The notes under the pieces are model-generated. The model saw only the letters and a program-made list of their open reading frames with translations, was not told where the DNA came from and made no database searches. A program made the position numbers and the translations under genes. Below, in pieces: positions 1 through 64,000 of a stretch of 64,000 bases of DNA (positions are counted from its first letter, which is position 1; every line of letters begins with the position of its first letter). Source of the stretch: Thalassobacillus devorans (GTDB taxonomy: Bacteria > Bacillota > Bacilli > Bacillales > Halobacillaceae); contig NZ_FXEH01000004.1 of the NCBI RefSeq assembly GCF_900176565.1, positions 124,001 to 188,000 on the forward strand, read 5' to 3'.

Positions 1-23
1 TTGAAAAGTGAGGAGTTGTCATT

Positions 24-785
24 ATGAAGAAATCAAACAACAATCACTTATCGGAAGAAGAAAAAAGAGCGATATTACGAGCAGCCGATGAAATTATAGC
101 AACAGGAGGACGAACGCTTCTTGCTAAGATTTTGAAAGGATCGCGTGAGAAAAAGGTATTACAATTGAAATTGGATAAGTGTCCAGTCTATGGCTATTTT
201 AAGTCAGAAAAACTGGAAGAGGTCCAGAATAAAATAGAGTGGATGATTGATTACGATTTTCTCGATATTCAGTACAGCGGAAAATTACCGATGATTATTT
301 TTACGGAAAGAGGCTGGCATATTGAGCGTGATCAGATGGCCGATGAAATTTTGCGTGAATGGCAGCAGTGGATAGAGCAGGGAATTAGTCATCCAGACAT
401 GAGTTATTTAAAAGATCGTAATCGAGAAATGATTCTTCTATTTCTTGAAAAAGTGAAAGAGACACAAGACAAAAGGTACATACCATACTTGAAAACATGG
501 GCTGAAATTGATTACAAAAAGGTGAAAGCTAAAATTCAGGAGACTATTAAAGCACTGGAATTAAACGAACCAATTGATCATCAAGTAAAATTAAAAAGGG
601 AAGAATCAACAAAGGAAATGTTGGAGGGAGAGGCTCCCCAGGATCTCCTATTGAAATGTTATGAATGTGGGGAGCGCTTCCTCTTTACAGTAGGTGAACA
701 GAAATTTTATAAACAAAAAGGTTTTGTATACCCAAAGAGATGTAACGAGTGTCGAAATCAAAGAGATGAAGAATTTTTATGGTGA
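24..785 (+). CDS. RQC-type winged-helix DNA-binding protein with C-terminal zinc ribbon
   Basis: The 253-residue protein opens with a region like the RQC winged-helix domain of RecQ helicases (about residues 15-95: GGRTLLAKILKGS, then CPVYGYF, then a predicted beta wing ending FTERGW), but has no helicase domain. The C-terminus (about 215-250) carries two Cys pairs, CYEC and CNEC, spaced like a zinc ribbon. This matches the stand-alone 'RQC-minor' proteins of Firmicutes, thought to bind DNA; no role is established that I know of. The ATG follows a GGAG site by 8 bases. It is a single gene ended by a strong terminator and has no visible link to the catabolic genes after it. Confidence 0.7.
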   Translation: MKKSNNNHLSEEEKRAILRAADEIIATGGRTLLAKILKGSREKKVLQLKLDKCPVYGYFKSEKLEEVQNKIEWMIDYDFLDIQYSGKLPMIIFTERGWHIERDQMADEILREWQQWIEQGISHPDMSYLKDRNREMILLFLEKVKETQDKRYIPYLKTWAEIDYKKVKAKIQETIKALELNEPIDHQVKLKREESTKEMLEGEAPQDLLLKCYECGERFLFTVGEQKFYKQKGFVYPKRCNECRNQRDEEFLW

Positions 786-814
786 TTCTGAGAGAAGAAG
801 TACCATTAAAATTC

Positions 815-868
815 GGTGCCTGTCCCCAGCGTGATAATGCATTAATAAAGGGGGCAGGCGCCTTTTTT
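815..868 (+). terminator. Rho-independent terminator after the RQC protein gene
   Basis: GGTGCCTGTCCCC pairs with GGGGGCAGGCGCC, with a loop of about 20 bases, and is followed by seven T. It lies between two convergent genes. Confidence 0.85.
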
Positions 869-899
869 GTGTTTTTAGTCCTTTGATAATATGAAATGA

Positions 900-1691
900 T
901 TAAAAACGCTTAAAATAACGTTCATCATACCCCAAGCGTTCTGAGGCCTCTTTTCCAGCTTCCATCACTTTTTTGGCGATATCCGGAATTTTTTTGTCTT
1001 TCATCCGCTGGATCGGTCCAACAACGGTAATCGCGCTGACCACTTTTCCCTGGTAATCCCGGATCGGGGCAGCAACTGACTTCGTTCCTTCTGTTAATTC
1101 CTCTGTACTTACCGCGTACCCTTTTTCACGTATCGATACTAGTTCTTCTTGAAGCAGGTCAGGGTCCGTGATGCTGTTCTCTGTATAGGGACTTAATCCC
1201 TGACTAATGACCGCTTCTACAATATGATCGTCGCTAAAGGCGAGTAGTACTTTTCCTGAACTTGTACAGTAGGAAGGGTTTCTCCTTCCTAAGTGTGTCA
1301 GTATGCGAACAGGATGATTGCATTCTTCTTTATGGATATAAATCGTATCGAGCCCATCCATGATCGCTAAGTGTGCGGTTTCCCCGGTATCATTGACTAG
1401 TTTATATAGAACAGGAGCGGATTCTTTATGGATTTCCAGATTGTTGGTCACGATGCCTCCAAGCGTGAGGACTGACATGCCTAGTCTATAGGCGTTTGTT
1501 TTTTGATCTTTAATGACAAACCCTTCACTGGCAAGTGTGGATAGTAACCGGCTGACGGTGCTTTTAGCCAGTCCTAAGGATTCTGCCAGTTCACTCACTT
1601 TTTTGGTCGGTTCATAGGTGGAAAAGCTTTTTAAAATAAGTAATGCATTTTTTACAGAAGACAGTGTTTGCGGCTGCTTCTTTTTTGGCAT
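900..1691 (-). CDS. IclR-family transcriptional regulator
   Basis: 263 residues. The N-terminus (about 10-75) is a winged helix with recognition helix SLGLAKSTVSRLL. The rest is the IclR effector domain (GETAHLAIMDGLDTIYI; RNPSYCTSSGKVLLA; GYAVSTEELTEGTKSVAAPI). IclR proteins commonly control aromatic catabolic operons. I start it at ATG 1691 because GAGGTG lies just upstream; a GTG nine bases earlier falls inside that site. It diverges from the lower-pathway operon starting at 1983, which is its likely target; the inducer is unknown. Direct repeats and a palindrome in the shared promoter region are candidate operators. Confidence 0.9.
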   Translation of the reverse strand: MPKKKQPQTLSSVKNALLILKSFSTYEPTKKVSELAESLGLAKSTVSRLLSTLASEGFVIKDQKTNAYRLGMSVLTLGGIVTNNLEIHKESAPVLYKLVNDTGETAHLAIMDGLDTIYIHKEECNHPVRILTHLGRRNPSYCTSSGKVLLAFSDDHIVEAVISQGLSPYTENSITDPDLLQEELVSIREKGYAVSTEELTEGTKSVAAPIRDYQGKVVSAITVVGPIQRMKDKKIPDIAKKVMEAGKEASERLGYDERYFKRF

Positions 1692-1726
1692 GTTTTTCAC
1701 CTCTTGTAAATGTAGTTCTTTATACA

Positions 1727-1747
1727 GGAACGGTTTATGGAACGGTT
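1727..1747. promoter_or_regulatory. Direct repeat GGAACGGTT in the IclR/dehydrogenase promoter region
   Basis: GGAACGGTT occurs at 1727-1735 and again at 1739-1747, 12 bases apart; a third partial copy (GGAACGGG) is at 1845-1852. The position between divergent genes suggests operator function, but I have no reference motif for this regulator. Confidence 0.3.
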
Positions 1748-1938
1748 GATAGATGGAATATACGCTAATTATATAGAATTATGGGCACTTTCTAAATAGT
1801 AATCGTAGAAAATTTTGATTATTTTTAATTTTGTTGCGTATAGAGGAACGGGAATCTTTTTTAAATTCTTAATGGTTTCTATAATGAACGTGTACTCAAC
1901 AAAAAGGATTTTTGAGAGATTTTTGTTATCCATTTATC

Positions 1939-1958
1939 GAAACCTGGTTCCAGGTTTC
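1939..1958. promoter_or_regulatory. Perfect 9-bp inverted repeat just upstream of the dehydrogenase ribosome site
   Basis: GAAACCTGG and CCAGGTTTC flank a TT centre and end 10 bases before the AGGAGG at 1969. It may be the IclR operator or a leader hairpin; there is no T-run, so it is not a terminator. Confidence 0.4.
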
Positions 1959-1982
1959 CGAAAAAATAAGGAGGCTTTCTAT

Positions 1983-3437
1983 ATGCAAACGACAAAAACA
2001 AAAGCGATTGATTGTACCCATTACATTGATGGTGCCTATGTGCAGTCAAACAATGGGAAAGCGTTTGAAAATGTTAATCCGGCAACAGAAGAAGTATTGG
2101 GAACTGTTGCAGAAGGTGGGAAAGAAGAAGTCGATCAGGCAGTAAGTGCTGCCAGAAAGGCACTTAAGGGTGAATGGGGCAATATGCCTCTAAAGAAACG
2201 ATCGAATATCATCCGCAAGATCGGTGACTTGATTTTGGAGAGAAAAGAAGAACTCGCCGAGCTCGAATCCTTGGATACAGGTAAACCACTATGGCTTTCG
2301 AATAAAGTTGATATTGATCGAGCAGCCAATAATTTTTATTTCTTTGCTGATTATATGACATCCGTTGGCACCGAGGCTTATCAACAGGATGATATCGCGA
2401 TTCATTATGCCGTGCGCCGTCCAGTTGGTGTTGTGGGACTCATTAATCCGTGGAACTTGCCGCTCTTCCTCATGACCTGGAAGCTGGCCCCAGCTCTAGC
2501 GGCAGGGAATACAGCTGTCATGAAGCCATCTGAAGTAACTCCAATGACCGCAACAGTGCTGGCTGAGATTTGTAAGGAGGCTGGGGTACCGGATGGCGTG
2601 GTCAATATGGTTCATGGCTTTGGTGTAACAGGTGCTGCCCTTTCTTCTCATGATGATGTAGATGCCATTGCCTTTACTGGTGAAACGGTAACTGGTACTG
2701 CCATTATGAAGTCTGCTGCGCCAACATTAAAGAAACTATCCTTTGAACTAGGCGGTAAGAATCCGAACATTATATTTGCCGATGCTGATCTGGATGATGT
2801 CATTGAAACTACAATAAAATCCAGCTTCATTAACCAAGGAGAAGTCTGCTTGTGCGGTTCAAGAATTTATGTGGAACGTTCCGCTTACGATGAATTCCTG
2901 GAACGATTTGCAGCAAAAACCAAAGAACTTAAAGTTGGGGATCCTTTCGATCCGGATACCAACGTCGGAGCATTGGTCAGTGAAGAACACTATAACAAAG
3001 TAGTCAGCTATCTGGATATTGCCAAAGAAGAAGGCGGTACATTCCTGACCGGCGGTAAGCCTGCAGAAGGATTTGATAAAGGGTTCTTCGTCGAACCGAC
3101 GATTATTACAGGGCTTGGAAGTGAGGCCAGATGTGTACGCGAAGAAATCTTCGGACCGGTGGTGACCGTTGTGCCGTTTGATACCGAAGAAGAGGTGCTC
3201 GAGCAAGTGAATGATACGCATTATGGCTTAAGTGCAAGCCTTTGGACGAGTGATATCAAACGTGCTACCCGCTTCAGCGCACAAATCGAAGCTGGTATGG
3301 TGTGGGTGAACACATGGTTCCTGCGCGACTTACGTACACCTTTCGGAGGAATGAAGCGCAGTGGTATTGGCCGCGAAGGTGGCGCTCACAGTTTTGATTT
3401 CTACTCTGAATTAACTAATATCACGTTAAAAATGTAG
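1983..3437 (+). CDS. 2-hydroxymuconic/2-aminomuconic semialdehyde dehydrogenase (DmpC/XylG/NbaE type)
   Basis: 484 residues, full length for this branch of NAD-dependent aldehyde dehydrogenases. Visible motifs: NPWNLPLFL, the catalytic Glu in ELGGKNPN (near residue 254) and the nucleophile Cys near residue 289 in GEVCLCGSR, a spelling typical of hydroxymuconic semialdehyde dehydrogenases. It oxidises the ring-cleavage semialdehyde to the oxalocrotonate level. The frame is open upstream to 1815, but AGGAGG at 1969-1974 selects ATG 1983. It is first of a four-gene operon with hydratase, decarboxylase and tautomerase. Sequence alone does not separate hydroxy- from amino-muconic substrates; the tautomerase and lack of a visible deaminase favour hydroxy. 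Confidence 0.85.
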   Translation: MQTTKTKAIDCTHYIDGAYVQSNNGKAFENVNPATEEVLGTVAEGGKEEVDQAVSAARKALKGEWGNMPLKKRSNIIRKIGDLILERKEELAELESLDTGKPLWLSNKVDIDRAANNFYFFADYMTSVGTEAYQQDDIAIHYAVRRPVGVVGLINPWNLPLFLMTWKLAPALAAGNTAVMKPSEVTPMTATVLAEICKEAGVPDGVVNMVHGFGVTGAALSSHDDVDAIAFTGETVTGTAIMKSAAPTLKKLSFELGGKNPNIIFADADLDDVIETTIKSSFINQGEVCLCGSRIYVERSAYDEFLERFAAKTKELKVGDPFDPDTNVGALVSEEHYNKVVSYLDIAKEEGGTFLTGGKPAEGFDKGFFVEPTIITGLGSEARCVREEIFGPVVTVVPFDTEEEVLEQVNDTHYGLSASLWTSDIKRATRFSAQIEAGMVWVNTWFLRDLRTPFGGMKRSGIGREGGAHSFDFYSELTNITLKM

Positions 3438-3447
3438 GAGGATGACA

Positions 3448-4242
3448 GTGAAAACAGATAACGTAACGAAAAAGGAAACGCATGCGAAGCACTTGTCAGA
3501 GGCGTGGAGTAAAGGGGAAGGGGTCCAGCCGATTACGGAGCTGGATCCTGAGATCTCCCTTGATGAAGCTTACCAGGTGCAATTGCAAACGGTAGACCAA
3601 AAAGTAAAACAAGGGCAGCGGATAACAGGGAAGAAAATCGGCCTTACATCCAAGGCCATGCAAGAATCGTTAGGTGTCAACGAACCGGACTATGGCCATT
3701 TATTAGACGAAATGGAATGCCCGAACCGAGGTAAGATTTCCTCCAAGCAAGTGTTACAGCCAAGAGTAGAAGGGGAAATAGCCTTCATCTTAAAAGAAGA
3801 TTTAGTCGGACCTAACGTAACGTCATTAGATGTATTAAAAGCAACGGATGTCGTGGTTCCAGCGCTTGAAATCGTAGACAGTCGCATTAAAGATTGGAAG
3901 ATCACACTAGCTGATACCGTAGCTGATAATGCCTCTTCCGGAATGTATATCCTCGGAGGAAAACCGAAAAAAGTGGAAGACGTAAACCTGAAACAAATGG
4001 GAATGGCGCTCTATAAAAATGATGAATTACTGAACACAGGTGTTGGTGCTGCGGCCTTAGGAGATCCGGTAAAATGTGTGGCCTGGCTCGCCAACAAACT
4101 GGCTGATTATGACATTACATTAAAAGCAGGGGAAATTATTTTATCAGGAGCATTATCTGCAGCCATGCCTGCTGAACCTGGTGATCATTTTTACGCAAAG
4201 TTTGCTGAGCTGGGAGAAGTGCATGTTTCATTCACGGAGTAA
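3448..4242 (+). CDS. 2-oxopent-4-enoate (2-hydroxypenta-2,4-dienoate) hydratase
   Basis: 264 residues of the MhpD/DmpE branch of the fumarylacetoacetase-like fold. Diagnostic stretches: GKKIGLTSKAMQ, VEGEIAFIL with a metal-binding acidic pair, EIVDSRIKDWKI, DTVADNASSGMYI and AGEIILSGALSA. It adds water to 2-hydroxypenta-2,4-dienoate to form 4-hydroxy-2-oxovalerate. AGGAGG (3436-3441) touches an ATG at 3442, so the usable start is GTG 3448, six bases downstream. The gap to the dehydrogenase is 10 bases. The aldolase that should act next is not in this window. Confidence 0.88.
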   Translation: MKTDNVTKKETHAKHLSEAWSKGEGVQPITELDPEISLDEAYQVQLQTVDQKVKQGQRITGKKIGLTSKAMQESLGVNEPDYGHLLDEMECPNRGKISSKQVLQPRVEGEIAFILKEDLVGPNVTSLDVLKATDVVVPALEIVDSRIKDWKITLADTVADNASSGMYILGGKPKKVEDVNLKQMGMALYKNDELLNTGVGAAALGDPVKCVAWLANKLADYDITLKAGEIILSGALSAAMPAEPGDHFYAKFAELGEVHVSFTE

Positions 4243-4256
4243 AGGAGGGTAATATT

Positions 4257-5045
4257 ATGGATAATCATCTAATTAATGAGCTTGCTGATTACGTACATGG
4301 TGCAGAAAAAGAAAAACGGGAAATAACAAAAATTACGGCCAATTTATATCCGGAACTTTCGATTGATGAAGGGTACATCATTCAAGAAGAACTGGTTCGC
4401 CAAAAAATTGAAGATGGCTATCAAATCATTGGCCCGAAAATGGGGATAACCAGTGAGGCTAAGATGAAGCAGATGGATGTAGATGATCCCATCTATGGAT
4501 ATGTATTCGATAATATGGTAGTCGAGGATGGAGATTCCATTTCCATTTCTGATTACATTCATCCCAAAGTGGAACCGGAAATCGGCTTTATTTTAGCAAG
4601 GGACCTGGAAGGACCAAACGTGACCGCATTGGATGTGCTGCGAGCGACAGAATATGTATTCCCGGCGATAGAGATAATCGACAGCCGATATGAGAACTTC
4701 AATTTTACACTGCCGGATGTCATTGCAGATAATACCTCTGCGGCTGGTGCTGTATTTGGAACCTATTTTAGAAAACCTGATGAACTGGACCTTGATGTGG
4801 TCGGTGTGACGTTATCGATCAATGGAGAAATCCAATCATTGGGAGCAGGAGCCGCTGTGCTTGGAAACCCAGCCAATTCAGTAGCCAGACTCGCCAATAT
4901 GGTAAGTAAAAAGGGAGAAAAAGTAAAAGCGGGACAGCCGATTTTAACCGGCGGTGTCACTGCAGCCGTACGACTATCTCCAGGTGACTTTGTCCAAGCC
5001 GAATACGGTGGATTAGGTAACGTCTCATTTTTCGTGAAAGAATAA
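4257..5045 (+). CDS. 4-oxalocrotonate decarboxylase (DmpH/NbaG type)
   Basis: 262 residues, a paralogue of the preceding hydratase but with decarboxylase-branch features: [39 protein letters not shown] and GLGNVSF at the C-terminus. It removes CO2 from the 2-oxo-3-hexenedioate tautomer of oxalocrotonate; decarboxylase and hydratase usually act as a complex, which fits their adjacency. The ATG follows AAAGGAGGG with normal spacing, 14 bases after the hydratase stop. Confidence 0.85.
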
Positions 5046-5073
5046 TTGGAACTCTTTAGAGGTGGTGATGGAT

Positions 5074-5265
5074 GTGCCGATTATCAATGTGCAAATGATG
5101 GAGGGAAGAGATCCCGAACAAATTGAAACACTGATGAAGAACCTGACTGACACTGTCAGTGAGTCACTGGGTGCTCCGAAAGAAAATGTACGCGTTCTTG
5201 TCAACGAAGTGCCAAAAACGCATTGGTCCATCGGTGGTACAAGTGCCAAAGCATTAGGAAAATAA
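5074..5265 (+). CDS. 4-oxalocrotonate tautomerase
   Basis: 63 codons. The family uses the amino group of Pro-1, exposed after removal of Met, so the start must put Pro second. Only GTG 5074 does this (GTG CCG ATT); it follows GAGGTGGTGAT at normal spacing, whereas ATG 5068 would place Asp-Val before the Pro. With this start the other known residues fall in register: Arg-11, Arg-39, and Trp-50 where the best-studied enzymes have Phe-50. It ketonises 2-hydroxymuconate to 2-oxo-3-hexenedioate, the substrate of the preceding decarboxylase. Last gene of the operon, followed by a terminator. Confidence 0.88.
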   Translation: MPIINVQMMEGRDPEQIETLMKNLTDTVSESLGAPKENVRVLVNEVPKTHWSIGGTSAKALGK

Positions 5266-5266
5266 G

Positions 5267-5329
5267 AAAAACACAGAGGCGATTCTCTGACTTCCAATTT
5301 TGGAAGCTGCAGAATCGTCTCTGTGTTTT
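5267..5329. terminator. Bidirectional terminator between tautomerase and LysR genes
   Basis: AAAACACAGAGGCGATTCT pairs with AGAATCGTCTCTGTGTTTT with one G-U pair. The A and T flanks let it work for both convergent genes; it overlaps the LysR stop codon. Confidence 0.85.
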
Positions 5330-6212
5330 ATTGGGCCTCTGTATATTTATGATTGATGATCGAGTAAATAATTTTTTTAGCCAGACTCTCGATGCGGGAA
5401 TTATTGCGAAATTGGACGTACACATGATTGGGTATATTATAAATTTCATCGATTTCCCGGACTTCCACTTCACTCTCGTACCTCCTATCAACTCCCAGTT
5501 TAGGGATGATACCTATCCCGATTTCATTGGCCACAGCATTCAGAAGCATTTCGTTATTATCGACATCCATGCGGGTAATATTCTGGGCGCCATTAAGTTG
5601 TTTATCAATTAAATTCCATAAAGTGGAGTTTCTTCGATAACTGATAATTGTTTCTCCGCTTAAATCTTTTACCCCCAAAGATTCTCTTTGACATAAGGCG
5701 TGCTCTTTTGGCAGGACCACCACCAAATTATTTTCAAATAAGTATTCGGAAGTAATGTCATGATTATTTGAGAGTGCATTTCTAGTAAAGATTAAATCAA
5801 CCTCTCCTGATAAAGCCCGCTCATTTAAACTGACAGAATCAAACCCTTCGATCACTTGAACATCAATATCCCCGATTGATTTGATCGTTTTTAAAAGTTC
5901 TACAATAAAAGAGTGCGAGTATCCGGGAGAGAAGCCGACCTTGATGATTGGATCTTTAACCATGTTGGGAATTTCTTTGGAGTGATTAATATATAACAGG
6001 ATATTTTTTGCGTATTCGATGAACAGATTTCCTTCTTCTGTCAGATATATTTCGTGTCCAATTCTTTTGAAAAGCTGGCATTGCAAGATTTCTTCTAAAG
6101 CCTTTATACGTGAGGTAACGGTCGGTTGGGTCACATCAAGAACTTCAGCAGCTTTTGAATAGCTTTTATATTTCACAATGGTAAGAAACGTATTCAATTG
6201 GCATTCATTCAT
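5328..6212 (-). CDS. LysR-family transcriptional regulator
   Basis: 294 residues: N-terminal winged helix (about 1-60; SYSKAAEVLDVTQPTVTSRI) and a periplasmic-binding-like effector domain (about 85-290). The start follows TAGGAGG. It is convergent with the tautomerase operon and divergent from the Rieske operon across about 0.6 kb, so it is probably the activator of the upper pathway, with a pathway intermediate as inducer. Its Lys/Arg-poor effector domain gives no clue to the ligand. Confidence 0.88.
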   Translation of the reverse strand: MNECQLNTFLTIVKYKSYSKAAEVLDVTQPTVTSRIKALEEILQCQLFKRIGHEIYLTEEGNLFIEYAKNILLYINHSKEIPNMVKDPIIKVGFSPGYSHSFIVELLKTIKSIGDIDVQVIEGFDSVSLNERALSGEVDLIFTRNALSNNHDITSEYLFENNLVVVLPKEHALCQRESLGVKDLSGETIISYRRNSTLWNLIDKQLNGAQNITRMDVDNNEMLLNAVANEIGIGIIPKLGVDRRYESEVEVREIDEIYNIPNHVYVQFRNNSRIESLAKKIIYSIINHKYTEAQ

Positions 6213-6296
6213 CTAGTTTCCTCCTAAAACTTACTTATTAAAAGGCTCTACTTAACCTCACTGGTTTAACAGAGACTATTAAAAAGGATGTAACAC

Positions 6297-6310
6297 GGAA
6301 AGCGCTTTCA
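6297..6310. promoter_or_regulatory. CcpA (cre)-like site upstream of the Rieske operon
   Basis: GGAAAGCGCTTTCA matches the Bacillus cre form TGAAAGCGCTTTCA at 13 of 14 positions, with a perfect 12-bp palindrome at its core. It lies 85 bases from the LysR start and about 0.5 kb before the oxygenase, as expected for carbon catabolite repression of one or both. Confidence 0.55.
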
Positions 6311-6473
6311 AAGATGGCTAAGCGATTGCAGTTAAAAGTAATCACCTTGGATAAAAGGTAGAAAATGGAGGATCCATTATTCCTAAAATCTACTAGTTAA
6401 TGGGGGAAGTTCCCGCTTAGAGTTAAGCATACGATGATTATATTGATAAAAAAGATAACTTGTCAACGGTGAT

Positions 6474-6489
6474 TACAGATAATTCTGTA
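6474..6489. promoter_or_regulatory. Palindrome TACAGA-TAAT-TCTGTA, candidate LysR operator
   Basis: Six-base perfect arms around TAAT. It lies 154 bases before the small reading frame at 6643 in the divergent region, where a LysR activator site would be expected. No reference motif supports it further. The rest of 6213-6640 is AT-rich and shows no convincing gene. Confidence 0.3.
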
Positions 6490-6642
6490 TTTTAGAAACT
6501 GTTGTATAAATTATTTTTTAATATTCGTGGTAAACCAAAGAAATATTCGATTGGTATCTAAAAATTCTGACTTTTATAATGAAAAGTAAGCAATTTAAAC
6601 AACATGAATTTAGTAATAACCAGCTAAGGAGGAAGTGGAAAA

Positions 6643-6750
6643 TTGTGTGATTTTTTACAAGGTGTAAGTGAAAAAAAAGAAGCATTAAGTTTAAAAAATA
6701 AGCTAAAAAAAGCTTTCGAAGAAATGCAAGCGCTAACAAAAGGAAGTTAA
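6643..6750 (+). CDS. Candidate 35-residue small protein ahead of the Rieske operon
   Basis: TTG start with AAGGAGG at 6626-6632 (10-base spacing), then 35 codons and TAA. The product begins MCDFLQGVSEKK and continues as a Lys/Glu/Ala-rich stretch that would form an amphipathic helix (KLKKAFEEMQAL). The stop is 56 bases before the oxygenase start on the same strand, so it would be first in that mRNA. I do not recognise the family. It could be a true microprotein, a leader peptide, or chance; the strong ribosome site is the main support. Confidence 0.42.
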   Translation: MCDFLQGVSEKKEALSLKNKLKKAFEEMQALTKGS

Positions 6751-6806
6751 ATACTACACCTGGGATCTCCCCAATGCTTTAGAAATCTAAAAATGAGGTG
6801 AATAAC

Positions 6807-8084
6807 ATGGAAGAATTAATCCGGGATAATCGGGAGAAAAATGAATTTCTTGTTCATCGAAGTGTTTTTACGGATAAAGAAATGCTGGCAAGAGAACGGG
6901 CAGAAATCTTCAATAAATGCTGGCTGTTTATTGGCCATGAAACAGAAGTTCCCGAAAAAGGAGATTACAAACGGAAAAAAGTAGGTGGACGTAACTTACT
7001 GCTTGTCCATAGTCAGGACGGTGAAATTAGAGCCCTGTATAATACCTGCCCACATCGCGGTGCACTTGTCGCCAGAGAAAATGAAGGTAATTCAAGGGTG
7101 TTTCGTTGTTTCTATCATGCCTGGAGCTTTAAAAATGATGGCCAATTGAATGGTATGCCGGGTAAAGATGGGTTCCCTGATGATTTTAACTGCGATGGCG
7201 AGAAAGACATGAAAGCGGTTAATCGATTGGAAAGCTATCGTGGGTTCATATTTGTGAACTTTGACGATCAGGCTATTTCCCTGGATGACTACTTAGGGGA
7301 TGCCAAGGAATATATTGACCTGGCAGCAGATCAATCCGAAACAGGATTGGAAGTTCTCGGAGGAGTGCAGGAATACAGTGTCCGGGCAAATTGGAAGCTG
7401 CTAGCTGAAAATAGCGTCGACCTCTATCACGGCATGCCTACCCATAAAACCTATTTCGATATTAAACAAGCCCAGGACCCTGGTTTAAAACGCGTGAAGC
7501 TGGAAGGAAGGGGCAAAGACCTGGGTAACGGTCACGCTGTTATGGAATATGTGGCACCTTGGGGAAGACCGGTTGCTCAGTGGACACCTATTTGGAGCGA
7601 AGATTTAAAACAAGATATGGAGAAAATGAAAGAAAAATTAGTGGAAAGGTTCGGAGAAGAACGTGCCGATCGAATCGCGAACTACAACCGGAACATTATC
7701 ATATTCCCTAATTTGGTTATCAACGACATTATGGCGATTACAGCAAGAACGTTCTACCCGTCGAGTCCAGGATATATGGAAGTCTCCGGCTATTCCTTAG
7801 CGCCTATAGGAGAAGATGAAGAGCATCGAATGGCCAGGAATAATAACTTCCTTGAATTTTTGGGACCGGGCGGATTTGCTACTCCGGACGACAATGAAGC
7901 ATTGGAACTATGTCAGGAAGCCTATAACAATAACGAGGAAGTTCAATGGAATGATATTTCTAAGGGCATGGTTAGAGGAGAAGAAAATGCCATGGCAACC
8001 GATGAACTCCAAATGAGGAGTTTCTGGAGGCAGTATAAGGTCAGAATCGAGGAATCCATGAAGAAGGAGGTTGCGCAGCCATGA
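6807..8084 (+). CDS. Aromatic ring-hydroxylating oxygenase, alpha subunit (Rieske)
   Basis: 425 residues. The Rieske [2Fe-2S] ligands are C81-x-H83 and C101-x2-H104 (CPHRG, CFYHAW). The catalytic domain has the mononuclear iron motif near residues 201-213: ENSVDLYHGMPTH, giving H208, H213 and bridging D205. It should form an alpha3-beta3 hexamer with the next gene and insert O2 into an aromatic acid. ATG 6807 is chosen because GAGGTG sits 6 bases upstream; a GTG nine bases earlier lies in that site. No cis-diol dehydrogenase gene accompanies it, so the product probably rearomatises by losing a leaving group. Exact substrate unknown. Confidence 0.9.
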   Translation: MEELIRDNREKNEFLVHRSVFTDKEMLARERAEIFNKCWLFIGHETEVPEKGDYKRKKVGGRNLLLVHSQDGEIRALYNTCPHRGALVARENEGNSRVFRCFYHAWSFKNDGQLNGMPGKDGFPDDFNCDGEKDMKAVNRLESYRGFIFVNFDDQAISLDDYLGDAKEYIDLAADQSETGLEVLGGVQEYSVRANWKLLAENSVDLYHGMPTHKTYFDIKQAQDPGLKRVKLEGRGKDLGNGHAVMEYVAPWGRPVAQWTPIWSEDLKQDMEKMKEKLVERFGEERADRIANYNRNIIIFPNLVINDIMAITARTFYPSSPGYMEVSGYSLAPIGEDEEHRMARNNNFLEFLGPGGFATPDDNEALELCQEAYNNNEEVQWNDISKGMVRGEENAMATDELQMRSFWRQYKVRIEESMKKEVAQP

Positions 8085-8569
8085 CAGTAGTAGCGCTAAC
8101 ACGCCAAAATGTGGTTGATTTCCTTTATAAAGAAGCCAAATTACTCGATGAATGGAAGCTGAAAGAATGGGCGGCATTGTTTACGGATGACGGCACCTAT
8201 AAAGTTCCGCCGATCGGCAAGCCTGAAGCCAGTCCGACGGAATCGCTATTCTATGTGCATGATAATCGGTCACGCCTGCAAGAGCGGGCGGAGCGCCTGT
8301 TGAAGAAAGAAGCCCATGTGGAATATCCGCACTCCACCACACTTCGAAATTACCATAACATTCTGGTTAGTGGTGTCGAGTCTGATGTAATTACAGTGGA
8401 GTGCAACTTTACAACACATCGAACCAAAAGAGAAGTGTTAGATACGTTTGTTGGTAAACACAAATACGAAATTGTTCAGCAAAATGGAGAACTTGCTATC
8501 AAAAGTAAAAAAGTGATCTTAAATCTCGATAGTTTAAGGCCGCACGGAAAAATCAGTTTAATTCTCTAA
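8081..8569 (+). CDS. Aromatic ring-hydroxylating oxygenase, beta subunit
   Basis: 162 residues, usual length for the SnoaL-like beta subunit. Features: VVDFLYKEAKLLDEWK, FTDDGTYKVP, a charged helix near residue 65, PHSTTLRNYHNI, and the family's C-terminal KKVILNLD. Its ATG overlaps the alpha stop (ATGA) and has its own AAGGAGG, the classic arrangement for coupled subunits. It is structural rather than catalytic. Confidence 0.88.
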   Translation: MTVVALTRQNVVDFLYKEAKLLDEWKLKEWAALFTDDGTYKVPPIGKPEASPTESLFYVHDNRSRLQERAERLLKKEAHVEYPHSTTLRNYHNILVSGVESDVITVECNFTTHRTKREVLDTFVGKHKYEIVQQNGELAIKSKKVILNLDSLRPHGKISLIL

Positions 8570-8598
8570 TAGTTTCCTAAGGAGAGGTGGTGAATGGT

Positions 8599-9624
8599 AT
8601 GAGTAATCAGCACGAAGTCTACGACATTACCATTGTAGGCGGTGGTCCAGTTGGTATGTTTACTGCTTTCTACGCAGGGATGCGTCAGGCAAGCGTGAAA
8701 GTTATCGAAAGTTTACCTCAACTGGGCGGCCAGCTGGCTGCGTTATACCCGGATAAATACGTCTATGATGTCGCTGGATTTCCTAAGGTGAAAGCGAAGG
8801 ATCTAGTCGAACAGTTAAAAGTTCAAATGGACCAATTTGAAAATGAGGTTTGCCTGGGTGAAGAAGTCAAAGAAGTCACAAAAGAAAATGATATTTTCAC
8901 AATCAAAACAAATACCCAGACCCATTACTCGAGAACGATCATTGTCACGGCCGGGAATGGCGCCTTTAAGCCGCGCAACATGAATTTAGAAAGAGAAGAA
9001 CACTATACAGGGAAGAACCTTCATTACAGTATCGAGGATATTAATGATTTTAAAGATAAAGATGTAGTCGTTTGTGGCGGCGGAGATTCTGCGGTAGATT
9101 GGGCGCTCATGTTAGAGAATGTTGCTTCATCGGTAAACATCGTCCATCGAAGAGACCGGTTCAGGGCTCATGAACATAGTGTCAATTTATTGAAGGATTC
9201 ATCTGTTAATATTCTAACTCCGTATAGTCCTTGTGAATTATTGGGAGAGGAAAAAATAGATTGCGTAAAACTGAAAAAAGCCAAGGCGGAAGAATTTATG
9301 GAATTAAAGGCAGATGAATACCTGGTCAATTATGGTTTTATATCCAATCTGGGACCTATTAATGACTGGGGACTTGAGATAGAAAAGAACTCAATTCTAG
9401 TAAACTCAAGAGCTGAAACGAATATTCCTGGAATCTATGCAGCAGGAGATATTTCAACTTATCCAGGCAAAGTTAAGTTGATGGCAACCGGTTTTGGAGA
9501 GGCTCCGATTGCCGTGAGTAACGCAAAAGTTTATATCAATCCAGATGAATCCTTACACGCAGCTCATAGTACATCCATCATGAGCAGGAAAGATAAGAAG
9601 AAGAAAGAAAAAGTAGTCACTTAA
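8599..9624 (+). CDS. FAD/NAD(P) ferredoxin reductase, YumC/thioredoxin-reductase type
   Basis: 341 residues. FAD motif [14 protein letters not shown] near the N-terminus, NAD(P) motif [15 protein letters not shown] in the middle, and the C-terminal FAD motif [14 protein letters not shown]; no CxxC redox pair, so it belongs with YumC-type ferredoxin-NADP reductases rather than true thioredoxin reductases. It probably reduces the operon's ferredoxin, which passes electrons to the Rieske centre. ATG 8599 follows GGAGAGGTGGTGA; two earlier GTG codons fall inside that site. The C-terminus is a short Lys-rich tail. Confidence 0.82.
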
Positions 9625-9663
9625 TATAAAAAGGACTGTTTTATAAAAGAGGAGGAACTTTAT

Positions 9664-10674
9664 ATGTCGAAAGTAAAAGAAGAAATCATCAGTCAGGAAT
9701 CAGCGCAGGAAAGGCTGGAAACTTATTTACGTACGGTTGCCCATATCGGCCATGTGGAGATCAGTGTCACTAATTTTGAGAAATCGCTATGGTTTTTCAC
9801 CGAAGTGATGGGTCTTGTATTAACCGAGACGGACGGAGATCGTGCCTATTTGCGGGCATGGCAGGACTTTGACCACCACACGCTTGTGCTGAAGGCCTCT
9901 AATACTTCAGAAGTCAACCGCATGGGCTGGCGTGTTAGCACAAAAGAGTCCCTGGAGCTATTCGAAAAGCAATTACAAGTAATGAATATTGACTGTCACT
10001 GGGTAGGTGGCGGACAAAAGAAAGCATTAGGAGATACGCTCCACTTCAAATCCCCTGCTGGAATTCCAGTTGAATTATATTGGGAAAAAGAATTGTTTGT
10101 AACGGATGATCCTGCTTTGAAATCAAACTTGCCAAGTCATCCAAGTAAGTATATGGCGAAAGGTGTCTCCCCTCGTCGCTTTGATCATGTCAATCTGATG
10201 GTTAATGATGTTGCGAAAGAACAACAATGGTGGACGGACTTGCTCGGTATTCACCATCGTTATTATATTCAAAACCAGGAAGATGTCCGTTTAGGGTCAT
10301 GGTTGAGCCGAACAAATATTGCACATGAAATTGCATTGATGAGAAACTCCAATCAAGATGGGGCAGCTTTCCACCATTTAGCCTATTACCTGGATTCCCC
10401 GGATGAACTTCTACGTGCATCCAATATTATGGCTGAGAATGGCATTAAGATTGAATGGGGCCCTGGTAAACATGGAACTAGTGGTGCGCAATTCATCTAT
10501 GTGTTTGAACCTTCTGGCCACCGCGTAGAAATCTGGACAGGCGGCATCCTTATGTTCTCCCCGGATTGGGAGCCGATCAAATGGTCTTCCGATGTTGGTC
10601 AGCTAGGCCTGGAGATGTGGGGAAGCACACCGCCGGAATCTTACCTGACTTATGGAACGAAAATAGGAGAGTAA
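9664..10674 (+). CDS. Type I extradiol ring-cleavage dioxygenase (catechol 2,3-dioxygenase family)
   Basis: 336 residues, two vicinal-oxygen-chelate modules. Iron ligands in the C-terminal module: H175 (RRFDHVNLM), H238 (AAFHHLAYYL) and E289 (GHRVEIWTG); the spacing (63 and 51) is close to that of XylE-type enzymes. The ATG follows GAGGAGG. Next to an ACMSD-like decarboxylase, the substrate is more likely a carboxylated catechol such as 2,3-dihydroxybenzoate, cleaved at 3,4, than catechol itself; that is inference. Confidence 0.88.
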   Translation: MSKVKEEIISQESAQERLETYLRTVAHIGHVEISVTNFEKSLWFFTEVMGLVLTETDGDRAYLRAWQDFDHHTLVLKASNTSEVNRMGWRVSTKESLELFEKQLQVMNIDCHWVGGGQKKALGDTLHFKSPAGIPVELYWEKELFVTDDPALKSNLPSHPSKYMAKGVSPRRFDHVNLMVNDVAKEQQWWTDLLGIHHRYYIQNQEDVRLGSWLSRTNIAHEIALMRNSNQDGAAFHHLAYYLDSPDELLRASNIMAENGIKIEWGPGKHGTSGAQFIYVFEPSGHRVEIWTGGILMFSPDWEPIKWSSDVGQLGLEMWGSTPPESYLTYGTKIGE

Positions 10675-10682
10675 TAGAAAGG

Positions 10683-10706
10683 GAGAGACTAGCTTGCTAG
10701 TCTCTC
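10683..10706 (+). other. Perfect intercistronic hairpin between dioxygenase and decarboxylase genes
   Basis: GAGAGACTAGC and GCTAGTCTCTC are separated by only TT, giving a stem of about 10 bp with a CTTG loop. The following bases (TATTCC) are too poor in T for a full terminator. It may set relative expression or mRNA stability within the operon. Confidence 0.5.
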
Positions 10707-10738
10707 TATTCCGAAACTATGAAGGTGGGGAGAGTTCA

Positions 10739-11788
10739 GTGGTGAAACCAGACCTAAACATTGATTTTCATACACATATCATTTCCGAGGACTTTCTGAA
10801 TTTGGCCGAAAAATATGGCGATGATCGCTGGCCTGTGTTAGAGAAAACATGTGACTGCGGTGCTAATATCATGATTAAGGGTAATAAATTCAGGGAGATA
10901 ACGGACCAGACCTGGGATGCAGAAAAGCGGCTGAGTGACATGGACAAAGAAGGTATTGATATTCAGGTTTTGTCTCCGATTCCAGTTACCTTCAGTTATT
11001 GGGCGGATCCTGAGCAAGGCTTGGAAATGGCAAGGTTCCAGAATGATTTCATTGCATCCGTCACACGTGAACATCCGAATAGGTTCATAGGGTTAGCTAC
11101 CGTCCCGTTACAAGATGTTGATTCAGCTATAAAAGAAATGGATCGAGCGGTCAATGAACTGGGGCTGAAAGGTATCGAAATAGGAAGTAACGTGAACGGT
11201 AAGAACTTGGATGATGACTCATTAGAGCGATTCTTCAAAGCGGCAAACGATCAGGAAGTACCGTTGTTTATTCATCCTTGGGCAACGTTAGGAAAAGAAC
11301 GGATGCCACGCCATAACTTTATGTATATGGTGGGGATGCCTTCCGAAACAGCCTTGGCAGCCGGGAGTATCATTATGAGCGGCATGCTGGATAGGTATCC
11401 AAACTTAAAATTATGTTTTGCCCATGGTGGTGGTTCTTTACCTTATTTATTACCAAGAATGGATAAAGGATGGAATGTATGGCCGCAAATCAGAAAGACG
11501 GAGAAGCCACCAAGTCACTATGCGAAATTACTATATTATGATTCCCTGGTTTACGATGAAGATAATTTGCAATTTATGATTGAGAAATTCGGAGTCGATC
11601 AAATCATAGCAGGTTCTGATTACCCTTTCTTATTACGTGAAGCACCATCGGGAGAAGTTGTTGACCGATTGTCGACATTAAGTGGCGCAGAAAAAGGGAA
11701 AATTCTCGGGCTTAATGCTTTAGATTTTTTAAATCTGAATAAAGAAGAATATACGAAGGCGGTCAAAGAGGAATTTAGTACGAAGTGA
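10739..11788 (+). CDS. ACMSD-like amidohydrolase decarboxylase
   Basis: 349 residues, full length for the ACMSD branch of the amidohydrolase superfamily. Zinc and catalytic residues are in place: H11-x-H13 (DFHTHI), a His in FIHPWA, a His in FAHGGGS and the Asp of GSDYPF. The IMIKGNKFREI and WDAEKRLSDMD stretches and the PLQDVD loop match 2-amino-3-carboxymuconate semialdehyde decarboxylase closely. It would decarboxylate the carboxylated ring-cleavage product. Start chosen at GTG 10739, 8 bases after AAGGTGGGG; GTG 10742 is possible. The neighbouring ring-cleavage enzyme is of the extradiol fold, not the cupin 3-hydroxyanthranilate dioxygenase, so the physiological substrate may be the hydroxy analogue. 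Confidence 0.8.
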   Translation: MVKPDLNIDFHTHIISEDFLNLAEKYGDDRWPVLEKTCDCGANIMIKGNKFREITDQTWDAEKRLSDMDKEGIDIQVLSPIPVTFSYWADPEQGLEMARFQNDFIASVTREHPNRFIGLATVPLQDVDSAIKEMDRAVNELGLKGIEIGSNVNGKNLDDDSLERFFKAANDQEVPLFIHPWATLGKERMPRHNFMYMVGMPSETALAAGSIIMSGMLDRYPNLKLCFAHGGGSLPYLLPRMDKGWNVWPQIRKTEKPPSHYAKLLYYDSLVYDEDNLQFMIEKFGVDQIIAGSDYPFLLREAPSGEVVDRLSTLSGAEKGKILGLNALDFLNLNKEEYTKAVKEEFSTK

Positions 11789-11850
11789 AAATAGATGATT
11801 AAGACAGATTGGAAATGTTACATCAAAACAGAGAGAAGGAGAGGATCATC

Positions 11851-12084
11851 TTGGCTTTTGTAATAACGGCTCCGTGCCGTCATGAAAAGGCAGCAGAGTG
11901 TGTGGATGTCTGTCCGGTTGATTGTATTGAAGAAGGGGAGGATCAATATTTCATTGATCCGAATACTTGTATAGACTGTGGTGCTTGTGTCGCAGCTTGC
12001 CCGGTAGAGGCAATCATTGATGAGCATGAATTATCACCCGATCAGGAGGAAATGCTGGAAAAGGCGGAAAGCTTTTTTGGATAG
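11851..12084 (+). CDS. fdxA: 7Fe-type ferredoxin ([3Fe-4S][4Fe-4S])
   Basis: 77 residues. Cys pattern: C9-x7-C17-x3-C21-P, then CIDCGACVAACP. The lack of a Cys three residues after C9 indicates one 3Fe and one 4Fe cluster, as in Thermus/Azotobacter FdI-like proteins. TTG 11851 follows GAAGGAGAGG; the frame opens earlier but without a ribosome site. As last gene of the oxygenase operon it is the probable carrier from the flavoprotein reductase to the Rieske centre, replacing the usual [2Fe-2S] ferredoxin. Confidence 0.85.
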   Translation: MAFVITAPCRHEKAAECVDVCPVDCIEEGEDQYFIDPNTCIDCGACVAACPVEAIIDEHELSPDQEEMLEKAESFFG

Positions 12085-12161
12085 GGAAAGCGTGGCTGGC
12101 CCTTTTGCTTTCTGGTTTTTTTGCACTAGTTGCGTTGTAACTCCTTTTAAATAAAGCGTAT

Positions 12162-12197
12162 AAAAAGGCTGTCATCCACTTAGGATGACAGCTTTTT
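12162..12197. terminator. Bidirectional terminator between ferredoxin and metal-transport genes
   Basis: AAAAAGGCTGTCATCC pairs with AGGATGACAGCTTTTT across a 4-base loop. It serves both convergent operons. Confidence 0.9.
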
Positions 12198-12201
12198 ATG
12201 G

Positions 12202-13146
12202 TTACTGTATCAAACCCTCTTTAATGGTTTTTATGTTCGATTCCATCATAGAAATATACGTATCGCCATTTTCACCGGGTTTGGCCAGAGAATCTGTAAA
12301 CACTGTACCCATGATCGGGACATTGGTTTCAGCAGCGACTGCCTCCATGCTCCGCGGATCAATACTGGTTTCTAAAAATAGACCAGTGATTTCTTTGTCG
12401 TTGATGATATCTACAATTCTTGTAATTTGATCGGGAGTTCCTTGATTTTCCTGGTTGATTTCCCAAATATATTCAGCCTGAAATCCGTATGCGTCACTGA
12501 AATATTTGAATGCTCCTTCACTCGTCACAAGTACACGTTCTTCTTCAGGAATTTGGTTGAATTCCTCTACAGCACTGTCATGGAGCTCTTTGAGTTTCGT
12601 AATATACTGTTCGGCATTTTTTTTATAGACTTCTTCGTTTTCCGGGTCGACTTTAATGAGACCATCTCTTGCATTTTTCGCATATTGGATGCCGTTACGA
12701 ATGTCCAGCCATGCATGAGGATCTTCCTCACCCTGCTTGCCTTTCGATGTTAAGTACATCGGATCGACCCCTTTACTCATAAGGAAAACAGGAGCATGAT
12801 CTCCATTTTTTCCGGCTGTTTCCATTAGATTGTCAAACCATGAGTTTCCTGCTTCGAGGTTTAGGCCGTTATAGAAAACAGCATCTGCATCCGTTGTTTT
12901 CTTAACATCCTCCGGAAGTGGGTCATATTCATGAGGGTTAGACCCAACTGGTGCCAGGCTGTGAATCTCCACTAAGTCCCCGCCTACATTTTTAACAATG
13001 TCGTACACGATCGAGTAAGTGGTAACGACTTGAATCTTTCCATTAGTACTCTCGGAGTTCCCGGTTGCTTCCTCACCTCCGCAGGCAACCAACATCATAA
13101 GCGTTAAAATTGAGGCTGCTAAAAGCAAAATCCTTTTCTTAATCAT
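12202..13146 (-). CDS. mntA: Metal ABC transporter substrate-binding lipoprotein (probably Mn)
   Basis: 314 residues with a lipoprotein signal ending LVAC (Cys near 22), so it is anchored outside the membrane. Cluster A-I/ZnuA family: metal ligands are suggested by NPHEYDP, EDPHAWLD, a Glu in LFLETSID and the C-terminal Asp in VFTDSLAKPGENG. The short region after DPHAWLD lacks the His-rich loop common in zinc proteins. Third gene of an ATPase-permease-binding protein operon, with MntR-like boxes upstream, hence manganese. The symbol is by analogy with B. subtilis. Confidence 0.8.
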   Translation of the reverse strand: MIKKRILLLAASILTLMMLVACGGEEATGNSESTNGKIQVVTTYSIVYDIVKNVGGDLVEIHSLAPVGSNPHEYDPLPEDVKKTTDADAVFYNGLNLEAGNSWFDNLMETAGKNGDHAPVFLMSKGVDPMYLTSKGKQGEEDPHAWLDIRNGIQYAKNARDGLIKVDPENEEVYKKNAEQYITKLKELHDSAVEEFNQIPEEERVLVTSEGAFKYFSDAYGFQAEYIWEINQENQGTPDQITRIVDIINDKEITGLFLETSIDPRSMEAVAAETNVPIMGTVFTDSLAKPGENGDTYISMMESNIKTIKEGLIQ

Positions 13147-13177
13147 TTATTTTCCTCCTGTTTTCTATTATTTCACA

Positions 13178-14035
13178 CTAAATAAGTGAGGCTCTCTTCT
13201 TTTTGACCCTTAACATCCTCCATATTAATCCATGTTTTGGAGAGAATAGGAAAACGAGAACGAAGATGGCAGTTGCTGAAATAACAATCGTTGCTCCTGA
13301 AGCCAGGTTGTAGGTGAAACTGAAGTACAGACCGGCAATAGAGGAGATGACGCCGATTCCAGACGCTAGAAAAATCATTATCCATAAACGATCCGTTAAG
13401 AGATAGGCAGCAGCTGCTGGCGTGATTAACATTGCTACCACCAGAACTATACCTACAGTTTGGAGAGAAGCAACTGTCACCATCGTCAGCAATGTCATAA
13501 GAAAATAATGAATCAGCCGGACTGGCAGGCCATAGGCCGCTCCCATTGTTTCATCGAACGATGTAATCAGTAGTTCTTTATAAAAGAGGTATACAGCTGC
13601 CAGCACGACGATCCCGATAGCAAGGGTGATCCACATATCTGACGAGCGGACAGCAAGCACATTCCCGAACAGAATATGGTATAAATCCGTACTGCTCTTT
13701 AGCAAGGTTATGATGATTATCCCAGCCGCAAAGGCAGCAGTGAACATAATGCCAATGGAAGTATCGTGTTTAATCCGACTGTTCTGACTGACAAATCCGA
13801 TTGCTATGGCTGTAACAACACCACTGAAAACAGCCCCGAAGAAGAAGTTGATGCCAAGCATATACGAAATTGCAACGCCTGGTAACACTGCATGAGAGAT
13901 GGCATCTCCCATAAGCGCCATACCTCTGAGAATAATAAAGCAGCCAATCACACCACAGATAATTCCTACCATAATCGAAGTTAATAATGCTTTTTGTAAA
14001 AATCCATACTGCATAATTGCTTCAATAAAAGCCAT
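13178..14035 (-). CDS. Metal ABC transporter permease (ABC-3 family)
   Basis: 285 residues, eight or nine predicted membrane helices, with the ABC-3 signature GDAISHAVLPGVAISY near residue 45 and AMLITPAAAAYLLTDR later. It forms the membrane channel for the binding protein and ATPase on either side. Only one permease gene is present, so it would act as a homodimer, unlike the two permeases of B. subtilis mntABCD. The start is 3 bases after the ATPase stop, with its ribosome site inside that gene. Confidence 0.85.
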   Translation of the reverse strand: MAFIEAIMQYGFLQKALLTSIMVGIICGVIGCFIILRGMALMGDAISHAVLPGVAISYMLGINFFFGAVFSGVVTAIAIGFVSQNSRIKHDTSIGIMFTAAFAAGIIIITLLKSSTDLYHILFGNVLAVRSSDMWITLAIGIVVLAAVYLFYKELLITSFDETMGAAYGLPVRLIHYFLMTLLTMVTVASLQTVGIVLVVAMLITPAAAAYLLTDRLWIMIFLASGIGVISSIAGLYFSFTYNLASGATIVISATAIFVLVFLFSPKHGLIWRMLRVKKKRASLI

Positions 14036-14038
14036 CCC

Positions 14039-14779
14039 TTACACTCCCATCTCTTTCATAAAAGCAAACTGGCCTTTGTAGGCTCTTTCAATGATATCGG
14101 ATTGAATGACTTCATTAACGCCACCGAAGCTGATCAACTCTTTGTTTAACAGGATGAGTTGACTGAAGTAATCATTTGCCTTACTAAGGTCATGGTGCAC
14201 GACAATGACCGTCTTTCCTTGCATGCAAAGCTCTTTCAATATGGTTACAATCGTTTCTTCACTGGAAGCATCAACTCCGACAAAAGGTTCATCAAGGCAG
14301 AATAACTCTGCTTTTTGGGCTAAGGCGCGGGCAAGAAAGACACGCTGCTGCTGGCCGCCGGACAGCTCACCGATTTGTCTCTTTTTGAATGCTTCCATGC
14401 CGACCCGTTGAAGACACTCCAGCGCCCATTCTTTTTCTTTTTTCTTAGGGCGCCTAAATAGTTGAAGGTTCGGGTAAGTGCCCAAAAGTACCGCATCAAG
14501 TACGGTAATAGGGAAATCCCAATCAATATCATTGCGTTGTGGTACATAGGCGATCTTTTTCCTTACTTCTTTTACGGTCTTCCCTAATACTTTAATATCC
14601 CCTTTATCCTTTGGGAGCAGGTTCAACATCGCTTTTAAAAGCGTGGACTTCCCAGCACCGTTAGGGCCGATAATTCCAACCAGATTTCCTGGTTGTACGG
14701 ATAAACTAACTCCTTTTAATGCTTCATTTCCATAATAGGAAACATGCAGATCGTTGATAGAAATAGCCGCTTTCTCCAT
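14039..14779 (-). CDS. mntB: Metal ABC transporter ATP-binding protein
   Basis: 246 residues, complete ABC ATPase: Walker A GPNGAGKSTLLK, Q-loop PQRN, signature LSGGQQQRVFLARAL, Walker B LFCLDEPFVGVD, switch His in IVVHHDL. It powers the adjacent ABC-3 permease. First gene of the operon; ATG follows GAAGGAGG. The promoter region upstream carries two sites like the B. subtilis MntR box, so the operon should be repressed by manganese. Confidence 0.87.
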   Translation of the reverse strand: MEKAAISINDLHVSYYGNEALKGVSLSVQPGNLVGIIGPNGAGKSTLLKAMLNLLPKDKGDIKVLGKTVKEVRKKIAYVPQRNDIDWDFPITVLDAVLLGTYPNLQLFRRPKKKEKEWALECLQRVGMEAFKKRQIGELSGGQQQRVFLARALAQKAELFCLDEPFVGVDASSEETIVTILKELCMQGKTVIVVHHDLSKANDYFSQLILLNKELISFGGVNEVIQSDIIERAYKGQFAFMKEMGV

Positions 14780-14870
14780 GGATTCTCCTCCTTCTAATGC
14801 TTCCTATGCTTTCATAAAATCACTTGTAGAATTTTAGCGTTTAACCATAAAAGTTTAAATAAGGAACATA

Positions 14871-14888
14871 ATTTTCCTTAGTGCAACT
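14871..14888 (-). promoter_or_regulatory. MntR-like box, proximal to the metal transporter genes
   Basis: Read on the minus strand the site is AGTTGCACTAAGGAAAAT, which resembles the MntR recognition sequence TTTGCCTTAAGGAAAC with a few mismatches. It lies about 95 bases before the ATPase start. Confidence 0.5.
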
Positions 14889-14965
14889 TTTTGGGTAAAA
14901 AAATATTTCTTTTAGTATATAGGTGTTCTAAATAAAGGTGACTGATTTTTCCTTATGCTTAAAAA

Positions 14966-14982
14966 GTTTCCTTAATGCAAAA
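14966..14982 (-). promoter_or_regulatory. MntR-like box, distal
   Basis: On the minus strand TTTTGCATTAAGGAAAC differs from the B. subtilis MntR box at one core position. A third weaker TAAGGAAAAA match lies at 14946-14960. Between the two good boxes is a TATACT that could be the -10 element. The rest of 14780-15050 holds no gene that I can support. Confidence 0.6.
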
Positions 14983-15052
14983 TATATACCTTTGATCACA
15001 ACATGTCAACAAGTAGATGGAAAATGAAGAAAGGATGTTATGTCCAATATGA

Positions 15053-15079
15053 AAAGCAGGCCCATTATAGGCCTGCTTT
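15053..15079 (-). terminator. Terminator after the betaine-binding protein gene
   Basis: AAAGCAGGCC pairs with GGCCTGCTTT around a 7-base loop, 26 bases past the stop codon of the minus-strand gene. Confidence 0.75.
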
Positions 15080-15104
15080 CTGCTTATTTTTTATATTTCT
15101 TTGT

Positions 15105-16004
15105 TTATTTTACCCATTCATCAATCAAATCCCGGTTCTCGTCCACCCATTTCTCTGCTCCATCAATAGGCTCTTCGGCATTTTCTACATATTCAATCAG
15201 TTCGCCGATTTGCTGATCATCCATCTTCCAATTTTTAAACCATTCACTTACTTCAGGGTAATCTTCTTCAAATCCTTGTCTGGTAGCATGGTGGATTTTT
15301 TCTGTATCACCGAATGTGTTTTGTGGGTCTTCCAGGAATTTCAGGTCATACTTGGAGAATACCCAGTGCGGGCTCCAAAGTGGTGCCACGATAGGCTCCT
15401 CATTTTTTACTGCTTCTCCAATTTCAGCTATCATGGCAGATTCCGAACTTGGCAGCAGTTGAAGTTCGAGGTCATAGTCCTCGATTGCTTGTTCAACAAT
15501 TTCCATTGTACCAGCGCCAGGATCAAAACCAACAATTTCACTATTGAACAATTCTTTATGGTCATTTAAGTCTTCTATGCTATTCACATCTTCTAAATAT
15601 TCTGGGACAACAAGTCCTACTTTTGCATTGTCATACCAGGTAGCATCTGAGAAATTAACCGTGTCCTGATATTTCTCTAAGTAATTAGCATCCTGAACCG
15701 GCAGCCATATTTCTAAGCTGGCATCTAGATCGCCACTATCTAACGCACTCATCGTAGCTCCCATGTTCAAATTGTTTAATTTTACGTCATACCCTTTTTC
15801 TTCTAAAATCACTTTCCACATATTTGTTACAGCAATATTTTCAGCCCAGCTAATTTGACCAATGATTAGTTCTTGATCATTTTCTTCTGATTCTGTCCCT
15901 GATTGGTCACTGTCTGATTCTCCACTAGTGTTTCCGCATGCTGTCAGTACAGCCACCATTAGAATAGCGAAAATAAAACTAAGACTTTTTTTCCAGTTGC
16001 TCAT
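15105..16004 (-). CDS. Glycine betaine/choline ABC transporter substrate-binding lipoprotein (OpuAC-like)
   Basis: 299 residues. Lipoprotein signal with LTAC (Cys near 23), then the OpuAC-type fold: GQISWAENIAVTNMWK, GDLDASLEIWLPV, FDPGAGTM and PLWSPHWVFSKYDL, where Trp residues would form the aromatic cage for a quaternary amine. No ATPase or permease partner is adjacent, so it is an orphan that must share a transporter elsewhere. It lies downstream of gbsR on the same strand, which suggests choline or betaine as ligand and GbsR as regulator. The start follows AAGGGAG. Confidence 0.85.
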   Translation of the reverse strand: MSNWKKSLSFIFAILMVAVLTACGNTSGESDSDQSGTESEENDQELIIGQISWAENIAVTNMWKVILEEKGYDVKLNNLNMGATMSALDSGDLDASLEIWLPVQDANYLEKYQDTVNFSDATWYDNAKVGLVVPEYLEDVNSIEDLNDHKELFNSEIVGFDPGAGTMEIVEQAIEDYDLELQLLPSSESAMIAEIGEAVKNEEPIVAPLWSPHWVFSKYDLKFLEDPQNTFGDTEKIHHATRQGFEEDYPEVSEWFKNWKMDDQQIGELIEYVENAEEPIDGAEKWVDENRDLIDEWVK

Positions 16005-16036
16005 GTTGAAAAACTCCCTTTTGTTTTATATTAATC

Positions 16037-16068
16037 CTTAATACATTCAAAAAGTTTAATGTATTAAG
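16037..16068. promoter_or_regulatory. 11-bp inverted repeat upstream of the betaine-binding protein gene
   Basis: CTTAATACATT and AATGTATTAAG, perfect arms 10 bases apart, 33 bases before the start. It may be an operator, possibly for GbsR. A second element, TTAACATAAA at 16076-16085, recurs inverted at 16793-16802 upstream of gbsR. Confidence 0.4.
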
Positions 16069-16100
16069 AATTTATTTAACATAAATGCGCAAAGCAGCCA

Positions 16101-16155
16101 ACTCTTTCAATAAAAAGAGTGGTTCAACCAGGTAGTCCAGGCTGGACTACCTGGT
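16101..16155 (-). terminator. Two stem-loops after gbsR
   Basis: ACCAGGTAGTCCAG and CTGGACTACCTGGT form a perfect 14-bp inverted repeat around one base (16127-16155); next to it ACTCTTT/AAAGAGT form a second stem (16101-16120) that supplies the T-rich tail on the minus strand. Confidence 0.55.
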
Positions 16156-16168
16156 AATGCTTATTTAC

Positions 16169-16720
16169 TTAATCTTGTTGATCTTTCGGTAAGAACTCGA
16201 ATATCTCACCGCTTCTTATACTTTCCACTAAGTCTTCCAGCCAGTGATAATAGGTTTTAGATTCTTCTAGTTGATCATAGTATCCCTTTGCTTGGGCAAC
16301 AATTTCTGGTGTGCTGCTGGAATCTTTTATAACATCGATGAAATCTTCCTGCGCTTCTTCAATTGCATCCAAATTCATTTTCGCTTCCCGTTCCCACATC
16401 TGGCAATAAAACGCCATAAACGAACGGAAGAAATTTTTCTCCGCTGCATACGTATGTTTTCTGGAACCCCGTGTAAATGTTTTTTTCACCATTTTGATTT
16501 CCTGGAGCCTGCGGACACTGGTACTCATGCTTGGTTTACTCATTCCCAGTTCCTCACGCATTTCATCAAGTGTCATCTGATCTTCAAAGTACATCGTCGC
16601 ATATAAATTGGCAGCGGCTGGTGTTACCCCGTATAAATCCATTGTCTCCGCAATGGCGCCAATAACTTTATCTTTGGCTTCTTCTATTTTGATTCTCGAT
16701 TTTTCCATGGATTCACTCAT
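16169..16720 (-). CDS. gbsR: GbsR-type choline-responsive repressor
   Basis: 183 residues, matching GbsR (MarR-like superfamily). The winged helix is near residues 40-90 (LDEMREELGMSKPSMSTSVRRLQ), preceded by MDLYGVTPAAANLYATMYF and followed by RGSRKHTYAAEKNFF. In B. subtilis GbsR binds choline and represses choline import and oxidation genes. Here it diverges from gbsA-betA and leads toward an OpuAC-like gene, as expected for that regulon. Start follows AAGGAGCG. Confidence 0.88.
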   Translation of the reverse strand: MSESMEKSRIKIEEAKDKVIGAIAETMDLYGVTPAAANLYATMYFEDQMTLDEMREELGMSKPSMSTSVRRLQEIKMVKKTFTRGSRKHTYAAEKNFFRSFMAFYCQMWEREAKMNLDAIEEAQEDFIDVIKDSSSTPEIVAQAKGYYDQLEESKTYYHWLEDLVESIRSGEIFEFLPKDQQD

Positions 16721-16916
16721 AAGGTCGCTCCTTCAGTTTAAAGTAAACCAAATTAAAAAATAATTAAATATTTTGCACAAACTTTATGTTAACGTCTTCA
16801 GAAGAAATGTCAAATAGGAATTTTAATTTATTTTCGAGCAAATACCCGCTACATTACTCATCATAACCATTCCGGTCCCTGTTAATTCTTTTCAGGGTTT
16901 TTGTTTGAAAGTATTT

Positions 16917-16945
16917 TTGACAACCGTAAAAAGGCATGTTAGTGT
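16917..16945 (+). promoter_or_regulatory. Probable sigma-A promoter of gbsA-betA
   Basis: TTGACA (16917-16922), 17-base spacer, TAGTGT (16940-16945). The -35 is perfect, the -10 weak, as for a regulated gene. Upstream, CCCTG/CAGGG followed by TTTTT (16877-16903) forms a weak terminator-like hairpin. Confidence 0.5.
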
Positions 16946-17004
16946 TTTAAACGTTAAATAAATTTTTAATAAACTTAATTACTTCGAAAATGGAGTTGAT
17001 AGAT

Positions 17005-18477
17005 TTGGATATAAAACTAAAACAATACATTAATGGTAAATGGGTTAATGCGAACTCGGAGAATACGCGTCATATTATCAATCCATTTAACCAGGAAATC
17101 ATTGCTGTTGTTCCGGAAGGCGATGAATCCGATACGAAAGCAGCCATCGCTGCAGCAAGAGAAGCATTTGATAACGGAGAATGGGCTTCTACCCCAGCGA
17201 CTGAGCGGGGAACTGTCGTAATGAAAATTGCGGAATTGATTGAAAGAGATAAAGAGGAACTGGCTCATTTAGAATCCTTGGATACTGGAAAAACAATGGA
17301 AGAAAGTCGCGGAGATATGGACGATATCGCTGGAGTGTTCCGTTATTATGGAGAACTTGCAGATAAAAATGGCGGGGAACTGATCGATTCTCCAGTGCCC
17401 GACTCTATCAGTAAAGTGGTTCATGAACCGGTTGGTGTTTGCGGGCAAATTACACCTTGGAATTATCCATTACTTCAAGCGTCCTGGAAACTGGCTCCAG
17501 CGCTTGCGACAGGAAATACGTTAATCATGAAGCCAAGTGAAATCACACCACTTACTACGATAAAAGTATTTGAACTGATGGAAGAGGCGGGAGTGCCTGC
17601 GGGTGTTGCGAACCTTGTTCTTGGTGCAGGTGATACCGTCGGTGCAGAGCTATCCAGTAACACGGATGTAGACCTTATTTCTTTTACAGGCGGGATTGTT
17701 ACCGGGAAAAAGATCATGCAAGCGGCAAGCGTGAATGTGAAGAAGCTCGCACTTGAGCTTGGCGGGAAAAACCCGAATATCATCTTTGCTGATGCTGATT
17801 TTGAGACAGCAGTCGACCAGGCATTAAATGGCGTATTCTTTCACGCCGGACAAATCTGCTCTGCTGGTACAAGATTGATTGTAGAAGAAAGTATGCACGA
17901 TGATTTCGTTAATGCGCTTGTGGAACGGGTGAAAAATTTCAAGCTGGGAAGCGGATTTGACGAAGATACACAGATGGGACCGCTTATTTCAGCGGAACAT
18001 CTTGCGAAGGTAGAAAAGTATGTGGAAGCAGGTGTTAAAGAAGGGGCTACATTAGCAGTTGGCGGTAAGCGCCCGGAAGATCCGGAATTACAAAAAGGAT
18101 TTTTCTACTTGCCTACGATTTTCACCGACTGCACGACAGACATGAGCATTGTCCAAGAGGAAGCTTTTGGTCCAGTTATTACGGTTGAGAAATTTAAAAA
18201 AGAAGAAGAAGCCGTAAAGCTTGCCAATGACTCGATCTACGGACTTGCAGGAGGCGTTTGGACAAACGATATTGCAAAAGCGGAACGATGTGCCGCGAAG
18301 ATGCGTATGGGTACGGTCTGGATTAATGAATTCAATCTTTATTTCCCACACGCACCATGGGGCGGATATAAGCAGTCTGGTATTGGTCGCGAACTAGGCA
18401 GACTGGGCATAGAGGAATATACAGAAACCAAGCATATCTTCCAAAACCTGAAACCTGAAGCTATGAACTGGTTCTAA
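17005..18477 (+). CDS. gbsA: Glycine betaine aldehyde dehydrogenase
   Basis: 490 residues, same length as B. subtilis GbsA and alike throughout (IINPFNQE, ESLDTGKTMEES, VCGQITPWNYPLLQASWK, GRELGRLGIEEYTE). Catalytic Glu in ELGGKNPN and Cys-285 in GQICSAGTR. It oxidises betaine aldehyde to glycine betaine with NAD. I use TTG 17005, 9 bases after GGAG, rather than ATG 16990, which has no ribosome site. Cytoplasmic; partner of the choline dehydrogenase 100 bases downstream and repressed presumably by GbsR. Confidence 0.92.
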   Translation: MDIKLKQYINGKWVNANSENTRHIINPFNQEIIAVVPEGDESDTKAAIAAAREAFDNGEWASTPATERGTVVMKIAELIERDKEELAHLESLDTGKTMEESRGDMDDIAGVFRYYGELADKNGGELIDSPVPDSISKVVHEPVGVCGQITPWNYPLLQASWKLAPALATGNTLIMKPSEITPLTTIKVFELMEEAGVPAGVANLVLGAGDTVGAELSSNTDVDLISFTGGIVTGKKIMQAASVNVKKLALELGGKNPNIIFADADFETAVDQALNGVFFHAGQICSAGTRLIVEESMHDDFVNALVERVKNFKLGSGFDEDTQMGPLISAEHLAKVEKYVEAGVKEGATLAVGGKRPEDPELQKGFFYLPTIFTDCTTDMSIVQEEAFGPVITVEKFKKEEEAVKLANDSIYGLAGGVWTNDIAKAERCAAKMRMGTVWINEFNLYFPHAPWGGYKQSGIGRELGRLGIEEYTETKHIFQNLKPEAMNWF

Positions 18478-18578
18478 GCTGACAATCTATTATGAAAATC
18501 AAGTAATAAATTAAATAAATGAAAAAGGGTTTCTAATGAAGCCCTTGTTTCAAGTTCGACATCAAGGAGGAACAGAAA

Positions 18579-20261
18579 ATGACTGAATCATATGATATTG
18601 TAATCGTTGGTGGCGGGAGTGCGGGTTCTGTACTCGGCAACCGTTTAAGCGAAGATGGGAAAAAGAGTGTACTTGTTTTAGAGGCGGGACGCAGTGATTA
18701 TTCCTGGGATTTATTGATCCAAATGCCGGCAGCTTTGCCGTTTCCATCCGGCAAAAGCCTCTACGACTGGAAATACGAATCAGACCCGGAGCCATATATG
18801 AATGGCCGGCGTATTAAGCATGCCAGAGGGAAGGTGCTTGGCGGCTCCAGTTCCATCAATGGCATGATTTATCAGCGCGGAAATCCTAAAGACTATGAAC
18901 GCTGGGGAGCCGATCCCGGGATGGAATCGTGGAATTTTGCGCACTGCCTACCATATTTCAAGCGTTTGGAAAATGCTTTAGAATCACCGGATGATGATCT
19001 TCGCGGTCATGATGGTCCTATCAAATTGGAGCGCGGACCTGCTAAAAATCCTTTATTCCAGGCTTTCTTTAACTCGGCTGTAGAAGCTGGTTATTCCAGA
19101 ACTCCTGATGTGAACGGATTTCGCCAGGAGGGGTTCGGACCGTTTGATAAGCACGTATACAAAGGCCAGCGGTTGTCTGCTTCCCGTGCTTATCTCCATC
19201 CGATCATGGACCGGGAGAACCTGACAGTGAAGACCCGTGCCTTCGTTACGAGTATCGACTTTGATGGTACGAAAGCTAAAGGATTGACGTATAAGCGAAA
19301 TGGGAAGATCCATCAAGTGGAGGCCGGTGAAGTCATCCTCTCAGGTGGTGCCATCAACACGCCACAGCTCCTTCAGTTATCAGGAGTGGGAGACGCCGAA
19401 CACCTTCGCTCACTTGGTATTAAACCGGTCGTCGATCTTCCGGGGGTAGGGGAAAATCTTCAGGATCACCTGGAAGTTTATGTCCAGCATGCTTGTCCAC
19501 TTCCTGTTTCCGAGCAGCCGAACTTAAATAAAGCACGCATGCCTTGGATTGGTTTGCAGTGGATGCTTGGACGTACGGGACCGGCAGCGACCAACCATTT
19601 CGAAGGCGGAGGTTTCGTCCGATCGAACGATGAGGTTGACTATCCGAACTTGATGTTCCACTTCCTACCGGTAGCGGTGCGGTACGATGGGCAGAAAGCG
19701 CCAACGGATCATGGATTCCAAGTGCACATCGGACCAATGTACTCCGATGCTCGCGGTTCATTAAAAATACGTTCAAAAGATCCAAAAGAGCACCCAAGCA
19801 TGGTCTACAACTATCTTTCTACAGAACAGGACAAACGCGAATGGGTGGAAGCGATCAAAATTACTCGTGAAATCATGTCTCAGCCAGCCATGAAGCCTTA
19901 TAATGCCGGAGAAATCTCTCCTGGTCCTACTGTTCAGACGGAAGAGGAAATCCTGGATTGGGTGAGAGAAGATGCGGAGACAGCTCTTCATCCATCTTGT
20001 ACGGCAAAAATGGGACCGGAATCAGATCCGATGGCTGTCGTAGACCCGAATACCATGAAGGTTCACGGTCTCGATAATGTACGAGTGGTCGACGCATCCG
20101 CTATGCCTTACGTTACAAATGGTAATATTCATGCGCCTGTACTGATGCTGGCGGAAAAGGCTGCGGACCTTATCCTTGGACGCAAGCCGCTGGATCCAAT
20201 CGATGCTGACTACTATCGTCATGGCGAACATCCAGCTGATGCAGGTACTGTATCCGAATAA
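18579..20261 (+). CDS. betA: Choline dehydrogenase, GMC flavoprotein
   Basis: 560 residues. FAD-binding [17 protein letters not shown] at the N-terminus, GMC signatures [14 protein letters not shown] (about 85-100) and [17 protein letters not shown] (about 250), and the C-terminal [17 protein letters not shown]. It oxidises choline to betaine aldehyde (and can go on to betaine), passing electrons to an acceptor other than NAD. B. subtilis uses an iron alcohol dehydrogenase (GbsB) here; the GMC enzyme is the arrangement of staphylococci and many halophilic bacilli. The ATG follows AAGGAGG. A weak hairpin lies in the gap after gbsA. Confidence 0.9.
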
Positions 20262-20312
20262 CGCCCTCTGATTATAAGACTTTCGCTCATGTAATAGAAA
20301 TGTAAATAAGAT

Positions 20313-20353
20313 AGGCCTGTCCCTGTTAAACAACCGTAGGGGCAGGCCTTTTA
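20313..20353 (+). terminator. Terminator of gbsA-betA
   Basis: AGGCCTGTCCC pairs with GGGGCAGGCCT and is followed by TTTT. The stem sequence is close to that of the terminator at 815-868. Confidence 0.8.
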
Positions 20354-20477
20354 TAATTTAAAATATAAGATGAAAAAGGACTTCTATAAAATAAGGAAGT
20401 TCTTACCGTATGTTTTACTGCTAACTGTGGCTAGTATATAATGGATTGTCAAGGATGAAGAAAGATGGGAAGTGCCT

Positions 20478-21947
20478 ATGAATAAACGAAAAAATAAAGG
20501 ATATAGAGATTCAGGAAAAAAACGCCTGGACAAAAAGAATAAGAAACAGAACTTCTCTCGGGGAAGTCAAAAGGGTGGCAAACCTAAAGGAAAGCGGAAA
20601 ACGGTAACCGCGAAGGTGACCTGTTCCGGTCTTACCAATGATGCCAAAGGCATTGTCCAGTGGGAAGGTAAACAGTTGGAGGTAGCGAACCTGTTGCCTG
20701 GGGAAACGGCTGAGGTTACCGTGTCTCAAAGAGGAGGCTTTGTCAACGCCGAGCTGAAGCAGGTGATTACCCCCTCTAAAGATCGGGTAACTCCGCCGTG
20801 CGAGTATTACTATGAGTGCGGGGGATGTCAGATTCAGCATATGAATGAAGAGAAGCAAATGCGTTTCAAGCAGGAAACGGTAGATGAACTCATGAAGCCG
20901 TTCGTTAAGCCGGAAGCGATTATGACCATGGACCACCCGTATGATTACCGGAACAAGAGCCATACGACATTCGGTCTGAATCAGCATCGTCAGGTAATTG
21001 GCGGACTATACGCCCAGCACACGCATCAGATCATACCAATGGAACGGTGCCTCATTCATGACCCGAAAGCGGACGAAATTGTGCAGACGATCAGAGATAT
21101 CCTTCAAAACTCAAAAATGCAGCCTTACAACGAAGATACTGGGCAAGGGTTCCTGCGACACGTATTGGTTAAAGTCGGCAAAGTCAGCGGTGAAATTATG
21201 GTGGTGCTGGTAGTCGCGTCACCGGTGTTCAAGGGTAAGAACAATTTTGTAAAAGCCCTGCGAAAGGCTCATCCGGAAATTACGACCCTTCTTATGAATG
21301 TCAATAACCGGGACACCAGTATGGTTCTGGGCGATCAGGAAAAAGTATTGTTCGGCAAGGGAACGATTACGGACACCCTCTGTGGACTGGAGTTTGAAAT
21401 CTCAGCGAAATCCTTCTATCAGATCAACCCTGTGCAGACAGAAAAGTTATATGGGAAGGCGATTGAAATGGCGGAGCTGTCGGGCAAGGAAACCGTAGTG
21501 GATGCGTATTGCGGGATTGGTACCATCAGTCTGATTGCCAGCCAAAAAGCAGGGAAGGTTATTGGGGTGGAGTTGAATAAAGATGCCGTCCGTGATGCTA
21601 TCCGCAATTCCAAACGCAACGGCATAAAAAATGCCAGGTTCTATCAGGGAGATGCCGGAGAGTTCATGGTACAGATGGCAGCACGTGGGGAGAAAGCTGA
21701 TGTAGTAATTATGGATCCGCCTCGAAGCGGGAGTGACGAAGCATTCTTGTCCAGCGTAGTGAAGCTGAATCCAAAACGGGTAATCTACGTATCGTGCAAC
21801 CCTGAGACACAGGCACGGGATATGAAGTACCTGACGAAGAATGGATATAAAGTAGAAGGTATTCAGCCGGTGGACATGTTCCCTCAGACCCATCACGTAG
21901 AAGCTGTCGCAAAACTAGTGTTAAAAGAAGAAGCAGGTAACCGGTAA
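20478..21947 (+). CDS. rlmCD: 23S rRNA (uracil-C5)-methyltransferase RlmCD
   Basis: 489 residues. A basic N-terminal tail is followed by a TRAM domain (about 45-105), a [4Fe-4S]-type Cys cluster (CEYYYECGGCQIQH), the central domain, and a SAM-binding methyltransferase domain (VDAYCGIGTISLIAS; MDPPRSGSDEAF) with catalytic Cys in YVSCNPETQARD. It methylates U747 and U1939-equivalent positions in Gram-positives. ATG 20478 is used; a GTG six bases earlier is possible. Single gene with its own terminator. Confidence 0.88.
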   Translation: MNKRKNKGYRDSGKKRLDKKNKKQNFSRGSQKGGKPKGKRKTVTAKVTCSGLTNDAKGIVQWEGKQLEVANLLPGETAEVTVSQRGGFVNAELKQVITPSKDRVTPPCEYYYECGGCQIQHMNEEKQMRFKQETVDELMKPFVKPEAIMTMDHPYDYRNKSHTTFGLNQHRQVIGGLYAQHTHQIIPMERCLIHDPKADEIVQTIRDILQNSKMQPYNEDTGQGFLRHVLVKVGKVSGEIMVVLVVASPVFKGKNNFVKALRKAHPEITTLLMNVNNRDTSMVLGDQEKVLFGKGTITDTLCGLEFEISAKSFYQINPVQTEKLYGKAIEMAELSGKETVVDAYCGIGTISLIASQKAGKVIGVELNKDAVRDAIRNSKRNGIKNARFYQGDAGEFMVQMAARGEKADVVIMDPPRSGSDEAFLSSVVKLNPKRVIYVSCNPETQARDMKYLTKNGYKVEGIQPVDMFPQTHHVEAVAKLVLKEEAGNR

Positions 21948-21966
21948 AGGGTTCCTGCTTTTTTAC
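21931..21966 (+). terminator. Terminator after rlmCD
   Basis: AAGCAGGTAACC pairs with GGTTCCTGCTT and is followed by TTTTTT; the stem overlaps the stop codon. Confidence 0.8.
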
Positions 21967-22003
21967 TTTAAAAATTTTGGCGATAAGCCAAGTTTTTCTA
22001 CTA

Positions 22004-22168
22004 TTACTTTTTCCCTTCAAGCTCTTCGCGATCAGCGATTCTTGCTCGTTCCTGGGCTCTTGCAGCATCTACATCTGTAAATGTCTCCTTACTTTCTCTT
22101 TCAGGCAGGCTTTCTGTAGGTGTCTGATTGTTAGTTAATGCACCATCTCTTAATGATTTTCGTTTCAT
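22004..22168 (-). CDS. Small hydrophilic protein, 54 residues
   Basis: An open frame with ATG after a strong AAGGAGGGTAT site. The product starts MKRKSLRDGALT and ends DVDAARAQERARIADREE plus a short Lys tail; it is highly charged with no membrane segment. The C-terminal part faintly resembles small Bacillus proteins such as YfhD, but I cannot claim membership. Convergent with rlmCD. The 260 bases upstream (22169-22428) hold only leader sequence for both flanking genes. Confidence 0.6.
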   Translation of the reverse strand: MKRKSLRDGALTNNQTPTESLPERESKETFTDVDAARAQERARIADREELEGKK

Positions 22169-22428
22169 TTGATACCCTCCTTCTTTCCGTTATCTTTTGT
22201 TATAAATTGAAATAAAATCCTTAGTAAAAATATCCTTCATTGGTGCCTGAGATCTTTTAAAGTATAATGGGAATCGACTGAATGAACGCAGACATATATG
22301 AATGAGGAATGGGAACAAATAAAACGCGGAGCCGGGAGCGGAAAAATCATTTAAAATCTGACGGTCTCTTGGCAGCCCTTATGATGAAGGTATGCTGTTA
22401 ATTATGTAATTTTATTGGAGGTTTCTAA

Positions 22429-22947
22429 ATGGATAACAATGATATATTAATTCGATTGAGGTATGCGTTAGATATAAAAGATCAGGATATGGTAGAAATA
22501 TTTAAACTTGGGGGAGAGGACTTTACAAAAGAAGAAGTATCAAAGATACTCACCAAGTCAGACGACAGTTACGAGGAGGACGTTGAGAACGCCTCGGAGA
22601 ATGATGATCATATAAAATGCACAAATAGTATGTTGGAGTCATTTTTAAATGGCTTGATTACGTTCAAAAGAGGACCACAAGAACCAAAACCTGGACAGCC
22701 TAATAAATCAGACAGGTCCATTAAAAATCATTCAAGTGTAAATAACGTGATGCTGAAAAAAGTGAAAATAGCACTAAAATTAACGAGTGAGGATATCATA
22801 GATATTTTAGATGAAGCGGGAGTCACGATAACAAAAGGGGAATTAAGTGCGTTATTAAGAAAAGAAGGACACAAAAATTATAAAGAGTGCGGAGATAAGT
22901 ACGCACGGAATTTCTTAAAAGGGTTAACGATTAAATATAGAGGATAG
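22429..22947 (+). CDS. DUF1456 family protein (YehS-like)
   Basis: 172 residues consisting of two copies of the same motif: NDILIRLRYALDIKDQDMVEIF (about 4-25) and NNVMLKKVKIALKLTSEDII (about 104-124), each followed by a Lys/Glu helix and a conserved SFLNGL or NFLKGL end. This is the DUF1456 layout; no function is established. The linker (about 45-100) is acidic then basic. The ATG follows TTGGAGG. Confidence 0.8.
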   Translation: MDNNDILIRLRYALDIKDQDMVEIFKLGGEDFTKEEVSKILTKSDDSYEEDVENASENDDHIKCTNSMLESFLNGLITFKRGPQEPKPGQPNKSDRSIKNHSSVNNVMLKKVKIALKLTSEDIIDILDEAGVTITKGELSALLRKEGHKNYKECGDKYARNFLKGLTIKYRG

Positions 22948-23039
22948 AAGTCTTGGTGAACTCACTTTTCACCCTGATATAACTACTTTTTGGATTCGAA
23001 ATCTTAGGTGGCCCCCTTAAGCGTCGAAGGCCAGTGGTG

Positions 23040-23152
23040 TCTAATAAGCGAAAATATCTTCTAGCAAACAGCAGTCACTGTCTAGTTAATTTCTGAACTT
23101 GTCTAGTAAAGCTCTGTGGGTTTCTAGTAAACCCTTTCTCCTGTCTGGAAAA
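23040..23152. repeat. Degenerate array, six units of TCTAGTAAA every 20-21 bp
   Basis: TCTA(A/G)-type 9-mers begin at 23040, 23060, 23081, 23102, 23123 and 23144 (TCTAATAA, TCTAGCAAA, TCTAGTTAA, TCTAGTAAA, TCTAGTAAA, TCTGGAAAA). Spacing is 20, 21, 21, 21, 21; sequence between them is not conserved. The array fills most of the gap after the DUF1456 gene and runs into a terminator. Function unknown. Confidence 0.65.
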
Positions 23153-23183
23153 ATCCCTCTTTTTTAAGCAAAGAGGGATTTTT
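23149..23183. terminator. Bidirectional terminator
   Basis: AAAAATCCCTCTTT pairs with AAAGAGGGATTTTT around a 7-base loop, between convergent genes. Confidence 0.85.
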
Positions 23184-23185
23184 CG

Positions 23186-23410
23186 TTAATATAGAGGCCC
23201 TTCGTCGGGGCAAAGCGGAAAACCATGGATATCCTGAATCGTATAAAGATCATATTGCATTAAAGCGAATTGGGTATGGTAAAGGTATTGCATAACGAGA
23301 AGCTTTCCTTCAGAAATTCCGCATAAAACACCTGAGGCTCCTGTTCCATCCACGAAAGACACTCCAATCGGCTGACCATATAAATATGGCACTTTCTGCT
23401 GCCATGGCAT
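23186..23410 (-). CDS. Hypothetical protein, 74 residues
   Basis: Starts MPWQQKVPYLYGQPIG with GGGGGGAG eight bases upstream; the frame stays open further but without a ribosome site. Tyr/Leu-rich, mildly hydrophobic, one Cys in GVLCGISEG; compact all-beta small protein by appearance. It diverges from the FG-GAP gene and may be co-expressed with it. I do not recognise the family. Confidence 0.55.
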   Translation of the reverse strand: MPWQQKVPYLYGQPIGVSFVDGTGASGVLCGISEGKLLVMQYLYHTQFALMQYDLYTIQDIHGFPLCPDEGPLY

Positions 23411-23540
23411 AGCTGACACTCCCCCCCAATCTAGTGTATAAACAAAAGCGTACTTCAGTGCCTGTATGATTAACTTGAACGTGTTTCCTGGATACAGCAT
23501 AGGTTATTGCATCAATAAAATTTATGCTGGGGAGTCTGTT

Positions 23541-24266
23541 ATGTACAGATATTATTACAATCCAAACATGAGAGTTACTGGTGTGGTCGCTTCTGCAACT
23601 GGGGACGTAAATGGGGACGGTGTTCCCGATATCGTTTACGTGACTGGTTATAGAGAATCAGACGTTTCTATTATTCAAAATATGGCACTTGGAATCCGGG
23701 ATGGAGCGACAGGGGTTTCTGTCAGTATTCCATTGAAAGAAAATATCGGGTATGATCCCATGCTGTTTCTTGGAGATTTCACCGGAGACGGAATTAATGA
23801 TATTTTGATTAATATTCCTACAGGGGGCAGTGGCGGGACGACAAACAACTATATCTATTCTTTTATTAATAACGAGGCCCGCTTGCTGTTCGACTCTGAT
23901 GCGTTCAACCAGACCTATACCTATGATGTTACTTACAAAGATGACTACAAGGTGGAAGTGTGGAGTAAAAGGAATAATAAAAGATATATCATCGATTTAT
24001 CACAGAGGGATCCGGAGTATTTAAATGAATTGTATGATACCAACGGAAAACTGAAGGAGCCAGTCAGTGGATGGGTAGATCCTATCAGCGGTCTATACCC
24101 AATCGATTTTGAATTCGATAATATCTATGATCTAATCGCTTATCAACAGATTGCAGGAACGTTTCATGCCGATGGGTTAGGTACAATTCAAAATAGATTA
24201 AAATGGAATGGCTATATGTTTGTTTTGGACTATCAGGATTTATCCATCTATGGTTCTCAGGAATAA
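23541..24266 (+). CDS. FG-GAP/VCBS-like repeat protein
   Basis: 241 residues with two Ca-binding-type repeats near the N-terminus, GDVNGDGVPDIVYV and GDFTGDGINDILIN, the signature of integrin-like FG-GAP modules. No signal peptide, so it may be cytoplasmic or released with the spore or mother cell. The start ATG follows GGGGAG; the upstream open part has no ribosome site. Similar proteins occur in many Bacillus; the role is not known to me. The gene is alone, divergent from the 74-residue protein. Confidence 0.7.
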   Translation: MYRYYYNPNMRVTGVVASATGDVNGDGVPDIVYVTGYRESDVSIIQNMALGIRDGATGVSVSIPLKENIGYDPMLFLGDFTGDGINDILINIPTGGSGGTTNNYIYSFINNEARLLFDSDAFNQTYTYDVTYKDDYKVEVWSKRNNKRYIIDLSQRDPEYLNELYDTNGKLKEPVSGWVDPISGLYPIDFEFDNIYDLIAYQQIAGTFHADGLGTIQNRLKWNGYMFVLDYQDLSIYGSQE

Positions 24267-24378
24267 GCTTTAACCCTTGATAAAACGTAAAAAGCCTCAT
24301 CTTAGGCGGCTATGCAAGGGGGCATTTCCCCTACTTAAGCCCTTCGTATAAACAACAACTTTTCTATCATTTTTCGAT
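24267..24378 (+). other. Possible structured non-coding stretch after the FG-GAP gene
   Basis: Several short pairings occur: GCCTCATCTTAGGC, AGGGGGCATTTCCCCT and neighbouring AAGCCC. It may be a 3' UTR fold or small RNA; I match it to no known family. No reading frame with a ribosome site was found. Confidence 0.25.
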
Positions 24379-24411
24379 AAGGCGGGCAGTTATCTAATAA
24401 CCCGCCTTTTT
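24379..24411 (+). terminator. Rho-independent terminator
   Basis: AAGGCGGG pairs with CCCGCC plus TTTTT. It ends the transcript running through the preceding structured stretch. Confidence 0.8.
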
Positions 24412-24461
24412 CGTATGCTATTATAACTATAATCATTCCTATCAAAGGAGGGTACTCTGCC

Positions 24462-25031
24462 ATGTCTATGCTGAGTAAAGCGATCTACATGCGCCTGGAG
24501 GATATTCAGGAGGAGAAGAAGCAGCTCCGGGAAATGTTGAACCAGCTTACCAAAGAGCAGCAGGAACTTATCGCTCGACTTGAACGGTTAGAGGAGAAAA
24601 GGGAAAATGGCGATCCTTCTGCTGTTATAGCGGAGTTAGAGGAGAATGGTAGCGTATGGAAGGATAGCAGCCTGGATTTGCCCGAAGCCAATGGGGGAGA
24701 AAAAGGGGCGCGCCAAAAGAAAGATCCGTTACCAAGCGCAGCGACGAAAAACGAATATATCCTTCCGACGGAACCGGAAGCACTTTCCGAGGATGGAACG
24801 AAACGAATGAGTTATAAGGAACTGACACAAATTTTGATTGATTTTGCGAAAGAACATAACAATCAGGTTGACCATCAAGCATTTGAGCAATACCTGATCG
24901 ACGTCTATGATTTCACTCCTAAGAACTTTTCCCAAATCATTTGGCGGGCAAGAAAAGAGGATTCCCGATTACGCAGCTTAATCAGTGGAAGCCGCAAAAT
25001 TACTGTATTGGATACGAGCATGGCCAAGTAA
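24462..25031 (+). CDS. Rok-like protein: N-terminal coiled coil, C-terminal winged helix
   Basis: 189 residues. The first 50 form a heptad-like coiled coil (RLEDIQEEKKQLREMLNQL). An acidic, low-complexity linker (about 55-110) follows, then a folded domain (about 112-180; MSYKELTQILIDFAKEH, FTPKNFSQIIWRARK) that looks like the winged helix of the nucleoid repressor Rok. Same layout and size as Rok, which silences AT-rich foreign genes, but overall similarity is low, so this is an architectural call. AAAGGAGGG precedes the ATG. Confidence 0.5.
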   Translation: MSMLSKAIYMRLEDIQEEKKQLREMLNQLTKEQQELIARLERLEEKRENGDPSAVIAELEENGSVWKDSSLDLPEANGGEKGARQKKDPLPSAATKNEYILPTEPEALSEDGTKRMSYKELTQILIDFAKEHNNQVDHQAFEQYLIDVYDFTPKNFSQIIWRARKEDSRLRSLISGSRKITVLDTSMAK

Positions 25032-25114
25032 AAAAGCTCTGTGATCACTATGACCAAGAGCCGCTTCGCTAATACGTGAACTTATATTAATATTTTATCT
25101 TTTGCGAGGCTGCA

Positions 25115-25152
25115 AAGGAAGAGGGCTGCTCTTCACCGGCAGTCCTTTTTCT
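25115..25152 (+). terminator. Terminator after the Rok-like gene
   Basis: GGGCTGC (25123-25129) pairs with GCAGTCC (25139-25145) with one G-U pair, followed by TTTTTC. It lies between convergent genes. Confidence 0.6.
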
Positions 25153-25878
25153 TTACTTTTTCTCTACCGTAATATCTCCAACCCCCATATCAATATCAAC
25201 CTCCATGATGACGTCCGCACCATTTTCGTAAGCTTCATTTACAAACGTATCGTCACCTTTGGTAATGAAGTCCTTGATATTTAAATCTCCAACACCATTA
25301 TCAATCTTAATTTTTACTCCGATTTCCTCTGGCAGGTATACCTTGGTGTCACCGACCCCAGAATCAATCGTGACATCAAAGCTTTCTTTTCTTTCTCCGG
25401 AGAGGTCTAAGGTTACATCCCCTACGCCCGTGTCGATATCTAAATCGGTTAAGTTCATCCTGCGTAAATCCAGGTTAGAATCAGAGACACCAGTCTCGAT
25501 TTCAAGTTCGGTTGGGACATCCTCATTCAACTGTACATTCCATTCACTTTTACTGTTGAATCCGAAGATGCTTACCTGAAACCATCTTCGTTTCTCGCTG
25601 ATTTCTAAATGCCCTTCTGTGCCACTTCGTTTATAGGTGACTACAGGTTCTTTCCGGGAATGATCATATTCGAATTGAGCTTTCATCCATTCTTTGGATC
25701 CGGGTGAAACATGGAGGCTTCCGACACCCATTTCCAGGTCTACTGATAAAAATTCCGCATCATCCCGTTCGACCACTTCCTCACTTTTTCCTTGTTTAGC
25801 ACCAACCATCTGGTATCCCGTAAACAACAAAACCAATGCGGCCACCACCGCAACAGAGAACAAAAACATCCTTTTCAT
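25153..25878 (-). CDS. Membrane-anchored toastrack/DUF4097-like protein
   Basis: 241 residues. One N-terminal hydrophobic segment (about 4-24, no lipobox) would anchor it, with the rest outside. The remainder is a beta-repeat domain with recurring GVGD/GVSD turns (LEMGVGSL, IDTGVGDV, IDSGVGDT, IDNGVGDL, IDMGVGDI) at 20-30 residue intervals, typical of LiaF/LiaG-type toastrack adhesin folds. Function unknown; relatives are tied to cell-envelope stress. ATG 25878 with AAGGGGG upstream is preferred to an in-frame ATG 21 bases earlier. Confidence 0.7.
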   Translation of the reverse strand: MKRMFLFSVAVVAALVLLFTGYQMVGAKQGKSEEVVERDDAEFLSVDLEMGVGSLHVSPGSKEWMKAQFEYDHSRKEPVVTYKRSGTEGHLEISEKRRWFQVSIFGFNSKSEWNVQLNEDVPTELEIETGVSDSNLDLRRMNLTDLDIDTGVGDVTLDLSGERKESFDVTIDSGVGDTKVYLPEEIGVKIKIDNGVGDLNIKDFITKGDDTFVNEAYENGADVIMEVDIDMGVGDITVEKK

Positions 25879-26045
25879 AACCTTCGCCCCCTTCACCATC
25901 TACCTACATTATAGCGCTTAGATGGAAAATAAATAACGGCTTTTGGTGTAATTTCTCCTAAGCCTCCAGACGTATTTTGTGGATAGCCGAACTGTTTCCC
26001 TTTGGACGTTTCTTTTAAGAAGAGAGATAGAATTTTCAGAAACCT

Positions 26046-26062
26046 TGTCAGATAATCTGACA
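26046..26062. promoter_or_regulatory. TnrA box, upstream copy
   Basis: TGTCAGATAATCTGACA matches the TnrA consensus TGTNANAWWWTNTNACA at every defined position and is a near-perfect palindrome. It lies 87 bases before the ammonium transporter start, suited to activation under nitrogen limitation. Confidence 0.8.
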
Positions 26063-26113
26063 AACCAATTGTGACACCCTTTCATTCGTAGTAACTTAAT
26101 AACTAACATTTAA

Positions 26114-26130
26114 TGTTACAAAAACTAACA
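26114..26130. promoter_or_regulatory. TnrA/GlnR box, promoter-proximal copy
   Basis: TGTTACAAAAACTAACA fits TGTNA-N7-TNACA, one mismatch to the fuller consensus. It ends 18 bases before the amtB start codon, so a bound regulator here would more likely repress. Confidence 0.6.
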
Positions 26131-26148
26131 TGAAAGGGAGAGGATTAA

Positions 26149-27417
26149 ATGGAAACAGTTTTGATGGATAATTTGTGGGTGATTATTGGTACATTTTTAG
26201 TATTTCTTATGCTGGGAGGATTCATTTTGCTGGAGGCCGGATCTACCCGGATGAAAAACGCCGGCCATATTGCCGGTAAGACCATTTTCACCGCTGGAAT
26301 CGGTTCATTAATGTTTTGGGCAATTGGCTGGGGATTCATTTATGGAGAGGGCAATTGGTTTATTGGTCTATCGGATTTCTTCTATGGTGATGCTTCTTTC
26401 AGTGGAGAAGGGCTTTCTCCAGCAGTAGATTTTATGTTCCAGATGATGTTTGCGCTAGTAGCGATGACGATTGCGTTCGGCGGATTTGCGGAGCGTGCGA
26501 AATTATCAGCTTATGTGATTTTTGCCGTACTATTTTCGGCGGTCATCTATCCGGTTGTAGCTCACTGGATTTGGGGCGGCGGCTGGTTAGCTGACCACGG
26601 GAAGCAGGACTTTGCTGGTTCAACGGTAGTTCACCTGACGGGGGCGATGGCAGCTTTGGCAGCAACCATTGTTCTGAAGCCTCGTATCGGAAAATATAAC
26701 AAAGATGGTTCTTCCAATGATCTTGCCGGGCACAACCAGGTATATACAGCGCTTGGCGTATTACTGCTATGGGTAGGTTGGTTCGGTTTCAATGGAGCAA
26801 GTACATTTGAGGTAGCAGATGCATTCTTTGGGTTTGTCATGCTGAATACACAATTAGCAGCCGCGGGCGGTGCCGTTTCGGCGATGCTGGTTGCCTATGT
26901 TTGGACTGGTAAAGCGGACGTGCCGACGACATTAAATGGCGCGTTAGCAGGGCTTGTTGCCATAACGGCTCCTGCCGGCTTTGTTGCACCATGGGCAGCT
27001 GTGATCATCGGTCTTATTGGCGGGGTGATTGTCGTCTATAGTATGAAGTTGTTTGATCGAGCGAAAATTGATGATCCGATTTTTGCTTTATCTGTCCACG
27101 GGACCGTCGGTGTCTGGGGAACGCTTGCTAATGGATTATTCGCCGTCCCTGCTTTCTCGACAGAAATCGGCTGGGGGCAAGCCGGATTATTCTATGGCGG
27201 TGGCTTTACTCAATTAGGCGTGCAGACGGTGGGTGTTGTGGCAAGTGGTCTATACGCTTTCGTTGTGGCATTAATTATCTTGAAGGTAATGGATAAAATG
27301 ATGGGCGGGATTCGTGTATCGGAAGAAGAAGAGATTGTTGGTCTGGACTTGAGTGAACACGGAGGCTATGGCTATCCGGAAAACATTCCTCATCCGGAAG
27401 AACAAAGGGGCGCATAA
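26149..27417 (+). CDS. amtB: Ammonium transporter
   Basis: 422 residues, about 11 membrane helices. Family marks: FILLEAGSTRMKNAGH, FAFGGFAERAKL-like AFGGFAERAKL, and the conserved pore His pair H162 (VVHLTGAMAAL) and H317 (SVHGTVGVWG). It imports ammonium/ammonia. The ATG follows AAAGGGAGAGG. Two TnrA-type sites upstream put it under nitrogen control. In B. subtilis the PII gene (glnK/nrgB) follows; here a GlnD-like gene takes that place. Confidence 0.92.
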   Translation: METVLMDNLWVIIGTFLVFLMLGGFILLEAGSTRMKNAGHIAGKTIFTAGIGSLMFWAIGWGFIYGEGNWFIGLSDFFYGDASFSGEGLSPAVDFMFQMMFALVAMTIAFGGFAERAKLSAYVIFAVLFSAVIYPVVAHWIWGGGWLADHGKQDFAGSTVVHLTGAMAALAATIVLKPRIGKYNKDGSSNDLAGHNQVYTALGVLLLWVGWFGFNGASTFEVADAFFGFVMLNTQLAAAGGAVSAMLVAYVWTGKADVPTTLNGALAGLVAITAPAGFVAPWAAVIIGLIGGVIVVYSMKLFDRAKIDDPIFALSVHGTVGVWGTLANGLFAVPAFSTEIGWGQAGLFYGGGFTQLGVQTVGVVASGLYAFVVALIILKVMDKMMGGIRVSEEEEIVGLDLSEHGGYGYPENIPHPEEQRGA

Positions 27418-27454
27418 CCAATGAAACGATTAGTTGAAACAGGGGGGGTCTACC

Positions 27455-28426
27455 TTGAATAGCTACGGAAAAATCAGAGATTGGCGGCAAACATATATAA
27501 AAGACGTTTCAACTGATCATGACAAGCTGAATAGGTTTCACGATGAAGTTATCGCAGCAACAGTGGAATGTGCTATGAATTACGTGCAAAGGGAGCGGGG
27601 GGACCCTCCTGCTCCCTTTGCCTTCTTTTTAATGGGAAGTGCCGGAAGGTTTGAACAGTCGGTGTTTAGTGATCAGGACCACGGGATCATTTTTGATGGG
27701 AGTCAGGAGTTCGAAAACTATTTTTTAACTTTAGGAAAAGAAATAGCCGAGGGTTTGGAAGTAGTCGGTTATCAGCTCTGTGACGGCAAGGTAATGGCGT
27801 CCAATCCGTTGTGGTGCCAATCTCTAAGCAGCTGGAACCAGCAGGTAACCGATTGGCTGACCGAAGCGAACTGGACATCGCTGCGTCACTTTTCTACTTT
27901 TTTTGATTCCCGGGTATTGATTGGTGAAGAACGTTTTCTTGAAGAAATCAAAAAGGAAGCTTTGACCATTATCCATTCCCGCCCAGAATTATTTATTCGA
28001 TTAGTAGAAAATGTTGATTTCATTAAAAAAGGCGTCGGTGTTTTCGGTCAATTGCTTCCGGGGGCGCATGGGGAGCAATCGGGTAAAATTCACGTGAAAC
28101 AGACCACTTTCTTTCCTTATGTCAATGCCATGAGGCTCCTCGCTTTAAAAGAGGGCATATTAGCTCCTTCTACGTTAACAAGGTTTGAAAAAATAAAAGC
28201 TGACTATCCATCACTGCATCGCTTTGAGGGTTATTTCATGAAACTTCTGGATTTTCGACTTCGTTTTCAGCAAGAGGTAGAAAGTTACGACCAAGCGCAT
28301 CTGATTGCTATGGAACAATTGACGAAAGAGGATAAGAAGGAGCTTAAGTTATTCATGAAGAAAGGATATGAGCTTTTTTCCGATACAAAGAAAATGATAG
28401 ATAATGAGTGTTCCGCATGGTCATGA
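27455..28426 (+). CDS. DUF294/GlnD-like nucleotidyltransferase-fold protein
   Basis: 323 residues. The N-terminal half has the nucleotidyltransferase motif GSAGRFEQSVFSDQDHGIIF (G-S...D-x-D, about 60-80) as in GlnD and DUF294 proteins; the second half is a helical substrate-binding domain. No CBS, HD or ACT domains, so it is not a full GlnD. It may modify or bind a PII-like or signalling partner, but no target is visible. TTG 27455 follows AGGGGGGG by 6 bases. It directly follows amtB and overlaps the exonuclease start. Confidence 0.75.
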   Translation: MNSYGKIRDWRQTYIKDVSTDHDKLNRFHDEVIAATVECAMNYVQRERGDPPAPFAFFLMGSAGRFEQSVFSDQDHGIIFDGSQEFENYFLTLGKEIAEGLEVVGYQLCDGKVMASNPLWCQSLSSWNQQVTDWLTEANWTSLRHFSTFFDSRVLIGEERFLEEIKKEALTIIHSRPELFIRLVENVDFIKKGVGVFGQLLPGAHGEQSGKIHVKQTTFFPYVNAMRLLALKEGILAPSTLTRFEKIKADYPSLHRFEGYFMKLLDFRLRFQQEVESYDQAHLIAMEQLTKEDKKELKLFMKKGYELFSDTKKMIDNECSAWS

Positions 28427-29139
28427 ATCACATGCTGCAATTCATCAGACAAGTGTCAGGCCGTCTTTATCCGGAAGCTTCTGCCTCCGTAGCCGACCCT
28501 GGACAGCTAGCCTATATCAGGAACCTTCATCGAGAGATAAAAAAGCAGGATGTACTGAATACCCCATTTGATGATTTAAGTGTCGTTGTTTTTGATATTG
28601 AAACGACCGGGTTTTACCCTTATAAGGGAGATCGTATCTTGTCAATTGGGGCAGTGAAGGTACAAGGTGAGCGAATGTTAGAAGAGACGTTTTATTCCGC
28701 CATTCATAATGACTCCGAGCCTTCCGAAGAAATTCAAGAACTGACAGGCATGACGATAGAAGAGTTGAAAGGAGCGCCTTTGCTGCCGGACGTGTTGAAA
28801 AAATTCTATCAATTTGTGGAAAGTGATACGCTCGTCGCTCATCATTCCAGCCATGAGAAGCAGTTCATGAAGCATGCGAACTGGACCGCTTTGAGATCCG
28901 ATTTTCAGCATCGCATCATTGATACATCCTTTCTAACAAAGATTGTGCACCCTGATTCTGATTTATTTTCCCTTGATGATTATTGTGAACACTATGGTAT
29001 TTGCAATCATCAAAGACACCATGCCTTGTATGATGCACTTGCAACCGCGCATTTATGGACGGAAAGCATTCGCCATATCAAAAGGTTAGGCTACGACCAC
29101 TTGAACGATGTGTATGCCCATATTGCCAAATTAAAATGA
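28417..29139 (+). CDS. DEDDh-family 3'-5' exonuclease (PolC/DnaQ epsilon-like)
   Basis: 240 residues. Exo I is FDIETTG (D60, E62); Exo III is H201-x4-D206 (HHALYDA), giving the DEDDh type. The usual Asp of Exo II seems to be Glu (AHHSSHEKQFM), which could weaken activity. Start uncertain: ATG 28417 or ATG 28423, which overlaps the upstream stop (ATGA). DUF294 and exonuclease genes are paired in many bacteria, often beside transport genes; the reason is unknown. Translationally coupled to the GlnD-like gene. Confidence 0.78.
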   Translation: MVMNHMLQFIRQVSGRLYPEASASVADPGQLAYIRNLHREIKKQDVLNTPFDDLSVVVFDIETTGFYPYKGDRILSIGAVKVQGERMLEETFYSAIHNDSEPSEEIQELTGMTIEELKGAPLLPDVLKKFYQFVESDTLVAHHSSHEKQFMKHANWTALRSDFQHRIIDTSFLTKIVHPDSDLFSLDDYCEHYGICNHQRHHALYDALATAHLWTESIRHIKRLGYDHLNDVYAHIAKLK

Positions 29140-29154
29140 GGGAGGGGAGGGGAT

Positions 29155-29400
29155 GTGAGTGATGAAATTCCTCATCATGTCCAGACGTTTCCAATCAGTG
29201 TGGTGAAGAATGCTACGCAATTAACGGCAAGGCAAATACGTTATTACGAAGAGCATGGATTAATCAACCCGAATCGAAATGATGGCAATCAGCGTGTATA
29301 CTCGCTGAACGACATTCATCAGTTGAAAGAAGTGAAACTGCTTATCGAACAGGGAGTCAATATTGCCGGTATTAAAAAGTTAATGAAGAAAGAATTTTGA
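29155..29400 (+). CDS. Short MerR-family protein resembling the DNA-binding half of GlnR/TnrA
   Basis: 81 residues. The whole length is a MerR winged helix: FPISVVKNATQLTARQIRYYEEHGL, then NRNDGNQRVYSLNDIHQL and LIEQGVNIAGIKKL, very close to GlnR/TnrA N-terminal domains. It stops where GlnR and TnrA continue with the dimer and glutamine-synthetase-sensing tail. GTG 29155 follows GGGAGGGGAGG. Last gene of the amtB cluster, before a terminator, so it could be a short nitrogen regulator or a competitor for GlnR/TnrA sites. A separate full-length GlnR is expected elsewhere. Confidence 0.75.
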   Translation: MSDEIPHHVQTFPISVVKNATQLTARQIRYYEEHGLINPNRNDGNQRVYSLNDIHQLKEVKLLIEQGVNIAGIKKLMKKEF

Positions 29401-29403
29401 TAT

Positions 29404-29445
29404 AAAAGGCCTCTCAAATCCGATCGGGTGCTGAGAGGCTTTTTT
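29404..29445 (+). terminator. Terminator of the amtB operon
   Basis: AAAGGCCTCTCA pairs with TGAGAGGCTTTTT, followed by a T-run. Confidence 0.85.
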
Positions 29446-29505
29446 AATGGTCTAGGAAATTATAAAATTTTCTTGTTGTGGATAACTTTACGTGGTGGAT
29501 CCCAT

Positions 29506-29579
29506 CCAGCTCCAGCGCCTACCCCCTCGAGGTCTTAAGCTTGTCGGGGGTGAGCAAGGCGCTTGCGCTTTTGTTCTGG
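29506..29579. repeat. Short palindromic intergenic repeat element
   Basis: Begins CCAGCTCCAGCGCCT, with CTACCCCCTCGAG facing CGGGGGTGAGCAAGGCGC. The opening resembles a palindromic element I recall as dispersed in Bacillus and Geobacillus genomes, here shortened. It ends 1 base before the stop codon of the minus-strand gene and may act as its terminator. Confidence 0.5.
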
Positions 29580-29580
29580 T

Positions 29581-30003
29581 TTATAAACCTTTGATCAGCC
29601 TTGCATCTAGTTCTCTGACTTTATCATAGGAATCAAGCAATTCTTCAGGTGCCAATGTTCTGCCATATTCCCACGCGTTTGTTTCAATTTCATTCTTCAA
29701 TGCTTCGACTTCCTCATCTTCCCCATACATCAGTGTCCGTATGTCATGCTTATGTTTTTTAAACGTCAGATAATAGCCGAGTTCGTGATAGAGCATAATT
29801 TTCACTAAATTTTCATCGGATTCTTTAATCTTCATTTTACTGATATACCCATTCACTTCCAGATAATTGAATGTAAGTGTATTGGTCGATACGTTGAAAC
29901 TCATGGGTGCTGAGAGCCGGTTGTTCGCTTCCGAGTGGATGTCTAATTGGTTTTCATTTTTGGTCTGCTCGATGATGGTTTCAATATCCCAAATATATAA
30001 CAT
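29581..30003 (-). CDS. Hypothetical protein with HELGYY motif
   Basis: 140 residues. The one notable feature is HELGYYL at about residue 73, in a helix-forming context like the zinc site of small metallopeptidases (HExxH), but the second His is Tyr, so catalysis is doubtful. The C-terminal third is acidic and helical. No signal peptide. ATG 30003 is preferred because AAAGGATTGTGATC pairs well with 16S rRNA; GTG 30015 is too close to it. Family not recognised. Confidence 0.5.
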   Translation of the reverse strand: MLYIWDIETIIEQTKNENQLDIHSEANNRLSAPMSFNVSTNTLTFNYLEVNGYISKMKIKESDENLVKIMLYHELGYYLTFKKHKHDIRTLMYGEDEEVEALKNEIETNAWEYGRTLAPEELLDSYDKVRELDARLIKGL

Positions 30004-30243
30004 CAGCCAGATCACAATCCTTTGTCCAGGTATTTTTTTCCGTCTTGTTGGATCGTTAGTTTTATTTAATCAAAATTAGCTAGGTTTGCAAAGCTATTAG
30101 ACTGTTTTTCTTCTAATTTTTGGAGTGGAAATATGGAATTAAATAGAAAAGCCACTTATTTCGAATTTCGTTATAATTTATAGTTTTGGGGTAATAGGAA
30201 AGGGGAACCATTACGAGGCGAGAGAAAAATAGAGGAGGATTCG

Positions 30244-31782
30244 ATGAATAAAAAGAAGCTGATTGACTACTCGATATTTGTACCATCCTTATTAATTATC
30301 ATAGCGATCAGTATTCCATTTGCCTTATATGAAAAAGAGTCCTTGGAACTACTAAATGCTATCTTTGATTATATTGTAGAAGTGTTCAGCTGGGGGTATC
30401 TCTGGTATGGCATCATTCTGGTTGTCGCAGGACTTTATCTATCTTTTTCAAAATATGGACAAGTGGTACTGGGAGATCCGAACGAAAAACCACGGTTCAG
30501 CCTGTTTGAATATGCGTCTATTTTGATAGCGATGGGTGTAGGTTCCACTATTATGCGGACGGGGATGCTGCAATGGACGTCTGTAGCAAACGATCCGCCT
30601 GCTGGTGTGGACCCTGGCTCAGCAGAAGCGCTGTTATGGGGTAACTCCTACAGTATGTTTTTGTGGGGCTTCCAGGTGTTTGCGATATTTGTTATGGCCG
30701 CTCCGGCGATGGCTTATATCCTGCACGTAAAGAAGCGTCCACTGATGCGGATTTCTGAGGCTTGCCGGGATATTTTCGGTGATAAGTTTACGGACGGTAT
30801 CGGCGGTAAATTTCTTGATATCTTATTTCTGATCAGTATCCTGGCTGGTGCTGCTGTAACATTAGGGTTGGGTGCGCCAATCATTACCCATAATTTATCC
30901 AGCCTGCTTAATATGGAAGTTACATTTACGATGACGATCATTGTCACTATCGTTTGGGTATTCCTGTTCTCACTAAGTGCCTACTTAGGAATTGAGAAGG
31001 GGATTAAACGATTGAGTACCTGGAATATGTGGTTAGCCGGCCTGTTTTCTGTTTTTATTCTAATAGCTGGTCCGGGCGTATTTATCCTGAATTACTTCTC
31101 GGATAGTCTTAATTTTCTATTATCCAACTATCTGAACTTTTCGTTGAATACAGAATCGGTATATGAAGGTTCGGCTTCTCACGTTCAAAGTAACACTGTC
31201 TTCTGGTTTGCTTACAGTGCGACATGGGCGATGCTTCATAGTGTCTTCGCCGCTAAGATTTCCAGAGGGCGTACCATTAAAGAAATGATTTTGACATACT
31301 TGCTGGCGCCAACATTGATTTCCTGGATTGCAACAGGGGTTCTTGGCGGTCTGGGGGTCAACAGATATTTAGAAGGCGACCTGGGTATCTTGGAGTTTGT
31401 TGAAAATGAAGAAAGGATGGCGGCAATCCCGGAAATATTGAATACACTTCCGCTAGGTAGTATGGCGATTGTCATCTTCATGATTGTGGCGCTTATCTTC
31501 CTGACGACCACGCTGGACTCCACAACGTATACGGTCGCGGCTTATACCAGTACGAGGGATATGAGTAAGTTCGAACCTCCGAAAACACTGCGTATCATCA
31601 TAGCGGCAGTTATTACCGGACTTGCGCTTGTCCTGATGCGTATTGGTGGACTTGCTCCACTTGAGGTCATTTCCGGTCTGATGGGGCTGCCAATCATTGC
31701 CCTGCAATTCCTTCTCATCTATGCAGCGATACGGATGATCAATAAAGACCAGGCGTGGAAGCATAATATACGAAAGTTCTGA
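30244..31782 (+). CDS. BCCT-family transporter, atypical
   Basis: 512 residues, 12 predicted helices, with the family's RISRGRTI-type loop (KISRGRTIKEM). BCCT carriers import betaine, choline or carnitine with sodium or protons. Two signature areas differ: the glycine motif of helix 3 reads AMGVGSTIMRTGMLQW, and the Trp-rich segment of helix 8 reads WFAYSATWAMLHSVFAA, with fewer Trp than osmolyte carriers. The substrate may therefore not be betaine. The ATG follows GAGGAGG; the 240 bases before it hold a TATAAT but no gene. Confidence 0.8.
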   Translation: MNKKKLIDYSIFVPSLLIIIAISIPFALYEKESLELLNAIFDYIVEVFSWGYLWYGIILVVAGLYLSFSKYGQVVLGDPNEKPRFSLFEYASILIAMGVGSTIMRTGMLQWTSVANDPPAGVDPGSAEALLWGNSYSMFLWGFQVFAIFVMAAPAMAYILHVKKRPLMRISEACRDIFGDKFTDGIGGKFLDILFLISILAGAAVTLGLGAPIITHNLSSLLNMEVTFTMTIIVTIVWVFLFSLSAYLGIEKGIKRLSTWNMWLAGLFSVFILIAGPGVFILNYFSDSLNFLLSNYLNFSLNTESVYEGSASHVQSNTVFWFAYSATWAMLHSVFAAKISRGRTIKEMILTYLLAPTLISWIATGVLGGLGVNRYLEGDLGILEFVENEERMAAIPEILNTLPLGSMAIVIFMIVALIFLTTTLDSTTYTVAAYTSTRDMSKFEPPKTLRIIIAAVITGLALVLMRIGGLAPLEVISGLMGLPIIALQFLLIYAAIRMINKDQAWKHNIRKF

Positions 31783-31820
31783 TGTAATCCGGAACTACAT
31801 CAGTCAAAAAAATAGATAAA

Positions 31821-31855
31821 CGGAGCGGCTCCAGGGGGCTGCTCCGATTGTTTTT
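31821..31855 (+). terminator. Terminator after the BCCT gene
   Basis: CGGAGCGGC pairs with GCTGCTCCG and is followed by ATTGTTTTT. Confidence 0.75.
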
Positions 31856-31960
31856 AAAGAGGGGGAGAGGCCCCGCATATCAAAAAGATGGAAATTTTCT
31901 ATAAATTTGTTATAATGTCAGAAAACATCATACTCATTATTGATGGAAAGGATGTTAGCT

Positions 31961-32176
31961 ATGGAAACCCCAGAAGGTCACGAAGCAAATATTGGAGATA
32001 TAATTTCATTTAAATTGAATGGTGTTGACGCAAAAGGGAAGGTAGTTACATCTTCCTGCCAGCGTTGTGTTATGGTGGACCTAAGTGTGATGGAGAACCT
32101 GGAAGATACAGGGTTCGAGCATACCCATACCGTAGTAGGTCCGGGAAAATACAAAGTAATTGAATCTTCGAAATAA
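31961..32176 (+). CDS. DUF2187 family protein (YkvS-like)
   Basis: 71 residues: GDIISFKLNGVDAKGKV, then VMVDLSVMENLEDTGFEHTHTVV and GPGKYKVI, the complete DUF2187 pattern of small beta-barrel proteins in Bacillaceae. Function unknown. The start with best ribosome site (GGAAAGGAT) is ATG 31961; three in-frame starts lie up to 21 bases upstream. A TATAAT at 31911-31916 is a likely -10. Confidence 0.78.
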   Translation: METPEGHEANIGDIISFKLNGVDAKGKVVTSSCQRCVMVDLSVMENLEDTGFEHTHTVVGPGKYKVIESSK

Positions 32177-32200
32177 TAACACCTATAATCTATAGTAAGA

Positions 32201-32237
32201 AGTCTGACTCAGTCCTGTCCTGGGTTCAGGCTTTTTC
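32201..32237 (+). terminator. Terminator after the DUF2187 gene
   Basis: AGTCTGACTCAG pairs with CTGGGTTCAGGCT, followed by TTTTT. Confidence 0.8.
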
Positions 32238-32302
32238 TTATGAAAGGTTGCCTGAGTGCTATAAAATAATGACATAAACATAAAGTAGGATAGGTGAAAT
32301 AA

Positions 32303-33067
32303 ATGAGTTTTGTTGGTGAAATCCCCAGAAATCTATCATTGTTGGATACTTTAAACAGTATTGGAGAAAATATTTTAATTGCAGATACAAATTACGATGT
32401 GAAGTGGATGAATGACAATGCGGTAAAGCTGTTCACTGCAATCGCACCGTTGTTTAACTTGGATGGTGCTGAAGATTTTATCGGAATGAATATGGATCAT
32501 TTTCACACAAACCCGGCGTATCAGCAGGAGAAAATGGCGACCTTGATGGAGACGCATCGCGCCCGTATCAATATCCGTAATCAATTTGTCGCAGATATTG
32601 TCATTACGCCTGTGCAAGGTGAAGCAGGTAACGTGGACGGTTATGTGGTCATGCTGATGGATGTGACAACAAAAGCGGAAGAGGAAAAAAGGAAAGATAA
32701 GCTGATTGAGGAGCTATCGACGCCGCTGATCAAGATTTGGGATAAGGCGATAGCGGTGCCCTTAATCGGTACTTTTGATAGAGAGCGTTCGGAACGTTTG
32801 ACTTCGTTTGTTTTGAAAGAATGTGCATCTGCGGATATTGAGCATGCTTTAATCGATTTAAGTGGTATTCACACGTTTGATGAAGGCATCAGCTACCAGG
32901 TACAGCAGTTGACGGAAACCTTGACGCTGGTAGGAACGGAGTGTATTCTTGTTGGAATTACGCCTCAGCTGGCCATGAGTTTTGAGTATCTGGATAGTGA
33001 ACTCGCCACGTTCCGGAATGCACATGCCGGGCTGGAACATATTATTGAAAAATCAAAGCGGACCTGA
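32303..33067 (+). CDS. PAS-STAS protein, RsbR/YtvA-like
   Basis: 254 residues. PAS domain about 12-125 (IGENILIADTNYDVKWMN; MDHFHTNPAYQ; DGYVVMLMDVT), short linker helix, then STAS domain about 140-250 (STPLIKIWDKAIAVPLIGTFD; DLSGIHTFDEG; LVGITPQLA). The layout is that of YtvA, a positive input to the sigma-B stressosome, but the PAS has no LOV flavin Cys motif. The STAS sites that are phosphorylated Thr in RsbR read Asp-Glu-Gly and Met-Ser here, so control by RsbT may be absent. Single gene. Confidence 0.75.
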   Translation: MSFVGEIPRNLSLLDTLNSIGENILIADTNYDVKWMNDNAVKLFTAIAPLFNLDGAEDFIGMNMDHFHTNPAYQQEKMATLMETHRARINIRNQFVADIVITPVQGEAGNVDGYVVMLMDVTTKAEEEKRKDKLIEELSTPLIKIWDKAIAVPLIGTFDRERSERLTSFVLKECASADIEHALIDLSGIHTFDEGISYQVQQLTETLTLVGTECILVGITPQLAMSFEYLDSELATFRNAHAGLEHIIEKSKRT

Positions 33068-33087
33068 GTTAGCAGTTTCATTATAAG

Positions 33088-33136
33088 AAAAGCATTGACG
33101 TAGTCCTCCTGGATAGACGACACGTCAATGCTTTTT
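33088..33136. terminator. Bidirectional terminator
   Basis: AAAAGCATTGACGT pairs with ACGTCAATGCTTTTT around a 20-base loop, between convergent genes. Confidence 0.85.
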
Positions 33137-33155
33137 CTATGATATAAATGCGGGA

Positions 33156-34358
33156 TTATACTGGGTGGTTCTTAGCTGCGTATTTGGGCTGACGCTTGGC
33201 CTGGTACGTATAGAAAAGGCCGATTAACACGAGTACGACAACAGCGCTGATCAGGTATAATTGCTGGAATCCTGCTTTTGCTACCACTAATCCCCAAACG
33301 AAGGAGCCGGCAGCAATTCCGGTATCATAGAACATGAAGAAGGTAGCGGTCGAGTGTCCGCTTCGGGCAATTGGTGCTGATTGGACAGCCATAGTCTGGA
33401 AGCTTGGCAGCAGTGTCCCATAGCCGAGCCCGATAATAGCTGCGGAAGCGAGCAGCATCCACGCGGCACTAGTAAAACTGATAAACACCAGGCCGAAAGC
33501 GAAGATGAATAGACACGGGATAATGACAAACTTCGGCCCCTTGATGTCATAGGCCCTTCCTAAATATGGACGCGAGAGCAGCATGGCCATCGCGAAAACG
33601 AGGAAGAAATAACTGGCAGCCGATGATAGCCCGATTGCATTAGCATAAACGGACAGGAATGAAAGGATGCTCGAATAAGATAATGCAGCCAGGCTGCTGA
33701 TCAAGGCGATCGGCACTGCCTTTGTCTCGATCAAATCATGCAGAGATAATTTAAACGTGCCCGTTTTCCGGACCGCTTCGGTTGCTTGTGGTACCTTAAC
33801 CAGAAAAGCAGATAGAGCTCCGCTGATCATAAATACACTTAACAGTATAAAAAGAACCTGGAATGGGGCGAACTGTAGTACCGAAAGGCCGATGAATGGG
33901 CCGACTACGACCGCTAGGTTCATAGCCATAGCGAAATATCCGATACCTTCACCACGGCGTGACTCGGGGACGACGTCAGCGGCAATTGCTCCGCTCACCG
34001 TCGTGAACAGGCCGAATGACAGACCGTGAAACAATCGCAGCCATAATAAAGGTATAAAATCCTTAATTCCTATATAAAGGAAGGTGGTCATTGTAAACAC
34101 CATGATGCTGACGAATAATGTCTTCCTTTTGCCGATCACATCTATTAGCTTCCCTGAAAAAGGCCGGATGAGAATAGCTGCTACTAACATGGCAGTGACC
34201 GTCAAGCCGCCCTGGGCTTCTGTTCCATTCATATCATGAATGACATAAATGGGGAGGGTGGTCAAAAGGGCGTAAAAAACCAGAAAGACCGTGAATTGTG
34301 TCAACGAGATACTGATGAAACTCTTCGTCCAAATCGGTTCTCGCTTGCTTTGTTCCAT
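33156..34358 (-). CDS. MFS transporter, drug-efflux type
   Basis: 400 residues, 12 predicted helices. The loop between helices 2 and 3 is IRPFSGKLIDVIGKRKTLF, the MFS motif A, and PESRRGEGIGYFAMAMNLAVVVGPFIG is like motif C of exporters. The start is 6 bases after the marR stop, with GGAGAG inside that gene, so the two are one operon; a MarR partner suggests efflux of a toxic compound. C-terminus ends in a basic tail. Confidence 0.85.
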   Translation of the reverse strand: MEQSKREPIWTKSFISISLTQFTVFLVFYALLTTLPIYVIHDMNGTEAQGGLTVTAMLVAAILIRPFSGKLIDVIGKRKTLFVSIMVFTMTTFLYIGIKDFIPLLWLRLFHGLSFGLFTTVSGAIAADVVPESRRGEGIGYFAMAMNLAVVVGPFIGLSVLQFAPFQVLFILLSVFMISGALSAFLVKVPQATEAVRKTGTFKLSLHDLIETKAVPIALISSLAALSYSSILSFLSVYANAIGLSSAASYFFLVFAMAMLLSRPYLGRAYDIKGPKFVIIPCLFIFAFGLVFISFTSAAWMLLASAAIIGLGYGTLLPSFQTMAVQSAPIARSGHSTATFFMFYDTGIAAGSFVWGLVVAKAGFQQLYLISAVVVLVLIGLFYTYQAKRQPKYAAKNHPV

Positions 34359-34364
34359 GATGCA

Positions 34365-34790
34365 TTACTCTCCTTCAGTGGCACCTAATTTCCTTAGTAG
34401 AAGTTGTAAGTGTTGGATTTCCTCGCTGGAAAGCGGGTGTGCCATTTCCTTTTCAACTTGATCGACCGCTTCATTGACAGCTGCAAACTTTTGTTTAGCG
34501 GCGTCCGTCATTTCGATGACGCGTTCCCGTTTATCCTCGCCTTGTTTCCTTATAATCCAGCCGTTCTTTTCCATTCGTGATAACGTGCGAGTGACCGTAG
34601 GGGCTTCTACGTTCAAATACTTCCATATTGCTGTTTGCGTCATCGGGCCGAATTGATCCAGACAAAAAATAATGGACCATTGGGAGTGGTATAACCCATG
34701 GTCGCTCAATACGTTGTTCACTTCTTTTGTAATTAGCCTCACTCGTTGGTTCAATAAATGAAATAATTCGCGGGTTTCGGTATTAGTCAA
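34365..34790 (-). CDS. MarR-family transcriptional regulator
   Basis: 141 residues with the winged helix near 45-105 (GPMTQTAIWKYLNVEAPTVTRTLSRMEKNGW; wing KQGEDKRERVIEMT). It likely represses itself and the exporter gene after it. TTG 34790 is chosen: the GTG nine bases earlier lies within the GAGGTGA ribosome site. A near-palindrome upstream is a candidate operator. Confidence 0.85.
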   Translation of the reverse strand: MTNTETRELFHLLNQRVRLITKEVNNVLSDHGLYHSQWSIIFCLDQFGPMTQTAIWKYLNVEAPTVTRTLSRMEKNGWIIRKQGEDKRERVIEMTDAAKQKFAAVNEAVDQVEKEMAHPLSSEEIQHLQLLLRKLGATEGE

Positions 34791-34808
34791 TGGATTCACC
34801 TCAATTAT

Positions 34809-34824
34809 TTACCTAGCTAAGTAA
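34809..34824. promoter_or_regulatory. Candidate MarR operator
   Basis: TTACCTAGCTAAGTAA is symmetric at 14 of 16 positions and lies 18 bases before the marR start, as for autoregulation. Confidence 0.55.
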
Positions 34825-34867
34825 TTCATTGATTTAGTTTAACGCTTTTCATAAAAAATGTAAACAA

Positions 34868-34903
34868 AAAGAGAAGCTTCTCTTGTGAAAAAGAAGCTTC
34901 TCT
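34868..34903 (-). terminator. Terminator after the 47-residue protein gene
   Basis: On the minus strand AGAGAAGCTTCT and AGAAGCTTCTCT pair around an 8-base loop and are followed by TTTTTG. Confidence 0.75.
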
Positions 34904-34907
34904 GGCG

Positions 34908-35051
34908 TCACTTAAATAACTTGCGCATAATTTTTCCGGTCGCTTTTCCTGCTGCCCTTCTTCCGACTCTGCGGCCGATTTTTCCTTTCCGGACCGCATC
35001 GACATCGTTCCAAATCCGCAGTACTTTATAAATCGTGGATTTTACACTCAC
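34908..35051 (-). CDS. Small basic protein, 47 residues
   Basis: GTG start after AAGGAGAG. The product is strongly basic with a central Gly/Arg/Ala stretch (KGKIGRRVGRRAAGKATG) and ends IMRKLFK. Similar short basic proteins occur in Bacillaceae, but I know no function; nucleic-acid or membrane binding would fit the charge. It has its own terminator, and is read toward marR. Confidence 0.68.
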   Translation of the reverse strand: MSVKSTIYKVLRIWNDVDAVRKGKIGRRVGRRAAGKATGKIMRKLFK

Positions 35052-35311
35052 TCTGTTCTCTCCTTTCTGAATTGCGGAACTACGTATGCTCTGATTACCC
35101 TAATCATATAACGGATGGTTTCGTTTTGAAAAGGTTATAAAAAAGAATGTCAGCACGTTAAGTTAGAAGAGTGCTGTGTCAGGACAGAATCTCACATACT
35201 AATAAATAAAATAGTAACAATATTATCCTGTTCTCTCCTTTTGAAGTAACTCAATAGAAGAATCCTTCTGTTATAAGGTATTTTGATAGATCGACATTCG
35301 AGTGGTGCTTT

Positions 35312-35340
35312 TTGTCCCATGAGTCAGGATATAGTATAGT
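35312..35340 (+). promoter_or_regulatory. Sigma-A promoter of the moxR operon
   Basis: TTGTCC (35312-35317), 17-base spacer, TATAGT (35335-35340), 59 bases before the moxR start. The rest of 35052-35311 is AT-rich, with no gene seen. Confidence 0.65.
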
Positions 35341-35398
35341 TGAAATATACGGAAAATTTAAATTTCCAGGAGTTATAGAAGGTGAGAGGAGTCGACAA

Positions 35399-36364
35399 AT
35401 GACCCAGCAACTGTCCTTATACGAACCAAAAATATCAGAAGTGATGAAAAATGTGAATAAAGTAATGGTAGGAAAAGAGGAGGTCACTCTCCTTAGTATG
35501 GTAGCGCTGTTGGCGAAGGGCCATGTCCTGTTGGAAGACGTGCCGGGGGTCGGAAAGACAATGCTGGTACGGGCAATTGCAAAATCACTGGATTGTGAAT
35601 TTAAGCGGATTCAGTTTACACCTGATTTACTGCCATCTGATGTGACGGGTGTTTCTATTTATAACCCGAAAGAAATGGCGTTTGAATTCCGGCCGGGACC
35701 GATTTTAGGAAATGTCGTTCTGGCTGATGAGATCAATCGGACTTCACCGAAGACGCAGTCTGCCCTGCTGGAAGGTATGGAAGAGTCCAGCATAACGGTC
35801 GAAGGTTCGCCGGTACCATTGAAAGAACCATTCTTTGTCATGGCAACGCAGAATCCGATTGAGTATGAAGGTACTTATCCATTGCCGGAAGCGCAGTTGG
35901 ACCGGTTCCTGCTGAAGTTGAATATGGGCTATCCGACTGCTCAGGAGGAACGTGAAATGTTGAGCCGTACGTCCGGGGACCATCCGTTAACAAAAATCCG
36001 GGCTGTGATGACAAAAGACGAGCTTCTCGATATTCAAAACAGCGTGAAAGAGGTCTACGTCGATGATACGATCCGCCATTATATTGTGGATGTTGTGACA
36101 GCGACGCGGGACCATGATGGTGTCTATCTTGGAGTCAGCCCTCGTGGTTCGATCGCCTTGATGAGAGCTGCGAAGGCTTTTGCGTTCATTCAGGATAGGG
36201 ATTATGTCATTCCCGATGATATCAAATACTTAGCACCATTCGTCATGCCGCACCGGATCATTTTGACCTCTGAAGCGAAATTTGAAGGATACACAGCAGA
36301 GAGGATTACTGAAGAGATTCTGGAGCAGATTGCGATCCCGGTGCAAAGGAACAGACATGAATGA
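35399..36364 (+). CDS. MoxR-type AAA+ ATPase (YeaC-like)
   Basis: 321 residues. Walker A VPGVGKTML, Walker B VVLADEINR, then SPKTQSALLEGMEE and MATQNPIEYEGTYPLPEAQLDRF, the MoxR signature. MoxR ATPases act as chaperones for VWA/DUF58 partners. The ATG follows GGTGAGAGGAG; the frame is open 87 bases upstream without a ribosome site. First of three coupled genes that match B. subtilis yeaC-yeaD-yebA before guaA. Confidence 0.87.
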   Translation: MTQQLSLYEPKISEVMKNVNKVMVGKEEVTLLSMVALLAKGHVLLEDVPGVGKTMLVRAIAKSLDCEFKRIQFTPDLLPSDVTGVSIYNPKEMAFEFRPGPILGNVVLADEINRTSPKTQSALLEGMEESSITVEGSPVPLKEPFFVMATQNPIEYEGTYPLPEAQLDRFLLKLNMGYPTAQEEREMLSRTSGDHPLTKIRAVMTKDELLDIQNSVKEVYVDDTIRHYIVDVVTATRDHDGVYLGVSPRGSIALMRAAKAFAFIQDRDYVIPDDIKYLAPFVMPHRIILTSEAKFEGYTAERITEEILEQIAIPVQRNRHE

Positions 36365-37626
36365 AACGCTGGGTAAGCTTTGCGCTTAAATTATCGTTGA
36401 TTGTGCTGCTGTTCGCAGTGATTTTTTCTTATGCCATGTTTCAGGGAGGCTTTGTCAGCTGGTTTTTATTTGCTGCGTTTCTCCCCTTTCTGATCTATAT
36501 GCTGCTGCTTCTGCTCTATCCGCTTGATAATTGGAAGGCTGCCCGCAAATTGTCCAAGCGGATTGTCCAAGCGGGAGAATCTGTGGATGTAGAAATCACG
36601 TTGGAACGGCGGATGCCTTTCCCGCTTTTTTATTGTGTACTCGAAGAATATTTTCCTGTGTCATTAGCCAAAAGAGATACACACCTGGAGAAGTTCAAGT
36701 GGATGAACAATCCGGAGAACATGCAGATGGAAAGAGTGATGAAACGAGTCGCTTTTCCTTGGTTTCAACGCTCCATCCATTACCGCTATGAACTCGATCA
36801 TATCCCGAGAGGGGAGCATCATTTACGGGCGTTACGAATCAGAACAGGAGATTTTTTTGGATTTATTAAAAAAGAGCATGTGTTCGAATTGGATAACCTG
36901 TTGGTAGCCTATCCTTATCGCCGCCAGCTGCAATTCAAAGAGCAGGCGTACAGCTATCAGCAGGGGGCCAGTCCCTCGTTATCTCTCAGCGATAATAATA
37001 CAAGCATTGTCGCTGGTGTTCGGGAATATATGCCTGGCGACCGTCTGCAGTGGATTGATTGGAAGGCGACAGCTCGTAAAGATGCGATTATGACGAAAGA
37101 GTTCGAGCAGGAGAAAAGCATCGATATGCTGGTGGTACTTGATGCCGGCAGCCATGCCTCGCGGAATATGATCGCTTTTGAGGGTGCTGTCGAATTGGCG
37201 GATTCGCTGCTGGCCAAGCTGCAAAAGAAATCATCGCAATTAATGCTGAAAACGTTGGCGGATCGTACGGCTTCGTTTTCATTCCAGCTGAACAAAGCGC
37301 AGATGGATAATATCCGGCGGCACCTTTCCATCATCATGCCGGCGGAAAATCAAACATTTTCCAAACAATTAGCACAGGAACAACACAAGCTTCCGGCAGG
37401 GCTGATTACGATGGTAGTGACAACGAGCATGGATGAAGGTGTACTGGAAGTGCTCGTTCAAATGCAGCATAAAGCGAAGCGGGTGATTTTATTTTTCATT
37501 GCTCCTTCCACCCAGTTGACACCCGAAGTCAGGAAATTGTTAAAACAGTTGGATTACCGGGGGGTCATGGTGAACGTGATGACAGAAGCCGAGCTGAGTA
37601 AGAAAGAATTCGAGGTGAAGGCATGA
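36361..37626 (+). CDS. DUF58 domain protein (YeaD-like)
   Basis: 421 residues. Two membrane segments at the N-terminus (about 8-50) and a DUF58 core with YMPGDRLQWIDWKATARKD near residue 225 and a VWA-like fold after it (VVLDAGSHASRN). It is the usual partner of MoxR and of the transmembrane transglutaminase next to it, probably at the membrane; function not settled. Overlaps its neighbours by ATGA at both ends. Confidence 0.85.
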   Translation: MKRWVSFALKLSLIVLLFAVIFSYAMFQGGFVSWFLFAAFLPFLIYMLLLLLYPLDNWKAARKLSKRIVQAGESVDVEITLERRMPFPLFYCVLEEYFPVSLAKRDTHLEKFKWMNNPENMQMERVMKRVAFPWFQRSIHYRYELDHIPRGEHHLRALRIRTGDFFGFIKKEHVFELDNLLVAYPYRRQLQFKEQAYSYQQGASPSLSLSDNNTSIVAGVREYMPGDRLQWIDWKATARKDAIMTKEFEQEKSIDMLVVLDAGSHASRNMIAFEGAVELADSLLAKLQKKSSQLMLKTLADRTASFSFQLNKAQMDNIRRHLSIIMPAENQTFSKQLAQEQHKLPAGLITMVVTTSMDEGVLEVLVQMQHKAKRVILFFIAPSTQLTPEVRKLLKQLDYRGVMVNVMTEAELSKKEFEVKA

Positions 37627-39833
37627 GAGGAGAAAACCAACAACAATTTTATTATCAGCTGATTCTCTACATTTGTGGGTTTCTGTTGTTTTGGGAATGG
37701 ATGAGGCCGTTAGAGAAAGTTACGGATACGGAGAACATTACGGTTTTCATTATTTTTGCAGCCTTTAGCTTCTTCATTTCTTTTTTACAGGTCAGCTGGT
37801 GGCTGTCGATGCCTTTGAAGCTGCTGGGACTTGTTTTTATTTTGGATGGACTGTTCCTTTATGAGCGATTATTTAGTAAAGAATGGTTCCTGATTATTTA
37901 TCAGCAGTTCGCTTATAATATCGATCTCATTTTGAACCAGCAATGGGGAGACATGACGGCGTTCTTCCGGAGCTTCTTATTCCTTGTTCTGCTTTGGCTG
38001 ATGAGCTACCTGCTGTATTTCTGGTTTGTCATCGCCAAACGTATTTTTCTGTTTGTACTCATGACATTCTTTGTCATCACGATCATGGATACCTTTACGG
38101 AATACAACGGGCAGTGGGCAATCGTACGAACCTTCATTATTGCTATGATCGCTCTTGGGGTATCCAGTTTTTCGAGAGAAATGGAGAAAGAGGGGATTTC
38201 TTTCGGAGGTATGAAGCGTCTTCACCGTTGGATTCTTCCGATGGCTGCAATCGTCTTGTTTTCGACCGCAGTCGGATTTGCTTCTCCGAAGCCCGGGCCG
38301 CAATGGGCGGATCCTGTCCCATATATTGAAAGTGCAGTAGGTAACTCTGGCGGTAACGGACCAGGCGGTGGAAGCATTCAGAAGATCGGCTATGGTGAAA
38401 ATGACTCCGAGCTTGGCGGTGCGTTCATGCGGGACGACACACCAGTTTTTCGGGTGGCAGCCAAGAAAGAAAGGTATTGGCGAGTAGAATCGAAGAATCA
38501 TTATACCGGTAAGGGATGGGAGGATACCCTGGAAGAGGATATCAGGGTTGCTAATGGAGGCGACCTGGGAATCAGGACCTTTACTGATGAAGTAGAGACG
38601 GAAGAGCAATACTCGCTTGTCAATTTCAATGATGACGTGCAACTGAATAAACTGGTTTATCCATATGGTGCAGCAGAGGTCGTATCTTATCCTGAGCAGT
38701 TTCAATTTCTTGTTCATCAGCCCACGGGCGAAGTAGAAACGCAAGTTAACCAGAAATCCCGTCAAATCCCCGGCTATCGGATGCAAATCGACGTCCCTTC
38801 CTATGAATATGATCAATTACGAGAAGCGGGCGAGAACGACCCCCGGGAAATCCGTGATGAATACTTGCAGCTTCCTGATGATCTGCCAGGAAGAGTGGAA
38901 AATTTGACCGAGCAGATTATTAAAGATGAAGACAATCGTTATGATCGGGTAAAAGAAGTGGAGAATTACTTTTCAACGAGCGGTTTTGAATACAATACCG
39001 AAGACGTAGCAGTTCCAGGAGAGAGTGATGACTATGTCGATCAGTTCTTGTTCGAAACGCAGCAAGGATACTGTGATAACTTCTCGACCTCGATGGTAGT
39101 CATGCTTCGTTCTGTCGGCATTCCGGCTCGTTGGGTAAAAGGTTTTACTGGCGGCGAATTGGAAGATACGGATATCGAACTGGAGGACGGGGACACCTAT
39201 AACTTATACCAGGTGACAAACAACAATGCCCATTCCTGGGTGGAAGTACATTTTCCTGGAATCGGCTGGGTACCATTTGAGCCCACCAAAGGTTTCTCTA
39301 ACCCGACAGACTTTTATGTAGATACGGACGATTTAGATAGCAGTTCTAATGAAGATAATTCCGAAGAAACAGACACACCAGACACGGAATCTCCTAATCA
39401 GCAGCAGGAAATAGAGGAAGATTTTGATTCTGATGAAAGTGGCGCTGCTGCTTCGGAAGAGGGAGGTAACTTCTGGAATTATATTGGCTTAACTGCAGCC
39501 TTGGCAGGAATAGCTATTGTTTTGTACGTGACCCGATTCCGTTGGATGTCCGCCTTTTTGAAAAGGCGATACAAGCAAAGTGAAGATCCGGCTGCTTATC
39601 AAAACGCCTACCATTATCTGTTGAAAGTTCTTGATAATAAAGGGCTGAAGCGGAAGCCGAACCAGACACTACGGGAATATGCCAATGATGTGGACAGGCA
39701 TTTCCAGACCAATGATATGAAAGTATTGACCCATCATTATGAACGGATGTTATACAGAAATGAACAGCAATCCGATCAATGGAGAAAGGTCACAGAATTA
39801 TGGGAAAATTTAATCAACAAGGCATTGTCTTGA
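37623..39833 (+). CDS. Membrane transglutaminase-like protein (YebA-like)
   Basis: 736 residues. Six or so membrane helices in the first 215, a large extracellular part, and another helix near 620. The transglutaminase core has Cys in TQQGYCDNFSTSMVVMLRS (near 484), His in NNAHSWVEVHF and Asp/Glu in PFEPTKGF. A Ser/Glu/Asp-rich linker (about 570-610) precedes the last helix; the C-terminal tail is cytoplasmic. Likely a peptidase or crosslinker of the envelope, with MoxR and DUF58. The start overlaps the DUF58 stop. Confidence 0.85.
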   Translation: MRGENQQQFYYQLILYICGFLLFWEWMRPLEKVTDTENITVFIIFAAFSFFISFLQVSWWLSMPLKLLGLVFILDGLFLYERLFSKEWFLIIYQQFAYNIDLILNQQWGDMTAFFRSFLFLVLLWLMSYLLYFWFVIAKRIFLFVLMTFFVITIMDTFTEYNGQWAIVRTFIIAMIALGVSSFSREMEKEGISFGGMKRLHRWILPMAAIVLFSTAVGFASPKPGPQWADPVPYIESAVGNSGGNGPGGGSIQKIGYGENDSELGGAFMRDDTPVFRVAAKKERYWRVESKNHYTGKGWEDTLEEDIRVANGGDLGIRTFTDEVETEEQYSLVNFNDDVQLNKLVYPYGAAEVVSYPEQFQFLVHQPTGEVETQVNQKSRQIPGYRMQIDVPSYEYDQLREAGENDPREIRDEYLQLPDDLPGRVENLTEQIIKDEDNRYDRVKEVENYFSTSGFEYNTEDVAVPGESDDYVDQFLFETQQGYCDNFSTSMVVMLRSVGIPARWVKGFTGGELEDTDIELEDGDTYNLYQVTNNNAHSWVEVHFPGIGWVPFEPTKGFSNPTDFYVDTDDLDSSSNEDNSEETDTPDTESPNQQQEIEEDFDSDESGAAASEEGGNFWNYIGLTAALAGIAIVLYVTRFRWMSAFLKRRYKQSEDPAAYQNAYHYLLKVLDNKGLKRKPNQTLREYANDVDRHFQTNDMKVLTHHYERMLYRNEQQSDQWRKVTELWENLINKALS

Positions 39834-39858
39834 TTCTTGCCATGTGGGTTGATAGAAT
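39830..39858 (+). promoter_or_regulatory. Sigma-A promoter of guaA
   Basis: TTGATT (39830-39835), 17-base spacer, TAGAAT (39853-39858). It overlaps the stop codon of the preceding gene and lies just before the riboswitch. Confidence 0.6.
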
Positions 39859-39881
39859 TAATGAAAATTACACATGCTGCA

Positions 39882-40018
39882 CCTTCATATATCCTCGATA
39901 ATAAGGTTCGAGAGTCTCTACCGGGATGCCGTAAATATCCTGACTATGAAGGCAGATTTCCTATTTTTTCAGTGGACTTCTGCCTTCCTGTGATCAGGGG
40001 CAGAAGTCTATTTTATTA
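39882..40018 (+). promoter_or_regulatory. Guanine riboswitch, terminating type, upstream of guaA
   Basis: Aptamer 39882-39952: P1 CCTTCATA/TATGAAGG, conserved TCTCTACC and GCCGTAAA loops, and CTGACTATG with C at the specificity position, so guanine/hypoxanthine. Terminator GACTTCTGCC (39975-39984)/GGCAGAAGTC (39999-40008) plus T-rich tail; the GAAGGCAG end of P1 can pair with CTGCCTTC as antiterminator. High guanine should stop guaA expression. Confidence 0.92.
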
Positions 40019-40138
40019 CAATGAGAAATTTTAATTTCTGTATAAGCAGAAACGAGGGCTTTCGCCATAAGTGTTGGCGGTGATCCGGGTGTTTCTAATA
40101 TTACAAGGTTAAGCTTTGGGAAAAAGGGAGCTGAAGAT

Positions 40139-41680
40139 ATGAAACAGATCGATGATTTTATTCTAGTATTGGATTTCGGAAGTCAATACAACCAGCTGAT
40201 CACAAGGCGGATCAGGGAGTTCGGTGTTTACAGTGAATTGCATTCTCATAAGTTGACCGCTGATGAAGTGAAAGCGATGAATCCAACCGGGATCATCCTC
40301 TCGGGCGGGCCGAACAGTGTTTATGGGGAAAATAGTTTTCGCTGCGACGAAGAGATTTTTGAACTGGGCATTCCTGTGCTTGGAATTTGTTATGGTATGC
40401 AGCTGATGACCCACCATTTTGGTGGTACGGTAGAACGTGCCAATGAACGGGAATATGGAAAAGCTGCGATTACGTTGAAAGAGCATGAACCTGTGCTGTT
40501 CAAAGATACTCCTCTTGTCCAAACAGTATGGATGAGTCACAGCGATAAGGTGATCGAATCTCCCCCAGGGTTCTCCACTGATGCTACCAGTCCTTCCTGT
40601 CCCGTAGCTGCAATCAGTGATGATGAGCGGAAGATGTATGGGGTTCAGTTTCACCCGGAAGTACGCCATTCCGAATATGGCGATAACCTTTTGAAACAAT
40701 TCGTCTATGATGTCTGTGGGGCTGAAGGTGACTGGACGATGGAAAACTTCATCGATATGGAAGTGGAAAAAATCCGCGAACAAGTGGGTGAGCAGAAGGT
40801 ATTGTGTGCATTAAGCGGTGGGGTCGATTCTTCTGTTGTAGCTGCCTTGATCCATAAGGCGATTGGCGACCAGCTGACCTGTATCTTTGTCGATCACGGA
40901 CTCTTGCGGGAAGGGGAAGCCGACAGTGTCATGACCACCTTCCGTGATGGCTTCAACATGAACGTCATCAAAGTGGATGCTAAAGAGCGGTTCATGAGTA
41001 AACTGGCTGGCGTTTCTGATCCGGAGCAAAAGCGGAAAATCATCGGTAATGAATTCATTTATGTGTTTGATGATGAAGCAGCTAAGCTGAAGGATACTCA
41101 CTTTCTTGCGCAAGGTACGCTTTATACGGATATTATCGAGAGTGGCACCGATACCGCCCAGACGATTAAATCCCATCATAATGTTGGCGGGCTGCCTGAG
41201 GATATGCAGTTCGAATTGATCGAGCCATTGAATACGTTGTTCAAAGACGAAGTGCGTGTTCTAGGTTCAGAGCTGGGGGTTTCTGATGAAATCGTTTGGA
41301 GACAGCCGTTCCCAGGGCCAGGTCTGGCTATCCGTGTCCTGGGGGAAGTGACTGAGGAAAAGTTGAAGATTGTCCGTGAATCTGATGCTATCCTCCGTGA
41401 AGAAATCAGCAACGCGGGTCTTGATCGTGACATTTGGCAATACTTCACGGTACTGCCTAATTTCCGGTCTGTTGGTGTCATGGGAGATACACGCACCTAT
41501 GATCATACCATCGGCATCCGGGCTGTCACTTCTGTTGATGGAATGACATCTGATTGGGCGCGCATTCCCTGGGATGTTCTGGAGAAGATTTCCACTCGTT
41601 GTGTCAATGAGGTCGAACATATCAACCGCGTTGTTTATGACATTACGAGCAAGCCGCCTGCTACGATTGAATGGGAATAA
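40139..41680 (+). CDS. guaA: GMP synthase (glutamine-hydrolysing)
   Basis: 513 residues. Glutaminase domain (about 8-200) with nucleophile Cys in GICYGMQ and VQFHPE; ATP-pyrophosphatase domain with the PP-loop [10 protein letters not shown] near residue 223; C-terminal dimer domain ending PPATIEWE. It makes GMP from XMP. Preceded by a guanine riboswitch. The ATG follows AGGGAG at about 10 bases. Confidence 0.97.
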
Positions 41681-41716
41681 ACGAACATTACCAAAATTTA
41701 ATTATTAAATGTTCGT
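41681..41716. promoter_or_regulatory. PurR box pair upstream of pbuG
   Basis: Inverted copies ACGAACATT (41681-41689) and AATGTTCGT (41708-41716), 18 bases apart, directly before the -35. Core CGAAC and spacing fit the paired PurBoxes of Bacillus PurR. Confidence 0.75.
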
Positions 41717-41724
41717 CTTTTAGG

Positions 41725-41753
41725 TTGACAATTGCGAGGAAGGCTCGTACGAT
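41725..41753 (+). promoter_or_regulatory. Sigma-A promoter of pbuG
   Basis: TTGACA (41725-41730), 17-base spacer, TACGAT (41748-41753), next to the PurR boxes. Confidence 0.7.
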
Positions 41754-41775
41754 ATAAGAGAAATAAATATAGTGA

Positions 41776-41951
41776 CACCGTCGTATAAATTCGGGGATAT
41801 GGCCCGAACGTTTCTACCAGGCTGCCGTAAATGGCCTGACTACGTTGGTGGATTGGACAGGCAGGGGAGATGTATATCTTTCTGCATGTCCGAATTCCCC
41901 GCGTCAGTTCAGCACTCCTGGAGAAATCCATGGAGTGCTTTTTAATTTTTT
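41776..41951 (+). promoter_or_regulatory. Guanine riboswitch upstream of pbuG
   Basis: Aptamer 41776-41850 with P2 TTCGGG/CCCGAA, TTTCTACC, GCCGTAAA and CTGACTACG (C at the specificity base). Terminator AGCACTCCTGGA / TCCATGGAGTGCT followed by TTTTTAATTTTTT (to 41951). Together with the PurR boxes it gives double purine control. Confidence 0.92.
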
Positions 41952-41982
41952 CGACGGTTAAACATAGAGGGGGAGAATCACC

Positions 41983-43317
41983 ATGAAGAAGTTTTTTAGA
42001 TTTGAAGAATTGGGTACGAACTACCGTACCGAATTCATGGCGGGGATGACAACATTCCTGGCTATGGCTTATATTTTATTTGTTAATCCGGCTACTTTGG
42101 CCCTTGTAGGGGTTGAAGAGCTCCCAGAAGGCGTGACCCGTATTGACCAGGGAGCCGTATTTACTGCAACTGCGATAGCGGCTGCTATCGGTACATTAAT
42201 TATGGGTGTGTTCGCACGTTACCCGATCGCTTTGGCTCCGGGTATGGGGCTGAATGCTTTCTTCGCTTACACGGTTGTTCTGGGGTATGGAATCCCATGG
42301 GAAACCGCGCTTGCCGGGGTGTTGGCATCTGGACTTATTTTTATCGTTTTAACGCTGACAGGACTTCGTGAACGAATCATTAATGCTATTCCAGCCAATT
42401 TGAAAATGGCTGTCGGAGCTGGTATCGGATTGTTTATCGCCTTCATCGGTTTTCAGAGTTCCGGAATCATTCAGGCTAATGAAGCCACACTGGTCGAGCT
42501 AGGCGACTTGACCTCGCCGACTGTTCTGCTTGCTATCTTTGGGATTGTCGCATCGGTTATTCTGTTGTCGCTGGGTATCAAAGGCGGAATTTTTTATGGT
42601 ATGATTTTGACGGCAATTGCTGGCATGGTCGTTGGGTTGATTGATCCTCCAAAAGGAGCTGGCGATGTTGTAGGCAGTGTACCAAGTGTCGCGCCTACTT
42701 TCGGACAGGCATTCATTCATTTTGGAGATATTTTCACCATAGAGATGCTCGTTGTTATTTTGACATTCTTGTTTGTCGACTTCTTTGATACTGCTGGTAC
42801 ATTGGTTGCTGTATCCACTCAGGCAGGTTTCATGAAAGATAATAAACTGCCACGAGCAGGTCGTGCGCTGTTATCTGACTCTGCTGCTACTGTGGTTGGG
42901 GCTGCGGTTGGAACATCGACTACTACTTCTTATATTGAATCGACAGCTGGTGTAGGCGCTGGTGGACGAACTGGTTTCACTTCCGTTGTAACGGCCGGCT
43001 TCTTCTTATTAGCGTTATGGTTCTCACCGCTGCTTGGAGTTGTGACGGCTGAAGTCACCGCTCCAGCATTGATTATTGTTGGTGTGTTGATGGCATCTTC
43101 TTTGAAAAATGTCGACTGGGATCAATTCGAAATTGCAGTTCCCGCCTTTTTCACTATTATCGCCATGCCGCTGACGTATAGCATTGCGACAGGTATTGCT
43201 CTAGGTTTCATTTTTTACCCAATTACGATGATCATGAAAGGGCGAATCAAAGAAATCCACCCGATTATGTATCTGCTATTTGTGATTTTCATTCTTTACT
43301 TTATTTTCTTGTCCTAA
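41983..43317 (+). CDS. pbuG: Hypoxanthine/guanine permease (AzgA-type NCS2)
   Basis: 444 residues, about 12-13 helices. N-terminal TNYRTEFMAGMTTFLAMAYILFVNP, LAPGMGLNAFFAYTV and the FVDFFDTAGTLVAV segment mark the AzgA/PbuG group. It imports guanine and hypoxanthine by proton symport. Purine riboswitch and PurR boxes upstream agree. ATG follows GAGGGGGAG. Confidence 0.93.
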   Translation: MKKFFRFEELGTNYRTEFMAGMTTFLAMAYILFVNPATLALVGVEELPEGVTRIDQGAVFTATAIAAAIGTLIMGVFARYPIALAPGMGLNAFFAYTVVLGYGIPWETALAGVLASGLIFIVLTLTGLRERIINAIPANLKMAVGAGIGLFIAFIGFQSSGIIQANEATLVELGDLTSPTVLLAIFGIVASVILLSLGIKGGIFYGMILTAIAGMVVGLIDPPKGAGDVVGSVPSVAPTFGQAFIHFGDIFTIEMLVVILTFLFVDFFDTAGTLVAVSTQAGFMKDNKLPRAGRALLSDSAATVVGAAVGTSTTTSYIESTAGVGAGGRTGFTSVVTAGFFLLALWFSPLLGVVTAEVTAPALIIVGVLMASSLKNVDWDQFEIAVPAFFTIIAMPLTYSIATGIALGFIFYPITMIMKGRIKEIHPIMYLLFVIFILYFIFLS

Positions 43318-43328
43318 AGGTGATACCA

Positions 43329-43368
43329 AAATAACCAATGCTGCAACTTGGTCAGCATTGGTTATTTT
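43329..43368. terminator. Bidirectional terminator after pbuG
   Basis: AAATAACCAATGCT pairs with AGCATTGGTTATTTT around a 11-base loop. Confidence 0.88.
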
Positions 43369-43381
43369 ATCAACGGAGGGA

Positions 43382-43807
43382 TCATTCTTCTTCCAGGTTC
43401 GTAATTTGGATGCGGTTCTTTTGGTTGGCATCTGAAATTAGGCGGTAAAGCTGTACGACGAGCAGGCCCTGTTTATAGGATGCCTGGATTTTATCGCTGC
43501 GGACCGGATAGGGCAGGTCGACTTGGCGGTCGAATGTGCCTTCCATGATTTCGCCTTTTACCTGCTGGCCGCCTTTTTGGTTGATCTCGACGATGCCTCT
43601 GATTTCCAAGGTGGCGTGGTTCACGTAGACATCCACTTTATTCAAATCTTTTAACCCTGGAATGTTAAAGATACAAAGCAATTCATTATCGTATTGATAT
43701 AAATTCATTTGGGGCAGCGGGGGCTTGACCAGTCCTTCAAAATCTCCCCAGAAATCATGGCCGAAAAAACGATCTAAATTCTTTTTCCAATCATCGAATT
43801 GATTCAT
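43382..43807 (-). CDS. Hsp20/alpha-crystallin family protein
   Basis: 141 residues. The crystallin domain spans about 35-135: NELLCIFNIPGLKDLNKVDVYV, LEIRG, GTFDRQVDLPYPV, and ASYKQGLLVVQL in the place of the usual A-x-x-x-n-GvL motif. A short C-terminal tail carries an I-x-I (RIQITNL). Chaperone-like, possibly a spore-coat or stress protein as with Bacillus CotP/YocM. Convergent with pbuG; ATG after GGGAGAGG. Confidence 0.8.
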   Translation of the reverse strand: MNQFDDWKKNLDRFFGHDFWGDFEGLVKPPLPQMNLYQYDNELLCIFNIPGLKDLNKVDVYVNHATLEIRGIVEINQKGGQQVKGEIMEGTFDRQVDLPYPVRSDKIQASYKQGLLVVQLYRLISDANQKNRIQITNLEEE

Positions 43808-43953
43808 AGCAATTCCAGCCTCTCCCTTAAAATGTAAAAAAGTTATTGTGCAGACGTTTCTTCCTGTTATATAGTGTATGCATATCTTTCACCTGTGTGA
43901 ATGCCTATAGCTGCAGGGGAGATGATAAGCTATAAAGGTTTGGAGGGGCTGCC

Positions 43954-44520
43954 ATGCTGGATAATGCCTTGGTTATGATCGCTATCATCCTGGTCATCAA
44001 CATTGTATATGTCTCCTTTTTTACGATCCGGATGATTCTGACGCTGAAAGGACAACGTTACTTAGCAGCTTTTATCAGTATGTTTGAGATTGTTGTGTAT
44101 ATCTTAGGTTTAGGATTGGTGCTAGACAACCTCGATCAGATTCAGAACGTCATCGCCTATGCGGTCGGGTATGCACTTGGTGTCATTGTCGGAATGAAAA
44201 TTGAAGAAAAGCTCGCACTTGGCTACATTACAGTGAATGTCATTTCCTCAAGCCCGGACATTGAGTTTACGCGTAAGCTTAGAGATAAGGGCTACGGGGT
44301 AACGAGCTGGTTTGCTTATGGAATGGAAGGAGACCGGCTTGCCATGCAGATCCTGACACCGCGCAAGTATGAATTGAAATTATACGACACAATTCGTACG
44401 CTTGACCCGAAAGCATTCATCATCGCTTATGAACCCAAACAGATCCACGGTGGGTTCTGGGTCAAGCAGGTGAAGAAGGGAAGGTTGAGCAATGGCGAAA
44501 AGCAAAAAAATGCGCTTTGA
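43954..44520 (+). CDS. yebE: UPF0316 membrane protein (YebE-like)
   Basis: 188 residues with three predicted helices (about 5-25, 38-58, 64-85) and a C-terminal cytoplasmic DUF2179-like domain ([21 protein letters not shown]). Same place as yebE in B. subtilis between pbuG and purE. Function unknown. GGAGGGG before the ATG; the 3' end overlaps the next gene by 29 bases. Confidence 0.83.
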
Positions 44521-44695
44521 AGTCCACGAAGGCGAAACAATCGATCAATGCCTGGATCGTATGAAAAAAGAAGGCTACACCCCGGTTCGACGAGCAGAAG
44601 AACCGATCTTCCAGGAAGTGAATCGAGACGGTGAGAAAATCTATGAGCCGGTTGGAAGAAAGATTGTCTTTCAAGCGGTAAAAAGCGAACAATAA
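44492..44695 (+). CDS. yebG: NETI-motif small protein (YebG-like)
   Basis: 67 residues: [32 protein letters not shown] then GRKIVFQAV, equal to YebG throughout. The NETI motif itself reads GETI here. Function unknown; position before purE is conserved. GAAGGGAAGG is its ribosome site, inside the upstream gene. The stop codon overlaps the first PurR box of the purE promoter. Confidence 0.85.
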
Positions 44696-44721
44696 TTTCT
44701 ATGGAGTTTTACAATGTTCGT
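44685..44721. promoter_or_regulatory. PurR box pair upstream of purE
   Basis: GCGAACAAT (44685-44693) and AATGTTCGT (44713-44721), inverted, 19 bases apart, ahead of the -35. Confidence 0.78.
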
Positions 44722-44729
44722 TTTTAACG

Positions 44730-44759
44730 TTGACAGCTCTTTGGGGAAATTGTTATGAT
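44730..44759 (+). promoter_or_regulatory. Sigma-A promoter of the pur operon
   Basis: TTGACA (44730-44735), 18-base spacer, TATGAT (44754-44759). Confidence 0.75.
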
Positions 44760-44781
44760 GAACGTAGTTAATTGAATAAAG

Positions 44782-44952
44782 CACCTCATATAAGACGGGA
44801 ATATGGCCCGTTCGTCTCTACCCGGTAACCGTAAATTACTGGACTATGAGGAAGATGAATCATTGCTGTGCTGCGATGATTGTATTCGGTATCCGCAAAA
44901 AGCGTCTGCCCATCTTCTCTCATAGTGGAGAAGGTGGTGCAGGCGTTTTTTT
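44782..44952 (+). promoter_or_regulatory. Guanine riboswitch of the pur operon
   Basis: Aptamer 44782-44852: P1 CCTCATA/TATGAGG, P2 GACGGG/CCCGTT, TCTCTACC, ACCGTAAA, TGGACTATG with C at the specificity base. Long terminator stem: AAAGCGTCTGCCCATCTTC pairs with GAAGGTGGTGCAGGCGTT, then seven T (44946-44952). The A of CTCATAG in the loop region can re-pair with P1 for antitermination. Confidence 0.93.
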
Positions 44953-44966
44953 AGTTATTAGTGTGG

Positions 44967-45087
44967 GCGCGAGAATCCGAATAAAGGCGCTAAAAAATTG
45001 AAAAGAGCGCGGAAAACAAAATTGTTGCGCGAAAACAGCTGTTAACTGCGCGAAAATACTAAATTAGGCGCGAAACCATAATTTTAA
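44967..45087. repeat. Degenerate array, six units of GCGCGAAAA every 20-21 bp
   Basis: GCGC starts at 44967, 44987, 45007, 45027, 45048 and 45068; each is followed by GAGAA, TAAAA, GGAAA, GAAAA, GAAAA, GAAAC and an AT-rich filler. It lies in the transcribed leader between the riboswitch terminator and the purE ribosome site (45092). Confidence 0.7.
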
Positions 45088-45103
45088 TGAAACGAGGGGT
45101 TCG

Positions 45104-45595
45104 ATGGCTCAGGTAGGAGTAATCATGGGAAGTATCTCCGATTGGTCGACGATGCAGCATACATGTGAAGTGCTGGATGAACTTGAAATAGCCTATGAAA
45201 AAGAAATCATTTCCGCTCACCGGACGCCGGAAGATATGTTCCGCTATGCTGATGAAGCGAGAGGGAAGGGCATGAAAGTGATTATTGCCGGTGCTGGCGG
45301 TGCCGCCCACCTTCCGGGGATGGTTGCTGCAAAGACGACGCTTCCGGTCATTGGCGTCCCGGTGGAATCCAAGTCCCTCAAAGGGATGGACTCCTTATTA
45401 TCAATTGTTCAAATGCCTGGCGGTGTCCCGGTCGCGACCGTAGCTATCGGAACAGCAGGGGCTAAGAATGCCGGACTTTTGGCAGCAGAAATACTGGGAA
45501 GCTTTGACGTATCGATTGCTGACAAACTAGCAGACTATCGATCCCGTATGAAAGAAAAAGTCGAAGAAATGAGGAGTGAGCTCCATGACAGTTAG
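45104..45595 (+). CDS. purE: N5-carboxyaminoimidazole ribonucleotide mutase
   Basis: 163 residues. [13 protein letters not shown] and SAHRTPEDM at the N-terminus, [13 protein letters not shown] and [20 protein letters not shown] mark class I PurE. It shifts the carboxyl group of N5-CAIR to C4. First gene of the IMP operon; 11-base overlap with purK. Confidence 0.96.
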
Positions 45596-46709
45596 ACTCA
45601 TCCCGGGTCAGACAATTGGAATATTAGGTGGTGGACAGCTCGGACGGATGATGGCTGTAGCGGCAAAACATATGGGTTATCGAGTCGCCGTCCTCGACCC
45701 GAAACCGGATTGTCCGTGTGCCCAGGTTGCAGATTACCATATCGAAGCAGCCTATGATGATTTTGAGGCAGCCCGGAACCTTGAAAACATCAGCGATGTA
45801 ATCACCTATGAGTTTGAAAATGTCGATCTAAATGTGGCCGATATGCTCGAAAAAACCGGAAAGTTGCCGCAAGGAGCCCTGCCTTTAGAAATCACGCAAA
45901 ATCGACAAAAAGAGAAACAAATCGCTGTCGAAACAGGGTTGAATGTGCCGAATTACGAGATTGTTCAAACGTTTGATCAAGTAAAAACAGCCGTTCAGTC
46001 GATCGGATACCCGGCGATCATCAAGACGATTACCGGGGGATATGACGGAAAAGGTCAGGTTAAGCTGAATAAGGAAGAGGACCTGGCGGAAGTGGAAAAC
46101 TTCATCGCACCAGATTCTACTTATATTATCGAAGCCTTCATCGATTTTCAAAAAGAAATATCCGTGGTGTTCACGCGTAGCCAAACCGGAGAAATAACGT
46201 ATTTTCCTGTGGCTGAGAACACTCACAATAACCAGATCCTCCACCGGACCCAGATCCCGGCAGCAATCAACGATAACGTGGCAGCGAAGGCTAAGGCGGC
46301 TGCAAAGCTATTAGCAGAGCATTTGCAAGTGGTCGGCACCTTCACTGTCGAACTTTTTGTGAAAGATGACCAGGTGTTTGTCAATGAAATGGCGCCACGA
46401 CCACATAACTCCGGTCATTACACGATTGAAGCGTGCAATGTCTCGCAGTTCGAACAGCATGTACGTGCGATTTGCGGACTGCCACTTTTAAAAGTCCAAT
46501 CGTTTCCGGCAGCTGTCATGCTCAACATTCTTGGGAAGCATCGGGAGGAGCTCTTTGAAAACCTTGCCCGTATTCAGGACTTTCACCTTCATGATTACGG
46601 GAAAGAAGAAGCGAGGCCGGAGAGAAAGATGGGTCATATCACGATAGTTGGCACAAGCTTAGATGAAATTTTTCAACGGATGGAAGAAAATCAGCTTCCC
46701 ACATGGTAA
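45585..46709 (+). CDS. purK: N5-carboxyaminoimidazole ribonucleotide synthase
   Basis: 374 residues, ATP-grasp enzyme: [44 protein letters not shown]. It carboxylates AIR with bicarbonate and ATP. ATG 45585 follows GAGGAG at 8 bases; GTG 45576 would overlap that site. Confidence 0.95.
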
Positions 46710-46742
46710 AGTGTTGGGTGGGACAGTTTTAGGAGGAGTAAC

Positions 46743-48035
46743 ATGATTGATCGTTACACACGTCCAGAAATGGGAGCCATCTGGACAGAAGAAAACAAGT
46801 ACAAAGCCTGGCTTGAAGTCGAATTGCTTGCCTGTGAAGCTTGGAGTGAGCTTGGCATCATTCCAAAAGAAGATGTCGAGAAGCTGCGCCAGCATGCATC
46901 GTTCGATATCGAGCGCATCTATGAAATTGAAAAAGAAACACGACATGATGTCGTTGCCTTTACTCGCGCGGTTTCCGAAACCGTAGGTGAAGAGCGGAAG
47001 TGGGTGCATTACGGTCTCACTTCCACAGATGTCGTGGACACCGCCCTTTCTTACTTATTGAAGCAGGCGAACGAAATCATCCGCAAAGATCTGGTCAGCT
47101 TTATCGATATCCTGGCAGATAAAGCCCTGGAGCATAAGCACACTGTCATGATGGGACGCACCCACGGCGTCCATGCGGAACCGACCACATTCGGTCTGAA
47201 GCTTGCGCTTTGGTATGAAGAGATGAAGCGGAACCTGGAACGTTTGGATCTTGCCATCGACCATATCGAAGTCGGAAAGCTATCCGGAGCAGTCGGTACC
47301 TATGCGAACATTGATCCTTTTGTAGAAGAATATGTTTGCCGTAACCTCGGTTTGAAGGCGGCACCCGTGTCAACGCAGACGTTGCAGCGTGACCGCCATG
47401 CTCACTATGTTTCTACATTAAGCTTGATCGCCACTTCCATTGAAAAAATGGCAGTCGAAATCCGCGGCCTGCAAAAAACAGAAACACGTGAAGTGGAAGA
47501 GTTTTTTGCTAAAGGTCAGAAAGGCTCGTCAGCAATGCCGCACAAGCGGAACCCGATCGGTTCGGAAAATATGACAGGCATGGCCCGTGTCATTCGCGGT
47601 GAAATGATGACGGCGTTTGAGAATGTCGCCCTTTGGCATGAGCGGGACATTTCCCATTCATCAGCGGAACGTGTCATTTTGCCGGATGCAACGATTGCCA
47701 TCAATTATATGTTGAACCGGTTTGGCAGTATCGTCAAAAACTTGACGGTATTCCCGGAGCAGATGAAAGCCAATATGAAGAAAACGTACGGGCTTATCTT
47801 CTCTCAACGGGTACTGCTGACCCTGATTGATGAAGGCATGGTTCGTGAAGAGGCTTATGACCTGGTCCAGCCAAAAGCAATGGAAGCCTGGGAGAAAGGG
47901 ATTCCATTCCGTGAATTGATTGAAGTAGACGAAAAAATTACATCAACACTGTCCCCTGAACAAATCGAACAATGTTTTGATTACACCCATCACTTGAAAA
48001 ACGTGGATCGTATTTTCGAACGGATTGGATTGTAG
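46743..48035 (+). CDS. purB: Adenylosuccinate lyase
   Basis: 430 residues with the fumarase/aspartase signature [14 protein letters not shown] near residue 262 and [13 protein letters not shown]. It cleaves SAICAR and adenylosuccinate. AGGAGGAGTAAC before the ATG; 33 bases after purK. Confidence 0.96.
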
Positions 48036-48101
48036 TCAGCAGGAGGGGAGGGGCATCGTATGTTCCTCCTCTTACTTTTACTAAAACGAGGTGTTCTAAA
48101 A

Positions 48102-48824
48102 ATGAAAGGCTCCCTATTATATGAAGGCAAAGCAAAGAAAGTCTATCATGTGGAAGGCAAACCGGAACAACTAGTCCTCTCCTATAAAAACGATGCTACT
48201 GCTTTTAATGGAAAGAAGAAGGATCAATTCGAAGGTAAAGGCCGCTTGAATAACTTGATTACCAGCAGAATTTTCGAACATTTACATCAGCAGCATATTC
48301 CCTCGCATTTTTTGAAAGCACTGAATGATAATGAACAACTTGTTCAAAAAACAACAATCATTCCACTTGAAGTGGTTGTTCGTAACATTGCCGCAGGAAG
48401 CCTGACAAGGCGCCTGGCGATACAGGAAAAAACAGTGCTACAACCTCCTATTATCGAACTTTTTTATAAAAACGATGACCTCGATGATCCGCTCATCAAT
48501 GATGATCATGCGAAACGGTTAGCGAATGTGACCGAGCATGATCTGGACAAAATCAAAATTCTCGCACTTAAGATCAATGAAATATTGAAACGGTTATTTA
48601 AACAGACAGATTTGGAGTTAGTGGATTTCAAATTGGAATTCGGACGCTTGAATGACGGCACCATCGTCCTGGCTGATGAAATATCGCCAGATACCTGCCG
48701 TCTTTGGGATGCAGCAACTGGAGAAAAGATGGATAAGGATGTCTTCCGGGAAGATATCGGCGATTTAATCGCAACCTATGAAACTATTTTACAACGACTG
48801 GAGGAGAGCATATGCGCAAAGTAA
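48102..48824 (+). CDS. purC: SAICAR synthase
   Basis: 240 residues: LLYEGKAKKVYHV, EVVVRNIAAGSLTRRL, LVDFKLEFG, LADEISPDTCRLWD. It joins aspartate to CAIR. ATG 48102 follows ACGAGGTG; the frame is open 42 bases upstream but that part is a Leu-rich chance stretch without a ribosome site. Confidence 0.95.
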   Translation: MKGSLLYEGKAKKVYHVEGKPEQLVLSYKNDATAFNGKKKDQFEGKGRLNNLITSRIFEHLHQQHIPSHFLKALNDNEQLVQKTTIIPLEVVVRNIAAGSLTRRLAIQEKTVLQPPIIELFYKNDDLDDPLINDDHAKRLANVTEHDLDKIKILALKINEILKRLFKQTDLELVDFKLEFGRLNDGTIVLADEISPDTCRLWDAATGEKMDKDVFREDIGDLIATYETILQRLEESICAK

Positions 48825-49060
48825 AAGTTTATATCACATTGAAAGAAGGGGTTCTGGATCCTCAAGGGAAGGCTGTCAAAAACTCTCTCAACACCTTAGA
48901 TTTCGGCAGCGTAAATGAGGTAAGGGTCGGAAAGTATATGGAAGTCATGATGGAAGAATCCGAGAACCTGGAAGCTCAGGTGGAAGAAATGTGCGATAAG
49001 CTGCTTGCCAACCCAGTCATTGAAGATTATTCCTACGAGATTGAGGAGGTTATCGCGTGA
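48812..49060 (+). CDS. purS: FGAM synthase, PurS subunit
   Basis: 82 residues: [20 protein letters not shown] and VRVGKYMEV. It forms the FGAR amidotransferase complex with PurQ and PurL. Overlaps purC by 13 bases; ribosome site GGAGGAG inside purC. Confidence 0.95.
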
Positions 49061-49740
49061 AGTTCGCCGTTGTTGTATTTCCAGGCTCCAATTGTGACCG
49101 GGACATGTATCATGCCGTTAAAGAAGGATTGAACGAAGAGGCGGACTTAGTCTGGTATCTGGACGCTGATTTATCCTCTTATGATGCGATTTTGCTTCCA
49201 GGGGGCTTTTCCTACGGTGACTATCTCCGTTCTGGATCAATCGCTTCCACATCTCCTATTGTTCAGCAAATCAAAAAAGCGGCCGCTGACAAAAAGCCGG
49301 TCTTAGGGGTTTGCAATGGGTTTCAGATTTTACTGGAGTCCGGTCTTTTGCCAGGTGCCATGCTTGCAAATCGTGATTTGAAATTCATGTGTCACCAGGA
49401 AGAATTACGTGTGGAAAATAATAAGACGATGTTCACTTCAGAATACCAAAAAGACGGACTGATCCATCTGCCGATTGCCCACGGGGAAGGAAATTATTAC
49501 TGTGACGATGCTACTTATCAACAACTGAAGGATAATGAACAGATTGTTTTTACGTACACGAATAATCCTAATGGCTCGACAGGGGATATCGCAGGTATCG
49601 TTAATGAAACAGGAAATGTACTGGGGATGATGCCTCACCCGGAACGCGCGGTCGAAAGTCTGCTCGGAAATGCGGACGGACTTCGTTTGTTTCAATCCAT
49701 TTTGACGTATTGGAGGAATAATCATGCCATCCATGCTTGA
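49057..49740 (+). CDS. purQ: FGAM synthase, PurQ glutaminase subunit
   Basis: 227 residues, class I glutaminase with nucleophile Cys in GVCNGFQ and HPE in MMPHPERA. Supplies ammonia to PurL. GTG start overlapping the purS stop (GTGA); ribosome site TTGAGGAGG. Confidence 0.95.
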
Positions 49741-51949
49741 AATCAGTCCAGAAGAAATTGAACATAATCGAATATACGCAGAAATGGGGCTCAGCGACCA
49801 GGAATATAAACAGGTTGTAAGCCTGCTGGGCAGACGTCCGAATCATACGGAAATCGGGTTATTTTCGGTGATGTGGTCCGAGCATTGCAGCTACAAAAAC
49901 TCTAAGCCTTTGCTAAAAAAGTTTCCTACAGAAGGCCCGCAAGTATTGCAGGGGCCTGGGGAAGGTGCCGGCATTATTGATATCGGCGATGAGCAGGCTG
50001 TCGTTTTCAAAATTGAAAGCCATAATCACCCCTCAGCCGTTGAACCATACCAAGGGGCAGCGACAGGTGTCGGAGGTATTATTCGCGACGTGTTTTCCAT
50101 GGGAGCCCGTCCGATTGCTCTGTTGAATTCACTAAGGTTCGGCTCGTTGAAACATCCGAGAATCAAATATCTGTTTGAGGAAGTCGTACGGGGGATTGCC
50201 GGCTATGGCAACTGTGTCGGCGTTCCAACAGTCGGAGGAGAAGTCCAGTTTGACGATGCTTATGAAGGAAATCCCCTTGTCAATGCCATGTGTGTCGGAC
50301 TGATTGATCACAAAGACATTCAAAAAGGGATTGCAGCCGGAGTCGGAAACACGGTCATGTATGTTGGAGCTAAAACAGGGCGTGACGGCATACATGGTGC
50401 CACCTTTGCTTCCGAAGAATTATCCGAAGAAGCAGAAAGTAAGCGCCCATCAGTCCAGGTCGGTGACCCATTCATGGAAAAACTGTTGATTGAAGCGTGT
50501 CTGGAAGTCATCCATCATGACGCCCTTATCGGGATGCAGGATATGGGAGCGGCGGGGCTGACATCGTCCGCCAGCGAGATGGCAAGTAAAGCCGGTACAG
50601 GAATGGAAATGAATTTGGATCATATTCCGCAGCGGGAGCTGAATATGTCGCCATACGAGATGATGTTGTCGGAATCTCAGGAGCGGATGCTGCTGGTCAT
50701 TGAAAAAGGACGCGAGCAGGAGATCCGTAAGATTTTCGAAAAGTACGATCTGGAAGCAGTAGCAGTCGGGGAAGTCATTGAGGAGCGTCGCTTCCGTTTA
50801 TTCCATAAAGGAGAGGTGGCTGCGGATGTCCCTGTAGACGCTTTGGCAGAAGATGCCCCTGTCTATCGTCAGCCATCCTGTGTACCGGAATATTTTAAAG
50901 AATTTCAGGCGATGGAAGATTATCAGTCTACCATTGAAGACTATGAAAAAACCTTGATTGACCTCTTAAAGCAGCCGACAATTGCCAGTAAGGAATGGGT
51001 CTATGACCAGTATGATTCCATGGTGCAGACGAATACGGTAGTCACCCCGGGTTCTGATGCAGCTGTGCTTCGTGTTCGTGGTACAAAGAAAGCACTCGCG
51101 ATGACGACGGATTGTAATTCTCGCTACATCTACCTTGACCCGGAAATGGGCGGTAAGATTGCTGTAGCAGAAGCCGCTCGGAATATCGTCTGTTCAGGTG
51201 CCCGTCCGCTAGGTCTGACCGACGGTTTGAATTTCGGCTCTCCGGAAAACCCGGAAATTTTCTGGCAGATGGAAAAAAGTGTCGATGGTATGAGTGAAGC
51301 TTGTGAGCAGCTTGAAGCACCGGTCATCAGTGGGAATGTATCGCTTTACAACGAATCGTATGGGAAAGCGATATACCCAACGCCGATTGTAGGGATGGTC
51401 GGTCTCATCGAAGATACGGCCCACATCACACGTTCCGATTTCCAGCGGTCCGGGGACTTGATTTATGTGATTGGAAAAGCACAGGCGGAATTCGGCGGGA
51501 GCGAGCTGCAAGGCATATTGGAAGGTCGTCATTTTGGCAAACCTCCTCATATCGATTTAGAGGTGGAAAAAAAGCGCCAGAGCCATTTGCTGACTGCCAT
51601 CCAGGCAGGGGTTGTCCAATCGGCGCATGATATTTCTGAAGGTGGGTTGGCAGTGGCACTGGCAGAGAGCCTGTTTGCACAGGAGTTTGGTTGTAAAGTG
51701 GAGTTAGAAGGAGATACAGCGGCAGAGCTTTTCGCTGAAACACAATCCCGATTCATTATCTCAGTGAGTCCTGAAAAACAGAAAGAATGGGAGCAGTTAA
51801 TGACCGAGGCAGTTCTTATCGGGCGCGTAATAGATGATGGGGAATACCGTTTAAACGTCAACGGTCAGCCGATCATTCATACGGTGACGAATAAATTGAA
51901 GGACGCCTGGAAAGGAGCCATTCCATGCTTGGTGAAATCAAAGGCCTGA
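49724..51949 (+). CDS. purL: FGAM synthase, PurL subunit
   Basis: 741 residues, the small PurL form that works with PurS and Pur[12 protein letters not shown]-type [34 protein letters not shown]-type region and [13 protein letters not shown] are visible. Converts FGAR to FGAM with ATP. Overlaps purQ by 17 bases and purF by 25. Confidence 0.96.
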
Positions 51950-53337
51950 ATGAAGAATGTGGCATCTTTGGTGTATGGGGACATGAAGAGTCAGCGCAGA
52001 TTACGTATTACGGGCTCCATGCCCTACAGCATCGCGGCCAGGAAGGAGCCGGCATTGTCGTCAGTGACGGAGAAGAGTTGAAACTGGCCAAAGGGCTTGG
52101 GTTAGTAAACGATGTATTCAAACAGGATATGCTGGATAATTTAGAAGGCCATGCCGCACTTGGCCATGTCCGTTATGCAACACAAGGTGGCGGAGGTTAT
52201 GAAAATGTCCAGCCGCTATTATTTCGCTCGCAAAAAAGCAGCATGGCGCTTGCTCATAACGGAAACCTCGTCAATGCTCAGGCGCTGAAAATGCAGCTGG
52301 AAGCGCAGGGAAGCATTTTGCAGACGACCTCCGATACCGAGGTGATCGCTCACTTGATTAAACGGAGCGGCCACTTAAATATGGAAGAGGCATTAATACA
52401 AGCCCTTACAATGATTAAAGGGGCTTACGCATTTGCTGTCATGACGGAAAAGCAATTATTTGTCGCTCAGGATCCGCGCGGCTTGCGGCCGTTATCGATC
52501 GGCCGGATCGGCAGTGCTTATGTCGTCGCTTCAGAAACTTGTGCGTTTGATGTCGTCGGAGCGGAACATGAACGGGACGTTGAGCCGGGAGAGTTATTGG
52601 TCATCGATGAAAACGGCATCGAATCGAAGCGGTTTTCTGCACCGATTCAACGGACACTATGTTCCATGGAGCACGTCTATTTTTCCCGTCCAGACAGCAA
52701 TCTCGATGGCATCAACGTCCACGCATCAAGAAAGCGGATGGGGAAAGTCCTTGCTGATGAAGCACCGGTAGAAGCGGATGTCGTCACCGGTGTGCCTGAT
52801 TCCAGCATATCCGCGGCAATCGGTTATGCAGAAGCTTCGCGAACCCCATATGAACTCGGTTTGATAAAGAACCGTTATGTCGGCAGGACATTTATTCAGC
52901 CATCCCAGGAGCTGCGGGAGCAGGGTGTGAAAATGAAACTGTCCGCCGTTCGCGGTATTGTCGAAGGGAAGCGTGTCGTCATGGTCGATGACTCTATCGT
53001 CCGGGGAACAACCAGCCGCAGAATCGTAAGGCTTTTAAAAGAAGCGGGAGCTACGGAAGTCCATGTCCGGATTGCATCACCACCGATAAAGAATCCTTGT
53101 TATTACGGCATTGATACTTCTACAGAGGGTGAACTGATTGCGGCTAATCACAGTCTGGAAGAAATGCAGGAGATCATCGGAGCTGACAGCCTTGCATTTT
53201 TATCTGTGCAAGGGTTGGAGGATGCCATCTACCAGGATGGCCAATCCCTCAACCACGGTCCCTGTGCCGCCTGTTTCACAGGCAACTATCCGACAGAAAT
53301 CTATCCAAATACAGTGCCGCCCTACGTCAAAGCTTAG
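51925..53337 (+). CDS. purF: Amidophosphoribosyltransferase
   Basis: 470 residues. The first 11 ([11 protein letters not shown]) form a propeptide; cleavage exposes Cys-12 of CGIFGVWGH as nucleophile, as in B. subtilis. PRPP site [18 protein letters not shown]. First committed step from PRPP and glutamine. Conserved Cys CYYGID and CAACFTG fit the [4Fe-4S] form. Confidence 0.96.
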
Positions 53338-53368
53338 TAGTCAAAATACAAAAAAGTGAGGGTTCATA

Positions 53369-54391
53369 ATGAGCGAGCAATATAAACAAGCAGGTGTCGA
53401 CGTTGAAGCAGGTTATCAGGCAGTTGAACAAATGAAAAAGCATGTGACACGAACATTACGTCCGGAAGTAGTCGGCGGTCTTGGTGCTTTTGCAGGTATA
53501 TTCGATATCAGTCAATTCAATTACAATCATCCCGTACTAGTCACTGGCACGGATGGCGTCGGTACAAAGTTAAAGCTGGCATTCGAGATGGAAAAACATG
53601 ATACCATCGGTCAGGATGCTGTGGCGATGTGTGTCAATGATATTGTAGCTCAAGGGGCAGACCCATTATTTTTCCTTGATTATATCGCTTGCGGAAAAAA
53701 CAACCCGGATCAAGTGGAACAGATTGTCAAAGGAATCGCTGATGGTTGTGAAGCTTCCGGTTGTGCTTTGATTGGCGGCGAAACAGCGGAGATGCCTGGG
53801 ATGTATGAGCCAACAGAATATGACCTTGCAGGATTTGCTGTTGGAATTGCTGAAAAGGAAGAGCTGATTACCGGAGAAGATATCCGTCCTGGCGATGCGG
53901 TTATAGGCCTTGCTTCTTCTGGAGTCCATTCCAACGGTTTCTCATTAGTGCGGAAGATCATAGCAGAACAAAATTTAAACCTGAATGACTCCTATCCGGA
54001 ACTACGGGAACCACTGGGGGAAGTCCTTCTAACACCGACCAGGTTGTATGCCAATCAAGTGCAAATCATGAAAAAACAATCGACCCTAAAGGGCGTTGCA
54101 CATATTACCGGCGGTGGATTCTATGAAAACATCCCGCGCGCATTGCCGGATGGGTTTGGCGTTGAAATTGACCGCAACACCTGGAAACAGCCGGATATAT
54201 TCCCTTTCCTGCAGCAGCAGGGCAGCTTGTCTGATGAGGAAATGTATGGTGTATTCAATATGGGTATCGGCATGGTCGTCATCATATCGGAAGCGGTCAG
54301 GGAAGAAGTCATGAACCACCTGGAACAGGCTGGTGAAATTGCTTATCACATTGGTATGGTTACGGCGCAGGAAGGGATTCAATGGCTATGA
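53369..54391 (+). CDS. purM: AIR synthase
   Basis: 340 residues: [67 protein letters not shown]. Forms AIR from FGAM. 31 bases after purF; overlaps or abuts purN. Confidence 0.96.
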
Positions 54392-54966
54392 TAAAGGCTG
54401 CCGTTTTTGCTTCAGGTACAGGTAGTAATTTTGATGCGATTGTAAAGGCTTCAGAGGCAGGCGACATTCCTTGTGATATCCAGCTGCTTGTCTGCGACCG
54501 AAGGGATGCTGGAGTTATTAAAAAAGCCGAACAGAAAAATATCGACACATTCGTGTTCTCCCCAAAAGAATTTGACGGAAAGGATGCGTATGAACGTCAG
54601 ATTCTATTAGAATGTAGAGAGCGGGGGATAGAATGGATATTTCTTGCCGGGTACATGCGTTTAATCGGTCCAGTCCTGCTCGAACCATTTAAGAACCGGA
54701 TCATCAATATCCATCCCTCACTTTTGCCTGCTTTCCCCGGCAAAGATGCGATCGGCCAGGCTTTTGAAAAGCAAGTGAAGGTGACAGGGGTGACCATCCA
54801 TTATATTGACGACGGGATGGATACCGGTCCGATCATTGAACAGGAAGCTATCCGTATATCGGCGAAAGATACGAGAGAAACGCTGCAGCAAAAAATCCAG
54901 GCAGTTGAACATACCCTATATCCTAAAGTGATCCAATCATTATTAGTCGAGGAGGAAGTACATTGA
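54388..54966 (+). CDS. purN: GAR transformylase (formyl-THF dependent)
   Basis: 192 residues: [54 protein letters not shown], the last two holding the formyltransferase His and Asp. ATG 54388 overlaps the purM stop (ATGATAA); ATG 54382 is also possible, 4 bases after GGAAGGG. Confidence 0.94.
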
Positions 54967-56501
54967 GTGAGAAGAAGCGAGCATTATTGAGTGTTTCCGA
55001 TAAAGCAGGTCTGCCCGATTTTGCAAAGAAGCTAGTAGAGAGCGGATATGAACTGGTATCTACCGGAGGTACGAAAAAAGCGATCGAGGAAGCTGGTATC
55101 CCGGTGCTTTCTGTTAGTGATGTAACGAACTTTCCGGAGATTATGGACGGTCGTGTCAAAACGCTGCATCCTGCTGTCCATAGTGCCCTGTTAGCGAAAC
55201 GTGACAACGAAGTACACATGGATCAGCTTCGTAAGTTAGAACTGGATACGATCGACATGGTAGTCGTCAATTTGTATCCATTCCAGAAAACGATCGCGAA
55301 GCCTGATGTTACAGAAGCGGATGCGATTGAGAATATAGATATCGGAGGACCTACCATGCTGCGGGCGGCAGCTAAGAACTTCCAGGACGTCATTGTTGTC
55401 GTTGATCCGTCAGATTATGACATGGTTGCTGAAGGATTGCAAAATGACGGACTTAGTGTCGATGTACGCAAACGTCTTGCCGGTAAAGTTTATCGTCATA
55501 CTGCCAATTATGATGCGGCGATCGCAGCGTACTTTACAGAGATGACGGAAGATGATTATCCGGAAACCTACACCGCTACTTTTGAAAAAGTCCAGTCGCT
55601 TCGTTATGGCGAGAATCCTCATCAGACAGCGGCCTTTTATAAACAGGCGAATGCGGAAGGTGTGTCGCTTGCCAATGCTAAGCAACTGAACGGCAAGGAG
55701 CTTTCCTACAACAATATTCAGGATGCCAATGCTGCTCTTGAAATCGTGCAGGAATTCAAGAAGCCAGCGGCTGTTGCAGTCAAACATATGAATCCTTGTG
55801 GGGTTGGAACAGGAAACTGCCTGGCCGAAGCTTACCAGAAAGCTTACGAGGGAGATCCGGTTTCTATCTTCGGAGGGATTGTTGCCGTTAATCAGGAAGT
55901 GGATATCGTTACTGCTGAAAAGATGAAAGAGATTTTCCTGGAAATCGTTATTGCTCCTAAATTCAGTAAGGAAGCATTAGAAGTGCTCACCACGAAGAAG
56001 AACCTGCGCCTGCTGGAAATGGATATCACCAAATCGAACAAGACAGCTCAAAAACTTACTTCTGTCAGCGGCGGGCTGCTTGTCCAGGATGCTGATACGG
56101 GAAGTATCGATGGAGTAGAGTTAGAGGTAGCGACCGATCGTGAACCGACAGCCCAGGAAATAGAAGATTTGAAATTGAGCTGGCAGGTTGTCAAACACGT
56201 GAAGTCTAATGCGATCGTTGTCGCTAAAGCAGATCAGACGCTTGGGATTGGTGCTGGCCAAATGAATCGTGTCGGTGCAGCCAAAATCGCATTTGAGCAG
56301 GCAGGAGAAAAAGCGAAAGGTGCTGTGATGGCTTCGGATGCCTTCTTTCCTATGCCGGACACCGTAGAAGCAGCTGCCGAATCTGGTATCACTGCTATCA
56401 TCCAGCCTGGCGGTTCGAAACGTGACCAGGACTCCATTGACGCCTGTAATAAGCATGGAATTGCGATGGTGTTTACTGGAATGCGGCATTTCAAACATTA
56501 A
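54963..56501 (+). CDS. purH: AICAR transformylase / IMP cyclohydrolase
   Basis: 512 residues, two domains: MGS-like cyclohydrolase (about 1-200, LVSTGGTKKAIEEAG, MDGRVKTLHP) and transformylase (SLRYGENPHQTAAFY, KHMNPCGVG, DAFFPMPDTVE). TTG start overlapping the purN stop, after GAGGAGG. Last two steps to IMP. Confidence 0.96.
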   Translation: MSEKKRALLSVSDKAGLPDFAKKLVESGYELVSTGGTKKAIEEAGIPVLSVSDVTNFPEIMDGRVKTLHPAVHSALLAKRDNEVHMDQLRKLELDTIDMVVVNLYPFQKTIAKPDVTEADAIENIDIGGPTMLRAAAKNFQDVIVVVDPSDYDMVAEGLQNDGLSVDVRKRLAGKVYRHTANYDAAIAAYFTEMTEDDYPETYTATFEKVQSLRYGENPHQTAAFYKQANAEGVSLANAKQLNGKELSYNNIQDANAALEIVQEFKKPAAVAVKHMNPCGVGTGNCLAEAYQKAYEGDPVSIFGGIVAVNQEVDIVTAEKMKEIFLEIVIAPKFSKEALEVLTTKKNLRLLEMDITKSNKTAQKLTSVSGGLLVQDADTGSIDGVELEVATDREPTAQEIEDLKLSWQVVKHVKSNAIVVAKADQTLGIGAGQMNRVGAAKIAFEQAGEKAKGAVMASDAFFPMPDTVEAAAESGITAIIQPGGSKRDQDSIDACNKHGIAMVFTGMRHFKH

Positions 56502-56522
56502 TTCAGACGGGAGTGGAAAGCG

Positions 56523-57803
56523 ATGAACGTATTAGTAATCGGTCGCGGCGGTCGGGAGCATAGCCTTATCCAGAAAATCCATGAAAGCCCTCAGGTGGAG
56601 AAAGTCTTTGCAGCGCCTGGGAATGGCGGCATGGAAGCTTTAGCGGAACGGGTTGCCTTGAATGAGACAGATAGCGAGGCATTGGTGCAGTTCGCTAAAG
56701 AAAATGATATCGCGCTTACCATTGTCGGGCCGGAAAATCCGTTGACGGCTGGCATCGTAGATGTCTTCCAGAATGCCGGACTAGCTGTTTTTGGTCCTAA
56801 TCAAACGGCTGCCCAAATAGAGGGAAGCAAGCACTTTGCCAAGGCACTGATGGAGAAATACGATATTCCGACAGCTGCCTATCGTGTGTTTACAGATCCT
56901 GACACGGCAAAAGCGTATGTAAAAGGTCAAGGGGTGCCCATTGTCATCAAAGCGGATGGATTAGCTGCCGGTAAAGGGGTAGTGGTCGCAGAAACTATTG
57001 AAGAAGCAGAGCAAGCGGTGGAAACGATGTTAATCGATCATAAGTATGGCGAAGCCAGCAAGGAAATCGTCATCGAAGAATTTCTGCAAGGCGAAGAGTT
57101 TTCACTCATGGCTTTTGTCAATGGAGAAGAGGTTCATCCATTGCTTCCATCGCAGGATCATAAACGAGCGTTTGATGGCGATCACGGTCCCAACACAGGC
57201 GGCATGGGGGCTTACGCTCCGGTACCATTTTTATCAGAACAGGACATCGATACAGCTGTGGCTGCTATTTTGAAACCCGCCGCCAAAGCGATGGCAGCAG
57301 AGGGTACACCATTCACAGGAATCCTTTACGCCGGGCTGATTCAAACACAGGATGGACCAAAAGTTATCGAATTCAATGCCAGATTCGGAGACCCGGAAGT
57401 CCAGGTCGTACTGCCGCTTCTTCGCAATGACCTTATACAGGTGATAAACGATGTTCTGGAGGGAAAGGACCCTCAGCTGCAATGGAAACAAGGCTATTGT
57501 GGTGGTGTCGTTGTAGCTTCTGAAGGATATCCTGGCAGTTATGAAAAAGGGAAGCTGCTGCCGGCATTGAATATGGAAGAGAATGTAACCATCGTGCATG
57601 CCGGCACACAAAAGCAGGGGGACAGCTTTGTCTCAGATGGCGGGCGTGTCCTGCTTGTACACGCTGTTGCGGATACATTAGATGAAGCGATGAAGACGGT
57701 TTACCAGAACCTTGAAGTGTTCCAGGGTTCTTCGGATTTTTTCTATCGTACGGACATAGCTGGCCGGGTCTTACGTTCTGCGCTTGTTCATAAAAACAAA
57801 TAG
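56523..57803 (+). CDS. purD: GAR synthetase
   Basis: 426 residues, ATP-grasp: VIGRGGREHSL, IVIKADGLAAGKGV, FNARFGDPEVQVVLPLL. Joins glycine to phosphoribosylamine. Last gene of the operon; its final 33 bases overlap a minus-strand small gene. Confidence 0.96.
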   Translation: MNVLVIGRGGREHSLIQKIHESPQVEKVFAAPGNGGMEALAERVALNETDSEALVQFAKENDIALTIVGPENPLTAGIVDVFQNAGLAVFGPNQTAAQIEGSKHFAKALMEKYDIPTAAYRVFTDPDTAKAYVKGQGVPIVIKADGLAAGKGVVVAETIEEAEQAVETMLIDHKYGEASKEIVIEEFLQGEEFSLMAFVNGEEVHPLLPSQDHKRAFDGDHGPNTGGMGAYAPVPFLSEQDIDTAVAAILKPAAKAMAAEGTPFTGILYAGLIQTQDGPKVIEFNARFGDPEVQVVLPLLRNDLIQVINDVLEGKDPQLQWKQGYCGGVVVASEGYPGSYEKGKLLPALNMEENVTIVHAGTQKQGDSFVSDGGRVLLVHAVADTLDEAMKTVYQNLEVFQGSSDFFYRTDIAGRVLRSALVHKNK

Positions 57804-57875
57804 CAGCGCGATGATACTCCCGATAATGACCGCCAGGACAAATGTCGTATCCGTTAAATATTCCATTATGTTCAT
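57771..57875 (-). CDS. Small membrane protein, 34 residues, convergent with purD
   Basis: ATG after AAAGGAG on the minus strand. MEYLTD at residues 4-9, then one clear transmembrane helix (TFVLAVIIGSIIALLFVF), then NKRRT. The charge pattern predicts the N-terminus outside. It shares 33 bases with the end of purD. Such short acidic-start membrane proteins recur in Bacillaceae; function unknown. Confidence 0.62.
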   Translation of the reverse strand: MNIMEYLTDTTFVLAVIIGSIIALLFVFMNKRRT

Positions 57876-57977
57876 GTGACTTTCCGCTCCTTTCTAAGAT
57901 AAATTCTATTTAATTTCACAGCTTTTGCTGAAAGTCGGTTTCGAGATGGATGGTTTCCGTAATGTTTGAGAGCCTTT

Positions 57978-58097
57978 GGAGGTCCGGGAAATCACTCGCT
58001 TTCCATGGGTGTACGGTGAGCTTCCTCGGGCTAAAGCCCTGCGGGATCTCACCATGTACTATCTTCCCATCGGAGTCTCGCAATTTCCCGGACCTCC
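57978..58097. repeat. Palindromic intergenic repeat, copy 1
   Basis: Outer arms GGAGGTCCGGGAAAT (57978-57992) and ATTTCCCGGACCTCC (58083-58097) are perfect. The inside, read on the minus strand (GCGAGACTCC, GATCCCGCAGGG, GAGGAAGCTC, GGAAAGCGA), matches copy 2 at 58252, so the two lie in opposite orientation. Confidence 0.75.
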
Positions 58098-58251
58098 TTT
58101 TGTTTATGAGAGAAACGGAAACATCAATATAAATCACTTCAAACTTAGAGAGTGTGCTTCTCGAAAAATGCTTACTATCTGAATCCTTTTATAAAGTACG
58201 AAGGCGCAAGAGATCTTCATCTGTGGTAGTGGTCCGTACATGAAAAACGAT

Positions 58252-58377
58252 AAGGCGGCGGGGAAACGGTGAGACTCCCGTGGGAGAAGGGACAAGGCGA
58301 GACCCCGCAGGGAGTGAAACGACTGAGGAGGCTTGCCAGTTCCCCCACAGGAAAGCGAACTGTTTCCCCGCCGCCTT
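58252..58377. repeat. Palindromic intergenic repeat, copy 2
   Basis: Arms AAGGCGGCGGGGAAAC and GTTTCCCCGCCGCCTT (58252-58267, 58362-58377) are perfect; inside are GTGAGACTCCCGTGGGA, GACCCCGCAGGG, GAGGAGGCTTG and GGAAAGCGAA. I recognise this inner pattern as a class of dispersed repeats in Bacillus genomes. GGTCCGT/ACGGACC extend the palindrome outward (58231, 58394). Confidence 0.78.
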
Positions 58378-58444
58378 TACTCCTGACTCGGTAACGGACC
58401 CAAAACATTTTAAAATCAACTCTTCGACTTTAAAGGAAACATCC

Positions 58445-58492
58445 AAGGCTGTCCTATAAGTCTGTATCGGACTTACTAGGGGCAGCTTTTTG
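58445..58492 (+). terminator. Terminator-like hairpin downstream of the pur operon
   Basis: AAGGCTGTCCTATAAGTC pairs with GGACTTACTAGGGGCAGCTT, then TTTTT on the plus strand. It may be the end of the purE-purD transcript, since none stands nearer to purD. Confidence 0.6.
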
Positions 58493-58528
58493 TTATGGTT
58501 TCAAAATACCTGAAAAGCAGGACCGGGA

Positions 58529-58786
58529 TTATGAAGGGTTGATGGCTTGGTCTTTTTCCTGCTGGTCATCTTCTTGCATCGTTTGCTGTACGATTGCAGT
58601 GACCGGACAAAAGCGGACAATTCCTTCGGCGACCTTCATCGCTCCGATGATGATCCATAGCATATTTGTGTCGGAGTACGGGCGTTTCAAGGCGCGGATG
58701 GTGCAAAAACTTAACATTGTAAATCCGGCAGTAATCCTTACTAAAGCATTTAAAATGCCGATATTAGGTTTGATACGTCTGAACAT
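58529..58786 (-). CDS. DUF2892 membrane protein (YgaP-like)
   Basis: 85 residues: PNIGILNALVRITAGFTMLSF, then a second hydrophobic stretch WIIIGAMKVAEGIVRFCPV, the two-helix DUF2892 fold with the conserved C-P. Found alone or fused to rhodanese domains; here alone. ATG 58786 after AAAGGAG. C-terminal tail is Glu/Asp/Gln-rich. Confidence 0.8.
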   Translation of the reverse strand: MFRRIKPNIGILNALVRITAGFTMLSFCTIRALKRPYSDTNMLWIIIGAMKVAEGIVRFCPVTAIVQQTMQEDDQQEKDQAINPS

Positions 58787-58900
58787 AATGAACAAGCTCC
58801 TTTACTGTCATATTTTTGTCAAATAATACTTCAAAACGTTACTGCGTGAAAACGCTTCCTGTGTTAAGATAGAAAGAAACTCCAAATTGGGGGAAGGACA

Positions 58901-60643
58901 ATGAATGAAAATCGTTTTCGCTGGCGCAATCGGCAGCTTAGGGAACACGCTGCTATCATCGATGGAAAACTAGCGCCTACTAAAGTAATCACAAACGCAA
59001 CTTATTTGAATGTATATATGAAACAATGGATGGAAGGAAATATATGGATTGACGATGACCGGATCGTTTATGTTGGCGAAGCTATGCCGGACAATACAGA
59101 CGGGACGGAAATGATTGACGCTTCGGAAAGTTACATCGTCCCAGGGTATATTGAGCCCCATTCGCACCCATTCCAACTATATAATCCCCAAAGCCTGGGG
59201 CTTTATGCAGCTCAGACAGGGACCACTACCTTGATTAATGACAACTTGATGTGGCTTTTTTTATTGGACGAAAAGAAAGCGTTTTCTTTGCTGGAAGAAT
59301 TCGTAGAATTGCCTTGTTCCATGTTCTGGTGGGGACGTTACGACTCACAATCCGTACTGCAGGAAACCGATCAGGAGGAATTCCAGGAAAAAGTGGTACC
59401 TTGGCTGAATCACGATGCCGTCATTCAGGGAGGGGAATTGACTTCCTGGCCGGAAGTGCTGAAAGGTGATGACCAGACCTTATACTGGATGCAGGAAACA
59501 ACACGGCTTCGTAAACCGGTGGAAGGGCATTTGCCAGGGGCGTCTGAGCGGACATTGACGAAAATGAAATTGCTCGGCGTCGATTCCGATCATGAATCGA
59601 TAACAGCCGATGAGGTATTGAGACGTTTGGCGCTTGGATATAATGTCGGTCTCCGCAATTCATCCATACGCCCTGATCTATACGGCATGTTGAAAGAACT
59701 GGTAGACCGCGGCCATAATCAATTCGATCATTTCATGATGACGACCGACGGATCTACTCCTGGTTTTTATGAACAAGGAATCATGGATCACTGTGTGAAA
59801 CTAGCACTGGAAGCAGGAGTACCGACAATCGATGCCTACTTGATGGCTTCGTATCAGGCCGCTAGACACTTTGGCATCGAACACCGTGTGGGAAGTATCG
59901 CACCAGGACGCACCGCCCACTTGAATTTCCTCCATTCACCAGAAGAGCCAAGCCCTCACTCGGTCCTCGCAAAAGGAGAATGGATGAAACGGGATAATGA
60001 AACATACAATGTCGAGAAGACGATTGATTTTCCAAGTTTCGGGGTGACACCGCTACAAATAGATTGGGATTTGAATGAGGAAGACCTCCAATTCTCTATG
60101 CCGCTCGGAATGAATATGAAGAGCTCTGTCATCATGCAGCCCTATGCACTCAGCAGCGATGCATCGCGGGAAGAGCTGCCAGAGGGAAATGATGAATCTT
60201 TTTTAATGCTGGTCGACCGTGAGGGGGAGTGGCGAGTCAATACGATTTTGAAAGGTTTCACGAATAAGTTGGGTGCCCTCATCAGTTCCTACTCGAATAC
60301 GGGAGATATCGTACTGTTAGGGAAAAACAAGCAGGACATGAAGATAGCCTTTAACCGGATGAAAGAAATAGGGGGAGGCATTGTACTGGTACATGATGGT
60401 GACATCATCTATGAAATGCCGTTGAAACTCAGCGGTGTTATGTCTGATGAAAAAATGGAAACAGTCATAAAGAAGGAAAAAGAATTACGAGAGCATTTGT
60501 GGAGCTTCGGATATCGTCATGAAGACCCTGTCTATACATTATTGTTCTTATCCTCTGTTCACCTGCCATACATCCGTATTACCCCGGTAGGAATTTTGGA
60601 TGTGAAAAAGAAAGAGGTACTCTTTCCTGCAATAATGCGTTAA
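58901..60643 (+). CDS. yerA: Adenine deaminase-like amidohydrolase (YerA)
   Basis: 580 residues, amidohydrolase fold: VPGYIEPHSHPF supplies the H-x-H, with EGHLPG and ASYQAARHFG further on and the AdeC C-terminal domain. Same position and length as YerA of B. subtilis, whose adenine deaminase role is predicted rather than shown; AdeC is the proven enzyme. ATG follows TTGGGGGAAGG. A weak cre-like site lies 40 bases before it. Confidence 0.83.
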   Translation: MNENRFRWRNRQLREHAAIIDGKLAPTKVITNATYLNVYMKQWMEGNIWIDDDRIVYVGEAMPDNTDGTEMIDASESYIVPGYIEPHSHPFQLYNPQSLGLYAAQTGTTTLINDNLMWLFLLDEKKAFSLLEEFVELPCSMFWWGRYDSQSVLQETDQEEFQEKVVPWLNHDAVIQGGELTSWPEVLKGDDQTLYWMQETTRLRKPVEGHLPGASERTLTKMKLLGVDSDHESITADEVLRRLALGYNVGLRNSSIRPDLYGMLKELVDRGHNQFDHFMMTTDGSTPGFYEQGIMDHCVKLALEAGVPTIDAYLMASYQAARHFGIEHRVGSIAPGRTAHLNFLHSPEEPSPHSVLAKGEWMKRDNETYNVEKTIDFPSFGVTPLQIDWDLNEEDLQFSMPLGMNMKSSVIMQPYALSSDASREELPEGNDESFLMLVDREGEWRVNTILKGFTNKLGALISSYSNTGDIVLLGKNKQDMKIAFNRMKEIGGGIVLVHDGDIIYEMPLKLSGVMSDEKMETVIKKEKELREHLWSFGYRHEDPVYTLLFLSSVHLPYIRITPVGILDVKKKEVLFPAIMR

Positions 60644-60682
60644 AATGTTAATATAGAGAAATTAAGGTAAGGGTGGGACTGC

Positions 60683-61765
60683 GTGAAAAAGATTATAGTG
60701 GGGATTCTGCTGCTCATGACCTTGTTACTGGCTGCTTGTACGAGTGAATCAGGGAAAGGGAAACAACCGGGAGATGCTCCTGAATCCAACGATGCAGGTG
60801 AGTCGGATAGCAGCAGTGGGGAAGAAACGGAGGAAGATACATATGCCAATGTATTTCCTTTTACTGGAGAGCCGACTAATGATCCGGTTGACCATCGGGC
60901 CCTGGCTGTGATGGTAAATAACCATTCAAAAGCAAGGCCGCAAACAGGACTTAGCCAGGCGGACATCGTCTATGAATTATTGGCTGAAGGTGAAATCACT
61001 CGATTTTTAGCAGTTTTTCATAGTACAATTCCGGATGAAATAGGACCGGTAAGAAGTGCGAGGCCTTATTATTTTAACCTTGCCAAAGCCCATGAGGCTA
61101 TTTATACCTATCATGGCGCGGCTGATTTTATTGATGAACAGATTAGAAATGATGGCCATGACTACCTCAACGGAGCAACATACGATAATGATGGGCGCCT
61201 GTTTAAACGGGATAACACCAAGAAAGCTCCTCATAATTCCTACTTGCTGACGCAGGGGGTTACTCCAGTCGCTGACAGAAAAGGCTATGAAAGCAGTATA
61301 AACATCGAACCTTTTACTTTTATCAATGAGAAAGCAGTTCTGAATAGTGGCGGGAAAGAAGTTTCTGACCTGAAAATTGTCTATTCGGAACGGTTTGATA
61401 CCACTGTATCTTACGAGTACGAGCCAAAAGAGAGCGAGTACATTCGCTACAGTGATGGCAAGCAAACGCTAGAGCGTGATGATGATACGCCAGTCCAGCT
61501 TGCTAATGTATTGATTATAGAAACGAGTCACCAGGTGATTGATTCTGCTGGCCGAAGGGATATTGATTTAACTTCGGGTGGGAAAGGCTACTTGCTTCAG
61601 GCGGGGAAGCTTCGGGAAATCACCTGGAAAAATGAGTCCGGTCGCATCATTCCATATACAGGGGATGAAAAAGCGGGTATGCTTCCAGGACGGACGTGGG
61701 TGAACGTGATTCCATTCAGCCCTGGACTTGAACAATCCGTATCTTACCGGGAAACAGGAGAATAG
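60683..61765 (+). CDS. yerB: YerB-family lipoprotein (DUF3048)
   Basis: 360 residues. Lipoprotein signal LLLAAC (Cys near 19), Ser/Glu-rich linker (about 25-50), then DUF3048: DHRALAVMVNNHSKARPQTGL, EIGPVRSARPYY, DNAGRLFKRD-type NDGRLFKRDNTKKAPHNSY. Anchored outside the membrane; function unknown. GTG start after GGTGGG, 40 bases past yerA. Confidence 0.88.
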   Translation: MKKIIVGILLLMTLLLAACTSESGKGKQPGDAPESNDAGESDSSSGEETEEDTYANVFPFTGEPTNDPVDHRALAVMVNNHSKARPQTGLSQADIVYELLAEGEITRFLAVFHSTIPDEIGPVRSARPYYFNLAKAHEAIYTYHGAADFIDEQIRNDGHDYLNGATYDNDGRLFKRDNTKKAPHNSYLLTQGVTPVADRKGYESSINIEPFTFINEKAVLNSGGKEVSDLKIVYSERFDTTVSYEYEPKESEYIRYSDGKQTLERDDDTPVQLANVLIIETSHQVIDSAGRRDIDLTSGGKGYLLQAGKLREITWKNESGRIIPYTGDEKAGMLPGRTWVNVIPFSPGLEQSVSYRETGE

Positions 61766-61779
61766 GAGGATGAATGTTA

Positions 61780-62082
61780 ATGCAAATTGATAAATTGCGG
61801 GGGAAGACGCTGGATCAACTTTTTGAGGCGATACTCGCATTAGAAAATGTAGAAGAATGCTATCGCTTTTTTGATGACCTGGCTACGATGAACGAAGTGC
61901 AATCGCTGGCCCAGCGTCTGGAAGTGGCCCGAATGCTTCGTGAGGGTTATACTTACCATAAAATCGAAACCGAAACAGGGGCTTCCACAGCTACCATTTC
62001 TCGTGTGAAGCGCAGTTTGAACTATGGTAATGACGCCTATCAGATGGCACTTGATCGCCTTGCTGCACAAAAAAATAAATAA
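61780..62082 (+). CDS. yerC: TrpR-like DNA-binding protein YerC
   Basis: 100 residues: LEVARMLREGYTYHKIETETGASTATISRVKR is the Trp-repressor-type helix-turn-helix of the YerC/YecD family. ATG 61780 is 9 bases after AGGAGG; ATG 61774 is too near. Co-transcribed with yerB, then a terminator. Confidence 0.9.
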   Translation: MQIDKLRGKTLDQLFEAILALENVEECYRFFDDLATMNEVQSLAQRLEVARMLREGYTYHKIETETGASTATISRVKRSLNYGNDAYQMALDRLAAQKNK

Positions 62083-62090
62083 GTGATACA

Positions 62091-62128
62091 AATCGCGCCT
62101 GTATGATACGGGGCGCGATTATTTTTTG
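62091..62128 (+). terminator. Terminator after yerC
   Basis: AATCGCGCC pairs with GGCGCGATT, followed by ATTTTTTG. Confidence 0.85.
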
Positions 62129-62145
62129 TCTAAGGAAAGGCTGTC

Positions 62146-62272
62146 CGCGCCTAAATATGCTTTTTCACGCATACATCAGGATAATTTGCGCCTAATTTCA
62201 AACTTCCGCGCCTAAAAAAATTTGTGCTGGATTTTTGATTTTCGTGCTACATATCGGAAGCGGCTGTGCTGG
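62146..62272. repeat. Degenerate array, about seven units of GCGCCTAAA/GTGCTGG every 20-22 bp
   Basis: Core tetramers start at 62147 GCGC, 62167 ACGC, 62188 GCGC, 62208 GCGC, 62224 GTGC, 62244 GTGC, 62266 GTGC. All gaps are 20-22 bases except one of 16. The first four share CCTAA after the core, the last three TGG or TAC. It fills the gap between the yerC terminator and the pcrB promoter (TATAAT at 62297). Confidence 0.6.
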
Positions 62273-62340
62273 TTCCTTTCTGGTACTAGTTTTTGCTATA
62301 ATGAAATAATGGATTACAGGAGAAATTGGAGGACAGAATC

Positions 62341-63024
62341 GTGTACAATGTGAACGAGTGGCAGCATGTATTCAAGCTCGATCCGAATAAAGAAATTACA
62401 GATAAAGATTTAGAAAAAGTGTGTGAATCAGGGACAGATGCTGTCATCGTCGGTGGAACGGATCATGTGACCCTCGATGATGTATTGAATCTGCTGGCGA
62501 GGGTACGTCGTTATTCTGTACCATGTGTGCTGGAGATTTCGAACCTTGATGCGATCACACCTGGTTTCGATTTTTATTTTATTCCGATGGTGATGAACAG
62601 CCGGGATAAAAAATGGATGATGGATATCCAGCACCAGGCGGTCAAGGAGTACGGAGACATCATGAACTGGGAGGAGCTGCTGGTGGAAGGATACTGTATT
62701 CTAAACGAGAAAGCCAAAGCTTACCACTATACCGATAGTATTCTCCCGTCGAGAGAGGATGTCATCGCCTATGCACGGATGGCGGAGCACATGTACCAGC
62801 TGCCGATTTTTTATATGGAATACAGCGGCATCTATGGAGATGCCGGACTCGTCGAAGAAGTAAAAGAGACGCTTGAGAATACGTGCCTTTTTTATGGCGG
62901 CGGTATTACTACCGCAGAACAAGCAAAGGAAATGAAACAGCACGCCGATGTTATCGTCATCGGTAATGTCATATATGAAGATTTGAAAGCCGCCTTGAAG
63001 ACGGTAAAGGCAGTGAAAGGATAA
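62341..63024 (+). CDS. pcrB: Heptaprenylglyceryl phosphate synthase
   Basis: 227 residues, TIM barrel: [57 protein letters not shown]. It joins heptaprenyl diphosphate to glycerol-1-phosphate to make archaeal-type ether lipid in Bacillales. GTG 62341 follows GGAGGA by 7 bases; an in-frame TTG lies 15 bases earlier. Position before pcrA is conserved. Confidence 0.93.
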
Positions 63025-63046
63025 ATTAACAAAGGATGGTGTCAAC

Positions 63047-64000
63047 ATGGCCCAGGCAATTAACGGGTTATTGAAAGGCCTCAACGAACCTCAACGTAGT
63101 GCAGTGACACATACAGAAGGACCACTTTTAATCATGGCAGGTGCCGGAAGTGGAAAAACACGTGTACTTACCCACCGAATTGCATATTTACTGCAGGAAA
63201 AAGAAGCATCCCCACGCAGCATACTGGCAATTACATTTACGAATAAAGCGGCCCGGGAAATGAAGGAAAGGGTGGAAGCGCTTGTCGGTCAGGAAGGCGA
63301 ATCCATCTGGATGTCGACCTTTCACTCGATGTGTGTAAGAATCCTTCGTCGTGATATCGACCGTATCGGTATCGATCGCAACTTTTCTATTCTGGATTCC
63401 AGCGATCAGTTATCAGTCATCAAACAAGTGTTGAAACAGCTTAATCTTGATCCAAAAAAATGGGATCCGCGTGCGATGCTCGGGGCGATCAGCGGAGCGA
63501 AGAATGAACTGATGTCCCCGGATGACTATGCCCAGCAGGCGGGAAGCTTTTATGAAGAGCAGGTGGCAGAGGTATACAAGCGCTATACCAAAACGCTTCG
63601 GAAAAACCAGTCACTCGACTTTGATGACTTGATCATGCAGACGTTGAACCTGTTCGACCGGGTACCGGAAGTGTTGGAATACTACCAGCGCCGGTTCCAA
63701 TATATCCATGTTGATGAGTATCAGGATACCAACCATGCCCAGTACCAGCTGGTCAACCAGCTCGCGAGACGTTACCAGAATCTTTGCGTCGTGGGGGATT
63801 CTGACCAGTCCATCTATCGCTGGCGTGGGGCCGACATTCAGAACATCCTGTCGTTCGAAAAGGATTACCCGAATGCAAAGGTCATCATGCTGGAGCAGAA
63901 CTACCGCTCTACTAAATTGATACTCGATGCAGCCAATAAGGTGATCGAAAACAACCCTGGACGTAAACCGAAGCGCCTTTGGACAGACAATGATGGCGGC
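63047..64000 (+). CDS. pcrA: ATP-dependent DNA helicase PcrA (3' part beyond window)
   Basis: 318 codons are present, the gene continues past base 64000. UvrD superfamily 1A: Walker [16 protein letters not shown] (about 29-43), motif Ia [11 protein letters not shown], motif [10 protein letters not shown] (DExx), motif [19 protein letters not shown], motif IV LEQNYRS. Essential helicase in repair and replication. ATG follows AAAGGATGG. Confidence 0.96.

What the first reader, a model, noticed from the sequence alone, without database searches (positions are those of the whole stretch)
1983..12084. Aromatic-degradation island whose gene set implies lateral dioxygenation without a diol dehydrogenase
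Seen: Rieske oxygenase, extradiol dioxygenase, ACMSD-like decarboxylase, semialdehyde dehydrogenase, tautomerase, decarboxylase and hydratase. Known: ACMSD works on 2-amino-3-carboxymuconate semialdehyde made by a cupin dioxygenase and is followed by a deaminase. Here the ring-cleavage enzyme is of the vicinal-oxygen-chelate type, no cupin or deaminase is present, and a 4-oxalocrotonate tautomerase is. Inference: an ortho-substituted benzoate such as anthranilate or a 2-halobenzoate is oxidised at C2-C3, rearomatises by losing its substituent to give 2,3-dihydroxybenzoate, is cut at 3,4, then decarboxylated to 2-hydroxymuconic semialdehyde.
Basis: partly seen in the sequence, partly recalled or inferred. 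Interest (0 to 1): 0.75.

Follow-up and report, generated by a model that had tools for sequence, protein, structure and literature searches.

The report
Benzoate 2,3-dioxygenation operon, swapped dehydrogenase
A salt-loving bacterium carries a set of genes that probably breaks down benzoate by a route not yet demonstrated in any organism, and the enzyme that seems to be missing from it was lost and apparently replaced by an unrelated one elsewhere in the genome.

Summary
The island is real: semialdehyde dehydrogenase, hydratase, decarboxylase, tautomerase, LysR, two-subunit Rieske oxygenase, ferredoxin reductase, extradiol dioxygenase, ACMSD-like decarboxylase, 7Fe-type ferredoxin. The absence of a diol dehydrogenase is derived. 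Halobacillus karajensis and another Thalassobacillus keep an intact short-chain dehydrogenase (SDR) directly before the oxygenase; the window has only a remnant at 6709-6768 (84% over 62 nt; 0 of 500 shuffles match it). SDR-less genomes instead carry a 3-hydroxyacyl-CoA-dehydrogenase-family protein (HAD; here on another contig, C4:363482-364426). Of 20 genomes with the module, 11 have HAD only, 6 SDR only, 3 both, none neither. In a class sample HAD orthologues occur in 6 of 398 genomes, all among the 10 with this oxygenase. I read it as lateral 2,3-dioxygenation of benzoate, HAD-catalysed dehydrogenation to 2,3-dihydroxybenzoate, 3,4-cleavage, decarboxylation and the oxalocrotonate branch. 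A 2025 paper states that such a benzoate route is unknown and leaves open whether a Neobacillus has one. No activity has been measured, and kinship-corrected tests fall short of significance.

The parts
900..1700 (-). IclR-type regulator, divergent from the lower-pathway genes
   Evidence: ORF, family recognised from sequence (not run against a family library); orthologue in the same place in L002-L004, G418 and G707
1983..3437 (+). aldehyde dehydrogenase, probable 2-hydroxymuconic semialdehyde dehydrogenase
   Evidence: TIGR03216 best, 653.6 bits, under its cut-off of 693.25
3442..4242 (+). 2-oxopent-4-enoate hydratase-like
   Evidence: TIGR03220 best, 310.8 bits, under cut-off 408.8
4257..5045 (+). 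4-oxalocrotonate decarboxylase-like
   Evidence: TIGR03218 best, 297.1 bits, under cut-off 350.55
5062..5265 (+). 4-oxalocrotonate tautomerase
   Evidence: NF002524 91.1 bits, over cut-off 86
5328..6212 (-). LysR-type regulator, divergent from the oxygenase operon
   Evidence: ORF, family recognised from sequence; a LysR lies next to the oxygenase in L002-L006 and in most loci
6709..6768 (+). remnant of a short-chain dehydrogenase (ancestral dihydrodiol dehydrogenase) gene
   Evidence: 84% over 62 nt to the intact SDR gene of Halobacillus karajensis; 0 of 500 dinucleotide shuffles of the slot reach its score
6798..8084 (+). Rieske oxygenase alpha subunit (proposed benzoate 2,3-dioxygenase)
   Evidence: PF00355, PF00848; CxH-CxxH and NSVDLYHGMPTH motifs; about 31-35% to annotated BenA on plasmids, nearest non-Bacilli plasmid relatives 43-52% (lists capped)
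8081..8569 (+). Rieske oxygenase beta subunit
   Evidence: PF00866
8587..9624 (+). TrxR-like ferredoxin-NADP reductase, proposed electron donor
   Evidence: best solved relatives are ferredoxin-NADP reductases 6gas and 3lzw, E 8e-138 and 3e-137
9664..10674 (+). extradiol dioxygenase of VOC type (proposed 2,3-dihydroxybenzoate 3,4-dioxygenase)
   Evidence: TIGR03211 294.7 bits, under cut-off 320.2; solved relatives
10694..11788 (+). [quoted passage not shown]
   Evidence: PF04909; ACMSD 2wm1 E 3.3e-77
11809..12084 (+). 7Fe-type (FdxA-like) ferredoxin, proposed electron carrier
   Evidence: NF045480 and NF058577 below cut-off, PF00037 over cut-off; cysteine spacing read from the sequence

Best explanation
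The island encodes breakdown of benzoate (or a benzoate without a para substituent) by lateral attack. Proposed steps: (1) the Rieske alpha-beta oxygenase, fed by the TrxR-like reductase and the 7Fe-type ferredoxin, makes cis-2,3-dihydroxy-2,3-dihydrobenzoate; (2) an NAD-dependent dehydrogenase makes 2,3-dihydroxybenzoate; ancestrally this was an SDR encoded just before the oxygenase, of which the window keeps only a remnant, and in this lineage the step is done by an unlinked 3-hydroxyacyl-CoA-dehydrogenase-family protein (HAD, G000:C4:363482-364426); (3) the VOC extradiol dioxygenase cuts between C3 and C4; (4) the ACMSD-like enzyme removes CO2 to give 2-hydroxymuconic semialdehyde; (5) dehydrogenase, tautomerase, decarboxylase, hydratase, then an aldolase encoded elsewhere. 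Shown here: gene content, SDR decay, the SDR/HAD replacement pattern, purifying selection. Inferred: every chemical step, the substrate, and HAD's activity. Rationale for HAD: the C2-OH of the 2,3-dihydrodiol is beta to the carboxylate, the position that this fold oxidises in 3-hydroxyacyl-CoA and (recalled) in free beta-hydroxy acids such as L-gulonate and carnitine.
For: Intact SDR directly before the oxygenase in H. karajensis G012 (L004:8181-8981), Thalassobacillus G047 (L131:9199-9978, 90%) and G169 (L134, 71%). Remnants in that slot in 7 of the 11 HAD-only genomes (G000, G045, G046, G418, G707, G688, G003), each 0 of 500 shuffles; G688 keeps a 99-residue stub. Of 20 module genomes: HAD only 11, SDR only 6, both 3, neither 0 (Fisher p 0.0022, not corrected for kinship). 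HAD orthologues (73% or more; next best 50%) in 6 of 398 class genomes, all among the 10 with the oxygenase (p 4e-11); 0 of the 35 oxygenase-negative genomes exceed 36%. Test made after the idea: of 8 further oxygenase-positive genomes, 7 carry the module; the 2 of these without HAD (G449, G754) both have the SDR in the same cluster. Five SDR/HAD changes on the oxygenase tree, with differences inside Thalassobacillus and inside genus g97. Purifying selection after SDR loss: G000 vs G046 dN/dS 0.009-0.066 for oxygenase subunits, extradiol enzyme, decarboxylase and HAD. HAD keeps S/H/E/N residues (catalytic assignment recalled). BenE-family permease in the neighbourhood in 5 of 20 module genomes, aromatic-acid symporter-like protein in 5 of 20, one or other in 8 of 20. 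Semialdehyde dehydrogenase block beside the module in 9 of 20 loci fits an unsubstituted C4. cis-2,3-dihydroxy-2,3-dihydrobenzoate is stable for days at neutral pH, so it needs an enzyme (PMC12442788, sections read).
Against: No activity measured. In this genome HAD is unlinked, and none of my query genes except a partial aldehyde dehydrogenase (36%) matches within about 8 kb of it. HAD's relatives include CoA-dependent enzymes, so it could instead serve side-chain beta-oxidation that feeds benzoate. With kinship allowed for, the SDR/HAD opposition rests on 5 independent pairs: p 0.0625 without the 'both' genomes (where opposition is true by construction), median 0.125 with them, 0.375 with the three oxygenase-positive genomes that have neither; with those three Fisher p is 0.077. 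HAD was first noticed because it lies near the module in some genomes. Transporters are absent from the fetched neighbourhoods of 12 of 20 module genomes, the window's among them, and those tested on NCBIfam score under its cut-offs (BenE is over the Pfam cut-off in the four tested). Extradiol and ACMSD-like proteins match catechol dioxygenase and ACMSD; no 2,3-dihydroxybenzoate enzyme sequence was on hand to compare. A distant, unlinked SDR could do the step.
Confidence: 0.52

Rival explanations
1. One reading: an ortho-substituted benzoate (anthranilate, salicylate, 2-halobenzoate) is oxidised at C2-C3 and loses its substituent spontaneously, so no dehydrogenase is needed; the SDR decayed because it had become useless.
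For: The SDR is decayed while the rest is under strong purifying selection; kynureninase, which yields anthranilate, is in the genome; the lower pathway fits any precursor of 2,3-dihydroxybenzoate with a free C4.
Against: Leaves the HAD association unexplained. Kynureninase is in 44 of 44 family genomes, the oxygenase in 5 of 44. The six non-Bacilli plasmid regions with a relative of the oxygenase that I viewed each hold an SDR gene (in the Mycobacterium and Rhodococcus ones it is about 6 kb away).
Confidence: 0.13
2. The real diol dehydrogenase is an unlinked distant SDR; HAD does something else, for example side-chain beta-oxidation of phenylpropanoids to benzoate.
For: G000 has 23 SDR matches, best 38%; HAD belongs to the 3-hydroxyacyl-CoA dehydrogenase family.
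Against: Does not predict the SDR/HAD pattern, or an SDR in the cluster of the two new HAD-negative module genomes.
Confidence: 0.2
3. o-Phthalate 2,3-dioxygenation (Opa type) with a decarboxylating dehydrogenase.
For: Same downstream logic, including an ACMSD-like decarboxylase OpaD and a two-subunit oxygenase (PMC6362003, sections read); a beta-hydroxyacid dehydrogenase could also suit the phthalate diol.
Against: Neighbouring transporters, where present, are of benzoate/aromatic-acid families, not the TAXI-TRAP type of opa; OpaB is like BenD. OpaAa could not be compared directly.
Confidence: 0.1
4. Protocatechuate 2,3-cleavage (pra type): the oxygenase makes protocatechuate from a para-substituted benzoate and the ACMSD-like enzyme removes the 5-carboxylate.
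For: PraH of Paenibacillus sp. JJ-1b is related to OpaD and NbaD-type decarboxylases (Table 1 of PMC6362003); that pra has an IclR regulator is recalled.
Against: Near oxygenases and SDRs sit in clusters of p-cumate-like make-up, where attack is at C2-C3 (inference). The pra sequences were not compared.
Confidence: 0.05

Closest known systems
2,3-dihydroxybenzoate meta-cleavage in Pseudomonas sp. PTH10 (opa genes, o-phthalate)
   Same: Rieske 2,3-dioxygenation, extradiol 3,4-cleavage, ACMSD-like decarboxylase, semialdehyde dehydrogenase/tautomerase/decarboxylase branch (PMC6362003)
   Different: opa has a BenD-like dehydrogenase in the operon, a DhbA-type extradiol enzyme of 285 aa, and ferredoxin and reductase of what its authors call a type III system; here the SDR is decayed, the extradiol enzyme is C23O-like (336 aa), with a 7Fe-type ferredoxin and a TrxR-like reductase
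p-cumate 2,3-dioxygenase pathway (cmt)
   Same: attack at C2-C3 of a benzoate; p-cumate dioxygenase turns benzoate into cis-2,3-dihydroxy-2,3-dihydrobenzoate (PMC12442788)
   Different: cmt uses a hydrolase for its ring-cleavage product; the window has a semialdehyde dehydrogenase branch. CmtAb was not available for comparison
Benzoate 1,2-dioxygenase BenABCD
   Same: two-subunit Rieske oxygenase; BenA is the best NCBIfam profile (295.9 bits)
   Different: far below the cut-off of 780.95, about 31-35% identity, other reductase type
Kynurenine-pathway ACMSD
   Same: best solved relatives of the amidohydrolase (2wm1, E 3.3e-77)
   Different: no cupin 3-hydroxyanthranilate dioxygenase in the island; the partner is a VOC extradiol dioxygenase. 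The rest of the genome was not searched for the cupin or a deaminase
3-hydroxyacyl-CoA dehydrogenase family (best solved relative 4om8, 5-formyl-3-hydroxy-2-methylpyridine 4-carboxylate 5-dehydrogenase)
   Same: both Pfam domains and catalytic residues
   Different: below the cut-off of every NCBIfam model it matches; occurs with a Rieske oxygenase in place of an SDR

Membership tests
2,3-dihydroxybenzoate meta-cleavage (dhb/opa type) | extradiol dioxygenase acting on 2,3-dihydroxybenzoate | not testable with these tools
   VOC extradiol enzyme present; substrate cannot be read from sequence
2,3-dihydroxybenzoate meta-cleavage (dhb/opa type) | decarboxylase for the carboxylated ring-cleavage product, and semialdehyde dehydrogenase branch | tested here: met
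   as gene families only: ACMSD-like amidohydrolase, ALDH, tautomerase, decarboxylase, hydratase encoded; aldolase over cut-off elsewhere in the genome
2,3-dihydroxybenzoate meta-cleavage (opa type) | dihydrodiol dehydrogenase of SDR type in the operon | tested here: not met
   only a remnant at 6709-6768; intact in G012 and G047
Benzoate 1,2-dioxygenase (BenABCD) | BenA equivalog score over cut-off | tested here: not met
   295.9 bits against 780.95; the alpha subunit is the only PF00848 protein found in the genome
Benzoate 1,2-dioxygenase (BenABCD) | BenD dehydrogenase | tested here: inconclusive
   no BenD query was run on the genome; SDRs of G000 reach 38% at best to a related SDR
Anthranilate 1,2-dioxygenase (AntABC or AndA) | equivalog score over cut-off | tested here: not met
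   197.8 of 671.9 and 170.7 of 750 bits
Kynurenine-type ACMSD pathway | cupin 3-hydroxyanthranilate dioxygenase and aminomuconate deaminase with it | tested here: inconclusive
   neither seen in the island; genome not searched for them
p-cumate degradation (cmt) | hydrolase for the alkyl-ketone ring-cleavage product | tested here: not met
   none in the island; ALDH branch instead
Protocatechuate 2,3-cleavage (pra) | protocatechuate 2,3-dioxygenase PraA and decarboxylase PraH | not tested
   sequences not on hand
3-hydroxyacyl-CoA dehydrogenase family (for HAD) | 3HCDH_N and 3HCDH domains, catalytic S/H/E/N | tested here: met
   PF02737 and PF00725 over cut-off for the G003 orthologue; residues invariant in 9 orthologues, the window genome's among them (assignment recalled)
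cis-dihydrodiol dehydrogenase (function) | NAD-dependent oxidation of cis-2,3-dihydroxy-2,3-dihydrobenzoate | not testable with these tools
   needs an assay

The most novel reading that the evidence does not exclude
This is a genuine benzoate degradation pathway by initial 2,3-dioxygenation, scattered across Bacilli, in which the cis-dihydrodiol dehydrogenase has been replaced several times by a member of the 3-hydroxyacyl-CoA dehydrogenase family, a fold not known (to me) to do this job; the swap works because the C2 hydroxyl of the dihydrodiol is that of a beta-hydroxy acid.
Probability: 0.5. Interest if true: 0.82.

Novelty: new variant of a known kind. Interest (0 to 1): 0.7.

Why it matters
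Kiel et al. 2025 (PMC12442788; introduction, sections 3.1 and 3.8 and discussion read) write that no benzoate pathway through 2,3-dioxygenation is known, that its dihydrodiol is in no known catabolic pathway, and that it remains to be examined whether Neobacillus sp. EB600, which excretes the dihydrodiol and 2,3-dihydroxybenzoate on benzoate, has one. They speculate that the lack of a semialdehyde dehydrogenase may be why their Pseudomonas cannot grow this way; the window has one in the cluster. The operon gives definite genes for testing the question, and HAD would be a new dihydrodiol dehydrogenase type. It also warns against deducing a substrate from a missing gene: here the gap is a loss with an apparent substitute elsewhere.

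Tried and rejected
Anthranilate through kynureninase: 5 of 5 oxygenase genomes match the kynureninase family, 4 of 5 over the cut-off (split in two frames in Aneurinibacillus), which looked suggestive, but it is in 44 of 44 family genomes, so it was dropped as evidence.

Linked SDR as functional in the window: rejected, only a remnant. No remnant signal in 4 of 11 HAD-only slots: G746 (37 of 500 shuffles reach the score), G223 (22), G228 (46), G217 (51); their SDR history is unknown.

Oxygenase-positive genomes left out of the 20: G416, G247 and G537 (46-50% identity, own starred clade in the tree, other gene contexts). They have neither SDR (37% or less) nor HAD orthologue. With them Fisher p is 0.077. 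G416 does have a second-type VOC enzyme near its oxygenase, so leaving it out is a judgement. G099 is counted as SDR only, but its oxygenase lies in two frames and its SDR match covers 172 of 253 residues; without it p is 0.0048. G228 (Aneurinibacillus) has oxygenase, HAD and kynureninase each split by frame, perhaps draft errors. G099 was left out of the trees; one of the two frames of G228 was used. In the independent-pairs test the 'both' genomes were dropped, which makes the opposition true by construction; one search repeats it with them (4.2 of 5 pairs opposed, 0.8 not differing) and with the three 'neither' genomes (4.0 opposed, 0.8 the same way).

Literature: led to PMC6362003. Among the papers listed (20 of 54; 4 of 4; 12 of 118; 12 of 2,693; 12 of 19; 12 of 95), none has a title or abstract start that describes this pathway; only PMC12442788 poses the question. 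In one search (15 of 21 listed) the phrase '3-hydroxyacyl-CoA dehydrogenase family' occurs in none of those listed. This covers the held open-access library only. PMC4005966 (passages) reports phenol degradation for T. devorans; no benzoate report for it was among the 12 of 17 passages shown. (8 of 96 listed) has no listed paper with 'thioredoxin reductase-like'. No structure prediction was run: the fold is plain from sequence and a model would not give the substrate.

Full report
What is there. The window is C2:124001-188000 of a 4.07 Mb genome; its oxygenase is 99% identical to that of Thalassobacillus devorans CECT 7046 (L002). From 1983 to 12084 it holds two gene blocks. Left: ALDH, hydratase, 4-oxalocrotonate decarboxylase, tautomerase, with a divergent IclR. 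Right: LysR (-), Rieske alpha and beta, TrxR-like ferredoxin-NADP reductase, VOC extradiol dioxygenase, ACMSD-like amidohydrolase, 7Fe-type ferredoxin. IclR and LysR were named by eye. Most score below the strict equivalog cut-offs, so names are by best relative. The alpha subunit is the only PF00848 protein found in the genome. It is about 31-35% identical to annotated plasmid-borne BenA and 43-52% to a separate group (capped lists).

The same module elsewhere. L002-L006 show LysR-oxygenase-(reductase)-extradiol-decarboxylase in two Thalassobacillus, Halobacillus karajensis, Oceanobacillus senegalensis and Aneurinibacillus tyrosinisolvens. In H. karajensis an acylating acetaldehyde dehydrogenase and an aldolase follow (by eye; the aldolase is over the TIGR03217 cut-off in 14 of 14 genomes searched). 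The oxygenase is rare: 5 of 44 family genomes (E 1e-40), 10 of 398 class genomes (1e-60), 10 of 397 order genomes (1e-100). Twenty genomes carry it with extradiol, decarboxylase or SDR partners: G000, G045, G046, G047, G012, G003, G418, G707, G746, G688, G223, G169, G228, G217, G128, G514, G605, G754, G449, G099.

The missing dehydrogenase. A search with the SDR of a Pontibrevibacter relative cluster led to an intact SDR in H. karajensis immediately before the oxygenase (L004:8181-8981; 55% to the query). It stands in the same place in Thalassobacillus G047 (90%) and G169 (71%). In G754 (67%), G449 (61%), G128, G099 and G514 an orthologue lies elsewhere in the same neighbourhood, in G605 on another contig. 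In the window this slot (6213-6797) has no gene, but an 84% match over 62 nt to the SDR gene at 6709-6768. Remnants beat all 500 dinucleotide shuffles in 7 of 11 HAD-only genomes and not in 4. In G688 a 99-residue C-terminal stub remains. The six non-Bacilli plasmid regions with a relative of the oxygenase that I viewed each hold an SDR gene, in two of them about 6 kb away. So an SDR in this place is the older state, at least in the clade of the window's oxygenase, and has decayed here. Genome-wide, the best SDR in G000 is 38% to the Pontibrevibacter query, a generic level, and none passes E 1e-40 with the H. karajensis query.

The substitute. In SDR-less loci a 3-hydroxyacyl-CoA-dehydrogenase-family gene (HAD) kept appearing. 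Searched across 50 genomes, orthologues of 73-100% are in 9, all oxygenase-positive: G003, G418, G000, G045, G223, G046, G128, G217, G228. None of the 35 oxygenase-negative genomes exceeds 36%, and the SDR-bearing G047, G012, G169 and G099 have none. In the class sample 6 of 398 genomes have an orthologue (73% or more, next best 50%), all among the 10 with the oxygenase (Fisher p 4e-11). I then looked at 8 further oxygenase-positive genomes. G707, G746, G688, G514 and G605 have HAD; G754, G449 and G537 do not. G754 and G449 have the SDR in the cluster; G537 lacks the module. Totals for 20 module genomes: HAD only 11, SDR only 6, both 3 (G128, G514, G605), neither 0. On the oxygenase tree there are 5 changes; SDR and HAD genomes occur side by side in Thalassobacillus and in genus g97, though forks around the latter are unresolved. 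Kinship-aware tests have 5 pairs and cannot reach 0.05. The HAD tree is poorly resolved at depth.

Is the rest still in use? Between G000 and G046, dN/dS is 0.025 (alpha), 0.034 (beta), 0.009 (extradiol), 0.058 (decarboxylase) and 0.066 (HAD). Operon and HAD are under strong purifying selection.

Substrate. BenE-family permeases lie in the neighbourhood of the module in G223, G169, G228, G217 (PF03594 over cut-off) and G754 (TIGR00843, 170.6 of 203.4 bits; G223 188.2 and G228 201.4). Aromatic acid/H+ symporter-like proteins (TIGR00895, 376-396 bits against 418.55 in the four scored) lie beside HAD in G418, G707 and G217 and near it in G228 (4 of the 14 HAD loci), and beside an oxygenase in G128 (58% to the G228 one). 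In all, 8 of 20 module genomes show one or the other in the fetched stretches and 12 do not, G000 included. HAD in G045 lies beside a meta-cleavage-type hydratase and an extradiol-like fragment. A semialdehyde dehydrogenase block sits beside the module in 9 of 20 loci (G000, G045, G046, G047, G012, G418, G707, G223, G169), which implies an aldehyde, hence hydrogen at C4. This speaks against para-alkylbenzoates. Benzoate fits best; anthranilate or o-phthalate are not excluded.

Chemistry and literature. PMC12442788 (abstract, introduction, 3.1, 3.8, discussion and passages) reports that p-cumate dioxygenase turns benzoate into a stable (2R,3S)-2,3-dihydrodiol which unspecific host enzymes did not oxidise, that the carboxylated ring-cleavage product needs a decarboxylase, that no benzoate pathway of this kind is known, and that Neobacillus EB600 may or may not have one. 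PMC6362003 (abstract, Table 1 section, discussion) shows the same downstream logic for o-phthalate with an ACMSD-like decarboxylase. In the 2,3-dihydrodiol the C2 hydroxyl is beta to the carboxylate, the group that the HAD fold oxidises. The best solved relative, 4om8, is named for a free pyridine carboxylate substrate (that it uses no CoA is recalled).

Electron transfer. Kweon et al. (PMC2358900, abstract in part and passages) list five types of Rieske systems; the word thioredoxin does not occur in the text. [quoted passage not shown] The pairing here looks unusual, but its function is inferred from position only.

Verdict. The island is a real, conserved catabolic module. The inference from the missing dehydrogenase is not supported: the gene was lost, and a phylogenetically complementary dehydrogenase is present elsewhere. 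Nothing has been assayed.

Noticed in passing
window 8587-9624 and 11809-12084: A TrxR-like ferredoxin-NADP reductase and a 7Fe-type ferredoxin inside a Rieske oxygenase operon, a pairing not among the five types of PMC2358900. Of the 20 module genomes, 13 have the reductase gene and 10 the ferredoxin gene in the fetched stretch.
   Followed up: partly
L135, L136, L138, L181-L183 against window 9664-10674; L180:7579-8640: The ring-cleavage enzyme is exchanged between genomes: the window's C23O-like type, a second VOC type (about 25% identical), and in L180 a protein that by eye looks LigB-like, not checked against a family library.
   Followed up: partly
L130:41-2264 and L159:5-6816: Further hydratase, tautomerase, aldehyde dehydrogenase and extradiol-like genes lie elsewhere in two Thalassobacillus genomes, so these bacteria seem to have more than one meta-cleavage branch.
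   Followed up: no
L108-L112 (kynureninase loci): Kynureninase is in all 44 family genomes searched; in the five loci viewed an arylformamidase-like gene lies close by, and in L111 and L112 a tryptophan-dioxygenase-like gene stands between them (both named by eye).
   Followed up: partly
L006/L135 and L112 (Aneurinibacillus tyrosinisolvens): Oxygenase, HAD and kynureninase are each split over two frames, perhaps errors of this draft.
   Followed up: no
window 15105-20261: Betaine-type substrate-binding protein, betaine-aldehyde-dehydrogenase-like and choline-dehydrogenase-like genes, ordinary osmoprotection genes of a halophile; named by eye.
   Followed up: no
L158:8483-11101: In the window's genome the solitary HAD gene is followed by a transposase-like gene (by eye), which may have to do with its being unlinked from the module.
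   Followed up: no
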